Origin: Tribonema minus | Lineage: Eukaryota; Sar; Xanthophyceae; Tribonematales; Tribonemataceae | Assembly: GCA_017506865.1 (NCBI GenBank) | Contig: JAFCMP010000112.1 | Coordinates: forward strand, 1,984,001 to 2,048,000 | DNA: 64,000 nt | Direction: 5' to 3' | In this document: positions 1 to 64,000 of the stretch, in pieces | Layout: each line of letters opens with the position of its first letter | How positions within the stretch are numbered: the first letter of the stretch is position 1 | The notes under the pieces: generated by a model | Database searches by the model: none | Told to the model about the DNA's origin: nothing | Seen by the model: only the letters and a program-made list of their open reading frames with translations | Program-made: the position numbers and the translations under genes

Positions 1-1289
1 CAGTCTGAGAGTTGTTCACGCCAAAAGTCACGAACATTGACTATCATTGTCATGCGTCCCAACCTTTTAAATTAAGAAGCAGGTGCGAAGTTGAAACTTT
101 AAGTTGTTCAGTTACTTTTCAAAGTTCAAGTTAGCGAGAGATCTGCACACAGCCAGGCCCTGAGGTGCAATACCGCTGCAATACATAGTGATGTTAAAGT
201 TTTGGCGCTGCGACGGCTGCATGCACAGTGACAGCACCTTCTGTCACAGTGCCTAAATTACTCACCAGGCCCAGGGCCTGCTGACAAGTAACGTGCAGCA
301 TTGAACCGAACTTCAAGTTCTTGTCAAGGCAGTGACTCAACCTTGCATGCGGTTCTCAGGCAGCTGCTCTGAGGTCACGGTACGCTACTGGACAGTCAGT
401 GCAATGATCACCGCTCTGCTTGCACTAATGACTCAATCACTGAGGCACGAGCACGATGACAAAGCCAGCCTGTCACTCACGGTGAGGCCTTTAGGCTGAT
501 GCTTAGTCTGATAGTATCAGCGATCAGTGAATGCCAGCCTGTTGGTGAGCCTGTCAGTGAGGCGGCCTGTGAAGATGTTTGTGCTAGTGGCCATGTTGGA
601 CTGTCAGTGATAGGCAGGGTTCAGATAGACTTCAGACTGGCCACTTTTCCAGAGTTGGTGCGCAGTGCACATGACATTGTGCGGCACAGTCGTTGTTGAG
701 TGCAGACCACAGCGGCACGTACTCACAAGCACAGCATGCATTCAATGGTCAGCCTGCGATCGATTGAACCGTTGATTGTTTACGATGGACAGACTGTGAG
801 AGAGCGTCGTACGGTGGTTGTTAATCTAAATCATCAACTTGAATTGTTGGAATCTGAAGCTTGACGTCCCAGGGCCTGCCGCATTTGTTTTCAGTGTGCA
901 ACAGGCATCATCATCACATGCCATCAGTGATCATGATGTCATAATGATTGTGTGCTAAGACATCTTGACAAAACTGTGTAGCATTTACAGCAACTTCACG
1001 CTGCACTTATTATTATTCTTAAAGTGACTGCTACTGTTGCTGTTACCTGATAGCCAAGATCTTGCATGGCTCCGCTGTACAAACAACAGCAATGCAGACA
1101 AGGGCCCCGGGCAAGAAAGTCAGTATTGGCCTGAGGATGCCGTTGGGCCTTCAGCGTAATATGCTGGCGCGGCAGTGTTACTTAAATATTACTGAGCAGT
1201 AATTACTGTACGTATGGACTTGTATTTATAAAGGCCCAAGGGAGGCCGGGTTGCCTATGCAATCGAAAAGCTTGCGTCAACGCAGCAGC
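1..1289. other. No gene recognised
   Basis: AT/GC-balanced sequence with only short open frames (longest about 66 codons, 499-699 on +). Short words such as CTGTCAGTGA recur, but I see no domain, RNA gene or clear repeat unit. Confidence 0.5.
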
Positions 1290-2513
1290 CTAGTCTGCGC
1301 TGTGCCCTAGGAGTTTGGATACCGGCGCCGCAACACAGCCCAGCATTCGCGCTCCACGTGTGTATGCCATGACGCGCTCCGCCAACTCCCGCGCCAGCGA
1401 TATGCTCAGCTCAATGTGGATCTGACGCTTAGCTAACCCGGCCTTGCGTAACACATCTGCCTTCCCCCCCCCTGAGCACAGTGCTGAGTGCATTGCCAAC
1501 TCCTTAACAAAAAGGCTTGTCTGCTTGCCCAGCCGTCCGTACGACTCCTGCACGAATGGCACAAAAGCCCAAGATGACGTCAAGGTGCCGGTGTGGTGCT
1601 TGACCTTCGCGTCCTCCCCCACCCCAGCAGCATAGCCGTCCGTGTTCGAGGCATTTGTTTTGCCTGTCAGGTACGAGCTCGCTGTGGGCGCGCGCACACT
1701 TGTGTCTAGCACTATTCCCTTGTTACGGTATGCACTGCTAAAGTGCAGACACCCTGGGTCAATGACTGTGTCCGCCCGATACCCCGGTACCTTGAAGACG
1801 CTAGCGTCCTCATTGCGGACAATAGAGACATGGTGCTGTCTCAAGATGCGCTGTAGGCACCGCTTTTGGGCAGTGTGTGTCGCGTTGTGCCCCCGTATGT
1901 GCTGGCTGGGGCAGCTGATCGCATGCGTGGAGGTGGGGCTCACGTCACTGCACCGCCATGGGCACACCTCGCCCTGTATGCCCCACCCGTCTATAAAGAT
2001 CGCAACCATAATCATCGTGGCTGCTGCCATACTGGACATGGGCGCCGCACCCGGGCGGTCATTGGCAGCGGGTGGCACGCTCATCCACGCCATTGCCCCG
2101 GACGCACGCTGGCTGCGCAGCTGCGCCAGGACCCGCGCGCTAGCCTGTTGGCGGCGGCGGCTGGTGTCACGCAAGTCACCAATAAGTGTAGCCTGCGTCG
2201 GCTTGCCCACGGCACCAGCCGAGGCAGCCTCTAGGTCCTCCACCAGGCAGTCCTCGTATTGACGTCGAAGAACATTTGAAAGGCCGGCTTGTAGTCCGTG
2301 CGTGAAGTGACCGCGCCGGCGGCGGGGCACTACCTTTCTGCAGATCTCGTCAGCATAGGCCTCCCAGTCGTCGTCGTCGTCCTCCTGCCCGCCGCTGCAG
2401 CTGCTTTCTTCCGCGCTAGTTTGTGTTTTAGCGGGCGTGGAAGAGGCAGCCGCGGCAGCGGCTTGAGGGCCAGGTACGGTCGCCGCCGCAGCGGCCGCCT
2501 CGGCGCCAGGCAC
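1290..2513 (-). CDS. Stand-alone LINE-tail protein: CCHC plus restriction-like endonuclease region, no reverse transcriptase
   Basis: This is an open frame of 407 codons. Residues 1-45 are Ala-rich, followed by an acidic run (DDDDDW) and a basic patch (PRRRRGHF). From about residue 130 it follows the C-terminal plan of LINEs that use a restriction-like endonuclease. A GAMAWM block precedes a zinc knuckle (CPWRC, then H, C and GHN, near residues 183-212). An Asp pair spaced like a PD-(D/E)xK nuclease follows (YRADTV, then VLDTSV). The tail SYGRLGKQTSLFVKELAMH resembles the tail of the large LINE ORF at 15,690-19,862 and closely matches the fragment at 49,529. No reverse transcriptase is present, so it is either a truncated or rearranged element or a captured tail domain. 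The frame is intact across its length. Family membership is inferred by eye; a host role is not shown. Confidence 0.6.
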   Translation of the reverse strand: MPGAEAAAAAATVPGPQAAAAAASSTPAKTQTSAEESSCSGGQEDDDDDWEAYADEICRKVVPRRRRGHFTHGLQAGLSNVLRRQYEDCLVEDLEAASAGAVGKPTQATLIGDLRDTSRRRQQASARVLAQLRSQRASGAMAWMSVPPAANDRPGAAPMSSMAAATMIMVAIFIDGWGIQGEVCPWRCSDVSPTSTHAISCPSQHIRGHNATHTAQKRCLQRILRQHHVSIVRNEDASVFKVPGYRADTVIDPGCLHFSSAYRNKGIVLDTSVRAPTASSYLTGKTNASNTDGYAAGVGEDAKVKHHTGTLTSSWAFVPFVQESYGRLGKQTSLFVKELAMHSALCSGGGKADVLRKAGLAKRQIHIELSISLARELAERVMAYTRGARMLGCVAAPVSKLLGHSAD

Positions 2514-5500
2514 AATGCCGTGGGTGTGTGGGGCTGGCTCAGTGGTCCCCGTCTCCGTGACGGCAGTTGCGGCGTAGATCGCTTGCTGTACTCAGTCTGT
2601 ATGCATTCAGCCTGGTGCGTGCAGGACACAAATAACTCTGAACTCGGTCAGTCACGGTCTTCAAACTTTGCAGTGCACGTCTGGTACCTGCACATGTGAT
2701 GGTGAGGCGGTCGCGCGACACATGTCAGGACATAGCGGGGCACGCATTGTCAACACAATGCAGAATTTCATGTACTCAGGCGGGCACACTTCAATGTTGG
2801 ACATACATGCTTACAAATTAAATGACTTTTAGCTTTTCACCCAGGCTGTTCAAGCACTCAGTCTGGTTGTCATCGATTCTTATGGAAGTACAAAAATGGT
2901 GGCAACACACTACGTGAAGGTGTCACCTGCTTTCTGAGCTCCTTGCCTGACAGACATCAAATACACTCACTAGCCGCCACCACAAAATACTATCAGTGTG
3001 GTAGTTTGAACATCTCAGGACCTGGCCAGCCTGGTGGCCTCTGCCTCTCCTGCCTGACAGTGTCTGTCCGCACTCTGAGTCCACACATAAAAACTGCACT
3101 GCTGCCAGCAGTGCATGCTGACAGCAGCTTTATTGGTCGCAAAGCCGCACAGAGGTAACAGAGGCTCGACCATGCAACAAATTGATTGGATTGAATGTGA
3201 ATTTTTATAGCTGCTGTGAACAACTGATGCAGACTTAGATAATGTATATTCAGGTTGTTCGCATCATGATGGCTAGTGCAACCACTTGAAGGGGCCCTGA
3301 ATCATGATGGTCGCTGCCCATGTGGGTTTTATGGCTGTATGTTGAGCATTATAAAAACTGACATGGCCACAAACTCTAGGGGACCCCGAATGGTCGTTGC
3401 CCGCTTTGTTTGAGACTGCATGTTTGATATCAGAACACTGAGATTTGCCACTCACATTGTGATTTTGCTCAAGTAGTTGGTACCGGCGCTGAGGTAGCCT
3501 GTTGTAACAAACACGAGCAGCGAATTAGCAAGCACTGTGAGCTTCGGCAGCTTCAGAAAGTCTACGAAGCAGGCATAGCATTGTCAAGCACAGTTTGGGC
3601 GACCATGACACTGAGTGGAGCTTGGACTGCATGCCGCCTGCGGATTTGCGCATGTAAGTGAGGCACGGTGACGGCTCAGAAGCCTCAGGCGTCTGGAGTT
3701 TTGCACCCATCTGTTTTGCACAGTCACCCAAGTTGGCAATGCATGCGCAAGTAAACATGCCAGTGGAACCGGCAGTGGGTTAGGCGCGCATTGCACGGTG
3801 TTGCGTTCTTACACACTGTGGCACAGGTGGTTGCACTGCGTGCTGTTGGGAGTGCTGCAGTGGCCGCCATAGCTGGTGCATATAACGCAGAAGTCCAAGC
3901 ACACACACAGACACCATGAGGCCGCTGCAGTGCGCATCAACCAACCAACCTCGGCTTATGTACACGTCAAACACTGAGGCAGAAGGGTGATGACCATCAC
4001 ATTGACCATCACATTGACACTTTTGCGAGACTCCGTAGACATGCTACGTTTTGCCATTACGATGAACTTTCATTGCAATTACGACTTACATCCTAAAAAG
4101 GGGATGCCAAGGATTTACGGCATTTACTTGCGGTACATTACGATTACAATTTAGGTCCTAAATATGCCAGCAAGTGCGATTCCGGCAACGGTTATTATGT
4201 GTACGACCCACCTGTCATGATCTCATTGCACAACTGGACCTGCCAGCAACAAGTGCAGATACAATGAGTAAAACTGTCAGTCATATGTAGTGACTTCAGA
4301 GTCGGGGTCACCAGCGCATTGTTGGGGGAGCCTATGGCTGAACTGCTGCTCACACCCCATATACTGGTGGCATCACTACTCAGGCACTGGTGATGATGAA
4401 GCACACTCAGGCAGCTGCTGCAGTGGCACCACTGTGAAAGCGTGATCTCTCAGAGGGGTGGAGACATGTGAAACCGCAGCAAAGCTGTCTGGACGTCTCT
4501 GCCAAGCGTGCTGCACCCCACTAGGAGAACGTGTTGGCGCAGCAACAGAACTGGAGCCCACGGTGCACATGATGAACACATACTCCAAGTTGCATATTCT
4601 TATAAATAAAATACCATGAATCGCAGCGGCAATTTGAAGCCTTGGCATGGAGTTGGTTGTTCAAGTTGTTCTTTGTACATTATGACATTCAATGAATTAT
4701 TCTGATCACTGCCAAGCCCTCTGATGGATTTCGTTATCAAGGAATTGAAGTTTGGTTTGCACTTGACCAAGCGCTTTGTTGAGCCTCTGGTGCATGTGTG
4801 ATCTTTATCTTCTTTGTACTTTTGTTTATTTTTTAACTTTGATGGCAAAAACCCCTGTATCATGCCGAGTATGTGCAGTATAGAAACCATACCGTTACCA
4901 AATGGCGCCCAGCGCACGCAGAGTGCGCCTAAGCGCATCCCATTCCTACCCAACTACAGCTACCCCTACTATTGTAGTACTAGTACCCCTACAGCTACTA
5001 CTACCACAACTCCTACCACTACAGCTGCTACTTTCCCCGGCTGATGCAGACCTCCCCAGCAGCTGCTTGACTGCCCTCAAGCTCCAGCGCACCATGTCCG
5101 TCCCCAGCTCGCGGGCGATATTCCAGCAGAGTGGTTGTAGACATTTGTACTACAGTGACTGCAACAACAGTCCAAACAGCTGTTTGGGTTCATTGAAACA
5201 TTAGACTCTGACAATGCACGCTGCATCATGTGCAAGCCGACTCGGAGAGTACCTACAGATATCCAGCACTGACGCCCCACTTGCTGCATGCATACCACTC
5301 AAAGAAAGGTTATCCAGTACTTGGAAGTATACAATTAATTGTCCCAAGACGACTCAAATGATGGCCCTGCATCGCCGGAACACATGGCGTTACACCACCG
5401 CCGATGATGAGCTATGTATGAGCACTGGCACCCTAATTATCTCCACATAGACTACTCTCACACGGTCACTACTCCGGCGACCGCTGCAGCGAGCAAAACC

Positions 5501-6421
5501 CTCACATCATACATGTGCAAGTTTGACAGACAATTCAAAATATTGCACATCAGAAGAAGTGGGACTGGTTCAGGTTCAACTTCAAGATGTGAGGCCCTGG
5601 GCAGGGGCCCACCACGGCGACCCACCTCGTCCCAGTGGGAGCAAGCGGTTCCACCGCCGCCATTGGTCTCTGCAAGGCATCGCACAAACATAACATATTA
5701 CAACATGCCATTTAGGCTTTCATTGTCAGCACAGTTGCAGGCGGGGTGCATGCATTCGCAGCACAACAAAAGCAGACCCAACAATATATTGCGGCATTGT
5801 TACGGTGGTGATGCTGCAGGTTGCGGAGGCGCTGGAGAACAGCTCAGGGCAGTACCACTTCAAAACCAGGTGTACACGCGCCGTGACGTGCCAATGCGTG
5901 CCGCTCAACCTGACGACAGAAGGCTGACACCCCTGGTGGCATCGAAGCAGCTTAGCAGGTCAGTCTTAGCACAAAGCAGCCTAGCTTACTTGAAGGGATC
6001 TTCTATACAAGTGCCAGCTCATAAAGGCATGCTGTAGCAGTCACATGCTGTGCGCACAGAATCAGCCTCATTCCGTTGATATTTTGCAGTGAACGCTCAC
6101 GTACATCACTGGGCACAGCTTTCATGAAAGCGCGGGCACCCGCGTGAAGTCTTGCTGCCAGGTATGATCTGAAAGGATATCCAAAGTGGAGCTGTAATTG
6201 TACAAATGCATGCATGCTGCATGTATCTTATGTTGTAACTCCGTTCCAGTGTGCGGCGATCATCAAAAAGGGAAGCGCACGGAGCCTCAGGGCTGAACAC
6301 CACACACTAGTAGGAAAAGTGGCGGTGCGCGTACGCCATCTCAGGGGGCCATTGTGCGACGAGGCGCGTGGGCGCAGGAAAGCTACAATTACACAATACC
6401 TTAAGAGGGCACCCTGCTCAC
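2514..6421. other. No gene recognised; small CTA/CAC-rich microsatellite
   Basis: Only short, low-quality open frames occur on both strands. At about 4,958-5,036 there is a degenerate CTA/ACC-rich triplet tract. The stretch could hold untranslated or intron sequence of the metallopeptidase gene further right on the minus strand, but no exon here is convincing. Confidence 0.4.
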
Positions 6422-6577
6422 CTAGCTGAAGGGAGGCAACCAGCCCCAGCTCTGCAACCTTCACAGCGGCATTGCATGTGCCAGTTGCACCTTCGGTGTA
6501 AGTGGCACTGACAGCGCCTGGCGTGCATACGCCACCACAGCCACCGATGGCTGAGGGCCAGTAACCACTTGAGAAAC
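6422..6577 (-). CDS. Candidate exon, unassigned (possible downstream exon of the metallopeptidase gene)
   Basis: A 156 bp segment is bounded by a good acceptor (TTCTGTGCAG) and donor (CTAG|GTGAGC). In one frame it is fully open and reads as a plausible Cys-containing segment (GGCGGVCTPGAV, then GATGTCNAAV). It lies about 1.3 kb downstream of the HEMGH exon on the same strand, so it may belong to the same protein. I do not recognise the domain, and another frame is also nearly open. Confidence 0.3.
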
Positions 6578-7854
6578 CTGCACAGAACACAGAGCAAACA
6601 CGAGCGCATCATGCATCCATCCAATAGAGAGCCACAACAACGAGAGCAGCGTGAAACATGAAGGCAGCACAAGCTGAGCACATGCCGCAGCCCTTTAGTG
6701 CGTCCAGGTGTCGTCAACACAAAGCCATGCACGTGTCTTCAGTTGGTACCTGGTGCCAATACATCTGGACGCACACTGTGGTAGCCTGTTGTAATGGAAT
6801 TCAAATTGCCGGTGCCACCTGTCGGCAGTGGACATCAGGGCCCTTGCCAGCGCTTGCAAGTTCCCCTAGCGCAAAAGACAAGCTGGGGCCAGTCTGCCCT
6901 ACAGGGTTGAGGTCAGGGCTTCAATCCCGTAGAGTGAGTCGCTGCAATGCACGTGCATGGCGCAAGCTGCACTGGTGAATCAGTAATTCATTGAGTGGAC
7001 TTGGCCTGGCTTTTTGTCGATGCACCAAAGAGAGTAATTAGTGACCAAGGGTGGTGACTCTGATGCCAGGGTGCTTTAAAGGCACAGGTATGTTCAAGCC
7101 CCTTAAGGCAGTGGCACTCAAATTAAATGTGTTGTGCCTGTCATACGAAGTAATACTAGAAGTGTAGTACTGATTGCAACTACGGGTAGAAATAGGTACT
7201 CAGCATTTTTTTCTTTTTCCGTGTTTACTTGGAAGAACTTCTAAGTTTGCATTCATGAACTCTCAGGTTAGCCCGTCACTGTGGCACTGGCCAACCCAAA
7301 TCGACACCACATGTATTTCGAGCGCAACTGCAAGTTAAAAGAAATGAGAGTAATTTGGATCCAGCTTCTAAAACGACCATACAAGCAAAAGGAAGGCAAA
7401 GCTCTCACGTGTGCCATGGGAGTATGCCCAACACGGTGACCCCCTTGCACCTCACGCCCCTACTGCGCACGCACACAGATTTTCAAAATTTAAACCCAAC
7501 CGTTGACTTCAGTCTCGTCAAGGAATGCGGCATTGCCAACTCTGACTGCAACAGTGCCAACGTCACAGTAAGCCATTTCGCACTACATAGACATCCCGAT
7601 TGTGTGTGTCATATGGCCTTGTATAGTCTTAACTCAGTGTGCGCCGCCTTGCCTCTGAGATCAGCGTCAATACAACACTTCTGAAGCCCTGACATTTCAC
7701 ATGCTGTTCAAGGCCCTGTCCGATCCGACATGCAGCTACACAAGTTGACAAACTTTGTACAGGGAGGGTTTTTGGTAGGGCAACTCGGATTGGAGGCAGG
7801 GAGACCTCAACATCAAGCCCAGGTTGTGCGACCCTGAAAACTCAGTGACTCATT
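6578..7854. other. Probable intron or 3' region of the metallopeptidase gene
   Basis: No convincing exon. The sequence expected to follow HEMGHVLG in this family (GIGTLW-like) was looked for on the minus strand and not found, so the downstream exon structure is unresolved. Confidence 0.35.
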
Positions 7855-8026
7855 GACTCTCCCAGCACGTGACCCATCTCGTGCAGTACGACATACTTGA
7901 AGGAGCCGTTGGCAACGAGTCCTGCCACATCAGCAATGTCAAATTGCATAGTGCCGGAGATCGGCAGATTCGTGGCTGGGTTGTAGTAAAGCGCTCCTGC
8001 CGATCCCAGAATTCCATTGACACCAT
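7855..8026 (-). CDS. Metallopeptidase catalytic exon with HEMGH zinc motif
   Basis: The acceptor CTGCACACAG is followed by about 57 codons. These contain NGILGSAGALYYN, then LPISGTMQFDIADV, then SFKYVVLHEMGHVLG. HEMGH supplies two zinc ligands and the general-base Glu. The exon begins in phase 1: the upstream exon ends in G and this one starts AT, so splicing makes the Asp codon of IDGVNG, the expected family residue. The 3' border is uncertain because no strong GT donor lies immediately after the motif. Confidence 0.75.
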
Positions 8027-11000
8027 CTGTGTGCAGCGGCAGCGGATAGCACAGCGCGTCAGGGGAGCTCAGCATGCCATTACTTAGCCTCAATGCGGCA
8101 CATCGTTGTGCAAAACATAGTCAGTCCCAACTAGACGGGCAAGCAAAAGTTATCCCAGCCCTCTACTTGATTGAAGTCTGCAATCCGAAGCAACTTGACA
8201 GGGTTGTACCCAGCCCCCTCCCTTGAGGACGCGATTGATGAGCTGCTCGACTGTTTGTGACGCTCCGCACTGAGCAGTACATGTGAATCCCATACTGCAA
8301 CACGTAGGTTTTGAAGGCAGCGTACGGTGATCTGCGGCGGCTTACAGCAGAGCGACGCTGGCGTGTTGCGTCACGCACGTCAAAAGCATGGACTTGCAAC
8401 TTGTACAGACGACCTGCCAGTGTCGTCTACCTCAGCACATCAAGCTCATGTAAATTCAAGCCTGCCAGTCTCAGAGCTTGTTACTGAACAGCCGTTTCCC
8501 TGCTGCCAAATCTTGACCCTTCAGTGGTGCCAGCGCCTGTGACGGGCTATGAAATACAGGCAGCGATTTCGTTCTCCGAGCTGTGCTTTCCGTTTTACCG
8601 TCCTGACACCCTGTCAGTGTCATTAAGGACGTTTGCGTCGAACGTACCGATTGCCGTTACTTGAGCTCCAGTCACAGGATCATCGACGGCGCCCTGGAGG
8701 ACAGCAAGACGGTGTGGGACACCGCAAAGAGTGGTTACAGCATGCATGCACAACGTCTAAGTCGCCACACGCCACTTGCAAATGGGGCATGGATGACATG
8801 CAATGACACAAAATTATGGACATCATGTATCATTAGTGAACGCAACACCACCACAACCACCCCAGCTCTCAGCATTGCATAATGACAGCTCTGCAAATTT
8901 TGCACAAGCAGTTTTTGAACTGCCGTCTTTGATGCACGCCACCGCATCAGAGGGCCTGGACATGCCAGTGGCACTCCTGTGCCATTATGTACTACTTGGT
9001 GTCACATGGCATTGATTCTAATGTAATAGTCGGGGCGCATGGGGTCAGCCAGGCTGCCTGCATAGCGTGACCAGACAGTAGTCTGTGCTGCAACTTCATC
9101 AGCTTGTACCATGGAGGAATTTGTCAGGAGGCTTGGGCGAACAGACCGTCAGCAAACTTGGTTAATTGTGAGGCCAGCTCTCTGGCGGGAGACTGAGTAC
9201 ACTGTATGTAGCACATGAGAAGATGCAGCTACTATCGGCTAAACTCCCTAACATGATTGCGGTGATATTCAGGCCGAAAAATGGCACATTGATGTTGAGG
9301 GCCATGACAGAGGCGGCTCTAGCACATGCCGCCGAGTCCAGGGACGAGTGAATGGAAGTGTGCCACTTGTCACACCACACACAGGTAAAGGTCCGCAGTT
9401 GCACCTCCGCCAGCCTGAGGCCAGGCGCACAACGTGCGATTGGTAAGCCTCAAGGCTTGCCCTCCGCACCAGGCAGGTTCAGGGGCACGGCGTACCTGAC
9501 AACACATGATGATATAGATTTTGCAGTGCACACCTCACTAACACAGTGTCACGGCAAACTTACACTGTACGTCAGCCCAGGTATACGTCCCAAAAACCAG
9601 TCAAATGACTGAGCCCCCTGAGCCCCGAAGTCTTGGATGTCCGCCGTTATGATAGACTGCCACCTGCACAGCAGCGCAAGGTGGGCGCAGGAGGTTGGGC
9701 ACTACCACAAGCACTGTATACCGGCAATTTATCCAGTTATTCAAGGGTCAAGGGCACCTTTGATGCTGCAAGCACTCGTCGCCATCTCATGAGAGCGGAA
9801 GAGCATTCTCAGTTTGAAACATGTACACTGCTTCCCCACCGCAAAAGCATGCCGCTCCTTCATTTTCAGATGCATGCACTCCTTCAGCACGGCGAATGTT
9901 GTTTTGCTGTGTGATGTGGGACTGTCTCACAAAGGAGCATTCCCGCAGGGTATATAAAGCTCATGCTCACCAGCGCTTTTAATGGCAAGAGATTCTCAAT
10001 CGCCCTCAGGCTGGTGGCTGTAGTGAAAATGCGTCAGCCTGAGAGCATCACAGAACTGCTGTTACATGACCTGTTGTGACCTGCGGATGCACTGCGCCCC
10101 AATGTACAGCTTCAGAGCGAATGGAAATGGCCCCTGCTCACCTGTCGGCAGCGTCATAAAATATGGTCTTGATGTCATCAGACATGCCAGGGGCAAACAG
10201 CAGCTGAATGTTGTATCCGGTGGAGCTTGCCGTGGGACGCGAAGTTGGTGCGCCGGTGGGTGTTGCTGTTGGCTGAGTAGCAGTGGGTGACGCGGTGGGC
10301 ACAGCAGTGGGCTTGGCGGTAGGCTGAGCCGTTGGCTCAGCGGTCGGCTCGGCAGTGGGCGTAGCCGTAGGCTGCGAGAGTCGAGAGTGCACAGCAGGTG
10401 GTGCGAAAGAAAAGAAGCCACACACACGGTGACCTCAAGTGAATAGCCGCAGCACATGTGTGAGTCTACTAGTAGAGGTTAAATGCTTATTTCTGCAAGA
10501 AGCCGGCTTTGAAGCAGTCAGGGACGGTCACAAGTCGAACCTCTGCACTTTGTACGTCGGCAAGACAAAGATCGGGTTGCATTCTTACACACTTCAGAGT
10601 ATTTTGCCCGTGGTGACCCTGGCTTCACCACAGTGACTGAGCTGACAGGCTTGTGCACACTTAGCCATTGGTAGCCGCCCCTTTCAAAGTTGGTATCATG
10701 GCACCCCAGAAGGGGGCGGCTACCCTGCTTAGTGTGCACAAGCCTATTAGCTCAGTGGTAAAGCCCGGGTCACCACATGCCACACCACTCGCAGGCACCC
10801 ACAGGCAGGACCAGCTGAGCAGGCCAAGGAACGCCTCAGCAGTTCAGCTGCGTGCCCACTACGGCATTCAGCCAATGCAAGTGATTATGAATAAGTTTAC
10901 TTGAAGATTGTCTCTGATAAGGGCTGCGCTCCTCAAGTTGCTGCAATGAATATGTTTGCACAGGACCTGTTGCTGACGTGAGGCAATGCCTACCAGCAAC

Positions 11001-14000
11001 GCAATGTGTTTGGATGCAGATGAAATGCAGAGGTGCAGCCGTGTGTTCACCAACAGCTTTTCTGCCTCTACTGTTGAAAAAGTACAAATTGCACGCGTGC
11101 TGCTAGACCAGTGAATGAGCATAGTATACAGAGCTTTTACAAACACAGTACCTTGGCTGTGGGCTCAGCAGTTGGCTGAGCAGTCGGCTCGCCGGTGGGC
11201 TCAGCAGTGGGCTTGGCAGTAGGCTGAGCCGTTGGTTCAGCGGTGGTTGGCGCAGCAATAGGCTCACCAGTAGGCTGAGCTGTAGGCTGCAACAACAGCG
11301 CGCATGGAGGTGGTGGACCACTGGTGGGAAAATGTATCAAACACCTCAGTCAATCAGCATATCGCTCTTGTGGGTCTGTAGCCTTCCTTTCGTAAAAAGC
11401 AGGCTTCACAGCGGATACAGAAAGTAACATTTGCACCCTGCACATCAGCAAGTCAATGACTGGATTGCGGTTTTGCGCATTTTGCCTCCAGGCACCCAGG
11501 ACCAGCACTGTGACAGCTGCCCGAGGAGTTTAATACTGTAGCCAACTGCAAGTAGGTCTGCATTTACTGTACGTCAGGACTGAAGTACTTCAGCTGCACG
11601 CCCATCAATGACATGGCACTCAGCCACTGCATAAGAGGCAACTACTCCTTGAAGATGGTCCCTCAGGCTGGTAAGTGCTGTGCTCAAGATCATGCTGCAG
11701 CTTGCTGCATATACACGTGTGTTTGCATCTTTTTGTTTCGTTTTTTTATCTGATAATTCAAAATCTGTTGCTCATTTGAGGTACAGGGGGGGGGACGATA
11801 TAAGAGTGGGTCTGTCCCGCCAGCCTCACCGCTCTTGTATTGTGACCGCTCCTATATCGTCCTGGGGCTTGTCTAGAGTTAGGACCAACCCTAGGCTAAC
11901 CCAAAACCTAGACCTCGGGTCTGAAATATTTAGCTAGGGTCAGTGTAACAAAGTTGAACTTGGCTTCGGATTAAGCCGGAAAGCATTCACAGCACGCGGC
12001 TGCGACACCAAGTGCTGTGATACGCTTGACCGTTCAACAAGTTGTTAATTATCATGCAAAATCCGCTGTTAAGTTATCAATCGTGCAGCGGCAAGCGGTG
12101 GGTGGGTACGATATTTAAAAGAGCGGTCACCCCGAGCGACACAAAATCGCTCTTATATCAACCAGATCCGTCTTCAGCCGTCAGACCGCTCTTATACTGC
12201 CAGTGTGACCTTGCATCGAGCGCTCTTATGTCGTAGCCGTCCTGGTAAATGCCAAGCGGCAACACAAGTTGAAACTTCCACTCTGCCTCCACTGTTGAAC
12301 AAGGCTGATGTCCGTGCCACAAATAGTAGCATTCTTGAACACAAAACGATACCTTGGCAGTGGGCTCAGCAGTTGGCTCAGCACTCGGCTCGGCCGTGGG
12401 CTCGGATGTTGGCTCAGCGGTCGGCTTGGCAGTGGGCCCAGCTGTAGGCTGCATTGAAAAGCGCAGGCGGTGCGAAAACGCCTCAAACCTCAAGCAATCA
12501 GCGTGCTTGTGGGACTGGATTATCCTCTGCTTTCTGCGAGCAGACTTTAACGTGGGTATAAACGTGACAACATGCACTCTACACGTCAGCAAGACAAAGA
12601 CCAGGTTGCATCTTTGAACAACTTGCCTCGCCTGCAGGCAGCCAGGACCGGCACAGCTGGCCACGGTGTGTGGCCAATGGCCAACCTAGAATCGTGATTG
12701 CAGTACCTCAGGACTGAAAGAGTTCAACTGTATGCCCATCATTGCACTCCGCGAATGCCTAAGGATTGTGAAAAGGTCACAACAAGGTTGTCCCTGGTAT
12801 GGACCACGCTCAACTTGAAGTTGCTGCTGCACAAGGATCTGTTGCTGATTCTGAGGCATTGCCAACCAACAATGCTCCCAGTACGGGATCTAGATGCAGT
12901 GCAGCAGTGCAGCCTTGTTGCCGCAAGTAGCTTTTCTTTTCTGCCACTTTCTAAAAAGGACTGACTGTCTGTGCTATACATAGCATGTACCAACACAAAT
13001 GATACCTTGAAACTGGGCTCAGCAGTTGGCTCAGCAGATGGCTCAGCAGTCGGCTCCACGGTGGGCTCAGCAGTTGGCTCAGCAGTTAGCTCAGCGGTAG
13101 GCTTGGCCGATGGTTCAGCGGTCGGCTCGGCAGTGGGCTCAGCCGTAGGCTGCAATGGAGTGAACAGGCAGATGGTACAAACGCCTTGGACACCTCAAAT
13201 AATCAGCTGCAACACACATGTGGGTCCATGCGCTTTTGTCTGCAAAATACAGACTTCGAAGCAGACACAGAATGCGATCTCCTCTGCACCCTGCACGCCG
13301 GCAAGTCAATGCTTGACCAAACTTGCATCCTAGTGTAATTTGCCTCACTACTCACCCAGGACCAGCACAGCTGGCCAACAAGTGTAGCCGACTGCTACCG
13401 ACTGCCTTCAGTTCCTCAGGACTGATGCAGTTCAGCTGCATGCTCATCACAGCACTCAGCCACAGTGACTGCATCAGGAAGTAACTGCCACTTGAAGGTT
13501 GTGCCTGGTAAGGGCTGAGCTCAACATCAACTTGTTGCGCGTGTGTGGTTGCACCAGGTATGATGCTGATTTGGGGCAAGCATATGCCAAATGGCAAAAC
13601 CATTGTTCGGCACCAGATGCAATGCAGCAGTGCAACGTTGTTGCCACAAACAGCTTTTCTGCCACACTGACTGTTCAGAAATGGCTCTGTTTGTGCTCTA
13701 TAGTATACATGAAATGTACAAATCAAATGATACCTTGGCAGTGGGCTCAGCAGTTGGCTCAGCAGTCGGCTCGGCGGTTGGCTCGGCTGTTGGCTCAGCA
13801 GTTGGCGCAGCAGTGGGCTCAGTTGTAGGCTGCATTGAAACGTGCAGGCGGTGGGAAACGACTTGCACCTTATAAAAATCTGTGCACTTGTGCGTCTGCA
13901 TCCTGTTCTTCCTGCAAGCACTGGCAGGCTCCAAGGAGCTCAAAGCAGACATAGAAGGAGACAAATTGAATTTGCACCCTGCATATCAGCAAGCCAATGC

Positions 14001-15262
14001 TTGGGGTTGCGTCCTTGCGTAACTTGCCTCACCAGGCTCTCAGGACCAGCACAGCTTGCCAAGGACTGGCGGGCGACTGCATATAAGTGCCTGCAGTACC
14101 TCAGGTCCTGGACTGGAGTAGTTCAGCTGCATGCCCATCATCGCACTCAGCCAGCGCACACGGATTATGAAAACGTCACAGGTCACAACAAGCATGCCCC
14201 TGATAAGGGCCGTGCTCAACTTGAAGCTGCTGCAATGTGTTTTTTTGCACAAGGCTCTGTTGCTGATTCTGAAGCTATGCCGACCAAGAACACCATGCAC
14301 TTAGATCCAGATGCACTGCAGCAGCGCAGCCTTCGCAATTGTTGCCACAAACAGCTTTTTTTGCCACCTATTATAATTGGCTGACTGTCTGTGCTCTACA
14401 TACCATGTACAAATACAAATGATACCTTGACAGTGGGCTCAGCAGTTGGCTCAGCAGTCGGTTCAGCAGTCGGCTGCGCGGTGGGTTCAGCAGTTGGCTC
14501 AGCAGTTGGCGCGGCGGTAGGCTTGGCCGTTGGTTCAGCGCTCGGCTTGGCAGTGGGCTCAGCCGTAGGCTGCAGCGAGAGTGCCCAGGCAGGCGGTACA
14601 AAAACGCCTTAAACACCTCAAATGAGCTGCAGCACACGTGTGGGTCTATGAAAAGTTTGTTTCTCGTACATAGAGCAGGGTTCAAAGCAGAGACAGAATG
14701 TGACCACCTCTGCACCTTGCACGTCGGCAAGCCAAGAATCAGCCTAACTTGCATCCTTGCATATTTGCTTCACCATGCACACCGGACCAGCACAGCTGGC
14801 CATGGCAAGGCGTGTAGTCGACTGCTACCTACTGCTTGCAGTCCCTTAGGATTGAAGTAGCTCACTGACAGCTCAGTGCATGCTCGAGACAGCACTCAGC
14901 CACTGGTTCAAGAGTTAACTACTTGGAGATTGTCTCTGGTACGGGCTGCGCTCAACATAGCTGTGCTGCACGGTCGTGGTTGCACCAGGATGTGTTCCTG
15001 CTTCGAGGCAGTTGCCAAATGGCAGCACCAAGGCTGGACCCCGATGCAATGCAGCAGGGCAGCCTTGTTTCCACATACTGCCACTTTGCCTCCACTGTTG
15101 AGACGTGGCTGATTGTCCAACGGGCGTGCTACATGTACATGTAGCATTCGTGAACACAAGTGATACCTTGGCAGTGGGCTCAGCAGTTGGCTCAGCACTC
15201 GGCTCGGCAGTGGGCTCGGCTGTTGGCTCTGCGGTCGGCTTGGCAGTGGGCTCAGTTGTAGG
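7855..15262 (-). CDS. Metallopeptidase gene with Pro-Thr-repeat stalk (partial model)
   Basis: This minus-strand gene is built from at least ten exons. Six PT-repeat exons (15,262-11,152) feed into an exon that carries more PT repeat and then the start of the catalytic region. Three further exons reach the zinc motif. Read by eye the exons are 15262-15167, 14569-14426, 13829-13734, 13149-13006, 12448-12353, 11286-11152, 10371-10142, 9663-9564, 8693-8648 and 8026-about 7855. All junctions keep the frame. The catalytic part matches a leishmanolysin-like HEMGHVLG peptidase family found in algae and bacteria: YNIQLLF...AADR|WQSIITADI...VTAI|DGVNGILGSAG...GTMQFDIADV...HEMGHVLG. In this type of protein the PT stretch is normally an extended, O-glycosylated stalk on a secreted or surface protein (family knowledge). 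A signal peptide and both gene ends are not identified. Confidence 0.75.
8648..8693 (-). CDS. Metallopeptidase small exon (VDDPVTGAQVTAI)
   Basis: A 46 bp exon between TCTTGCTGTCCTCCAG and G|GTACGTT. It begins in phase 0 after the LTYS codons of the preceding exon and ends in phase 1. Joining it to the HEMGH exon restores VTAIDGVNGILG, the family consensus around this site. That is strong internal evidence for the splice model. Confidence 0.7.
9564..9663 (-). CDS. Metallopeptidase exon starting at WQSIITADI
   Basis: A 100 bp exon with acceptor GCTGCTGTGCAG and donor CAGT|GTAAGT. Its first base completes the Arg codon left open by the previous exon, giving AADR|WQSIITADIQD. This corresponds to the AADRWE.II..D block of the peptidase family. 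It ends in phase 0 with IPGLTYS. Confidence 0.7.
10142..10371 (-). CDS. Metallopeptidase exon: last PT repeats plus start of catalytic domain
   Basis: The acceptor CTCTCGCAG is followed by PTATPTAEPT-type repeats for about 50 codons and then the folded region YNIQLLFAPGMSDDIKTIFY, ending AADR. The donor is ACAG|GTGAGC in phase 2. This exon physically joins the PT stalk to the peptidase and shows that the repeat exons upstream belong to the same gene. Confidence 0.75.
10610..10776. repeat. Foldback (inverted-repeat) element with tRNA-like A box
   Basis: The left arm (10,610-10,682) and right arm (10,712-10,776) are imperfect inverted repeats around a loop of about 30 bp. Shared blocks include AGGCTTGTGCACACT, GTAGCCGCCCC and GTGGTGACCC. 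The right arm contains TTAGCTCAGTGGTAAAGC, which resembles the A box of a tRNA gene, followed by CCGGGTCACC, only weakly like a B box. It could be a small foldback MITE or two head-to-head tRNA-derived SINE fragments. It sits in an intron of the metallopeptidase gene. Confidence 0.55.
11152..15262 (-). repeat. Tandem array of six exon-intron units encoding PT repeats
   Basis: The six exons are 15262-15167 (96 bp), 14569-14426 (144), 13829-13734 (96), 13149-13006 (144), 12448-12353 (96) and 11286-11152 (135). Each starts CAG|CCTAC at its acceptor and ends AAG|GT at its donor, so all are phase 0 at both ends. Each encodes (PTAE/PTAK)n. Introns of about 0.6-1.1 kb resemble one another, for example in the words ATGCAGCAG...CAGCCTTGTTGCC and GGACCAGCACAGCTGGCCA. 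The repeat unit is therefore the whole exon plus intron, copied in tandem. Exon lengths differ by multiples of 3 bp only. Confidence 0.8.
11793..12235. repeat. Inverted-repeat cluster inserted in a PT-array intron
   Basis: GGACGATATAAGAG near 11,793 is inverted at CTATATCGTCC (ending 11,862). Related words (CGCTCTTATATC, CCGCTCTTATAC, GCGCTCTTATGTCG) recur near 12,148, 12,186 and 12,220. The outer ends pair as ACGATATAAGAGTG against CGCTCTTATGTCGT. The intron here is longer than its sister introns, as an insertion would predict. A non-autonomous TIR element is the likely nature; no target duplication was established. Confidence 0.45.
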
Positions 15263-15689
15263 CTGCATTCAAACACGCAAGCAGTGGGAAAATGCCTCAA
15301 AACCTCGCGCAATCAGCGCGCTTGTGGGTCTGCATCCTCTGCTTTCTGCAAGCACTGGCAGACCTTGTGAGTACAAATGTGACGACATGCGCTCTGCACG
15401 TCAGCAAGACAAAGACCAGGTTGCATCTTTGAACAACTTGCCTTACCTGGACCGGCACAGCTGGCCACGGAGTGTGGGCGACTGCTAACCTTGTGACTGG
15501 CACACAGAGGTTTAAATTGCCATAAACAAGACCTGCATTGGGAAATAGGACCCAGCATCTAGCCACTTTTTGGCCAAGTCTGTTTCAACCCTGCCAGCAT
15601 GCGCTGCTGCTTTTCAAGATCTTGAAGTTGTATATTATGTCCTGGACCGCATGGGGGTTGAGCACACGATAATCGGGCGATAACTAAAT
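15263..15689. other. Upstream flank of the PT array; possible small exon
   Basis: Sequence resembling the PT-unit introns continues to about 15,490 and then stops. On the minus strand a 43 bp segment (15,532-15,490) is bounded by CCCAATGCAG and ACAAG|GTTAGC and could be an upstream exon. The start of the gene and any signal peptide are not found. The LINE's 3' end lies at about 15.6 kb, so the original upstream part may be displaced by the insertion. Confidence 0.3.
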
Positions 15690-18600
15690 CTACGGAGGGG
15701 CCGGCGGTTCGGCGCTGGCCGGCGAGGGCCGCGGCACTTGCAACAGTGCGATGCGGCGGTAAGCACTGACGTCGCCATCAGGTGTAATGACTGCGTTCCA
15801 GTTGTCGATCACGACACGTGTGAGCGCGCGCTGTAGCGCGAGGGAGGCGCGGCGGCGCCAGAAGGCAACGCGCTGCGCGAGATTGTAGCTGCCCTGCGAG
15901 CTCTGCTCGGCGAGTGCGTGTAGCAGCGCTTGGGTGTCGCGTGACATAGCGCCGAAGTGGTCAAAGGCTGCGGAAAATAGGGTGTGTGTAGTGGGGTCCA
16001 GGGCCCCTGAGACTACGTATGTGTCTATCTTTTCCTGCGAAGCCGATTCAAGCACGCGCTGCACATCGCGCGCGCCCCCCTGAGCCTGACGGAGGCGGGA
16101 GGGACATGAGCTGTCACGTATGGTGACGTCTATGCAACAAGCTACTTCAAAGCCGCCGCGCAGTTGATTGCACCGGCCTGCCGCTACCGCGTCGGCGCTC
16201 GGCTGCACTTTAGGGACTGGAAGGCAGATCTGGTTGCTGCCGAAGACGATGTCCATGAACTTGTTGAACCCGTGGCGCGCCGCGTAGCGGCGGAAGGGGG
16301 CAAGGGTGTCCCGGTCGAGACCGCGGAGGTGGGCCACCTGCTTGAGCATCTGAAAAAGCGCGTCTGCGAGCAAGTTGTGTCGCGTGACGTTGAGCCCTTG
16401 TGTGCAGCGGCGCAGGTGGGCACCTGACTCCACTGTTTTATGGCACTTGGGGCACCGCGCCGCAGCGGAGGCGGGGCGCTCCACGCCCAGGTGGCGCCGC
16501 AGCGTCTCGCGGAATTCCGGCGGCGACATGGTCTCCGCTGGGTCAGTGCTCGGCAGTTGCGCCAAGAAACCCATGGCCCCCTTAGAGGCACCGCTGCGCC
16601 ACGCCGCGACTGCTTCCAACGCATTTGCTGCTTCAAGCCGGCGCAGCTGCGTGGCGGCGAGCGCTGCGTCTAGCACCCGTGATAGCGCGGCTTGACGCCG
16701 CGGCAGCACGGCGGCCGGCGGGGCCTGGGCGGAGCCTGGCTCGCGCGCCGCCGCTGGCGCAGCGCGGCGCGCGCCGGCGCGAGTCCGCATGCCCAGCCCC
16801 GCAGCTCCGCCTGCCCGTTGCAGCAGATCGCGCAGTGCCCGCCACGCGCCGTCGTCCTGGCGCCAGTCCTGGTACCAGACCGAGGGCAGGAGCAGTGCGA
16901 GGGCCGCTGCGGCATCATCGCTGCCGCTGCGCAGCTGCTGCAGGCAGGTAGCTATCTGAGTGAAGGTGAAGCCGTAGCGGGCGTGCTCCAGGACGCGGCT
17001 GCGTGCCGCCACTGGAAACGCCGCCAGTGCCGGTCCCATGCACTCGAGGGTACGCGCAGCAAATGCGGCACATGCACGCGGCGCCGCGCCCAGCACGCCA
17101 AAGCCGCCGCTCCCCAGCCGCAGATGCACGCGTACCTGCTGATGTGCTAGTAGCGTCACCGGGGCCTCGCCACCCCAGTCTGCGCCGCGTACCCATGCCA
17201 CTGCCGCCGCCCACAGAGAGGGCGGTGCCGCCGCCGCCGCAACCGCCGGCGGGCTGCGGCAATCGCCACCAGCCGCCGGCGCGCCATCGTGGGCCGGCGG
17301 CGTAAGGCCCGCCGATGGCTCCTGCGCCAGCGCAGCCACGGCCGCCAGCGTGATGGCGTCAAAGCGCCGTAGCTCCTCGTGCGTGAGGGATGGCGCCGTG
17401 TTGCGCGCGACATGCCCTGCGCGGGCGGGGACAGCAAGACGCAGAATCGAGAAGGCAGCCTGCACATCCTCCATCTGCACCAGCTCCGCCACCAGGCGGT
17501 CGGTGCCGGGGGCACGAAGGGTCGCCGCTACGTGTGTGCGCACGAAGTCCTCGGTGCCCACCGGCACCCCCATCAGCGTGACGCCGTCGTCACATACTGG
17601 TACGGGGACATCGGCGGCGGCGAAGACGGCGGCGGCGCGCTCGCGAGCGCCGCCTGAGGCCGGCACCAGCGCTGGGCATTTCGTGACATTGACCTGAATG
17701 TTCAGCTCGCTCAGCGCCTGTTGTATGAAGCAGAAAGCGCGGCCAACGTGGCCGAGCACTGGCGCGTCACAGCTGGGCGTCATGATGGTGAGGTCATCGA
17801 GGTAGCCCGGAAGCGCCAGCTGCGGGAACTTGGCGCGGGCAGCCACCATGGTGCCGCGCAGTGCCAGCGCGAACAGCAGCGGCCCCAATGGGTCGCCCTG
17901 CTGCACGCCCTGTTGGGAGAGGATGATGGCGGCGTCGGCGTGCCCATCTAGGCCAAATTGTAGCCAAGGGGCCCGCCCGGGGCCGTAGATATGCTCGACG
18001 TAGCCGTACAGGCCAGGCAGATGCTCGGCCACCGCAGTGAGGACTGCCGAGCGCGACAGCGCGTTGAAGGCATTACTGCCGTCAATGGCAAGGAGCACGC
18101 CGCCGCACTCATGCGTGAGCTGCGCCATGAGCGCCACCCTCTCCGCGCCCCCCCGCGCGCCGACCCCAAACTGGCCAATGGGTTCTAGCAGCGCGGAGAC
18201 ACGGTCTCGGGTGTCCGTGCAAAAGGTGCGGGCGAACAGGCGGCGGATGGTGTCGCCGCACGCGATGGGGCGCGCCTTCTCGCCCACAGCGCTGAGGCGC
18301 GCGGCTGCATGGAGGCGCCAAAAGGGGGCGGGCAGCGTGGCGGGGGTGGAGTACGCCGTGGTACCCAGCCACGCCAGTAGCTCAAGGAGCCAGTCAACCA
18401 TGCGCCCCGACGTGTGCGCCGTGTGCCGGACGCACTGCTGGAGGTGGGAGTTGCGCAGCCCAGAGGGACCGGCGGCCGAGCCAGGGTTGGCGGCGAGGAT
18501 GGCCTCACGTAGCCCGTCCGCTGTGAACGAAGCGCAGTTGAGTGGTGCCGGCGCCGCCAGCGCCGCCGCCGCCACTGAGCTGCGCGCCCGCGATGCCGCG

Positions 18601-19862
18601 GCATCCAGCTTCGCAGGCGCATCGCCAGCTGGGTGTTTAGCCTGCAGTTTATGCAAGGTAGCGGAGTCGCGGGGGGCAGATGTGTCAGTGCCCTCCGCCA
18701 GCAGCCGCGCGGCGCGCCCGACGCCGCCCGGCTGCCGCGCCGTCGCCGCCGCGCGCTCGCGGACTGCCGCCGCCGCCTCCGTCATGGACCTAGCGCGACG
18801 CGCGCACGCACGGGCGGCGCCACGGCGGCAGAAGGCCAGCGCTGTGCGCGTGAGTAGCTCCAGCTCGCCTGCCGCGAAGGCCGCGAAACGGTGCGCCCGC
18901 GGCAGGGAGCCGTCGGGCACTAGCAGCAGGCACGGCAGCAGATGCAGCAGCTTGCACCATGCACCCGCTGTAGCGGACGCCTGCGCCGCTGCCTCGGCAC
19001 CGTTCGCCTGCGCTACCGCCGTTTGCGCCTCCCGGAGGCCCGCCAGCGTGGCCGTCAAAGCGGCCGTGAAGTCCGAGCGGTGCTCCAGGCGAATGCGGCG
19101 GCCAACCACCAGTTGCTGCTGCAGTACGTAGTCAAAGGAGAGTTCGTCCAGCGCTGCGCGCGCGGGCGAGAGCGGCGCGAGCGTCCAGAGCGGAAGCGCG
19201 CTGCGCCACGTTGGCCCTGCCGCAGCCACCGCGGCAGCTGCGCGGGCGCCGTGGCCCTGCGTGCCGCCACTGGCTGTAGGGAGGGGGAGAATGGGGGGCA
19301 GAGGCGCGACGCCGCGAGGCCCGCGCGGCCGCTGCGTTGTGCTCGCGGGCCGGGATTTGTCGAGGTGCTTGCGCAGGTGCAACTTCGTGAGCACGCACCC
19401 GGGCTCGCCGCACGAGACGCATGCGCAGAGTACCAGCTCAGGTTCCACGGCGCGGTAGGTGCCCTCGCCAGCGCGGTGGAGGGTCAGACACTCGGCGTCA
19501 ATCACCTGCATACGCGTGAGGAAATCTGCAGGCATATCCGGATGCTCGCGGCGCTGGTGATCCGCCAGCGCCGTGGCGATGCGGCGCGCCAGCGCCGGCG
19601 ACGCTGATGTCTGCGCGGTGAGCGTGTGCGCCTCCCCGTTCCTGCGAAGGCGCGGTTTGGGCACTGGCACCCGAAAGAGGCAGCCAGTGTCATGTAAAGG
19701 GCAGCGCGGATAAATGGCAGCCGTTGCAGGCTGAGCGGGCGCCTGCACTGCCTCGGGCTGCGCCGCCGGCGGATCTGTGCCCGCCGCGGCAGCCGCTGCT
19801 GCAGCAGCAGCTGCCGCAAAGGCCGCTGGTGCGGCTCCCCCTGAAGTAGAGTCGAACATCAT
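15690..19862 (-). CDS. LINE ORF2: zinc fingers, reverse transcriptase, CCHC and restriction-like endonuclease region
   Basis: 1390 codons, uninterrupted. An Ala-rich N-terminus (1-50) is followed by two probable zinc fingers (C54, C61, H102, H107; and C151, C156, H162, H166). The reverse transcriptase spans about 450-800. Motif A is LLAIDGSNAFN (D594), motif B is QGVQQGDPLGPLLFALAL (651-668) and motif C is GYLDD (686-690), so the catalytic Asp residues are present. A CCHC knuckle with RHN follows (CPKC...H...C...RHN, 1137-1162), and then a region with ADAV and CIDVTI like the Asp pair of the R2-type nuclease. N-terminal fingers plus a C-terminal nuclease are the plan of R2/NeSL-type elements, many of which insert at specific sites (family knowledge). 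Clade placement needs a tree. Confidence 0.8.
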   Translation of the reverse strand: MMFDSTSGGAAPAAFAAAAAAAAAAAAGTDPPAAQPEAVQAPAQPATAAIYPRCPLHDTGCLFRVPVPKPRLRRNGEAHTLTAQTSASPALARRIATALADHQRREHPDMPADFLTRMQVIDAECLTLHRAGEGTYRAVEPELVLCACVSCGEPGCVLTKLHLRKHLDKSRPASTTQRPRGPRGVAPLPPILPLPTASGGTQGHGARAAAAVAAAGPTWRSALPLWTLAPLSPARAALDELSFDYVLQQQLVVGRRIRLEHRSDFTAALTATLAGLREAQTAVAQANGAEAAAQASATAGAWCKLLHLLPCLLLVPDGSLPRAHRFAAFAAGELELLTRTALAFCRRGAARACARRARSMTEAAAAVRERAAATARQPGGVGRAARLLAEGTDTSAPRDSATLHKLQAKHPAGDAPAKLDAAASRARSSVAAAALAAPAPLNCASFTADGLREAILAANPGSAAGPSGLRNSHLQQCVRHTAHTSGRMVDWLLELLAWLGTTAYSTPATLPAPFWRLHAAARLSAVGEKARPIACGDTIRRLFARTFCTDTRDRVSALLEPIGQFGVGARGGAERVALMAQLTHECGGVLLAIDGSNAFNALSRSAVLTAVAEHLPGLYGYVEHIYGPGRAPWLQFGLDGHADAAIILSQQGVQQGDPLGPLLFALALRGTMVAARAKFPQLALPGYLDDLTIMTPSCDAPVLGHVGRAFCFIQQALSELNIQVNVTKCPALVPASGGARERAAAVFAAADVPVPVCDDGVTLMGVPVGTEDFVRTHVAATLRAPGTDRLVAELVQMEDVQAAFSILRLAVPARAGHVARNTAPSLTHEELRRFDAITLAAVAALAQEPSAGLTPPAHDGAPAAGGDCRSPPAVAAAAAPPSLWAAAVAWVRGADWGGEAPVTLLAHQQVRVHLRLGSGGFGVLGAAPRACAAFAARTLECMGPALAAFPVAARSRVLEHARYGFTFTQIATCLQQLRSGSDDAAAALALLLPSVWYQDWRQDDGAWRALRDLLQRAGGAAGLGMRTRAGARRAAPAAAREPGSAQAPPAAVLPRRQAALSRVLDAALAATQLRRLEAANALEAVAAWRSGASKGAMGFLAQLPSTDPAETMSPPEFRETLRRHLGVERPASAAARCPKCHKTVESGAHLRRCTQGLNVTRHNLLADALFQMLKQVAHLRGLDRDTLAPFRRYAARHGFNKFMDIVFGSNQICLPVPKVQPSADAVAAGRCNQLRGGFEVACCIDVTIRDSSCPSRLRQAQGGARDVQRVLESASQEKIDTYVVSGALDPTTHTLFSAAFDHFGAMSRDTQALLHALAEQSSQGSYNLAQRVAFWRRRASLALQRALTRVVIDNWNAVITPDGDVSAYRRIALLQVPRPSPASAEPPAPP

Positions 19863-19895
19863 TACGATGAATGAGGGGAGCGCCGCACCGGCGGC

Positions 19896-20810
19896 TTACA
19901 GGCCCGAGGCGCCGCCGCCTCCCTCCGGTGCCGGCGGCGGCGCCGTCAAGGTGCAGAGGAAGCGGTCGGCGGCGGACTGACCCTGAGGCAGCCCGCGCGA
20001 AGGGCGTGCAGCGGGGGGTTCCGCCGCCGAGCCCGGCGTGCGCTCAGCAGCCGTGCGCTTGCGGCTGGGGCGGGGTGTGCCACTGTCGGACATAAGCGCG
20101 CTGCTGTCACTGGCAGGCATGGGGGGCTGCCCGCTGCGCGAGGGGGAGGCGCTGCAGCCGCTGCCGTGCCGAGCCGCTGGCGACGATGCGCGCCGACACC
20201 GCGAGCGCCCGCATGAGCAGGAGCGCGGCGGCTGCCGCGGCGCCGCCGCTGCCTCCGGTGCCACCGCGGGGTCTGCTGCCGCACATGCGGCCGCTGCCGC
20301 TGCCGCGCCGGCAGCACCTACAGCAGGCGGCGGCGCGCCCGCCGCCTCCGCCGCGGCGGCGCCCGCCGGCGCCGCGCCCGCCGCCTCCGCCGCGGCGGCG
20401 CCCGCCGCCGCCGCGCCTGCCGCCTCCGCGCCCGCCGCCGCCGTTGCCCCGTCCGCCGCCACTGCGGCCGCCGCGCCAGCCGCTTCAGAGCTAGCCTCAA
20501 GGTCTCCCGCCACGGGCATGGTGGCCACCGCGCCGGCGGCGTCCGCCGCCGGCGCCGCCACGCGCGCAGCGCGCGCCGCTTCCGCTGTCAGCTGCGCCTC
20601 GAGTCGAGCGGTCGCCGCAGCGTTGCGCACCTGCTCTCCTTCGCGCAGGCTCCGTTGCTGCGCCGCCAGCCGTTCCGCACGAACTTGCTCTGCCAGAGAC
20701 CGGTCACAATCGGCCTCAGCAGCCCGCTTTCCCGCCTCGGCGGCTGCCAGCCGTGTTGTCAGTGCCTTGACCTGCTGCTGCAGCCCCTTCCGCGCGGTCC
20801 TCCCCTCCAT
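19896..20810 (-). CDS. LINE ORF1-like protein: coiled coil and Ala/Pro-rich
   Basis: 304 codons from the first Met. Residues 1-75 look like a coiled coil (QQQVKALTTRLAAAEAGKRA, then ARLEAQLTAEAARAARV). A long low-complexity Ala/Gly/Pro part and a basic Ser/Arg-rich tail follow. It stops 33 bp before ORF2, on the same strand and with the same GC-rich composition, which supports its being ORF1 of the element. The frame stays open upstream past 21,150 without another Met, so the true start is unknown. No RNA-binding domain is recognised. Confidence 0.55.
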   Translation of the reverse strand: MEGRTARKGLQQQVKALTTRLAAAEAGKRAAEADCDRSLAEQVRAERLAAQQRSLREGEQVRNAAATARLEAQLTAEAARAARVAAPAADAAGAVATMPVAGDLEASSEAAGAAAAVAADGATAAAGAEAAGAAAAGAAAAEAAGAAPAGAAAAEAAGAPPPAVGAAGAAAAAAACAAADPAVAPEAAAAPRQPPRSCSCGRSRCRRASSPAARHGSGCSASPSRSGQPPMPASDSSALMSDSGTPRPSRKRTAAERTPGSAAEPPAARPSRGLPQGQSAADRFLCTLTAPPPAPEGGGGASGL

Positions 20811-21263
20811 GATGGCCCCCTGCAGCTGCTGAATGCGCTGCTCCTGGCCCAGCTGCGCAGGGTCCGCGTCGGCCGCCGGCGGCGGCGGCGAGGCGCCCGG
20901 CGACGCGCTCGCCTGCGCGGGTGTCGAGGCGGCGGCAGCGTCCGTCGCGGCGGCGCCGGTCGCCGCCGGCGCTGGGGGCTGCGAGGCGGCGGCGCCGGTG
21001 GGCGCACGCTGCGTCGCGGCGGCTGCCGCCGCGGCTGGAGCCGCGGCTACCGCAGGGTCACCGGCCGCTGTGCCAGTGGCGGCAGCTGGCGTGGTGCAGA
21101 TGGCGGGGAGCGTGGTGTGTGCGCGTTGAAGTTGACTATTTCCGGATCTGGAGGGAAAAAAAACCGACTTTTTTTCAGAATCCCGGCACCTTCGCTTGAG
21201 GGACAGCTTTTGCAGGGTCCATCAGCAGCAGCAGATAGCAGTCGAAGCAGCAGCAGCGCGACA

Positions 21264-22460
21264 TGGGGAAGAGCAAGGACTTGACGCCGCGCAAGAAGGC
21301 GGCAATCATCGATAAGCTGGCTCACAAGATGGGTAGTCCAGCCAAAGCGCTTCCACGAGGTGCTTTCAAAGAGTCGCCTTAGAATTTTGCATAGCGAGGA
21401 GGACAGCAATGAGACTTGCAGAAAGGCGGGTACCGTGATCCGTAGCCCTTCTGCAAGGCAGGACACGAGCTCCAAGCGGAAAGGCAAGGCCTCAAACCCA
21501 GCCAGCATCACTGGCGACACCCTAGACCGTGTGCTGGTTGTGTCTGTCGTTGAGCGCACCAGCTACAGGCGGTGGGCACAGATTGCTGGCGTCGCTGAGA
21601 GCTTCCTAAAACGCTGGAGAAAGCAGGTTAAGGCTCGTCGGACGACCAGATACATCAAACCAACGCTGACGGAGCGCCACAAGCTCGCCAGGATGGAGTT
21701 TGCCTACTCCTTCCTCAACAGTCTTCACCACAGACACTTCGCCAACTGCCATTACGACGACATGCTCGACACGGTGCACATCGAAGACAAGTGGTTTTAC
21801 ATATGTGATGACGGTGCCGGCTGCTATCTGCTACCGGATGAGGAGCGCCCAGATGATCCGAAGCTCCAGCACAAGAAGCACATCACTAAGGTGATGTTTC
21901 TGTGCGCAGTTGCCCGACCTCGTGTTCACAGCCACGGTCGGCGTTTTGATGGCAAGATTGGCATGCGGCCCATTGTTGAGCAGGTGCCAGCAGCGCGCAA
22001 GAGCAAAAATAGTGCTGCCGGCACACTCGTCTGCAAGCCTGTCAACGTCACTGCATCAGTCTACGAGCAGGTCATGATCAACAAAGTGCTGCCGGCCATC
22101 AAAGAGAAAATGGGCGACAACACGTGGTGCAGCAGGATGGCGCTGCACCGCACACAGCGGCAGGGGTTGTAAAGCGCATCGAGGCTGCTGCGCTCGGCAA
22201 GATGGCATGAAATTGATAGCGGAGACACAGCCTGCCCAGGCGCCAGATGTCAACTTGTGAGACCTTAGCATTTTCGCTTCATTGCAGTCGCAACAGCAGG
22301 AGGTGTGGACGAAGGATATCAAGAGCCTGATAGCGGCTGTTGAAGGTGTTTGGGCCGCTTATGACTGGCAGACCATTGAGCGGAGCTGGATTACACTCTT
22401 TGGGGTGTACGATAAAATTCTGCAGCACCGGGGGGAAATGACTTTCAGCCACCACACAGC
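21264..22460 (+). mobile_element. Plant-type mariner-like (Tc1/mariner) transposon, decayed
   Basis: The N-terminal part (MGKSKDLTPRKKAAIIDKLA) and a helix-turn-helix-like region lead into the main open frame 21,360-22,172 (270 codons). That frame has VHIEDKWFYI, YLLPDEE, HITKVMFLCAVARPR, FDGKIGMRPIVE and VNVTASVYEQVMINKVLPAI. Further conserved blocks continue downstream in other frames: QQDGAAPH near 22,130, QPAQAPDVN near 22,230 and TIERSWITLFGVYDKIL near 22,375. At least two frameshifts and one stop (TGA after PDVNL) interrupt it. The first catalytic site, usually HIDEKWF, reads HIEDKWF here (GAA GAC), an inverted Asp-Glu pair. Terminal inverted repeats were not found. Confidence 0.8.
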
Positions 22461-23303
22461 GGTGTATGCACGATGCAAAGGAGGGATGCGGTGCCACTGC
22501 ACATGCCGGCAGATACGAAGGCGGTGCGTCCCGCTACCCCGTTTCTCGCAAAGGCTGGTGTATTGGAGGAGTAGGTCGCAGGTGCGGGCGAGGGCAACAA
22601 TGCATCAGAGCTTATGTGGGGTGGCTGCTGCTGGTGCTGCTGTATGCTTTCATGCTTGCTGGTGCTGTCGCATGATAGTCTCATATCGATGCTGAAGACA
22701 CATACTAAGTATGCTGTTTGTATGATCATGTGTGCGCAGAACGGCTCAAAAACATCAGTTGTGGCTCGTTTTTGTCAAGAAGATGAACAGTTTGATGGAG
22801 TTGAAGTTTCTGTTGAACTACAGTTGAGGTTGAAGTCCACACCTGCTGAGGGGTGCTCTTTCATCTCTCGTACAAGTGTTGGCAGTTTGGTGCGCATCCT
22901 GATGGGCAAAGTTCTGTGACTAATAAACTGAGCCGGAGTAGTACGTCATTTTTAGCGGCGTAATGGCAGGCACACAAGATTAAGAAGTCACCAATCCCCT
23001 TCTGTGACAGGAAGTTGCACTTGGATGGCAAGCGGCTGCTTTGCACTTGCCTCGGGCGCCGGTTACTCTCCCGCTGTCTGCGTTGCATGTCGAAATGGGA
23101 CACAATAACGGCTGACTTTTATAGGATCCTGAGGCTGCCCACAACCCCTTTGCTTTGGCCAAAGGCCAGGGGGCAGTTTGCCAAAGCGTTTTGCACAGGT
23201 GTTCCGCAACATTTTCCAGGGAGGTTTTTTGGGGCCAAGAGGAAAAACTATCGTTTCTGCACAGCTTGTGATAGTGCAGACTCGGCAATCATTATGGCCA
23301 TAC
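22461..23303. other. No gene resolved; should contain the 3' end of the KAP gene or mark its loss
   Basis: Open frames at 22,614-22,919 and 23,015-23,320 on + are unremarkable; the latter includes a Cys-rich stretch (CTCLGRRLLSRCLRC). The exon that should follow 23,304 on the minus strand was not identified. Reading through the donor gives a short tail ending in ...SQAVQKR and a stop near 23,248, which may be an alternative end. Confidence 0.35.
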
Positions 23304-23439
23304 CTGATGCCAGGAGCTGACCCCGCTTTTCAAACGGCGTGGTCAGATGTGTAACCAGCATATGCAATGCCGGTGTGCCACTGGGCGGGATGCAGAACGG
23401 CAGCTGGATGATCTTGTCCAGGTACTCCAGGCCGGACAC
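23304..23439 (-). CDS. KAP NTPase exon with EYLDKIIQLP block
   Basis: Acceptor GCCAAACAG and donor CATCAG|GTATGG; 136 bp, ending in phase 1. It reads VSGLEYLDKIIQLPFCIPP, which follows the Walker B exon in KAP proteins (g.eYl.KIiQlPf.lP). This is the last exon I can assign; downstream DNA is occupied by the mariner and LINE insertions. Confidence 0.85.
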
Positions 23440-26400
23440 CTGTTTGGCAGGTCGCAAATTATTTTTTTACATGAGGTTTTCACATTTCTAGGGTTGACAG
23501 CATCGAATTGATCCTACAATAGCTTGTATATGGAGTTTCATGTGCACACCTCGAGCAAGAAGAAGCATGCCATGACTGTGCACACATCGTCAGGATGCGC
23601 AGTTGGCCCATATTATCGGATGCAAGAGCATTCCAGGCAAGAAATACACATACTACCATGTGTCGTAGCACGCGTGCATCGCACATGTCGCCGCCTCCTC
23701 TCCATTGTCTCCAAAAGTCACTAGTGCAACTGATCACAAGACCAGCTGGCAGAGTGCACCAGCACCAATGCTGCAGTCAGTGTCAAGCATGGCCGACACA
23801 ATGCACTCAGTTTGACTGTCTGCTTACATCGTATGGTAGCCATTGTTGCACTTTGAGTGTGTCACAGTGTGTCATTGGTGCAGTGTCAACATGCCATCAT
23901 AAGGATATGGTTGTTGTTGACAATTGGCAGCGATTATCTGACACAGCGCAGACAAGACTGCGCCATTGGCAACATATGCTTACACACTACAGCAACAGGC
24001 AGGTGAGACACTCTATCTGACTCCAGTATAGTATGATTATCAGCTGCTGCTACTCTTGAGTGGGCACGTGGCAGGACACCAACCTGAACTCCAATGGCAG
24101 GTGTTGAGCTTTTAATCATCAAATTATGCGACATCATGACAGCACTTAGCAAACATTTGCGATCGCTGCGCAACTGGTGACTGCACTTGCTTGGGGCACT
24201 GCCAGGCTCTGCTGCGGCTGGTGCTGCAACAGCGCAACGGTTCAGAGCACGAGCACTGCCCAGATCTCCATGACGTCGACCACATGTCCACAGCAGGTGC
24301 ACTGTCGCCAGCCCCTGTGTCGAGCAGACACTCCGCGGTAGTAGCAATGATGACCGAGATTTGCACATCAAATGACGCTGTGCTTTTACGAATCCAAGGT
24401 CGCTGAAAACCACAACGATCAGCACTCCCAGCAGCGCTTGCTCCCTTGCAGGGCCTGCATCCAGGCACGAGCAGGCAACCAACAGCGACAGGCTCTGGAC
24501 GCCTTGTGGGGCGGCCTCGTGAGGCAGCTTCTGTAGCTACAATGGAGCGCAGGAAGGGCAGCTCAACGTTTGGCAGTACGTGGCGCACGACTGAGATGCT
24601 CTTAACATACGAGGCGGTCAGTAGGTGTTCCAACAGAAAGATCGCGTTTCCTTCTGGAAGAAAGAACGGACAAAACATTTGTTTCAATGAGCAATATCTC
24701 CCTGACATTATGCCCAGGTCTCGGCACATCATTCACAATTTCATGAAAGAGTTGGCTTGAAAACAATTTATTTGCGGCCAAGGTGAACCTCCACGCAGCA
24801 GACCAGTTTGGAAAGACTACTTAGCGCTGCTGTGGGGCGCTGGCCCAGCTGCGGCGGGCTACAGCTTCTCACACAAGCTTAAAGCACAACTAAATCTTGC
24901 ACATGCTAGGCACTTCGGCTCATGCGCATTTTAGGCTACAGAGCAGTCATCATGAGAGACACAAAACGTGCCAAAAAGAAGTTACACATCTCTGCCAATC
25001 ACAGTCGATGGGGCAAAGTAAATGTTAAAATGAAAGCTGTACGCCAGTGCGGTTACATACGGTTATCGTGGCACAGACTGTGTAGTGCCTGAGCTGGACA
25101 GACGCCGCCACAGCCTGAGCCGAGCGTAGAAAAACGTGCAAGTCAGCAAAGTCTGGCTGCCAAGCTGAAAACAGGAATGTGTGCTGAAAACAGGAATGTG
25201 TGCTTGCCAAAGCGCAACAGCGGAATAAGCAGATGGCCGCATGACGAGTGATGGTTGTAGACTATCGAGGCCTGGGTTGACACCTCACTGATTCTCGAGC
25301 GTGACCGCACTACTCGGTTTTGCGCCGATGAGTTCACCTAGGATTTGAACTTCAAAGAGCACAGAGCTCGCGTCGTAAAGATCACTCTGCGTCCATTTGA
25401 AACATTAGAGTGGCCAGAGGCATGGTCCAGAGGCATGGTCTTTAATCAGTCTCACGCTACACGCTGGCTCGACTCGTTTGCACACCTAATGCATCGTGTA
25501 ACACGCGTTGGGCTTTAAGGGTTATGCTACGGCGCTTTTGCAAACATTCCTCTAACCAAACACCTGGTGGCGTCAGCAACTTGAGCTGAGTTGGGCCAAT
25601 GCAGGTGTGTGAGATAGTTTTAGGTCGGGTTCGGTCCAACCAAACGAACCCTCAAAGACTCGAAGTTCGTTTGTTCATTCTTCGACCCTTATCCTAAAAT
25701 GTGGGCATACACCGGACCCAAAATCTGCTGGACGAGTGGACTTGAAGTGCAGCATAAAAACTGTGCTTTCAAGTGCACATACTGGTACTGCTGTGATTGT
25801 AGTTTATCATAACGTCTCATCGTATGGTGGCAATTATGCATGCTCTATGGCCGTGATTTGCCGGCCAAGTGCATACTCTGAAGGAGTTTCTCGAAAACAA
25901 TTGAAATTCATTGCGACAGTGAATCCAAAGTAGTTAGTAGCATAATTGAATACTAAAATTCCGCTGCAAGATATTTGATCTTACCTGCTGCGTCACACGC
26001 TCGCCTAACTTGTCCTCCACTGCAGCAATGATGACGCGTGGGTCAATAGCCAGGAATGCCACAATGGGCGCCTTGGGGATTTGCAGCAGCAGATGGACAG
26101 TCTCCAACATGTTAACGATCTTGTCCTTGGAGCAGCGGTCAAGGTCATCGATGGTCACCACCATGCCATAGCCGCCGTCAATGAGCATCTGGAGCATGAC
26201 CTGCAAGTGCGCACAAATTTTGTTGAAACGTGGCGGCGACAGCAACTTTTGCGTCAGCGACCCACGCCCAATGCAGGCAGCAGCAGCAGCTCTCAGATAA
26301 ACTAAGTCAACTGACCTCAAACAGAATGTCAGCACATGATTCGCTTCAATTGTCACAGTGCATTTGGGGTCACTAACAGGTTAATAGTACCAGACCCTAG

Positions 26401-29400
26401 GACGTGGATGAAGCAGCAGTCGCATAACAGAACCGCGGCAGCACAAAACAGTTGGAGTGGAAGTCGGGGTAGCACTTGATGTACAGGGCGCTAAGATAAC
26501 TTTTCCCTCCATTTTGCGCAAATTCAGACCCACCAGCAGCCGCCGCCGTAACAACAGCAGCACACAAGCCCGAGTATGGCCAGCAGCGACGGCGGCGGCA
26601 GCGGCGTCGATGACTGCGAGGATGTAGCGTCGTAATGAATTAAGGGCGGAGAGGGTAGCCACTGGCGCCACTTCTGCTGAGGGCGATATCATGTCAATCA
26701 TGCCCACAACGGCATCGGGCGCCACAATTGTGTAGTCTTAATTTTTGTTTGGGATGTATCTCTCACTCCTGCTCTTTATCTGGTTGTGTCTGGGTTACTC
26801 AATCTGCAACTTATCCTTCTTCAGTCTTTCGCCAGATGTAGCTAGCCATCAACAGACACCGAGCACATGACACCAGACACCGTGGCTGTCGTCCATGAGA
26901 TATTTAGCACAAACACTTGCTCTTAGACAACTCCGTTTCCACACACTTATAGCAGCAGACAGGAATGCCGGCTGACAGTAACGACGCTGTCGTGCAGAAA
27001 ACAAAAAGTCAAAGGGGACCTGCAGACGACAGGAAATCACAGGGGACCTTCGTGACGGCTGTGTCCAGACGACAGACACTTCAGCGCGCTTATCGCCACA
27101 GTGTTGTGCAGATGACAGGATTTGAAGCGTGAAGTCGCGACAGTCTGTTGACAGGATTTGAAAAAGAAGCTGAAATGCTGTTGACCCGCTCGTTTGGCCG
27201 CGACAGAGCAAGTAGGCATGAGGCAACTTAGCTTGATGGTCAGTGACTTTGGGTCTGACTTAAAAGCCTGTGGTGAGGGTAGTGCTTACGCTGCTGCTGC
27301 TGCTGCTACTGACCTACATAAGCCTCAACATTGAAAGGGTGGGGGGGTGCATGCTGCTGCTGCACCACGCTGTGTGTATGCTATACTCCACCACAGGCTG
27401 TTTCTGCTGCTGCTGCTAGTGCTGCTGCTGCTGCCAGTGCGGCTACCGCTGCTGCGGCCTGCTGCACTGCTGCTGCTTAACACGCTTGCAAAAGGGCCAG
27501 ATTGGTGCACAGCAGCGTGGTGGGCCACTGTTGGCACGGCGCTGCTTCAGCAGCTGCTTGGTTAGTGATGCTGACACCCTTTTGTTGGACGACAGTTCCA
27601 CAACAGGACAGGACAGCAGTTGCACAACAGAAAGTTGCAGCCAGCTTGTTGCGACATAGTTGTGCAGATGACAGGAGGATTCTGCTGACCAGGCGACGCC
27701 GTCGTGCAGATGACAGCAATCTTCAGGGGACAATCGCGACCCTGTCGCCTCAGGAGGATTCGGAGACCCCCTGTGAAACTGTCATGTCGCCTAAGCTGTG
27801 CACAAGTGTATTGCGTGGGCTGAGAGAGACGAAGGGGGCTGCTTTCGCTAGCCTACTTTCGCTGCGTCATGTGCTGCTGCTGCTGCTAGTGCTGCTGCTG
27901 CTGCCAGTGCGGCTACCGCTGCTGCGGCCTGCTGCACTGCTGCTGCTTAACACGCTTGCAAAAGGGCCAGATTGGTGCACAGCAGCGTGGTGGGCCACTG
28001 TTGGCACGGTGCTGCTTCAGCAGCTGCTTGGTTAGTGATGCTGACACCCTTTTGTTGGACGACAGTTCCACAACAGGACAGGACAGCAGTTGCACAACAG
28101 AAAGTTGCAGCCAGCTTGTTGCGACATAGTTGTGCAGATGACAGGAGGATTCTGCTGACCAGGCGACGCCGTCGTGCAGATGACAGCAATCTTCAGGGGA
28201 CAATCGCGACCCTGTCGCCTCAGGAGGATTCGGAGACCCCCTGTGAAACTGTCATGTCGCCTAAGCTGTGCACAAGTGTATTGCGTGGGCTGAGGGAGAC
28301 GAAGGGGGCTGCTTTCGCTAGCCTACTTTCGCTGCGTCATGTACAGCATAGCTGCAGTGCTTCCTCACAGCAAGCGATGTCAAGCACTGCTGTTCTGTTA
28401 TGTTTCTTTTCAAAACTGACCGGTTTTCGCCGACATTGTTGCTGATTCTCAGACCGATACTGGACCCGAGCTTCGAATGTTCAACGTCTGACAGAGATGC
28501 ACCTACCGATTTAGCATCAACTTCACCGTGGTGCTTCCCTACCATGTAAGCGGTTGCTACCTGTACAGGCAATAGCATAGCTGCGTGTGGCGCCGGCCAA
28601 AATGCCCCTACAACAGCAGTAGCACCAGCGGAGCCAGCGTTGCTGCAACTAACCACCGGCAGCTCTGCATGCCGCCCAGCCAGGTTTCATTGTTAACTAC
28701 CGCGTTCCCGTTGCAGCAGGAGTGAAAGCAGCAGCACTGCATTGTAGCATTCAAGACTCGTACCAACACACTGAGGCGTTGCGACAAGTTGAAGGATAAG
28801 CATCATTCTAGTTGTGGTGACTGGGTGGTGTCCCAGCTCACAGTGTTGACTCTTCAGGAGTGAGGAACTGCTCCATTGCTCCAGTTACAGCCTAAAGCCT
28901 GCGAATGTTGCCTTGAGAAAGCAGCGGCGCTTGCAACTACTCTCTCCAGATACCAAGTGCCATGGCGCCGGTAAACGTGGCGGTGCAAAAGCAGACAAAA
29001 GCCTTCCTTAAAGCATGTAGATCGGTTTCTGATCATTAGGCGAACACAAGCACAAATGCAGCTGAGCGCTGCTGCCATTCAACTTGAGGTGACTGTTGAC
29101 AAATACGGGCACAACTCTCCAATTGAGCCCTGGCCACCTCAAGGCGTGCTACGTGCTGCCAACACACATCTATCATCCTAATGCACGCTAATGGCGGCCG
29201 CTTCACGACATACGCCCCCATCCATGACGTCATCGACCGTCTGGATCAAATAACAGTGAAGCGTGCAAGGAGCTACTGCAAGCCCGGCCTACCGCAAATA
29301 AGCCATGCAAATCCTCAGCAGATACAGCACGCCTGGCACCACTTTACTGCGCGCCAAGTGTTGTCGATGCGATTGCAACACCTGATTGCGCATCACAAGC

Positions 29401-32400
29401 AGATACTACCCCTCTAGGCGGCGGCTGCGGCTACACGGTGGCGGCGACACCGGCAGCGGCAGAGCAGCACCATATGTTGACGTCATGGTACTGAAATAAC
29501 AGAGGGGAGTACTGCCAGTGTGTGGCTATATGCCTCTAATGCTGCACCCGTCAAAGAGGCTGCACCACTTGCATACGCCCCGGTAATTGCCTACACTAGC
29601 AAACAAACGCACAACTTGCGATGCAAACCAGCACTCCACACTACTGCGCCCCCGCTTGAGGCACTCACGCAACCCCCACACTACTGTGCTCCCGCTTGAG
29701 GCACTCGCGCAACCCCCCACTACACCCCGTGTCATGCACGCCCTGTTATAGGGATATAACCCCTCCCCAACCCCTAAAAAGTCACCATAACGTAGGCGGT
29801 GCCTTAAGGTGCGCGCTGGTAGACGCGACTATGCACCTGCTGGAGAAAACGATACACCTGGCGCCTACTCTCCCCGCGTTTCCTTGAACGTTACAGGAAA
29901 GAGGCTGGAAGTTCGGCTGCGGTCAGTCTCATGGCATACGGCCCGAGTTCCCGCGCGCTACCAACCAGGCTGACGACCCATCCCCCCATGACGCCCCCCC
30001 CCCCAGTCGGCGGCTACGATGGCCACGTCCCCTGTTCCAAGCCGTAGCAGTGCTCAGCAACGTGAGGAGCACCGCACACTCCGCGCGGCGCAGCAGCTCG
30101 CATGCGCGCCCGTCCTGACTCCCGCAGTACGCCCCCAAGCGCTTGGCACTGCTCAGCAACTTGCTTTGCACGACGTAGCTAGGCCATACTATGCAACGCT
30201 AGTCCGCCCAGGCCCGTTAAGTTGACAGCGCTCAGCAGCTCGCATGAGTGCGTCCCAAATAGCTTAATCCCCAATCCGCCTCCGGGCCTGGGGCAGCGCT
30301 CAGCGACTGATTGAGGCTGCCCTTGCCTTGGCAGTGCTCAGCAACTCGCTGGAGCACGCACTGCGCCGTGTGGTAACTCACTCACACTTGCGCTAGGCCA
30401 ATAGCTGAAGTTGAAGCGCCCTTGCTGAAGTTGAGCTGGTGGTTGAAGTTGAAAGGTGCTTCGCTTGAAAATCTCGTCACCGGTAGATGCGCATGTAGAA
30501 CGCCCGCCGCTGCGCGCCAAGACGGAGTTGAATATCTCGTCACCGGTAGATGCGCATGTAGAACGCCCGCCGCTGCGCGCCAAGACTCCGTCTTCACCTC
30601 ATATGACACTCCTCCTGAAACATGCGGCACGCAAGGCGCGGGGTAGGGAACGCTGCCAAACAACAAGACTTGGATATTTCTAATTGACATATACTATGGT
30701 ATTGCAGAACCGAACCGCTGGTGCTGTTGCAAGGGGCTGCCAGAAACTGCCAGTGCGCTCGCCAAGGAACGGTGACGAATGATGCAGTGTATAGATGAGA
30801 CGTGCCAGATGCTTGTCGCCTTTAGTCGCATGACCTTTATAGCGGTTTGCAAATGAGGGCAGCTGAGCCGTCAACTCATCCGGCTCTGCTGCATCAATCG
30901 GGCATATGAATTCCACCGTGCCATTGGAAGCAATGTGTACCACATAGCCATCACAACTATCATCAGAGCCATCTACCCATGCAGCCAATGAAACTCTTAT
31001 GATGTCACCTTTAGCATATGGGCATTTTTCACGTGGTGCTGGTGCTGCAGCCGCTGATGGCCTGTCAGCCGGGTCACGGGGCACATGCTGTTGATCACGC
31101 GTAGGCAAGTGTACATCTGGTGGAGGCGGCACCGCTACTTCAAGTTGTCGCTCAGTAGCCAGCTTCAGCCTACTACAGTGGATGTACTTCAACATGACTT
31201 GCCCTGCATGCGTCGCCCGCAAAACATATGTGTCTAGCCCAGGTATTCGCCTTTCTACTACAAATGGACCCAACCAGCGTTCTGCTTTCAATTTCTTACT
31301 CAGCCCCTTACGAACGGGCGGATAGTGTACAAGAACATGATCTCCAGGTTCAAAGCGACGAGCAAACCCTTTCTCCTGCGCTGCCGCCGCCCGTAGCCTC
31401 TCCTCCTGCTCTTGTAGTGACACCTGTACCAGCCTGTGTCCTTCCTTGATGAGCTCATGAATTACGTGCAGGTGCTCAGCTGCTGACTTCCACCTGCGCG
31501 ACAGCTCAGGTGCACGAAGATCTCCCAACATTGCCTCGAACGGCAGCAGGGGCTCACGCCCATATAACATGCGAAACGGTGACATGCCATACGTCGTGTT
31601 TGTGCAAGCTCTGTGGTTGAAAAGAGCCATGGGTAAGACTGAGTCCCAATTCTTCTGATTGTCTTCTACCATCATTGCCAGAAGGTTGACAAGCGTGCCG
31701 TTGGTGCGCTCAGTGAGACCATTGCATGCAGGGTGGTAAGGGGATGTGAAGCGCTGCTCAATGCCCACTAACCTAGTTAGCTCTTTCATCAGCAACCCCC
31801 TGAACTCCTTAGCATTGTCACAGAGGAACATTTGAGGGCACCCGTGCCTTGGTATGATCTCACTGACTATGACACGCGCAACAGTGACTGCTGATTTGTC
31901 AGGTATCGCAAAGGCCTCCGGCCACCTAGTCAGGTAATCCGTGAAGACCAAAATGAAAGTGTTGCCCCTGGCAGTCTTGGGCAGCGGTCCCACAATATCG
32001 AAGCCTACCAATTGAAACGCATGCTGTAGATCTACATCTCCAAATCCATGCACACGCACACGCATATCGCGCTTGGACTTGCGCTTTTGGCATGCCAGGC
32101 AAGTCAGCACCCACTTGAAAACATCAGAATACATGCCAGGCCAGAAGTACCTGCGCCTCACTTTGTCATATGTGCGAGCAAAGCCACTGTGACCTCCACC
32201 AATCGCACCATCATGACATTCCTCAAACACGCGCTCTCTTAGTGACTTCGGTACCACTAGCAAGTCTGTGCCTGTCTTGTGGGACCTGCCACCAGCAGCA
32301 AAATGCATTCTCCCATTGCGCATGTAGTAGCCAGCGCGCTCAAATGCGCGAGCATCCTCAACTTCTCTAGGTGAGAGGCCATGTGGGGGACCACCTGCTC

Positions 32401-35400
32401 TTAGACTAGTAGTCAAGTACTTCGCTACTTTCCCCAATACCGCATCCTTGCTCAGCGAAGATACCAAGTCGCCCGCTTCAAACACGGCGCGATGTCGTTG
32501 CCTATTACCATCTACTTTGCCACCTGTATCCTTGTTGTTGATGTCTTCATGGCCATCCTCCAATTCAGCCTCAAGGTCCATGTTCTCGTCGCCATCTTCT
32601 GGGAACAGCTGAGCCACCCTGCTTGCTGTGATGTTGATTGACACTATCTTCACTCCAGCTGCATCGTCACATTCACAAGCGGCAGGCAAAACAACAGACG
32701 AAAAATTTCCCGGAACAGGTGCTGGCCGCTGTATCCCCCCATGCTGCGAGGTCGTCGCTGCATCATTAGAAAAGGCCACACCTGCAGACACTGTGACGAA
32801 AGTGCCATCCCTGATACGCGAGAGGGCGTCAGCATTACCATTCTCTCTACCAGGCCTGTGCACAATGTCCATGTTGTATTCTTGCAGTTCTGATATGTAA
32901 CGTTCCTGCCGCTTGGTGCGCGGTTCTGAGCCACCCATCAAGTGCGCTAATGCAGAGTGGTCAGTTTGTAGGATGAACGTGTTACCATTGTGCAAAAACT
33001 GTCTGAAGTAGTGAACTCCTTCCATTGCTGCTAGCGCTTCCCTATCATAAGTACCATAATTGCGTTCAGCACTTTTCAAAGTACGACTATAGTATCCTAT
33101 CGGGTGCTCTCCGTTGGTGGGGCATATCTGCGTTAACACCGCTCCCAGTCCATAGTCAGAAGCATCAGTCTGCAAAACCAACTTGACTGAGCCATTGAGG
33201 ATGCCTTTCAAATCGGGATGTGCTAAAACAGGGGATGTCTTCAAGGCCTCCTTGAGCACCTGCCACGCAGCAATGCAATCATCCGAGAGCTCAAACGGTA
33301 CACCTTTGCGAGTAAGGTTGACCAGGGGCTCCGTGATTGTTGAAAAATGGGAGATATACTGCCTGTAGTACGCTGCCATACACAAAAAGGAACGCACATC
33401 ATGAAGGTCAGAGGGCAAAGGTATCTTCTCAATTGCCTCTACTTTTGATGGATCAACGCGCTTGCCCTGGGCATCTACGACATGACCCAGAAATTTGACC
33501 TCCCGCATGGCGAAGTGACACTTGGACGGCTTCAGCTTTATGCCTACTGAGAGCAGTCGGCTCAACACTATCTCCAAGTGCTTCATGTGCTCTTTGAAGG
33601 TTTTGCTAAAAACCAGAATATCGTCAATGTACACCAGGGCGTACACCCACAGCGCATCATGCCCCATAGCAAGCTGCATTAGACGCTGAAAAGTAGATGG
33701 CATGTTCATAAGCCCCATAGGTCCCACCTTCCATTGATAGCACCCCCATTTGGTTTGAAAAGCCGTTATTGGTCTGGATTCTCTGTCCAATTCAACATGC
33801 CAAAATCCAGCAACCGCGTCCATAGAGCTAAACCACTCAGAGCCATTCAACACTGAGTGCACCTCATCTATGCGCGGCAGCGGAAACCCATCCTGACCGC
33901 CACCACGCTCTTTCACTGCTTGATTAACCGCCCTCAAATCCTGCACAACTCTCATACCACCGTCTGGCTTTGGTATTATCATGAGAGGAGAGTTCCAGGG
34001 TGAATTTGACGGCTCAATCACGCCCTTCTTCAACAAGAAGTCAATTTCCTTCCATAAAACTTCAAGTTCTTTCAGACTATACTTTCGCAATCTGGAACGC
34101 ACAGGCCTAGCATCTCCAACATCAATATGGTGGCGGACCAACGACACTTTTCCTGGCCTACCATCATGTGAGAAGATCCCCTTACGTGCCATTTTGCGAA
34201 GCAAATCTGTCAACTGCATTCGTTGAACTTCCGTCAAGTGTTCCAATTCCCCAACACGGAACGCGGCAAGCCATTCCAGCTCCCGTGCCCGTTGCACTGC
34301 TTCATCGTCCGTACACTCTTGAGCTGCAGATGAGTCAGCACCAACACCAGGTTGCGATTCTACATCAACCTTCGCTTCCTTTTTTGGTTTATTGTGAGTT
34401 TCAGGGACGGCAGTGCAAGGAGCATTTGGCGGCGGCGGTTCTGCGGGGGGCCGCGCCTTGTGCACTATCTTGTCTGCGTGGGGCTCCTCTACACTCAATG
34501 TTTGCACTCGTGAATCAGAGACTGGGTTTAACTTAGCCGAATTGACTTTGTCTGCCATGCTGCTAGTTGAAGTAGTTGACGTTGAAGAAGGGTCAACCTG
34601 TGCTCCACACCCCCAACCTACGTCGCAGCTCTCAGCAAACAGAGCCTCCGCTGCCGTTCCCGAAATGACATTTGGCGCCTCCGCTTGCGCCTCAGCTGGT
34701 GTCACATAACCAGCAGCAACCATGAAGCAAACCGTGGCTAGACGATCATTGCGCTCTATCTGTGCTATCCTCGCTTTGATCGCCGTCAAGCGCTTTTCTA
34801 GCAACTGCTGTTTCTCGTCTTTCTCCTGTACTGAAGTCAGTGCTATTAAGCTCCGTGTGGTTTCCACTTCACATCTGTGTGATTGTCGCTTCCACAAATC
34901 CTCATCTAGCAAGTGCAAGTGCCCAAGCTTGACGCCCGGTTTCAGCTTACCGGTACGCTTGACAATAGTGAGATTTATAGTGCTGGTGTGCATACCCTCC
35001 TCTACCAACACTCGCTGCCGCCGCACAGCCCAATGCCCCCGTGGGTCAATTGCCCCTTCGAGCACATAGTTCCCCGGTGGTGCGTCACCGGTCCAAGTCA
35101 CCACAACTGCAATTCCATCCGCTGTAGCTTCTGTGACGGGGTACTTCTTGGCTATATAGACAGTAGCTTGTTTTTGCAAAGCAGCCCCTTGCTCTGCAAC
35201 CAACACAATGTTGTCCCATCCTGGTAGTTCTGTTTCGGCGGCAGCGGCCAACTCAGGGTTGTCTGACACTTGATTCTTGCCAAAGCGCTCATCTGCATGG
35301 TCCATCGCTATGGTGTATGCTTCCATCATTGTCAGCTTACCTGGCGTGCGCGCCCCGCCGCTACGATGGCCATCCTCGTCATCACCTCCGGCTTCGCCGC

Positions 35401-38400
35401 TGTCGGTGCTTGTCTCGTCACCTTCGCTCGTGGAGTTGCTGGCTGATGCTTGCGCGCTGGTCTCGCAGGCGGTCTTCTTGGCGTGGTCTGCTGTGGAGGG
35501 CTGCGGCCCTGGCTCCCGGTTGTGGTTCGCCGCCCCCATCGCGAAGCCCTGCTTGTACTTCAACTTGCGCAGGAAAGGCATGCCTTGCAGGTGTTGTGAT
35601 ACGAGGACAGGCCCCACCGAGGTGCCTCCCTGTGGGTGGTCGTCAGGGAGGTCATAGGGACCCAAGGTCTGCACAAACAAACCATCCTCGATCATGCGAG
35701 GCGGTATGGGTGCCTGCTGGCGCTGCAAGTCGAACAGCACCGGCTCTGTACGCAGAGTGCGAATGATGAATGACATCACTGGGGCAAGCAGTATCTGACC
35801 ACTGCCCTTCGCCAGTGTTGACTGTGTGATGCCTGGTGGCACCTTGAGCCACCACAGACCATTGGCCCGCAGTAAGTCTGCCTGCGATGGAGCATAGCGT
35901 TGAGTGGCATTGTACTGCGTGTCCCCCTTTCGCATGTCACTGTCTGATGGTTCACGGAATGCATGAAAGTGACGCGCAACAAGGGTTGGTACACTGCGCG
36001 TCATCTCATGCGTCCAGCGCGCTGTGGCATTGCGAGGTGGCAGCACAAACACTGGGTTAGTGACACCCCACATCTCCATGGGGGTGATCTGCAGTTCGTG
36101 CTTGTCCTTATGCTTTGCGCGCTCCACCTTGTGAGCCACGCGCTGGAGCGCGTCCACCACACTCTGATCACCCTTCATCATGAGGAGGAACACTCGGTTG
36201 CGCAGGTTAGGGAACCCCAGGTTTTCACCCGAGAGCTCAAATGACAATATGTGATAACCTGCGTTGAGCGCTGCCTCCAACGCGAGAACTCCACTGACAG
36301 TCAGCCCCAGCTCTGGCGCATTTTCAATTAAGAGTCGCTTCACTCCCTGCTGTACAGCCTTGTGCACCAGCTGTGGTGTGGTGCTTGCGGTCACCAGATC
36401 TGGGTCCAGCTCGACTATCTTGTCCCACACTTCATCAGAGGTGTAGTCCCCTATAAGCGTAGGAACCGTGGGGTGAGATGCACGAAAAACTTTGGCGAAG
36501 TCTTCACTGGTCTCTACTGCCATTGCCACTTGTGCTCCCCCCATTATTGCACCCATTACGGAGCTGCCAATCCCCCCCCCAGGTCTACCACCTTTAGGTT
36601 AGGTACCAGCATTTGCTCTACGTTTGGGTACTCACCATGTTCAACTGCCGAGATCTGAGACCAGCGATCGACATGGCAATTCTCCAGCACCCAGTCTGAC
36701 CCCCCCTTTTTGTTGTAGCAGCCCAAGCGCCTGTTCTCAGTGAGCTCTGAGGCAGCTACACAAATCTCTGTCTCACTGTCTGAGGGGTAGTCTGCTTCTG
36801 AATCAGAAGTCAAGTCTGTGTCATCATCATCACTTTCCGACCAGTCAGTTGCTTGCACATAGTCATCCACCAACTCTGCGCTGCTTGCATCGGAATCAGA
36901 GTACACTGACTCTACTTCAACAGTCTTGTCAGTGCGCCAACACGGACATGACACGTCAGTCTCCCAGCCTGTTTTCGGCAGTGCTTCCACGCTCACAACA
37001 CGCTCATCCTGCTCATTGTCAAGGTCAATGGGTGGTTGTACTTGTACTTTCTCCGCACCTACTCCTGTTCCAAGCACAAACTTTGGCCCCGGCTCTCCAT
37101 CCTGTGTGAGTGGCGCGTCGAGCAAATCTGCAGGCAGTGCTCCAAACTCAACTTCAACGTGTCAGGCGCCGACGCTGACCCGTCAGACCCCCATTGCAAA
37201 GCAGTGTGCAGTGCTGTCTGAGGGCCACTACCACCTCCTTTGATGCCCCCAGCGCCTTGGCGCCACGAATCACGCATCGTAGCTACTTCATCCGGGCTTA
37301 GGGACTTGACCCCCTTTGTAGGCATGTCGGGGTGCTGCACTATGGCAGGAGTGCGGCTAGTGAGGATGTCCAAGCGCATCTTGCTGATTGTAGTGAAGCT
37401 GATTAGGAATTGGGGGTCAATTTGGTTGCTGACGTGAAAATCAACTTGTTCCGTGACCCCTGCAACTTCAACTTCAACCGTGACCATGAACATCACTGCG
37501 ACCAAGTGCCTGCCCACGCCGCGTATTGCCTTGAAGATTGGTGGTCGCTGCGATTGCTCAAGACGTAGTGCCTGCTGAGCAGTGTCCGCATTGTCGCGCA
37601 GCTTACGCAACAGCAGACAGTATGCGCGGAACTGCATCACGTTGCACCCAGCACATGAGTCCAGGTACACGATGGCGGGCATGATTCTGTGGACCGTTGC
37701 CTGCACCATGAGCACTGTTGAGCGTGGCCTAGGGCCGTTCACATCGCCAGCACCTGTAATGCAGATCATGCAGCTTACTTCGGCAATGTCATCACCTGGG
37801 CCTAGGCAACAGCACTGAGAGAATTGCTGAGGGTCGCACGTCAGACACACACCTCCAATGGACGGGTCCTGCGCGAAGAATGCTCCCGCTGAGAAGGGGT
37901 AACAGGCGTCGTCATCGTTGCTAGTGTAGTGCACTGTTGGTGGCAAGGCGGAAGCACCGTACATCATGGCTAGCGCGGCCTGCATCATCGCGGGAGACAC
38001 AGAAGCGGGGTCAAACGCAAAGTTGTTTGCAATACGTCCACCGCTGCCGCCATTGCCCATGTAACCGCCACTTGGCCTCTGCCCCTGGCCACTACCGCTG
38101 TTGTTGCCACCAAAGCCTCCGCGACCGTACCCCCCCCCAAAGCCTGACCTGTTGGACTGCGCTTGCCCGTATGGCCCGTAAAATGGCCGATTGGGCGCCA
38201 GAGCAGGTTGTGAGGTGCGTTCATATAGGCGCACCAGTGTATCCAAACGTTGATTGATGTCACTGGCCTGCTGCTGTTGGTGCATTTCAAGGCGCTGCAA
38301 GGCACTTTCCAACGATATACCTGAGCTGTTCGATGGCGTAGGAGTTGTCAACGTGGCGCCGCTGCTGCCCTGAATGGCCAGAGCATCAGCCCCCATGGCG

Positions 38401-39661
38401 CCGTCACTACCGTTTCCCGCCTCCGACTCTGATCCTTCCTCAAGCGCAAAAGCGAGAGAGCTCTTCTTGTCTGACTTCTTACCTGCCTCATTCGCCAGAT
38501 ATGCTCTCACTGACATGCCCTTGCTTGCTGCCATTACACTCTCTACCGTGTGTAACCGTCTTTTGATAGCCTCTGTTGACACCTCACAGGCCTCACCTGC
38601 CTCAAGTGTCACACGGAATGCCACCAACTTTTCCATGAACTTCTCTGCTCTGGGTCTGGCCTCACGAGATCTGCCTATGACTTCAATGAGCTTGCGCACA
38701 TATTTGTCCTTGAGAAGCGCTCCGCCGCGTTCCTGCGGATGCAATGTGTACTCCAGGACCTTCTCAAAGTCCAACAGAAACACTTTGACACCTACCCCTG
38801 CCTCCAGGCGCAGCTGCTCCAGCCTGCTTGCGGCCCTACTTCTCTGCATAGAGTCACTGTACAGGTCTGTCAATCGTGTATGCAGGGCCTTGACCTGCTG
38901 TCCAGACAGATTGCTGTTGGCCTGCTTCTCACTGATCCATTTCGTGATTTCCCTTCGCAGCTCAGCAGAGAGGCAATATTGCAGCATTAGTGGCACGTAT
39001 GAGGGGCAAGTGCGGTTACTAGAGTTGCCGTCGGGTATTCGTTGGACCCCTTCGAATGACACACGTGCCGCCAGCGAGTTGAGCCATTCGCTCATCATGC
39101 ATGTAATCAGCTCATGGTTGACTGCCTTGTTCTCCGCATTCTTGTACTCCAAACCAGTCTCTGGGGGGTCATCCAAGAAGTATAGCGTTGCATGTGACAC
39201 GCCTTTGAGAGCCCGCGGTGCCATCAGGCGAGGAATCACTGCAGATGACTCATCTTCCTCGTCTACACTGCGCACAACTGCCCTGCTAGAGTGAGACCCA
39301 ACTTCAACTCTTGTTTCTTGCGCTGACTGTTCCATTGGGACTGCCAGCTGCGACTGCTGCGGCACCTCGGATGGGCGCTGCTGGTGCCCCTGCTCAACCT
39401 GATGCTGTAGCTGCTGTTGCTGCAACATCACCTGCTGTTCAAGACGGTGCAACTGCTGCTGCTGCAACTGCAACTGCTGCTGCAACTGCAACTCCTGCTG
39501 TTGCTCAACTTGACGTTGCTGCAACTGCAGCCGCTGCTGTTCTTCCTCTTCTCGTTGTGACAGCTGCTGCTGCTGCTGCAACAACTGCTGCTGCTGCTGT
39601 TCCTCCTGCTGCTGCTGCTGCAACAACTGCTGCTGCTGCTGCCACTGCTGCTGCAACAGCA

Positions 39662-39693
<32 letters not shown>

Positions 39694-42600
39694 AGCAACT
39701 GCTGTGCCTCTTCTTGCTGCTGCTGTAACTGGGCCAGATCCGCCCCCCGCGGATTGCCCTCCACGTAGCGAGGCACTGCGGCACGACCTAACGCATTCTC
39801 ATGCAAAGTGTGCGGCACAAACCTCCCGGTCACAACATCCACCGGGACCTGAAAGTCCAGAGGTGGTGGAGGAGCATCGAGCCCCACCATCTGCCCTTTG
39901 CTGAGCGGCAGATAGTCAGAGAGCAGTGGGCCTGCATCCTTGCCCCAAATGAGAGGGTTGACTGGTGGGTGCGAAGGCGTCACGGGCATAATCCAGTAAG
40001 GTGTCGTGCAGTTTGCGACGCGCGAGGCAGGCACATCATACACTACATCCCCAGCCTCCGTCCTGACGCGAAAGAGCGGGTCGAACACATTGGCCTCATC
40101 TACCTCTGTGTTAGTGCTCAAGAAGTCTTGTGCCATCCTACAATCCTCCCACTGAGTGGTGATCTTGCAGCGTACCGGGGCGTTGACAGGCATGATGCAA
40201 GGGGTTAGTCGATGAGCCGCCACTTGACAGACCTCTGCACTCACAACTTTCCTGACCACAACATAATCCATCAGCGCGTGAGCCCTGCTGAAGCGGCCCA
40301 TCGGCTGGCACCAGGCTGGCGCCACCTGCACCAGATGCACCTTATCCAACTTGCCTGCCTTGCCTTTAACAGTTGGTGCATGCATGTCATGCCATAATGC
40401 CAATTCGTAACCCGAGGGTCGCCAAACTGAGTAGTTCTTCTCCGCTCCCTCCAGCAGCTTTACTTCCCACTCCTCACCCAGCGTCTCGTCATCCGCATGC
40501 AGACGTGTTGCATACACTTCGCCATCACGCTTCGCAACCACACCCATACGGCCTACGAGTTTGTCATTTCTTCCAAACCACACTACGACCAGCTCACCAG
40601 AGTGTGGTACTTCTCCTTCGAACAATGCACGTCGCTCGTTGATTGTCCACAGGCTTTCACGACGGGCATGTGAGTACTGCAAGTGAGCTGCCAAATAGCC
40701 TGCAGGGTATTCGTACCAAGCCGTTGTTATGGCTCTACGAGCAACCTGATGTATGCCTGCTGTCAGGGGCTCCCCTTCACGGTACACTGAACGCCCTTTC
40801 AACGGTGCAGCATCCACCAAAGCCTCTGCCCGTGCCAGGCGAGCAGAATTGATTGAAGTGGTTATAGAGCCAGCAATTGAACCTGTTCGTCGCTGACCTC
40901 GAACAATCGACTGCAACCCTCCTTCGCTCTCCAAACCACTCTGTGCACTGTGTACTGACATGATTAACTTCCGAGTCAAGCTTCTTCTCCCTCGATACAG
41001 ACCCGAAATATGGTTAGCCAGACACAGAGCTTGCCAACTTGAATGTCAGTTCTCCAACTTCACAAACAAGAATAGGTTATCTCTCTTTGACACCCCCTTC
41101 CTTTGTCTCCTATGCTTGCCAAGCCTTGCCTGATTAGCGCTGTGTATTCCCCCCCAGCACCGACGTACAGTGAAGGTGATGAAAGCAAACAGCGCACACC
41201 GACGAAGTGAACCGCAAGCGTCAAAGTTCCCCTTTTGCAGTTTCTCCTCAAAATTCCTCCCGCGATAGGCAACGATAGTGCAGGGGCTACGAATCGTGTG
41301 AACAGCAGCAAAGCCGTCGCCACACCTCCAGCCCGAGACAGTATCGCTACCGACTACGCCAGAATATCTTTACCCGTCCCCAACTTGAAGCACGCAATCA
41401 CCTTTTTTTGACTACAACCCAACACTACCGCCTCCAAACAGCCACGAATGTAGCAGTATTCAGCAACTCACTACTGCTGCAGCCTTCGTTCGCAAGGCGA
41501 AGCAACAATGTCACCTGGTACAGGCCCAAAAACTCCGCTGAAAATGCCGAGCGTGAAAGCCGCCGAAGCAGCTCGCCGCAAGCCACGCCAGTGGAGTCCG
41601 TGTCCAGTCGCCAGCAGCGCCACGCCGCAGATGACCGGCAGGCTGCACGCTATCTCGATCTTGCTCTCGAACCGTCAATTGCCCGCAGCTACCTCAACCT
41701 TCAGAAAAGGTGGGCAGCTGCAAGCTCTCGTGGCCCTCCGCTACCGCCGAACCTCGTTGAGGACGCGGGCGTCTGGCAGCTAACTATAGTCGGCTAAAAC
41801 CTGCCGAGATCAGCCATTGTGGTGACTGGGTGGTGTCCCAGCTCACAGTGTTGACTCTTCAGGAGTGAGGAACTGCTCCATTGCTCCAGTTACAGCCTAA
41901 AGCCTGCGAATGTTGCCTTGAGAAAGCAGCGGCGCTTGCAACTACTCTCTCCAGATACCAAGTGCCATGGCGCCGGTAAACGTGGCGGTGCAAAAGCAGA
42001 CAAAAGCCTTCCTTAAAGCATGTAGATCGGTTTCTGATCATTAGGCGAACACAAGCACAAATGCAGCTGAGCGCTGCTGCCATTCAACTTGAGGTGACTG
42101 TTGACAAATACGGGCACAACTCTCCAATTGAGCCCTGGCCACCTCAAGGCGTGCTACGTGCTGCCAACACACATCTATCATCCTAATGCACGCTAATGGC
42201 GGCCGCTTCACGACATAGTAGTATCTGCCTAGCAGGTTGTTCGGCTTGATGTGAATCAAAACTGCATTGCGGTTGCTGTCGCAGGCAACTTGATGCGACA
42301 AAAAAGTCGGGGGACAATACGCTCCCTGCTTGGCACAACCATAAGGGCTGCCAAGCGGCTGTAATGAAAGCCCTGCTGCGGCACATGCTACTCACATACA
42401 GCCTCCGTCTCCCATGCCATTGCCTGAGTAGTGCACAAAGCCTGAATGCCCTCCGTTTGTATAATTCAAGGCCACACATTTAGCGACATGACCTGTGATT
42501 AGGGTTCGAGGCCTAAACGCCTTCGTTTCCTAAGCTGTCAGGGCTATCAAGAGGTGACTTTTGACCATAATCCTGCATCTAACCTTCAAAGGTGGTAAGT

Positions 42601-45600
42601 GCGTGCACAGAATGCAACAGCTCCGCCTGTAGGCAACTTTTCATGGGGTGTCAGCTATCGATGGGCTGCGTAGGCCGTTAGCTTGACGCTGCTGCTGGTG
42701 TCACCCGTAGCCGTTCGTCCTACCAGAGGAATAATCACATGCTGCTGGTGGCAGCATAAGGAGGTAATGATTGGGCTGTAACTGCCAGGCATCAGGCTGC
42801 ACGCTGATCACTTTCACTGGTATTGCTGCTTCAAACTGCTGAAGTGTGTTTCTACTAGTACTTGTTTATAGAAATACTATACCAGAGCCTCCACAACTCA
42901 TCCAGGATCAAAACCCCAGTAGCTGCATTGGCAGCGGCGGCCGCCGTGCCGCCGCCGCCGCGGCAGCAGCAGTAGGGCCTGGCATGTTTGACGAGAGGGC
43001 GAAACGCAGTTCTGCCACCAATGCCGCAGGAGCAGCAGCAGCAGCAGCCCCAGCAACAGCACTACCAGCAGTATCCTGCTGTATCCTGAGCAGCAGTACC
43101 TTGCGCAGCAGCGCCTAGCCATCTACGCGGTTCTGCCTACACCACTGGCCGTGAACACTAGTGATAGGAATCACCAGGGTAAGCACACCCGCTTGCCCGC
43201 CCATGAGCAATAATGTCACCTGTGCTGCACCATAAGTAACGTCTGGGCAGTCACTCTGATGCACTCACCGTTAACTCCTTGCGAACCCTAGCCATAAGCC
43301 ACACGTAGGCATCACCCGTTCCATTGTGCGAGTCTGTTGCCTCAATGGTGATCCTATTCACAGGTCCTGCCGCTATCTGCACTTGCTGCAAATGAACACC
43401 GCACAACCAGAGTTGTAAGTGGATGTTAATGTTGTTGCCAGCGATAGACGAGTTGCAAAGTGGTACATCGTTTCGAGTGATCACTGCTGCAAATACACCA
43501 CATGAGAAGAAAAAAACGACAATCAGACACACATGCTACAGTATCATGCTTGGAGTGCACTTCGTGACACTCGAACATGCCACAGTGATCGTGAACGATG
43601 CAAATGACCGTGTTGAGCGGCACAGGGCCTGAAGCGTCTCGATGCGGCCTACACGTTTGCTCATCCAACAGTATACAGTAATAGCACGGCTCAGTGCAAG
43701 CACAAACGCTGATTGAATCATACTGTGGAACAGGGAATTTACCTTCAGGCAAAGTGTAAAGGCACCAGTTATTGGCACTACAGCCAGTGTCCACAGAGGG
43801 GCTGGAATGTCCCCTTTCGAATCGTTGACCCCGTTGCGGCTGACGAATAAGATGATGAGCAGTATGGTTGTCACCACTGCAGACCATAGCACTGGCCAAA
43901 ACCACTTCCAGCGGTGGGGATTTACATTTCCTGCCATCCGGGCCTCTGCCAGTTTTCTACGCCCAAATGCAGGGCATAGCTCCACCTGCGCACAGCAGGC
44001 ACAAGCACTGGGAAGTTAAGTGTATGCAAACATTCTTTAGAAGCATGAGCCCAAAAACTGTTTTCCAATCAATCAAATACAAGCCTCTCCTGGCCTGCTA
44101 CACTTTGTGGCTGAAGTTGATGATCCCATGCACGCATTTAAGCTGCCACAAACTCTTTGAGAACACAGGAGGTCACAATACAAAACAGCAACTGCAACGG
44201 GTGCATTGGCGCTACACACTGCATATTCATTGGAAGTTGAAAAGCGGCTTCCACCAGGGACTGCTTGCACGAACACATGCGAACAGGCTCTCAAAACTTT
44301 TTGTACAAGAGGACGCGTGATATCATATTCACAGCTGTTAGCGTGGATTTGTGCAGGGCGTTTTGTTCTAGATCCACAATCCACAATATCAATTGTGGCA
44401 CTCGAATCAACAGCCAGTGATGTGCACACAGATGTCTCAGGCCGCGGCCAGTGTTAGTGCGAGGCCACATGCTGTGAATTACTTTGAGATTCGTCTAGCA
44501 GTTCAAAGCATATAAATGGTTGAGAACAGGATTACCAATTGCGGCCTTGGCAATAGGCTACTGATGAGTAGTAATAGTAGATTGGTTTTCTAATGGATAT
44601 CGGATGCAATTGGCTTACCAATTTATTGCAGAAATCATTCGTAAGCAGTTGCTGCTGCTTCATGCATGGCTACAGAGCAGCAGAACCCCCCGCCGTTGTC
44701 AGTGCAACAGACCAGAGGTTGCGCGTGATAGGGCTCTGCGGCCGGTCGCCCGCAGGGCGAATTTTTTTTTGGCATGTACTGGTTACAGGTACCCGTACCC
44801 ACCGGCTGGGATGGCACGTACAGTAATGATTTCTGTGGCTCACAACACGTGCAGGTAGACTGGTGGTACCCGTATACCTGTTTCTGCCGAAATACCTGTT
44901 GTGAACAGGATTACTGAGTCACGCCGGTGTACCTGCAATCTGCGCAGTCTTGCACAGGTTGGTGGACACCCATTTCTCTTGCTTTGAAGGCTGGTCCACA
45001 GCCGGCCACAGCTCTGCCTTCCTCTGAAATTGATGGCATCGGTGACTTTATCTGTCACATGCTGCTGTTTTACACGACGCCAGCACAAGCCTGAAATGTA
45101 TTCCCCAAGCAAATAGGAGAGAAACTTGACATTTTGTGGCATAACGGCCTGAAATCTCTTCAACTCAAATACTGGGTGGCACAGGTTTGGCCTTCACACC
45201 GCTAGGTATTTGCTGTGAGCATTACAGCACATACAGGTACCGGTACGGGTTGGTATGGCACGTACCCCTGATTTTGTGGAAGGTTACCTGTTGTGGCACT
45301 AGGTTTTACTTTTTATTATTCTCGCATGGGGCGCGAAAATGCCCGTCTCTCACATACACACAAACTCAACTGCTAGCTGAAATGCCTATGATAGGTTTTA
45401 CTAATGATGTGGGACCTCTGCAGCAGACCTTCGTCGCTGCTGTCGTGCTGCTGCTGCTGTGGATCATCACTTCAAGATACGATATCTGATGTGTGACGTA
45501 TCTGACGATCAAGGGCAAGATGAGGTGTCAAGAAGTGATGAGCCTGAGAATCAAGTGATTACCATCACTAATCATAACTTATCTTCAACAGCAACCACAT

Positions 45601-48600
45601 CACAATCACAAAACATGAAGGGTTACATTATCTGTAAAAAAAGTTATGGGGTCATCATCGGTAATAATTGTTTGAATTTGACTTCTGTATTATCAGAATT
45701 TCGGTGGTAGGAACCTCTGCCCTTCACCCCAGGGGCATTGTTTATTCACCACGTACTACTCCTCTGCTAGCCTGCCACCTCACAGACAGAATTTCCTGTC
45801 AGGAGCGACGTAACCAACAGAAGCAGCTGCAGCAGCAACAGCAGCAATACATCAGCAAAAAACTCACCTTGTCTACCGCCCTAAGCTGCCATGATTTGAG
45901 CCCCCTGCTGCTGCGTGTCACTGCAGCGCTACACCCCCCATGCTTGAACTGCTAGCGACAAATGCTTCCGCCCCGGGCTTTGTACCTCGTTGGGGGGCTT
46001 GCATACGGTAACGGCAGCTGCTGTACAGTCCCGGGGCCCTGTAGGGGGGAGGCTAATTTATGAGGGGGTCTGCAACTCCACAATTTACGGTGTTGAAGGG
46101 AAGGGTGAAAACACCCAAAAAGTTCTCGCATGACATCGTTGGTTGGCTCAGCCGCTTTGGGTTGGGCCGACCGACTGAAGCACTGTGATGTAACAGCTTG
46201 ATCTGAAGCCTCGCTACTCATACATGTACCCAAATATACTTTGATTGCAGAACATACTCCAGAAACAAGTAGTGTATTTTAGCGCTGCAGGTCTCTCTGG
46301 TATACACCCCATGGCTGTGCAGGTATGGCACATCAATCTTGAGAGCAGCCCACAAATGTACTGGCAGGTGCTTGCAGGCAATTCACATGTTGTTGATAAT
46401 GGCGCATCCCAGGAAGTGCTTACCTGCTCAAACATCCTGCATACAAGTGCTATCCACGGAATATCGGACGCCGACGCCTGCCAGGCGTTGAATTCCACGA
46501 TGATGAACTTGCGCTCAGATTGGTCATCCAGCCCCGGCTTGCAAGTCCACCACCGTGACCGAGGCTTACGGGCAATGGGACCCTGCAAAGGCGAATCCAG
46601 CACTTTGTAAAGTCATACAAGGCTGTAAAGATCTGACGCTGTGCCGCAGTGCAACTTGTTACGGCACTTTTTCCTCGGAAGTTACTTGCCTCTGCTTGCT
46701 GCAGGTTGTCAACACTTAGAATTGGTCAGCTGCTAACTCAGTGGCAGAAGCACTGAGTGAAAAGACGTGCGCGCAAACAATGACCCGAGCATATAGTGGC
46801 GGACACTTGTAAGCCTCCATGCCCGAAGCATCGTGATCCTTGACGCAAATTTTATTAAATTGCGTTGTTCTGCAAGCGCCAGACCAGTGACACAAGCGAG
46901 CACAACGCCATACATCACCCTGGCTGCAGATGTAAACTTGACTGGGTGCAATGATCGCAAGAAGAGCAATGGTGTGTGTGGACCGAAACTGCAGAGTGGA
47001 AGGAAAGCATGCTAGTGGGCAGGCGGAAGTTGATGTTCAAAGCTGTTTGAACCTGTGCTGCCTAGCAGGTGCACAATGGTTTTCACTCGTCAAGTTGCAG
47101 TAAAGTCAGTGACAACTATGTCATGTGCAGTATGCCCTGGGCAAGATAGTGAGTGTGCGTGTGTAATAGGTGTCGGCAGAGGGCTTACGCATCAAATACC
47201 AGGCTGAAACAGTCGGGACGTAAGATTTTGACACAGATGCGGTGAAGCAGTAGCAGAAAATGAATGTACGCCCTCTGTAAGATGGGCAGGGATGCCACTT
47301 CATTGCTGCTGTCTATTTGCAAGCAGGCGTTGATGTCGTCATGAACTGTGAAAGCTGCATCAACAGATGCTATACGAGGCAACTCCTGGCGCATTCTGCA
47401 CGTTGACAACATGGTAGGCTGGTAGTATCAGCACCCTGCATAGCGAGCCAGCGTCTTACACTCCAAGGTCAGCAGCTGTCTCACTGCGGATGATTTGTCT
47501 GACGTTGGTCGAATGCTGCATCACTGCCAACAGCAGCCAGCAGTCTTAAACTACTGTTGCGACCTTCTTCATCTCCATGGTTGCCCTGAAGAAGCACAAG
47601 CATATGCAAACCTCGATCAGCGATATATAAAATATTGCTCTACATTTTCAGGTCAAGCAATAGGAACTCATGCTTATTTGCCTGTCACGCTCTTGCTGCA
47701 CTCCAAGCATGGCATCAATGGGCTAGCGCCCAGCAGTCAGCTGCACAGGACCATTGTTGCTAGTTATTTTCCCCCTGATGGACCAAGCTCGCTGGTGAGA
47801 GCAAGCACCCAGCAGCAGCAGCAGCAACATACTGGTCTAGGCATCTCACAAAACCGCACTTCGATAGTGAAGAATCGGCGCTAGTTGCCATAGGCACAGC
47901 AGCAACAGCAGCTGCTCGGAATTTTTCACATTTCTAGTATGTGCCAATGCCGCTCTTTATTGCAGTGACAGTATTACTGTCTAGACACAAGAGTTGCAGC
48001 ACAGCAGTAGCGAGTTCGCAGCAGCTGCAGTAGCAGCAGCAGTGTGCACTACAAGCAGCAGCACTGCTTCTTCTGCTGCCGCAGCTACAGAATACTATTA
48101 CATGTGGTTCCATGTTTACGGTGCGCACTGGAGTAGTTGCAATGTGTTGCAATGTAAACTTGTTGTTCAGACCATCTTCTGCATATGAAGTTCGCAAACT
48201 GTATGCTCTACATACATATGAATCACCCACTCCAGACTTGCACATGAAGTGCATAATACCAACTGTCCCACTTCAACTGCCGGTTAAACATGGAGTCAGC
48301 GTGCATGGCTTTCCTGGTCGCGCAACTGAGCAAAACCCGAGAATCGCTGTGTTCAACATGCACACACGTTGAGTACAGCATGCGTGCTACACACAGGCAA
48401 GGCTCATTGCACAGACCCACACGCTTGCCTCGCATGCACAATACACATAGGCCAGGCTTGCGGATATGTGGATTTGTCATCCATGGAAGTGTTGTCAATT
48501 TGTGGACAAAATGGTCACCAGCTGGTTGCATCTGGTGGGCCGCAGTATGAGGTGCACTGGGTGGCAGCCATTCTGCCGGTCCACGCAGACTCACTGGTAG

Positions 48601-51600
48601 CATGAGCTGTGCCAATTACTGCAGGAGCCGTAGTAATAGCAGGAGAGCTAACGAGTGACCTGATGATGGGATGTGAGCGCTGCCAGCACGGGAGAGCTGG
48701 TGCTTAATTCACGGTGAGAATTGTCACACTTGTGCGGCGCGCGAAACCCGTTGCGCTGGGTTTCACTGCAGCAGATAAGGCTACCCACGCGGCCCACAGG
48801 GCAGTACGCCCTGTGGCACGTTAACAGAAACACTTAGAGAAGAATATTGGTAGATCATGTGACACCACCAGCTGCTTTGCTTTGGCAGCAGGTGCGCCTC
48901 GTTTCTGTGCTGGGATTGCATGCACTGAGGTTGGCGTGCACTGTGTGCAGTGTTTCATTGCGACGGCTTACACCGTGTGCAGTGCTTGTGCCTGCAACCA
49001 GTCATGTGTCATTTAATGGCGCTGCAAACTTCCAGTGCCGTTCCTTCAGAGTAGCTTGAAATGCCTACAAGGTACAGCGGTGGCCACCCGCTTCACCCCC
49101 CACCAGCGGTCGCATGCGGAGGCTGTTGCCTGGTGTTGTGTGCTCAACAGTTGTCAGCACTGGATAAAGAAGCAAACACATACGCAGCATACATGTGCGG
49201 TCGTATAGTTCACAATGGTTATCAGATGGTATACCGTTATAGCCTACTAACCGGGGTAGTGATGCCAGCGCTCGCCCATGCGAGTGCCATGCATATCAAG
49301 ATGGCCTTGGCCAAAAGAGCATGAGCCAAGGAAATGAACGACGCCTGGTAATGATTTTAACTCGTGTATATTTTAAGAGTCAACAGGTCTGCACTCATTG
49401 CACAGGTTGTGTTATCACCGCTGCCCTAAATCCTTGTTTGTGCCTGGCTTAACACAATGATGACCATAATTATAGGACTAGTTGTACGGTAACGATGGGC
49501 ACACGCGGACGTGGGGGATAAGTAAAAGATGGATCACCGCGATTGTGCGCTGTGCTCATTGTGGGTGTTTGTCCCCTTTGTACAGGGGTCGTACAGGCAG
49601 CTAGGGACTCAGGCGTGCCGATTTGTCAAGGACCTAGCTATGCACTCAGCACTGTGCACAGGGGGTAGGGGGGCACAACTCAAGCGCAGAGCCGCAGCCA
49701 ACAAGCGACAAATAGTCGCGGCACTGAGCAGGTCGCTAGCGCTGAAGCTCACAGAGCGCGTCATGGAGTACGTACGCAGTGCGGTGATGCTTGACTGCGT
49801 AGCATGCCAAGTGTAGGCGCTGCTCGCACATGGCTCTGCCTACAGAGCCGCCCACAAATCCTTCACTTTGCCCACACAAAAGAAACGGCCCGCCTCGCGG
49901 CCCTGTTTGATACGAGAACATGAGGTTACATCATAGTGCTGCAGCATCATACTTCAGAAATACAGCATAGCTGAGTTTGTTGTCGCTTCGTTTGTGGTCC
50001 GATCAAGATACCAATGCCGCAACTTCAGCCAAATGCTACTTCACGTCACTTTGAGCTTCATATGGAGAGATTACTTGCGGGTTTTAATTTTTGTTCTCCT
50101 TCATTGACATTGTCTCAACAAAGCGCGACAAATAAATGACAATCAAGTTTTCCTTGGGGAGGTCCTTCAAGGCGCTCCCGCAAATCCTGCTTCCAAGACA
50201 AGCTCAGCAGCAACACCAGCAGAGGTGGAACAGCATGGCGCCGACAAGATTATAGCACTGCTGAAAAAGGGTGCAATGGCCCTTCCACAGCCGCTGGTGA
50301 CAGCCTGCACTGTGTGCGCTTATCAAAATAGTCGTGTTGTGAAGATGCTGCAGCGTCATGCAGCACTCGTCGCAGCACCAGCAGTAGCAGCATCACTGGA
50401 ATGCGTGAAGCACTGTTGTTGGTTCTGCCAGTGATAGGAGCTGAATACCAGTGATACTACTAGATGCAACCACAACACCTGATGGCCACCTGGTATCACC
50501 GGTGGCAGCCTCAGTTGTGCTCGCTGTTATGTACGTGGAGCACAAATTTCAATACAGGTGCTGGGCATGTTGTGCTGATGCAGCACAGGACGTTCAGTGC
50601 TGGCGCAAAGACTGGGAGGCCCGCTGCGGGCTGCCTTGCACCCAGCAACTCAGCACACACGAGAACAGTCTGATTTGGTGGTAACTGCAACTCACATCAC
50701 AGGCAACTGAACATAGGCCACAGAGTGCTTTTGGGACACTTCAACATGTGAACTGGCCCATGTTGTATCTCTAAGAATTCTGGCACACAGTGGGCGAATC
50801 ATCATGGGGGCTCTTCCATCGTGGTTGATGCTGTTTGTAGATGGAAGCGGGTACTGATGGCAAAATCACGGGCTGCAAGTTCAGTTGGCAAGAAATTGAA
50901 ACAAAGGTAGTTCAGGAGTTCAGAACTTGCCACGGTGCGAGACCGCATTTTTGAGACCCGCTAACTAGTGCGAGGGGTCTGATTCTATGTTAAAGCCAGC
51001 ACATTACAGACGTTGCTGACGCATCACTAAAAACTGCACTGAAACACAGCCGTTACGGCATATACATCCTTGTCCAACCAGTCATGTGATTTCCTATCAT
51101 CCCTGAGAGATCATGGTCAAGCTCAAAGTGCACAAAGGCAATGAGCAGTGGCCTACCTTGGTTGTAGCGATGATGCCCCGCAATGCCATCCTGACGCACC
51201 AGCTGATCGGCAGGCACAGTGTCAACAACACCAGCCACAAGGCGATGAAAACGTGTGTGTTGAAGACGTCAGGGCACTGAGGCTTGTCCTGCTCGGCTTC
51301 AAGTTCCTCAAGGTCTCGCAAACCCTCATCCATGTGCTTGTTGTCCGTCTTTCCACGCAGCCGCTTGATGATTCGTAGCAGAAGGTCTGACTGCAGGCAA
51401 TGGACATCGTGCGCGAGCACGAGACAGTCGTGAACAGCAAGGGATTAGACATAAAAAATGAGAGCTCTGCTCGTCACCTTGAACCAAGCTGCCTCTGCCG
51501 CACATCTAACCCAACCTAACCCTGTTCCCTAAGATGGAGGATGGAAAATATAACCTCTCGCTCCCCTTGCCCAGCCCATTTTTCAAATCAACATGGACAA

Positions 51601-54600
51601 CGCACCCTGTGCCAGCCTTTGTTCGCTCGTTAGAGGTACAACATCGTGTGCTTAGAGCTTGGCCTCAGATGTAGCAGCAAGCCAAACGTGACAAGAGCAG
51701 CAGCCTGATTTCGCAAGCCTAGTCCGCTATGTCATGCACCTTCCAGCTGCAGCCCCTCCTCACAGCAACTGATGACATGGAGCACTGCCTGAACATCACT
51801 CGTAAACCCTGAAAAGTCACTCATTCACCTGGACGAGAGCAGTTCCTGCTGTCACCTCTGCTGGACCTAAACGTACTTACTGTCCGAGGCAAAGCTAGCT
51901 TTCAGGTGCCCTGATGGGCCTGCGAAGCACAGCGATGTGCCTGATACTGCTTACAGGGTTTGATCACTTGGCGATATGCTGGGGTTCTCCTAGCAACGAC
52001 CTGTGGTAAGCGATTGTAAGAAGAAGCTTGCAACTTGCGTATAAGATAACCAAGAGCCTCATGTACTTCTTGTGTGTTTCTGTGTCATGGTCTAGTTATC
52101 ATGTTCTGTAGTGTACTTCCTCCGCATCACAATCCCTGCAACCCTCATTATGCTGACCAGTGAACACAAACAAGGCGAAACAAGCAAGCTCGGATACCAA
52201 AAGATGAAGATCATGCTTCCTTTGATGATTGAAAACTGTAGGAGCGCCTGCTATGCTCATGGCACTTTTTTTGCAACTGAACATTGTAGAGCCATACCTG
52301 TCTAGAGACATCCCAGGCCTCAGCAACAGCTTCTACCACGCCTTACTCTGCCACACCCCGCCTCCAGCATTGCCATTGCCATCGCAGCCGCTTTCAAGGC
52401 ATCGTGTGTTCGTTATGGAGGTGGGCGTACAAACACAACATCAATAGCGTGAACTTCAAGTTGCCTTCCACCGTTTTTGCTGCAGAGTCGCCCTTAGAGT
52501 TGTCTTGAAGCGGTTCATAATGCAATGACAACGCATATAATTTCAAACCTGATCTGATTTGTCGAAAACGCAAAGCGGTGCAAGTATGTTGATGAAAAGG
52601 AAGTATAATGCAACTGTTGGTTATCATAACGCCACAGGGAGCACCATCATGAGCAAGACAAGAGGAAACGCCTCAGCACATGCATCACCTCACTTATCAT
52701 GCAGTCAAGAGCATGCACTGTTCATGGTACTCAGCTGGTAGTGTTGGAGCTGCATGCACAGCATAATGCCATGCCAGACAGACAGCTTGCTACTACTACT
52801 ACTCCCAGTAGCAGTAGCTTCTGACAGTAGAATAGCTTCTGACATGTTAAGTAAAAAAACATGGCAGAAGCTGGTGCTATGGTAATTCTATTGAACATGG
52901 CTTGTTTTCAAATCAGCCGGTGCTAGTTGTACCGATCTTGTGTGAACATGAGATGGGGATGGCCTGTACGCATGAGGGGTGTTGAGCCATGCGTATCAGA
53001 AAGTGCCCAGCTCTATCCTTCTCGTACCACGGAAGCTGCCGATGATCCCCACCAGCACACCAGCACTGTGCACTACTTGCTGCTATCAAGGGCCTTGTCC
53101 AGTTTGCAGAAAGTGTTGGAGTACGATTGAGGAGTATGTTGTGTGCATTATCAGCGGCAACTGAAATGCGACTTCGCTTTGGATTCAGGGCCGACCTGGA
53201 GACCCTAGCCTCCCATTTTCTGATGCCAATTGCCTCAATGTTGCATGCTGCAATGATGTTGAGGCGATGCGGAGAGATTCAGCACTTGACGTCAAGTGCA
53301 GCCTTTGATGACCCCGGGCCGATATATGTGATATGATCAAGTGCAGCGCCCAATCAAAAAGTGTCCTGATGGATATGCAGTGCATACAATTCAGTGCATG
53401 GCTGCCTGACTGAAGGCATGCGAAAGGCAATCACTGCAGCTGTAACTAATTCTTCATTTTGCTTTGAGCAGTCTACCTATACGCTCAGCAACTCCATTTC
53501 ACCCAGGCTCACAATGGTTTCCACAGCCATTATGCTCAGTGGCGATTCAAATGAAATTAAGGCGTCCGCAGTAAGTTCTGTTGGCATAAGCAATATCTAC
53601 ATCACCACACAAAGCAAAAGCTTGGCCTCACCCTCAGGCTCATATCTTACCGCAAAAGCACACGCCGCCTGGAGCCTCAGAAAATGCATCAACATATCAG
53701 GCTGCAGCAGAGTTTTCAAAATCCGTGTAACTTTTACATGATGTACGCGCTGGGCAGTAGCAGCGCGTCGGGACGTTGGTATAACGCTTCTTCTGCGTAC
53801 TCACACACGTACATGAACCCACACACATAAGGCCCGGAACCTCACACAAAGCCGATGAGCCGAACACTGCAGCTCGTAGCGGCAGATTGGCGTAGATACA
53901 CAGCCCTATGGTCCACAACCACATGGACAAAACTTAAGCAACTCTTTGTCTGACAACTCGTTGCCTCACATATTACATCGGTTGGCATGTGACTGGGAGC
54001 ACCAAGTCACCTTGCCAGCACCCCACGGTGCGTAGATGCCAACTGCCAGCGGCCATGACTCCTTGAACTTGACTTGAGCCGTCAGCGCTTCCGCCAGTGC
54101 TTCATGATCCAGCGCATCAAGGTCGCTTGGCACATTGCTGGCACACTTGCCGTTGATGGTGGGCTCCTGTGAATCATCAAACATTGCATGCATGTACGCG
54201 CCTTTGGCCAAACCAGAAAATAAGAGCAACAATGCAGCACGAGGTAATCCTGTTATTGCACGCACAGCTCGACAGCAAGCCGCGAAGACGGGAGGGGGGA
54301 CATGATGTCTGCACTTTTCACAAGCATTTTGCCCACAAAAGTGCTAGAAACCGCAGCCTTTGGCGTCATCACGTATCCGCAACAAGTCACACACCCACTG
54401 CAGCCAGGGAATGCATGTGTGAGATAGAAGCAACAGGGCTCTAAGTTACCCATGCCAAGGAACTCCGGTTATAAAAGTATTGTCTTCAGTTCCCTGCATG
54501 TGTCAAAATCTGGAACTTCAAGCTGTCTGGCAACTCCTCTGGACAAATCTACTGTGCTAAAGCCACAGTCAGTTTTGTAGCTCTGGGCCTTACAGGTGCT

Positions 54601-57600
54601 GCAGCCCCAAGGCAAAGCAGCACACACAGCTTGAAGTACCTCATCAATTATCACCTACGCATTCTACAGCCCGGCCAGGATGCGCTTGAACAGTCTTAAT
54701 TCTCTCATGCTGTGCCGGTGGTGTTTGTCACAACGGCGCATTGTATATGCTGGAGCACCCACATTGCTCGGGCAACAGGGTTACCACACCAGAGCCTGGG
54801 GTGGAATACTCACCAGAGCACATTGTGTTGACACCATTGAGTTCAAAACTAGGCAGAATCACAACAATTTTAAAAATTGCAGCTGCAGCAACAAATACAC
54901 TCGGCTTGGGGCCGCACCTCTGCCAGTCGCGCCACGCGTGCTGGGTCCAAGTTGTCCACGACAGGATTCCCGCCAATAATCGCTCCAGTCTGGCGATGTG
55001 AAAAGGACCATAGCACACAATATCCATTGACAGTGAGTGCCACATGAGGGCAAATGCGCACTGTAAATATGCAGTGCTATCACTCGTGGTCCAACACAAT
55101 TACATACAGTCTTAATGCGAGCTTTGCTTACTGCAATCATTGGTGATAGCAACAGCATTCAGTGTCCGTCAGACTGGCAGCAATGCATGCCATCATGCAG
55201 CGCACAATTATCATAAGTGCTTCATGGTGTGTTGAAGGTGACACAAATGATTGGACAAACAAGGCGATCATGCATTTAGGCAGTCTCATGCGTATGCACT
55301 CTGGAAGCTCAGGATGAACAAGAGACACTACAAAAGAAAGGGATATCCAGAACATGTCCCAAGTCTGCACATGGTGGACCCCATGTGGCAGAAGCCTCAT
55401 CAGGTAGCTGCTCTATTGAAGTTCAAGCCCAACTACGCCTTGACTTCTGCAGCTGCTGCTGGATTACTTGCGGCTGTCAATTATTCATGTGCAAGCAATC
55501 TGACACATGCTGTGAATGTGATACCATCAATTCAGCTACCTTCTGAAGTACTATTTGTTCAATTATTGTTGTCCCTATTGTGTTCAGCAACGAGCAGCAA
55601 GGCCAAGACAGTCGCTGAAAGGTGTCAAGTGACAACAAAACCTGTGCATTAGGCCGAGATCTACACCGTGTCAATATTTCAGCATAAACCGCTATCATAC
55701 ATCAAAGATACGGCGGTTATGGTCAGTCTCTCATTCAGAGCCTTGGCCCTGATCGGCCTCTGTGCAGCACATTTGCAGGGCACCCATAAACACAAGCGCT
55801 GTTGTCACTGTACAGGTCACCAGGCTGGTCTCAACGTTGGACGATGTCAAACACATCTCAGGGCTACTATTGACTGCTGTTCACCACGATTTTGGTGTAT
55901 TGTGGGTGTATTGTGCCCCTTATCAGTGCTGACAGCTGCTGAGCTCACTAGCACATGCGCCAGCCTGCACAGAGAGGCAGTCATTGCTTGGGCTAGTAAG
56001 TCTGGCAACTGCTGTGACTTGGTAGGCACTTTAAACTACCCTCACTGAAAGAGCATAAAAGTTTGAACACCATACATTCACATCATGGCCAGCTACAACC
56101 ACAATGCTGCACAGGTGCACTCAAATTTCAAGTGAAGTTGCAAGCACAGAATCGAACCGTACGCATCGCCACAGGCGTGTGCAAGCGTGTTGTCAGTGTC
56201 AGAGAGTCTACAAACATTATTCTCAAGTGTTTTGATTATTGCGTCACACAGCATGCTAGCTTGTGGGTCGCGCTGCAGCCACACTGCTGTGATGACAAAC
56301 CCCAGCGCAGCAGGTTGGCACACCTCACAGAAGGGAGTGATCTTACTGTGAAGCACCAGCTCTCCTGTGCTGGCATCCCTGAAATCCCATCATCAGCCTA
56401 GTAAGCTCTCCTATTCGTTGCGGCTCCTGCGGTGTCATGCACAGCTCGTGCTACCTGCGAGTCTGCCTGAAAGGGCAAAATGGCTGCTGCTATATGCACC
56501 CCGTACTGCGGCCCACCAGGTGCAAGCAGCTGGTGGCCACTTGGTACACGCCTTGGAACACTCATGGATGGCACGACCACCAAGCCACAAGCCTCGCCGA
56601 TGTGTAGCACGTGTGCTGTAGGCACCAGTGTGTGTTTGTGCAACAAGACTGATTTCGGCAAACTCTCAAAAACTGCGATTCCGCGTGTTTCTTAGGTCTC
56701 GCGAGCCGGAAGTTTGCGCGCCACCGGCTGCAACTTCAATGAACAGTTGAAATAGACAGAGTTGAAGATATGTACGGGTGCAGTCTGGAGTGGGCTACAA
56801 CATACATAGAACATACATTGTACCAGCAATGTGTGCAGAAGTTTTCATTGCACCAACTCCAATAGGGACAATAATCATGGAACAAATATTATAATTATGG
56901 TATCTCTGAAAAAAATTGTGCGAGCACTATGGAGGCGCAACTGCTAGAGCCATCAACAGTCTACGCCCGCGCTCCTTGGAAAGCTGCTGTAACAGGTGCA
57001 ACTGACAGTGGAAAATTGGGTTCAGATTCAAGCGCGATCAAAAACAGAATCATCTGATGGGATCGCACAAGCAACTGTAAGGGGAACTCTGTTGCCCTGG
57101 GTAAATCGATTGGAGTGGTGCTGCTGACTCAGAGGCCTAAGGTCAACAGCAGTATTATATGTCTGGAAAAGCTCCACTACATGGGGCTAATTCAAAAGCG
57201 CATGGCTGCAGTGTGTAGGAGCGGCGCCTCAAAAGCTTCGGATGGCCACGGCTCATGTACAGTAGTTTCATCCACTGCGGAAGTGTCTGGTAGTAACACA
57301 TAAAGCATGATTTTTAATTTGCGCTACCACCTGCATTCTCCGCTCTGTCACTCATCCATACCGTATTTTGCGCCTCTTGGCATTTGGTGGCGACCAGTCT
57401 AATTTCAACGTTCTGCACACATGCCCCATGCATTGATGTCAATCGAATCAAACGCTGCAATCTACACCACATGCCTTCTGTCGGCACCAACAAGTATCTT
57501 TTCAACGGTCCGTGCTGCATGGTGTTATGTTGTTCATCGTGATGGCACGCCATATTGCTAGCACAACAACATCAGCTCAGGCATCAGCCTGAGGGTGACC

Positions 57601-58915
57601 ACATCAGAGATTGTGGAGTGGAATAAGCAACTGCGGAAAAATGTGTTGACACTGTTATTTTTAGGACTTTGGCGAGATCCATGACCGACAGTGATACCGC
57701 TGCTACACCACAAGTCATTGCAGGTGCTTGTGACTCGGTGCCGCACCTCCGATACCAGCTCTGCTGGGTGCGAGCCAGCCACAAAAAGATCATTGTTGCT
57801 GCGGCTGGAAAGGTGGTGTAGATCTGCCATGCCTCGTGTTTGTGGGGACTTACCTGCTCTATACGACGCGCCACTGTCAGTTGCCTGATGAAGTCCTTGA
57901 GGCGCACATAGCGCTTGTCCGCATCCATATTTGCTGGCTTGCACATCTCAATGTGGTTGTAGTCCAGCGGATATGCAGCACCCCCAATACTGCGTGCGGA
58001 GCCCTCCGGAACGACAGTACGCGCAGAAAACCAGCCCTGCAAAGAGCACCCATGGACCACAAGTGGTTGGTTGAGCACAGCGCACAAAGTAGCCTGAGCA
58101 GACAGCAGGACGATACGCTCATTATACTAGTTCAAACGTACCGTGCGCGTTGGCCGTTCCTCATAAAAGCTCAGCTTCTTGACAGTTATCGGCAGCAGCT
58201 CCTGGAAGGCGGAGTGGATGCCAGCTAATTGGTCGTTGAAGGGGCTCAGTAGCTCCGCAAGTTTGGATCTCGTTCCACCAAAGGTGGTCCCCAGGCCAGT
58301 CAGTGGGGCACCCGAATGGGGAGTGCCATACCACACCATCCCCCTGACGTTACCACATAGCTGCCGATAACGTGCCTTGTCCTCGTGTTGGCTGCTGCTG
58401 ATGCTGAAGATCGAGGCCTGAATGAAAACCGTCTTCATCACGATACCTCCGAGGCCATGACCAATAAAAACCACAGGGTGATCGACAAAGCCGAGATTCC
58501 CCACTGCAACCAAGTGTTGGCAGATTATCTTGCCGAGGATATCTATGTTGGTATCACCATCACGGGCTTGCGTGCTAGCCGGGTATGAGACAGAGATGAT
58601 GCGGGCCGAGGGAAAATCTTTTGCCAGGAAGGTGTGCATGGCATGCCATGTCGTCTTGTAGGCGTGTTTGTAATCTCCTTGCTGAAGACCATGGAAGAAG
58701 ACCAAATCCATCGTGGCTGCAGAAGGCGCAGGTAGGAGCTGGTATAGAGATTCGTATGCCAGCGTAGCATACTGCGGACAAAGAACAGAGAGCAGCAGCA
58801 GTGCACGGGCCTTCAGTAACATCAAGGTAAACATCCTGACAGCACCATGTTCGTTCAACAACTGCGTCGCACTCACGCTTGGCTCCAAGTTGCCATCGAC
58901 TCCACTCGTGGACAT
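23304..58915 (-). CDS. Alpha/beta-hydrolase-KAP P-loop NTPase fusion gene (partial model)
   Basis: Minus-strand gene read from splice sites and motifs. Exons: 58915-58142 (hydrolase; optional intron 58876-58772), 58093-57854 (hydrolase end), 54166-54011 (Walker A first half), 51390-51157 (Walker A end, membrane segment), 46582-46424 (FNAW block), 43985-43743 (membrane segments), 43385-43269, 26200-25985 (Walker B), 23439-23304 (EYLDKIIQLP block). All joins up to 23,439 are phase 0. KAP NTPases are STAND-type ATPases with membrane segments inside the P-loop domain. Known members include animal Kidins220/ARMS and bacterial PifA, which excludes phage T7. Hydrolase-NTPase fusions are typical of NLR-like sensors in fungi, so a signalling or immune-type role is possible but not shown. 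The intron between 43,269 and 26,200 is about 17 kb and carries the LTR retrotransposon. The 3' end is unresolved. Confidence 0.75.
23440..25984 (-). other. Intron of the hydrolase-KAP gene
   Basis: About 2.5 kb. A minus-strand frame at 24,124-24,732 (202 codons) is the longest here. It is not recognised and has no good splice context. Confidence 0.4.
25985..26200 (-). CDS. KAP NTPase Walker B exon
   Basis: Acceptor GCGCACTTGCAG and donor CAGCAG|GTAAGA; 72 codons, phase 0. It reads GYGMVVTIDDLDRCSKDKIV, then NMLETVHLLL and PIVAFLAIDPRVIIAAVEDK. The DDLDRC Walker B and the following helix-strand pattern closely follow Kidins220 (D.LD.C..DKVLQMLDTVRVLF...FIAIFASDP.III.A). Confidence 0.9.
26201..28808 (-). 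other. Host intron left of the LTR element
   Basis: It contains the 470 bp duplication and a CTG-rich tract. A minus-strand frame at 26,381-26,725 is Ala-rich and unrecognised. The Walker B reading frame also stays open upstream of 26,200 for about 50 codons, so the acceptor position is a choice. Confidence 0.4.
27404..28342. repeat. 470 bp tandem duplication
   Basis: The unit at 27,404-27,873 is repeated at 27,874-28,342 with about two differences seen (GGCACGGCG against GGCACGGTG; CTGAGAGAG against CTGAGGGAG). Each unit starts in a CTG-rich run, includes GTTGTGCAGATGACAGGA motifs and ends TTTCGCTGCGTCATGT. Related GTGCAGATGACAGGATT words lie upstream at about 27,109-27,165, so an older minisatellite-like family is present. 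It lies in the NTPase intron 470 bp left of the LTR element. Confidence 0.85.
28809..28812. repeat. Target-site duplication TAGT (left)
   Basis: TAGT immediately before the left LTR, matching TAGT at 42,216-42,219 immediately after the right LTR. A 4 bp duplication fits Ty3/gypsy integrases. Confidence 0.75.
28813..29210 (-). repeat. Long terminal repeat (3' LTR in element orientation)
   Basis: 398 bp, same length and, by eye, same sequence as 41,818-42,215. On the plus strand it starts TGTGGTGACTGG and ends CTTCACGACA. A purine-rich GGATGGGGG stretch lies just inside it on the minus strand, as a polypurine tract would. Confidence 0.9.
29211..30679 (-). other. 3' untranslated region of the LTR element with short tandem repeats
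   Basis: About 1.47 kb between the Pol stop and the 3' LTR. It contains a 63 bp period duplication at 30,471-30,586 (word ATCTCGTCACCGGTAGATGC) and a 40 bp period duplication near 29,636-29,718 (CCCGCTTGAGGCACTC). GCTCAGCAACT-like words recur between 30,050 and 30,350. No ORF of interest. Confidence 0.6.
30680..36556 (-). CDS. LTR element Pol: methyltransferase-like domain, reverse transcriptase, RNase H, integrase
   Basis: 1958 codons. Residues 1-310 carry the body of a C5-methyltransferase-like fold. Residues 445-555 resemble the beta-rich linker before gypsy reverse transcriptases. Reverse transcriptase about 815-1030, with YIDD at 976-979. RNase H follows (LQTDASDYGLGAVL, then TDHSALAHLM). 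The integrase has an HHCC-type zinc region (GGGHSGF, CLACQK) and a catalytic core (GFDIVGPL, then DNAKEF). The C-terminus has a small module (KGDIIRVSLAAWVDGSDDS), beta-barrel-like rather than a typical chromodomain. Order PR-RT-RH-IN defines Ty3/gypsy. Confidence 0.9.
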   Translation of the reverse strand: MGAIMGGAQVAMAVETSEDFAKVFRASHPTVPTLIGDYTSDEVWDKIVELDPDLVTASTTPQLVHKAVQQGVKRLLIENAPELGLTVSGVLALEAALNAGYHILSFELSGENLGFPNLRNRVFLLMMKGDQSVVDALQRVAHKVERAKHKDKHELQITPMEMWGVTNPVFVLPPRNATARWTHEMTRSVPTLVARHFHAFREPSDSDMRKGDTQYNATQRYAPSQADLLRANGLWWLKVPPGITQSTLAKGSGQILLAPVMSFIIRTLRTEPVLFDLQRQQAPIPPRMIEDGLFVQTLGPYDLPDDHPQGGTSVGPVLVSQHLQGMPFLRKLKYKQGFAMGAANHNREPGPQPSTADHAKKTACETSAQASASNSTSEGDETSTDSGEAGGDDEDGHRSGGARTPGKLTMMEAYTIAMDHADERFGKNQVSDNPELAAAAETELPGWDNIVLVAEQGAALQKQATVYIAKKYPVTEATADGIAVVVTWTGDAPPGNYVLEGAIDPRGHWAVRRQRVLVEEGMHTSTINLTIVKRTGKLKPGVKLGHLHLLDEDLWKRQSHRCEVETTRSLIALTSVQEKDEKQQLLEKRLTAIKARIAQIERNDRLATVCFMVAAGYVTPAEAQAEAPNVISGTAAEALFAESCDVGWGCGAQVDPSSTSTTSTSSMADKVNSAKLNPVSDSRVQTLSVEEPHADKIVHKARPPAEPPPPNAPCTAVPETHNKPKKEAKVDVESQPGVGADSSAAQECTDDEAVQRARELEWLAAFRVGELEHLTEVQRMQLTDLLRKMARKGIFSHDGRPGKVSLVRHHIDVGDARPVRSRLRKYSLKELEVLWKEIDFLLKKGVIEPSNSPWNSPLMIIPKPDGGMRVVQDLRAVNQAVKERGGGQDGFPLPRIDEVHSVLNGSEWFSSMDAVAGFWHVELDRESRPITAFQTKWGCYQWKVGPMGLMNMPSTFQRLMQLAMGHDALWVYALVYIDDILVFSKTFKEHMKHLEIVLSRLLSVGIKLKPSKCHFAMREVKFLGHVVDAQGKRVDPSKVEAIEKIPLPSDLHDVRSFLCMAAYYRQYISHFSTITEPLVNLTRKGVPFELSDDCIAAWQVLKEALKTSPVLAHPDLKGILNGSVKLVLQTDASDYGLGAVLTQICPTNGEHPIGYYSRTLKSAERNYGTYDREALAAMEGVHYFRQFLHNGNTFILQTDHSALAHLMGGSEPRTKRQERYISELQEYNMDIVHRPGRENGNADALSRIRDGTFVTVSAGVAFSNDAATTSQHGGIQRPAPVPGNFSSVVLPAACECDDAAGVKIVSINITASRVAQLFPEDGDENMDLEAELEDGHEDINNKDTGGKVDGNRQRHRAVFEAGDLVSSLSKDAVLGKVAKYLTTSLRAGGPPHGLSPREVEDARAFERAGYYMRNGRMHFAAGGRSHKTGTDLLVVPKSLRERVFEECHDGAIGGGHSGFARTYDKVRRRYFWPGMYSDVFKWVLTCLACQKRKSKRDMRVRVHGFGDVDLQHAFQLVGFDIVGPLPKTARGNTFILVFTDYLTRWPEAFAIPDKSAVTVARVIVSEIIPRHGCPQMFLCDNAKEFRGLLMKELTRLVGIEQRFTSPYHPACNGLTERTNGTLVNLLAMMVEDNQKNWDSVLPMALFNHRACTNTTYGMSPFRMLYGREPLLPFEAMLGDLRAPELSRRWKSAAEHLHVIHELIKEGHRLVQVSLQEQEERLRAAAAQEKGFARRFEPGDHVLVHYPPVRKGLSKKLKAERWLGPFVVERRIPGLDTYVLRATHAGQVMLKYIHCSRLKLATERQLEVAVPPPPDVHLPTRDQQHVPRDPADRPSAAAAPAPREKCPYAKGDIIRVSLAAWVDGSDDSCDGYVVHIASNGTVEFICPIDAAEPDELTAQLPSFANRYKGHATKGDKHLARLIYTLHHSSPFLGERTGSFWQPLATAPAVRFCNTIVYVN
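35640..36620 (-). other. Cytosine-5 DNA methyltransferase-like domain inside the LTR element
   Basis: Motifs run in the order of the C5-MTase family: motif I (VVDLGGG), motif II (VAMAVETSEDFAKVFRASHP), a motif III-IV region (GDYTSDEVWDKIVELDPDLV), motif VI (LLIENAPEL), motif VIII (GYHILSFELSGENLGFPNLR followed by NRVFLL) and a C-terminal block (GSGQILLAPVMSFIIRTL) like motif X. This spans about 300 codons between the protease and reverse transcriptase regions. The fold assignment is fairly secure by pattern. The domain is divergent, and whether it is or was active cannot be judged by eye. Confidence 0.75.
36556..37125 (-). CDS. LTR element middle frame: acidic linker and start of the methyltransferase-like domain
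   Basis: 189 codons. Strongly acidic (SDSEADYPSDSETE, then ESDDDDTDLTSDSEADY) with the start of a methyltransferase motif I (NLKVVDLGGG) at its end. It lies between the Gag-protease frame and the main Pol frame and overlaps both at its borders. Confidence 0.6.
   Translation of the reverse strand: MLDAPLTQDGEPGPKFVLGTGVGAEKVQVQPPIDLDNEQDERVVSVEALPKTGWETDVSCPCWRTDKTVEVESVYSDSDASSAELVDDYVQATDWSESDDDDTDLTSDSEADYPSDSETEICVAASELTENRRLGCYNKKGGSDWVLENCHVDRWSQISAVEHGEYPNVEQMLVPNLKVVDLGGGLAAP
37059..40979 (-). CDS. LTR element Gag-protease reading frame
   Basis: 1306 codons. The N-terminal third contains a small beta-rich module (about residues 125-180: GELVVVWFGRNDKLVGRMG). A Gln-rich stretch at about 413-540 (CTG runs on the plus strand) is followed by a helical Gag-core-like region (about 600-850). 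Next come an Arg/Gly-rich segment (GFGGGYGRGGFGG, near 950) in the place of a nucleic-acid-binding tail, and an aspartic-protease-like region around VYLDSCAGCNVM (near 1105). It overlaps the next frame slightly. Gag proteins form the particle that packages element RNA (family knowledge). Confidence 0.75.
40980..41817 (-). other. 5' leader of the LTR element
   Basis: 838 bp between the 5' LTR and the Gag start, without a conserved domain. A plus-strand frame at 41,408-41,797 is antisense and not considered real. Confidence 0.6.
41818..42215 (-). repeat. Long terminal repeat (5' LTR in element orientation)
   Basis: 398 bp, apparently identical to 28,813-29,210. On the minus strand a TGG triplet follows the LTR end after one base (ATGGCTGATCTCGG), the position of a tRNA primer-binding site. 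The tRNA was not identified. Confidence 0.9.
42216..42219. repeat. Target-site duplication TAGT (right)
   Basis: Partner of 28,809-28,812. Together they mark the precise insertion point in the host intron. Confidence 0.75.
42220..43268 (-). other. Host intron remnant right of the LTR element
   Basis: No exon recognised. A CAG/GCC-rich patch lies at about 42,930-43,090. Extra small exons of the NTPase could be hidden here. Confidence 0.4.
43269..43385 (-). CDS. Exon 7: short exon of the KAP gene
   Basis: Acceptor TTCATTTGCAG and donor AACG|GTGAGT; 39 codons, phase 0, reading QVQIAAGPVNRITIEATDSH, then GDAYVWLMARVRKELT. I see no catalytic motif. Its place in the protein is inferred from strand, phase and strong splice borders. 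Confidence 0.65.
43743..43985 (-). CDS. Exon 6: two membrane segments of the KAP NTPase
   Basis: Acceptor TGTGCGCAG and donor GAAG|GTAAAT; 81 codons, phase 0. After a basic segment (FGRRKLAEARMAG) come two hydrophobic stretches, FWPVLWSAVVTTILLIILFV and WTLAVVPITGAFTLCL. They are separated by a short polar loop, consistent with a hairpin anchoring the NTPase in a membrane. Confidence 0.75.
43986..46423 (-). other. Intron of the hydrolase-KAP gene
   Basis: About 2.4 kb without a recognised exon. A GTACC/CAGGTAC-rich stretch near 44,780-45,260 recurs in degenerate form. Nothing else stands out. Confidence 0.45.
46424..46582 (-). CDS. Exon 5: KAP FNAW block
   Basis: Acceptor GCCTTTGCAG and donor CAG|GTAAGC; 53 codons, phase 0. 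It contains ERKFIIVEFNAWQASASDIP, then WIALVCRMFEQ. The (V/F)FNAW.....D.pW.al block is a KAP hallmark following the first membrane insert. Confidence 0.85.
48369..48830 (+). repeat. Dispersed repeat with conserved protein block, copy A
   Basis: Plus-strand reading includes IHIGQACGYVDLSSMEV and GHQLVASGGPQYEVHWVAAI, and shares protein-level similarity with the minus-strand copy at 56,255-56,661 (HIGEACG, SMSV, GHQLLAPGGPQYGVHIAAAI). DNA similarity continues past the shared block. It is probably a fragment of an unidentified transposable element; the family is unknown to me. The copy contains in-frame stops. Confidence 0.5.
49529..49816 (+). mobile_element. LINE 3'-end fragment related to the 1,290-2,513 tail
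   Basis: 95 codons on +, reading FVPFVQGSYRQLG, then RFVKDLAMHSALCTGG and LKLTERVMEYVRSAVML. This matches the C-terminal 90 residues of the 1,290-2,513 ORF (FVPFVQESYGRLG, FVKELAMHSALCSGG, LARELAERVMAYTRGARML). It lacks everything upstream, as expected for a 5'-truncated LINE insertion. It lies in an intron of the hydrolase-KAP gene, in opposite orientation. Confidence 0.7.
51157..51390 (-). CDS. Exon 4: end of Walker A, charged linker and membrane segment
   Basis: Acceptor TTGCCTGCAG and donor CAAG|GTAGGC; 78 codons. It begins SDLLLRIIKRLRGK, giving WGAGKSDLLLRI across the splice, a textbook P-loop plus helix. A charged stretch (DEGLRDLEELEAEQDK) and one hydrophobic segment (VFIALWLVLLTLCLPISWCV) follow. 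KAP NTPases typically carry membrane helices inserted at this position, between Walker A and the FNAW block. Confidence 0.85.
51391..54010 (-). other. Intron of the hydrolase-KAP gene
   Basis: About 2.6 kb with no exon, RNA gene or clear repeat recognised. The intron interrupts the Walker A coding sequence. Confidence 0.5.
54011..54166 (-). CDS. Exon 3: KAP NTPase N-terminus and first half of Walker A
   Basis: Acceptor GATTCACAG and donor AAG|GTGACT; 52 codons. It reads DALDHEALAEALTAQV, then SWPLAVGIYAPWGAGK, matching the KAP start (D..aLA..I...pl.iGIyGpWGsGK). The Walker A Ser is supplied by the next exon, so the nucleotide-binding loop only exists after splicing. Confidence 0.85.
54167..57853 (-). 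other. Large intron of the hydrolase-KAP gene
   Basis: No exon recognised. It carries one copy of a dispersed repeat (56,255-56,661, minus). Open frames elsewhere are short. The direct joining of exon 2 to the Walker A exon across this intron is inferred from matching phase and strand, so extra exons could be missed. Confidence 0.4.
56255..56661 (-). repeat. Dispersed repeat with conserved protein block, copy B
   Basis: Minus-strand counterpart of 48,369-48,830. It reads HIGEACGLVVVPSMSV, then GHQLLAPGGPQYGVHIAAAI and LPFQADSQVARAV. It lies in the intron between the hydrolase and NTPase exons. Probable unidentified transposon remnant. Confidence 0.5.
57854..58093 (-). CDS. Exon 2: C-terminal part of the hydrolase domain
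   Basis: Acceptor CTGCTCAG and donor CAG|GTAAGT; 80 codons, phase 0 at both ends. It contains VVPEGSA and DYNHIEMCKP, the SERAC1-like block that carries the catalytic His, and then DKRYVRLKDFIRQL. These follow exon 1 (FYEERPTRT) in the order expected for the family. After it, a 3.7 kb intron leads to the NTPase exons in the same phase. Confidence 0.75.
58142..58915 (-). CDS. Exon 1: alpha/beta-hydrolase domain (SERAC1/PGAP1/DUF676-like)
   Basis: 258 codons. From residue 69 it reads MDLVFFHGLQQGD (oxyanion HG), then FPSARIISVSYPAS, HPVVFIGHGLGGIVMK (152-161) and GMVWYGTPHSGAPL (192-205). This is the SERAC1/PGAP1-like fold, which normally has GHSLGG at the nucleophile elbow. Here the Ser codon is GGC (Gly), so hydrolase activity is doubtful. 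An in-frame 105 bp segment (58,876-58,772) has good splice borders (GTGAGT...CCGCAG), so two N-terminal versions are possible: MSTSGVDGNLEPS joined to YATLAYES, or both continuous. The exon ends at ACG|GTACGT before a 48 bp intron. Start Met chosen because an in-frame stop lies just upstream. Confidence 0.75.
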
Positions 58916-61509
58916 TCTTCTTGTCGGTCAGGAAACCTGCACAAAGGGTAGTAGCAATAAAATGGCAAAATTTAGTGGCACTCCTTGAGCGCATGAAATG
59001 CAACGAAGGCAACAGGTAAAGTGCCAAACACACTAGGAACACTACGCGAGCTCTGCACGACATTACGATAACTGGTGTCAAACGCTAGTTATAAGCATGT
59101 CCTCCACAACATTACTGAAGTCGACGGAGGGTACCAACATCTGCGATATAATCCTGGGATGCTGCGCTGCTGGTGGACACTAGCAAAGCAGTAGCTGCCG
59201 AGGTTGCACCTTGGCGCTGTGCAGCCGTCCAAAGGCGTACTCATCTACTTGTGCATTCGTTTTCGTGCCTGCTGCGCAAATGCCACGTGCGAAGACCTAC
59301 ATGAAGCAATTGAGTGCCAACATGTAAGATGTTACTCTGAGGGTATACACAAAACCTGGGGGTTGAGGTCATATGTTTCAAAGTGTTATGCTACTTCTGT
59401 TTAGTACTTCAACAAACGCCAACCCCACATGTGAACCGCAACATCTAGGAGCGGATGGGACAAGATTGCTGTAAGACACTTGAATGTTTGAAACATGTAC
59501 TTCTTAACACAAGCTCAAAGACGCATGTACTCAATGTTCCATGTATTGGATTTGCCCAACATGTCAAAACAAGCGGGGGTTGACTGTAAGTTTGGGACCG
59601 CCAGCTAAAAACGTGGCCACGTTTTGTGCATGAGCTAATAGGCTCCCAGCGCATAGATGCACGTGTATAATTGTTACGTAGCAGCAGGTAAATCCAGCAG
59701 AATATCCCACCGAAACCTCGACCTTTCATCGCTTCAGCTTTGTTAAAATTGGAGCGTGCACATGGTGGCAGGCAACAAGGGCGAGAGGCCCAGCAATGCT
59801 AAGGAGCCGAGATAGTGCCAAGATCGTGCTGTCAGCAAACACCATGCCATCCGCTTCCCGCGCATTGTGCCATGCATGTGGTGCTGCTTCTGAACTGTTT
59901 GCAGCTGCTGCCGAGTTTGCACGGGTGGAGGCGGTGGTGAGACAAGTGATTGCTGCTGCTGCAGCGGCGGAAAGCGCGATTGCTGTGCTCAATCTCTGCC
60001 AAGGACACGCCTTCTGCTGCTGTAGCAGTGACCGGGTTATAGCACCAGCAGCTGAGGTCTTGCTGCCCTCGAGCAGCTGGTAGCAACCCCTGGAAGCCGG
60101 AGGCCAACGGAGGCCAATGAGCCAGCTGGGCCAAGACCTACCCCCGCAAATAACATGTCAGTTTGCCACGTGCAAGTTGGCTTGTGATGAGATATGGAAC
60201 ACATTGATACTGATTGTTACAAATACAGTCTATATTTTTACCAGACTTTCTTGCTCTAGTGCCCGAAGCAAACCACAGCAAGTACTTTCAAATCCGGCCA
60301 CTGACTTGCGCACAGTTGAGCTTCTGTACTGACTACATTTCATATTTTGTGTAAGATAGCAGTGCACATTTGTGTTTTCGCAGCCCCTGTACCTGACCAT
60401 GTTACTGTTCACCGTTATGTAGTACTCTCTGAGTAATACCGTAGTACAGTCACGTTTTGAACTTCACTCGCCAGCACCTGTACATCACATGCTGTGTCCT
60501 AGGATCGCTGACTTTCGCAGTCTCAAATATTGTGTAGCGGCCCCAGGTGAACAGCAGTCAGCAGTGCCACCGGGATACTCGTGCAGCAGCCCAAAGAATG
60601 CAAGCAGCTGCATGTGCATGCACCTCCCTCGCACGCCAAGAGGGGAAGGTGGGAGACGCGGGCTGAACCAGGAGCTGCGAAATCGTTGTACGCTGCTCAG
60701 TCAGGGTTGTGGTCGAGGCCTCGCCCTGGTGATAAGCACGAGCCAACTACCAAAACGCTACTCCACCGCCGCAACAGCGAGCAAAAGCTCCGTTCAGGCC
60801 ATGCTCTGCTTGTGGTATTGGTGTGAAGTGTGTGTCCTCCTCTTACTGCTGCTGCGTTTGGTGCGCCGAGCTGTATGTACATTTATTATCATGTTTAGGT
60901 CCACAACCCCTTGGCCCGACAGCGTGTGTACGTACTTTTTACTGTCCACATTTCACGCAGCAGCAGAAGCAGCAGCAGCAGCAGCAGCTCTGAGGCAGTG
61001 TACGATCTCCGCAGCGGGTCTGCACTCAGCAGGATTGATTCATGCAAAACCTTCGCGACTCACCTACTGCTGTTGGTGGAGCTGCACTTCTGCTCCCAGG
61101 AGCCCACTCTCCACGCACGTGATGTTTCTGTTGTTTTGTCCTCCAGGCAGCACGCGCCACCAGCCTGCGAGCTCTCTCTCTTGTGTCGACACAACACACA
61201 CACCCACCCACCCACACACAAAATCGTACTAGTGCGGAAGGGGGATACTAATAGGGGTAGTGCGGGGGGCGGTCTCACTTTGTCGGGGGCGTCCCGTTGC
61301 GCGAGGGAGCGTGAGCGAGCGCGCGCAGGGCGCACGCCTCCTACTTCAGGGGGATGCTGGGCAGTTGAAGTGTGTATATGTACACATTACTTCTGTTGAA
61401 TTTCGCAGTGAAACTCCCAGGCAGGGAGGAGCAGCGTGGCACAGTTGGAGGGAAGCATCACTTAGCGGCTGCAACGAGCGAGCAGCAGCAGTAAGAGAGG
61501 TGTAAAGCA
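58916..61509. other. 5' flank of the hydrolase-KAP gene; no gene resolved
   Basis: A minus-strand Ala-rich frame at 59,726-60,050 (LSAAAAAAITCLTTASTRAN, then a hydrophobic end) could be an upstream exon of the hydrolase-KAP gene or unrelated. Plus-strand frames at 60,489-61,399 are low complexity. No promoter element is recognised. Confidence 0.35.
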
Positions 61510-61525
61510 GGCAGCAGCAGGCCGC

Positions 61526-61557
<32 letters not shown>

Positions 61558-61587
61558 TGCAGCAGCAGCAGCTGCAGCAGCAGCGCA
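61510..61587. repeat. CAG/CAGCTG triplet tract
   Basis: A nearly pure CAG run with CTG interruptions (from about 61,528). It would encode poly-Gln or poly-Ala on + and poly-Ala or poly-Leu on -. Confidence 0.8.
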
Positions 61588-61763
61588 GGCAGTTGTTGCA
61601 GGAAAGGGACCTTCAGCCGGACGCCTGAAGGTGATCGGCAGGGATGACGGCGTGGTTCCAGCGTGGTGAGTGCAGGATTCAGATGCAGAAATACGGTCCC
61701 ACACGCAAGTTCACGACATTTTTATTGATTTCATGTGGTCCTTTCCTCGTGTGCCTTGCACAG

Positions 61764-61987
61764 TGGCGGGCCTGCCGCATGCGGGGACCATTGCGGCAAC
61801 CATGGACGCGTGGTTTGCATCTTTCGTGATGCTGAAGTGGATGGTGCTGGTCAGCACGTACATGCTAAAGCAAGCGCTGGAGGCGCTTGCTTTGAAGGAA
61901 AGTCTGTTCATGTTCACAGTGGTCGATGACATCAATGTCTTCGTATACATGCTGACATGTGATTTACTGTGTGCAGCAGTACCCTGA
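61764..61987 (+). CDS. Candidate membrane-protein exon, unrecognised
   Basis: After an acceptor-like CCTTGCACAG the frame reads AGLPHAGTIAATMDAWFASF, then MLKWMVLVSTYMLKQALEAL and FMFTVVDDINVFVYML. It looks like natural protein sequence with one or two amphipathic or membrane helices. The donor is unclear. With the segment at 62,211 it may form a plus-strand gene. Function unknown. Confidence 0.3.
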
Positions 61988-62210
61988 CCTGTGCAACTTG
62001 CCTAGTAAGAGAACCACTCCGACACAGACATGTGCCCGATGCGAACCTCTTTGGATTGGTGCAATATGCCCTCAACAACCCGCAAGCCATTGCCGCCGCA
62101 ATGGCAGCACATATGTGATATCCCGCTGCCTGCTCTGCCAGCGTCGATGCCTTCACTGTCGCTCTTCTATCATCTGAAAAGTGCTTTTTTTTGTTTTCCG
62201 CACACCAGGG

Positions 62211-62329
62211 TGTATTTGTGGACGAGATGGGGCATGAGCTCGGCGCGCACCAGGCTGTGGTGATGGTGCTGGCATACTGGATCATTTGGGCAGGGCTTTG
62301 TGCGGCGGTATGGCAAGCATGGTGGGTTT
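62211..62329 (+). CDS. Candidate membrane-protein exon, unrecognised
   Basis: Acceptor GCACACCAG then GVFVDEMGHELGAHQ and a long hydrophobic helix (AVVMVLAYWIIWAGLCAAVW, then QAWWVFCAVLF). It may continue the gene begun at 61,764. DEMGHELG resembles a zinc-peptidase HExxH motif but has Asp in the first position, and the context does not support a peptidase. Confidence 0.3.
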
Positions 62330-64000
62330 TCTGTGCCGTGTTGTTCAGCAAGGCCCCTTTTCGTAAATACCGCTCATTCAGCAAATCCAGCACATGCTCG
62401 TCGCTGACGACGCTAGAGGGCTTGTGGTAGCAAGCAATCAGTGTGCGTATACATATTGTCAACGCCCGGTGTACAGCTGGACGTGGTGCTCAGTGATCAA
62501 GAAGGCTGACGACCTTGCGTCGTTGTGCGTGGCTGCTGTCTACTGCAACGTACCTCGCGGCACACAACGCTCGAAGCACATAAATGTTGTGTAACTGCTG
62601 AGAGTATTTTGCGTGAGCGCTGTTGTGCGCATAAGTGTTGTGTGCCGACTCAATGAAATACCTTGCAACTTACGCAACTGCTTCATCCGTTTTTGTCGTG
62701 GGTGCCGTTCTGAACACATGCACGCTTAAACATCCTCATGACTGCTGTGTGTCGTACCTGACGCATTGCCGTTTGCTCATATGCTGTTGACCTGCCGCGT
62801 TACATTGTGCTTGTCGTGGACGTTCATGCCGTACGTGCTGCATCCCTCGAGCACATGCTGCTGCGTACACCCATGTGACATGCCTGTCTGACATTTTGCA
62901 GCATGCGCTCCAATGTTCACATGTCTGCAAATAAAAATACATGCGTCATCATCCTCTCGTAAAATATGGAGCATGCTCCCTCACAAAACACGGAACAATT
63001 GCTGCAGCACTGAAGTGTCCCTTGCACCACAAGCACTGATAATATCTATGCACATTTCCCTGCACGGAGTGATTGACCGTAGGTTACATACACACACATG
63101 CAGTCACGCATGGCTCACGCAGCTTATTTTTGACCGCAGGTTACTTCAAATCAGCGAACACAGGCGACGCCCGCCGTCTAGGAAGTCTAACTTGCTATGG
63201 TTTTCTTTCTAGCATCAGTGCCTGGCGCTCAGATCCTTCGGGACACAGTGTCCATGTCGATAGCCAATATCCCCAGTTCAGGGCCCTTTGTGGTGACCCT
63301 GGCCTGCAATCTATTTTTGGGATGGAGTCTTCATGGAGCTGGGTGGCCTTAATGCGGGTCTGGTTGTGGGGAGACAGCTTAGCTGTAGCCTTGTGGGGTG
63401 TAAGGTGGGGGGAGATGGTTGTTAGAGGTGTAGCTTCTTGTGCAGCGTGGTTGAAAGTGTCAACATGCCATCAGTGATGGCATGTGGTGCAACAAGCTGA
63501 CGATTTGCGTTCACTGGTGAGAGACCAAGGGGTTGTGGACCTAAGCCTCATAATAATAAAAGTACTTCTTAGGGGCACCCCTAATTAGGCCCCTAATTGT
63601 AATTTGGTAATCGGGGGTCTGGGATTTACCCCTAATGCCCCTAATTGCTGCTGCTGCTGAGCATGAACTGTGCCGCGTGCACCAGTGCTCGGCGGCAGCC
63701 ACAGCAGCACAGGCAAGCAGTGTACGCCAGACCCAATGACTGACAATGAGTAATGTGCACTTGCTAGGAGCAGAGTTGAGCAGTGCCACCAAAGATGGGG
63801 TTGACCAACAGAGAAGCAGCAAAGACAGCCACCAAGACACTGCATCCAATGTCAGGTAGTATATTGCCTTGCTGCTGCTCCAGAGAGTGAGAGCAGCCAG
63901 TAGAAACTGAAGAATGACAGTCACACTGCTCACACAAGCACACAGCATTGAAAACACGCATTGGGCCCCCTGCACACACGCGGGCCATGACTGCAGAGTC
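62330..64000. other. No gene recognised
   Basis: Short open frames only. Near 63,575-63,650 CCCCTAATTA/GGGG words recur. Nothing supports a gene or RNA. Confidence 0.4.

Follow-up and report, generated by a model that had tools for sequence, protein, structure and literature searches.

Retrotransposons that carry a cytosine-5 DNA methyltransferase (DNMT) have been described in two algae by de Mendoza et al. (2018; PMC5890265). According to the passages of that paper drawn on here, KnitGypsy-Dnmt3 of Klebsormidium nitens is a Gypsy element with a C5-methyltransferase in its Pol polyprotein, is present in multiple copies and has its domain under purifying selection (Ka/Ks < 0.2 in Klebsormidium). 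Its methyltransferase is of the Dnmt3 type with conserved key residues, its copies are fewer than those of Symbiodinium and its host is a charophyte. Symbiodinium has hundreds of retrotransposon-borne DNMTs, carried by DIRS and LINE elements (SymbioDIRS-Dnmt3 and SymbioLINE-Dnmt) and not by Gypsy elements; the key residues are again conserved, and activity was shown for the DIRS type (same passages of PMC5890265). An initial annotation of the DNA analysed here had named a charophyte Gypsy and a dinoflagellate Copia element as precedents; the former stands, whereas the dinoflagellate elements are LINE and DIRS in this source. 'LTR Copia and DIRS' elements with DNMT3 are mentioned in passing as previously reported in a passage of PMC12344493, and one sentence of PMC6338049 names stramenopiles, red algae, green algae and charophytes as groups in which Gypsy and DIRS elements encoding a methylase were found. 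A Sola DNA transposon of Ectocarpus has a different methyltransferase, N4C or N6A, in the relevant part of PMC12477816. In the portions used of PMC12344493, PMC9998398, PMC6338049, PMC5963040, PMC12477816 and PMC3145265, no C5-DNMT on a Gypsy element is described from a haptophyte or ochrophyte that is named, nor is a loop-less one, and a search of the open-licence PMC literature found no report of a retrotransposon DNMT without the catalytic loop.

The family described here, F1, shares with KnitGypsy-Dnmt3 the Gypsy class, the C5-methyltransferase in the polyprotein, the multiple copies and the apparent constraint on the domain. It differs in being without the catalytic loop, and its host genome differs in that the DNMTs do not appear Dnmt3-like by profile, in its hundreds of DNMT-like loci in many families and in belonging to a probable red-lineage alga. 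The loop-less F1 is a new variant, with the Klebsormidium Gypsy-Dnmt3 as its precedent. Why retrotransposons capture DNMTs is a question for which self-methylation of new copies is the standing idea. Related Gypsy families of one genome now provide a natural series at the catalytic motif (PPC, APC, SSC, TRC and, at its end, no loop at all). The loop-less form belongs to a family that has 27 full-length matches and whose copy analysed here has identical LTRs. This opens the question to a test, as a loop-less domain that transposition still requires would not owe its benefit to methylation. A further eukaryotic lineage is probably also added to a phenomenon that the passages of PMC5890265 report for dinoflagellates and charophytes.

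Structure of the element

The window, by which we mean the whole 64,000-nucleotide stretch of DNA analysed, contains a minus-strand LTR retrotransposon of the Ty3/gypsy class at 28,813-42,215 (Table 1). The matching LTRs and TAGT duplications noted in the initial annotation were both confirmed, as was its placing of a C5-methyltransferase-type domain upstream of the reverse transcriptase (RT) of a Ty3/gypsy element, between the protease-like region and the RT. The class is given by Pfam matches in the 1,958-aa frame at 30,680-36,556 (minus strand) to RVT_1 (1e-32), RT_RNaseH (1.1e-28), Integrase_H2C2 (9e-23) and rve (3e-10); the resulting order of RT, RNase H and integrase is that of Ty3/gypsy. 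The 1,306-aa ORF 1 has no Pfam match at E ≤ 1. The protease-like motif reads DSCAG in F1 and F2, against the aspartic protease pattern D[ST]G; a pattern search for it in F3 was negative, and the window has no Pfam protease match. Among the matches listed genome-wide, 43 are to the LTR. One pattern search for the primer tRNA was negative, which means little because the pattern held a base that is not present at this site in the related element L037.

Table 1 Features of the F1 element in the window
Feature	Position	Strand	Remarks
5' LTR	41818..42215	-	398 bp, TG...CA, identical to 3' LTR over 398 bp
3' LTR	28813..29210	-	398-bp identity with 5' LTR
Target-site duplication TAGT, left	28809..28812	.	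direct reading
Target-site duplication TAGT, right	42216..42219	.	direct reading
Putative primer-binding site, adjoining 5' LTR	41800..41816	-	
ORF 1, 1,306 aa: gag-like region, poly-Gln stretch, protease-like motif YLDSCAG near end	37059..40979	-	
Acidic linker ORF, terminating within motif I	36556..37125	-	window copy frame breaks here
DNMT-like domain, motifs I, II, VI, VIII and X-like	35690..36600	-	
Site of missing 25-residue motif IV catalytic loop (AST|TPQLV)	36379..36380	-	F2/F3 alignment; 23/23 F1 copies
Motif VI remnant ENA (sisters: ENV)	36317..36325	-	
Motif VIII-like PNLRNR	36194..36211	-	
Reverse transcriptase	33479..33976	-	PF00078, 1e-32
RNase H	32876..33184	-	PF17917, 1.1e-28
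Integrase zinc-binding and core domains	31730..32254	-	PF17921, PF00665

The reading frame of the window copy is broken twice. One break coincides with a homopolymer run in motif I; the domain therefore starts slightly upstream of the 30,680-36,556 frame (at ∼36,600) and in another frame. F1 copies that read through the motif I break exist, and four matches have longer open frames of 3,452-3,455 aa. The window copy and the copy on C214 (L017) are separated by six mismatches and two single-base gaps in 9.5 kb, and comparison with the copy on C511 (L016) gives 19 mismatches and two gaps of one base. To judge from the identical LTRs, F1 was probably active recently.

A cytosine-5 methyltransferase homologue in the polyprotein

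The Pfam profile PF00145 finds no match in the window frame at E ≤ 1, leaving its curated cut-off unreached, and none at E ≤ 0.01 in L016, whose F1 frame is unbroken. The relationship becomes visible through the sister groups F2 and F3. The N-terminal ∼290 residues of the F1 pol frame have 66.8-68.0% identity to F3/F2 over 280-281 codons (motifs I-X), and the sister ORFs score above the PF00145 cut-off of 22 (44.8 bits for F3 and 32.5 bits for F2), and the frame that holds the match also encodes RT, RNase H and integrase. The profile check suggested in the initial annotation was thus negative for F1 itself and positive for its sisters. A profile of the DNMT families K, L and M also matches the window frame (4.3e-8; the set searched has only 123 proteins). 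The group profiles F+G, H+J and K+L+M match one another with hhalign probabilities of 98.4-99.6%, and each has DNMT2 as its best match among solved C5-methyltransferases (9e-11, 4e-8 and 4e-11, respectively), whereas the F1 piece alone reaches DNMT2 only at an E value of 0.16 and scores better with an unrelated chain (0.02). For the F+G profile, DNMT2 and M.HhaI are the nearest solved relatives, and no DNMT3 chain is found among its 45 solved-structure matches at E ≤ 1.

The F1 domain has motifs I, II, VI, VIII and X-like in sequence order. This order had been claimed and holds; the claim did not include the catalytic motif IV, and F1 has none, its loop having been deleted. By sequence comparison, the domain is clearly a genuine cytosine-5 methyltransferase homologue embedded in a Gag-Pol polyprotein. 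A chance motif match was ruled out by conservation of the domain in sister families that score above the PF00145 cut-off. The DNMT regions of F1 and H have no homologue in the protein database at E ≤ 0.001, and a search for RT relatives among viral contigs found none. Two AlphaFold runs gave pLDDT values of 36.4 and 37.0 and lend no structural support to retention of the fold.

Copies in the host genome

The host genome searched comprises 158 Mb in 554 contigs. The 285-aa F1 query is matched over its whole length 27 times at 98-100% identity, the window copy included; one match has a stop codon. Searching the genome with the window segment also reaches F2 and F3, at ∼62-69% identity in the longer matches, with the alignment breaking at motif IV. 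A private insertion or an assembly artefact was ruled out by the 27 full-length matches on many contigs, and the domain belongs to the family as a whole.

At least 336 distinct DNMT-like loci were found on 207 contigs, of which 240 are at least 800 nt long; this count is a lower bound, as the searches score the best candidates only, and includes loci not all of which are shown to be element-borne. It was merged from 75 of 122, 79 of 100, 107 of 114 and 72 of 113 listed matches together with 15 of 123 PF00145 matches, leaving out short neighbouring fragments and matches already in another list. For four of the 336 (L001-L004) carriage by an element is not demonstrated, and L004 resembles the host DNMT2. 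A DNMT and an RT share one frame in seven of the nine families run on Pfam (F2, F3, H, J, K, L and M). In F1 the DNMT-like domain and the RT share a frame without PF00145 being reached, and the two G frames that were run have PF00145 without an RT, which lies downstream.

We counted an RT match as paired if a DNMT match lay upstream of it on the same strand within 9 kb, taking in 148 of the 150 listed RT matches and leaving out two fragments. Pairing was found for 28 of 31 F1-like, 32 of 39 F2/F3-like and six of eight G-like RT matches, so that three F1-like and seven F2/F3-like matches have no upstream DNMT match. More distant RT matches were paired in 17 of 48 cases (38-40% identity) and four of 22 cases (36-37%), low figures that come at least partly from the many DNMTs that were unscored at that point. 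From the other side, 23 of the 123 PF00145 matches have one of the 148 RT matches downstream. The locus L037 is a 6.2-kb element with the same LTRs that is without DNMT and pol; since the two are missing together, it is an ordinary non-autonomous derivative. One of the unpaired F1-like RT matches, C515:1218, begins 1.2 kb into its contig.

Loss of the catalytic loop

Alignment with F2 and F3 shows that F1 is missing 25 residues (75 nt), in frame, between AST and TPQLV. The missing stretch is the motif IV loop, including the catalytic cysteine. The deletion is found in all 23 F1 copies that were read, among them the window copy; the other four of the 27 full-length matches have the same length of 855 nt, and the more diverged copy C25 shares the deletion. 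The cysteine of motif IV is essential for C5 methylation, and on the evidence of the alignment F1 should be unable to use the known chemistry. Self-methylation, which the initial annotation had offered as a possible role, is unlikely for this element because the catalytic loop and cysteine are deleted in every copy checked. Among 16 family representatives, which stand for fewer than 16 independent families as O and U are near-identical, motif IV reads PPC in 11 (G, H, J, K, N, O, Q, R, S, T and U, with Q-U being single stretches of ∼1 kb each), APC in L, SSC in M and TRC in F2 and F3, with nothing in F1.

A distantly related environmental protein from ENA, P0004, has 70% identity over the BLAST-aligned part, 55% of the pol query, and carries the same domain upstream of its RT (hmmsearch 1.6e-14 in the 123-protein set; hhalign 96.9%). 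It has no PC at motif IV, and its motifs I and VI are degenerate. As P0004 does not share the exact state of F1, catalysis was probably lost separately in F1 and in the P0004 lineage. For P0019, another protein of the same RT clade, two pieces were tried and neither gave a DNMT match (hhalign 1.0% and 0.5%), so the clade can do without the domain. A DNMT-like region in P0019 that looked plausible by eye was unsupported by hhalign. No DNMT was found by hhalign in N-terminal pieces of P0043, P0065, P0066, P0086, P0098 and P0105, and the matches of the F+G profile in the 123-protein set are limited to P0001 and P0003, which are the window's own, and P0004.

Selective constraint

Over motifs I-X the dN/dS of the DNMT domain is 0.169 for F1-F3, 0.176 for F1-F2 and 0.241 for F2-F3, values that are rough because dS is near saturation among the three (1.3-1.6 for the DNMT domain; 1.4 to saturated for the RT). 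F1 is thus not faster than its sisters, and the remainder of its domain looks constrained against them. The RT (0.032 and 0.039 where computable) and integrase (0.016-0.062) are far more constrained than the DNMT domain, which counts against its having been kept by selection.

Changes after the deletion were counted by polarising the differences between F1 and C25 with F2/F3, leaving out six that were unpolarised. The F1 side has seven synonymous and five nonsynonymous changes since the split from C25, and the C25 side has two and eight, respectively. With a neutral expectation of 70-75% nonsynonymous, the probability of five or fewer of 12 is 0.014-0.037, while Fisher's test between the two sides gives P = 0.10. 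The closer copies C544a and C544b each give two synonymous and one nonsynonymous change on the F1 side. These small numbers (12 substitutions) are suggestive, not strong, evidence of selection on the F1 domain after loop loss.

Trees and number of captures

The RT tree, for which 17 of 120 listed proteins were used, resolves F+G (together with environmental relatives), K+L+M and H+J as separate groups, all three well supported. H and J have the protease ahead of the DNMT, K and L behind it. In the DNMT trees all element DNMTs fall on one side, at 93/94 with P0004 and 90/90 without it; this support is not starred, the trees hold six other sequences with no Dnmt3 among them, and the P0004 branch is very long. 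Of the host DNMTs with which the initial annotation called for a comparison, the DNMT2 forms a group with human DNMT2 (100/99), and all element DNMTs lie outside that group. One capture followed by rearrangement and two to three captures are both possible.

Proposed role of the loop-less domain

Our preferred reading, in which we have modest confidence, is that the F1 domain is a pseudo-methyltransferase kept by selection for a non-catalytic role. It builds on what was observed: the homology of the domain and its position, the missing loop of the copies checked, their number and the constraint against the sisters. An in-frame deletion of 25 residues would have removed the motif IV loop before F1 multiplied, and the remaining domain would have been retained because it still does something without catalysis. 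Its role would most likely be to bind nucleic acid or a partner, either in the virus-like particle or during integration; alternatively, it may recruit an active DNMT of the host or of a related element, as DNMT3L supports DNMT3A. DNMT3L, encoded by a mammalian host gene, is homologous to the DNMTs, has no catalytic motif and works through a partner. F1 is likewise without that motif; DNMT3L, however, is no part of a polyprotein, and for F1 the recruitment of a partner is only proposed. The loop loss throughout the F1 copies checked, the shared deletion in C25, the domain of P0004 without PC and the 28 of 31 RT pairings count for a domain that has been kept, whereas P0019 without a detectable DNMT, the weak structure match of F1 alone and the low pLDDT count against it, as does the near-identity of the F1 copies, with which the deletion may be recent. 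More tentatively, and with doubt on balance, the DNMT may have been domesticated as a structural or regulatory subunit of the polyprotein, its catalytic centre having been discarded at least twice (in F1 and the P0004 lineage) with the domain still selected, and this in a genome with hundreds of DNMT-like loci, where the catalytic motif is kept by most of the families sampled. If so, what an element gains in the long run from capturing a DNMT would be binding or recruitment and not methylation.

The main rival, which we regard as rather unlikely, is that the F1 domain lost its function recently, hitchhikes in a selected polyprotein and will decay. Little time may have passed, given the nearly identical F1 copies and the identical LTRs in the window; the conserved proline was already gone in F2/F3 (TRC), and P0019, of the same RT clade, shows no DNMT in the pieces tried. 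Such a passive remnant sits poorly with an F1 branch that is not faster than its sisters, with post-deletion changes that lean synonymous and with a P0004 domain that is still recognisable despite its motif loss. Methylation of an element's cDNA or copies by its own enzyme, an idea put forward for the elements of Symbiodinium and Klebsormidium, is in our view very unlikely for F1, in which the catalytic cysteine and loop are absent from all copies checked and PF00145 finds no match. The idea draws its strength from the 11 of 16 representatives sampled in the host genome that keep PPC, from the de novo CG methylation shown for SymbioDIRS-Dnmt3 in the passages of PMC5890265 and from the composition of the window, where CpG is depleted (0.62-0.72, with an excess of TpG/CpA) except in a GC-rich island (1.08); this depletion fits host CpG methylation but is not proof of it. 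For the PPC families and relatives of F1, self-methylation would be a fair hypothesis. An origin from a DNMT2-like ancestor, with the domain acting on the primer tRNA or genomic RNA by binding or modification and F1 keeping the binding only, seems improbable. DNMT2/TRDMT1 (9hgm, 1g55) is the best solved match of all three family-group profiles and the PN.R.R of motif VIII resembles DNMT2, but M.HhaI is close behind for two of the three groups, family N (L007) is nearest to DNMT1, the primer-tRNA pattern search was negative and DNMT2, a tRNA methyltransferase with an intact PPC, stands apart from the element DNMTs in the trees.

The host

The initial annotation had taken the host for a chlorophyte, which is improbable; our guess would be a haptophyte or an ochrophyte. 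Searches of the host genome found no RbcS match, with one control matched, and no match to the cryptophyte phycoerythrin alpha profile (PF02972), for which no positive control matched either. The genome has 92 chlorophyll-binding matches, and two of these fragments, compared with solved structures, are closest, after the multi-repeat LHCI chains of 9vfj, to proteins of the ACPI/CAC/FCP type. ACPI, CAC and FCP are names that indicate algae with chlorophyll a/c. Also present are two fragments of rbcL that contain stops.

Other C5-methyltransferases in the genome

The methyltransferase of locus L007, which belongs to a further DNMT family (N), is of the PPC type and has DNMT1 as its nearest solved structure (4e-7); the DNMTs carried by elements are therefore not all of one type. 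Three short C5-methyltransferase ORFs of 367–390 amino acids (L001–L003, on contigs C223 and C181) are dissimilar to the element DNMTs. L002 has M.HhaI as its nearest solved structure (1e-13), and L001 groups with it in a DNMT tree of few references; L001–L003 are possibly derived from integrated viruses.

Coding variation and short relatives of the element

A homopolymer run within motif I of the DNMT-like domain varies in length between copies of F1, the family of the window element: of 23 copies read, 12 have the length of the window copy and 11 differ. The variation could stem from misassembly or from slippage during reverse transcription, or the run could serve for recoding. Both F1 and its sister family F2 have the protease-like motif DSCAG, the counterpart of which is DTGAS in the related protein P0019; the protease of the element may also be atypical or inactive.

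The short element L037 has the F1 LTRs and a related 564-amino-acid ORF, and both pol and the DNMT are absent. Among the F1 LTR matches listed across the genome, pairs ∼5.7–5.8 kb apart are found on C33, C112 and C130, a spacing that suggests additional copies like L037. Such elements are perhaps mobilized in trans by F1.

Other features of the window

The GC-rich island (69–72% G+C versus a background of 48–56%) contains a 1390-amino-acid ORF with a Pfam match to RVT_1 (5.6e-8) as well as further, overlapping ORFs, and is probably a second retroelement or foreign DNA. A direct repeat adjoins the retrotransposon.

Locations of the features discussed
Feature	Location	Description
GC-rich island	window 15,690-22,172	∼6 kb
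Direct repeat	window 27,404-28,173	at least 300 bp, identical copies, 470 bp spacing
Homopolymer in motif I	window ∼36,572-36,580	
DSCAG motif (F1)	window ∼37,640	
L037	G000:C4:530,220-536,440	6.2-kb element, LTRs those of F1
L007	C550:122,236
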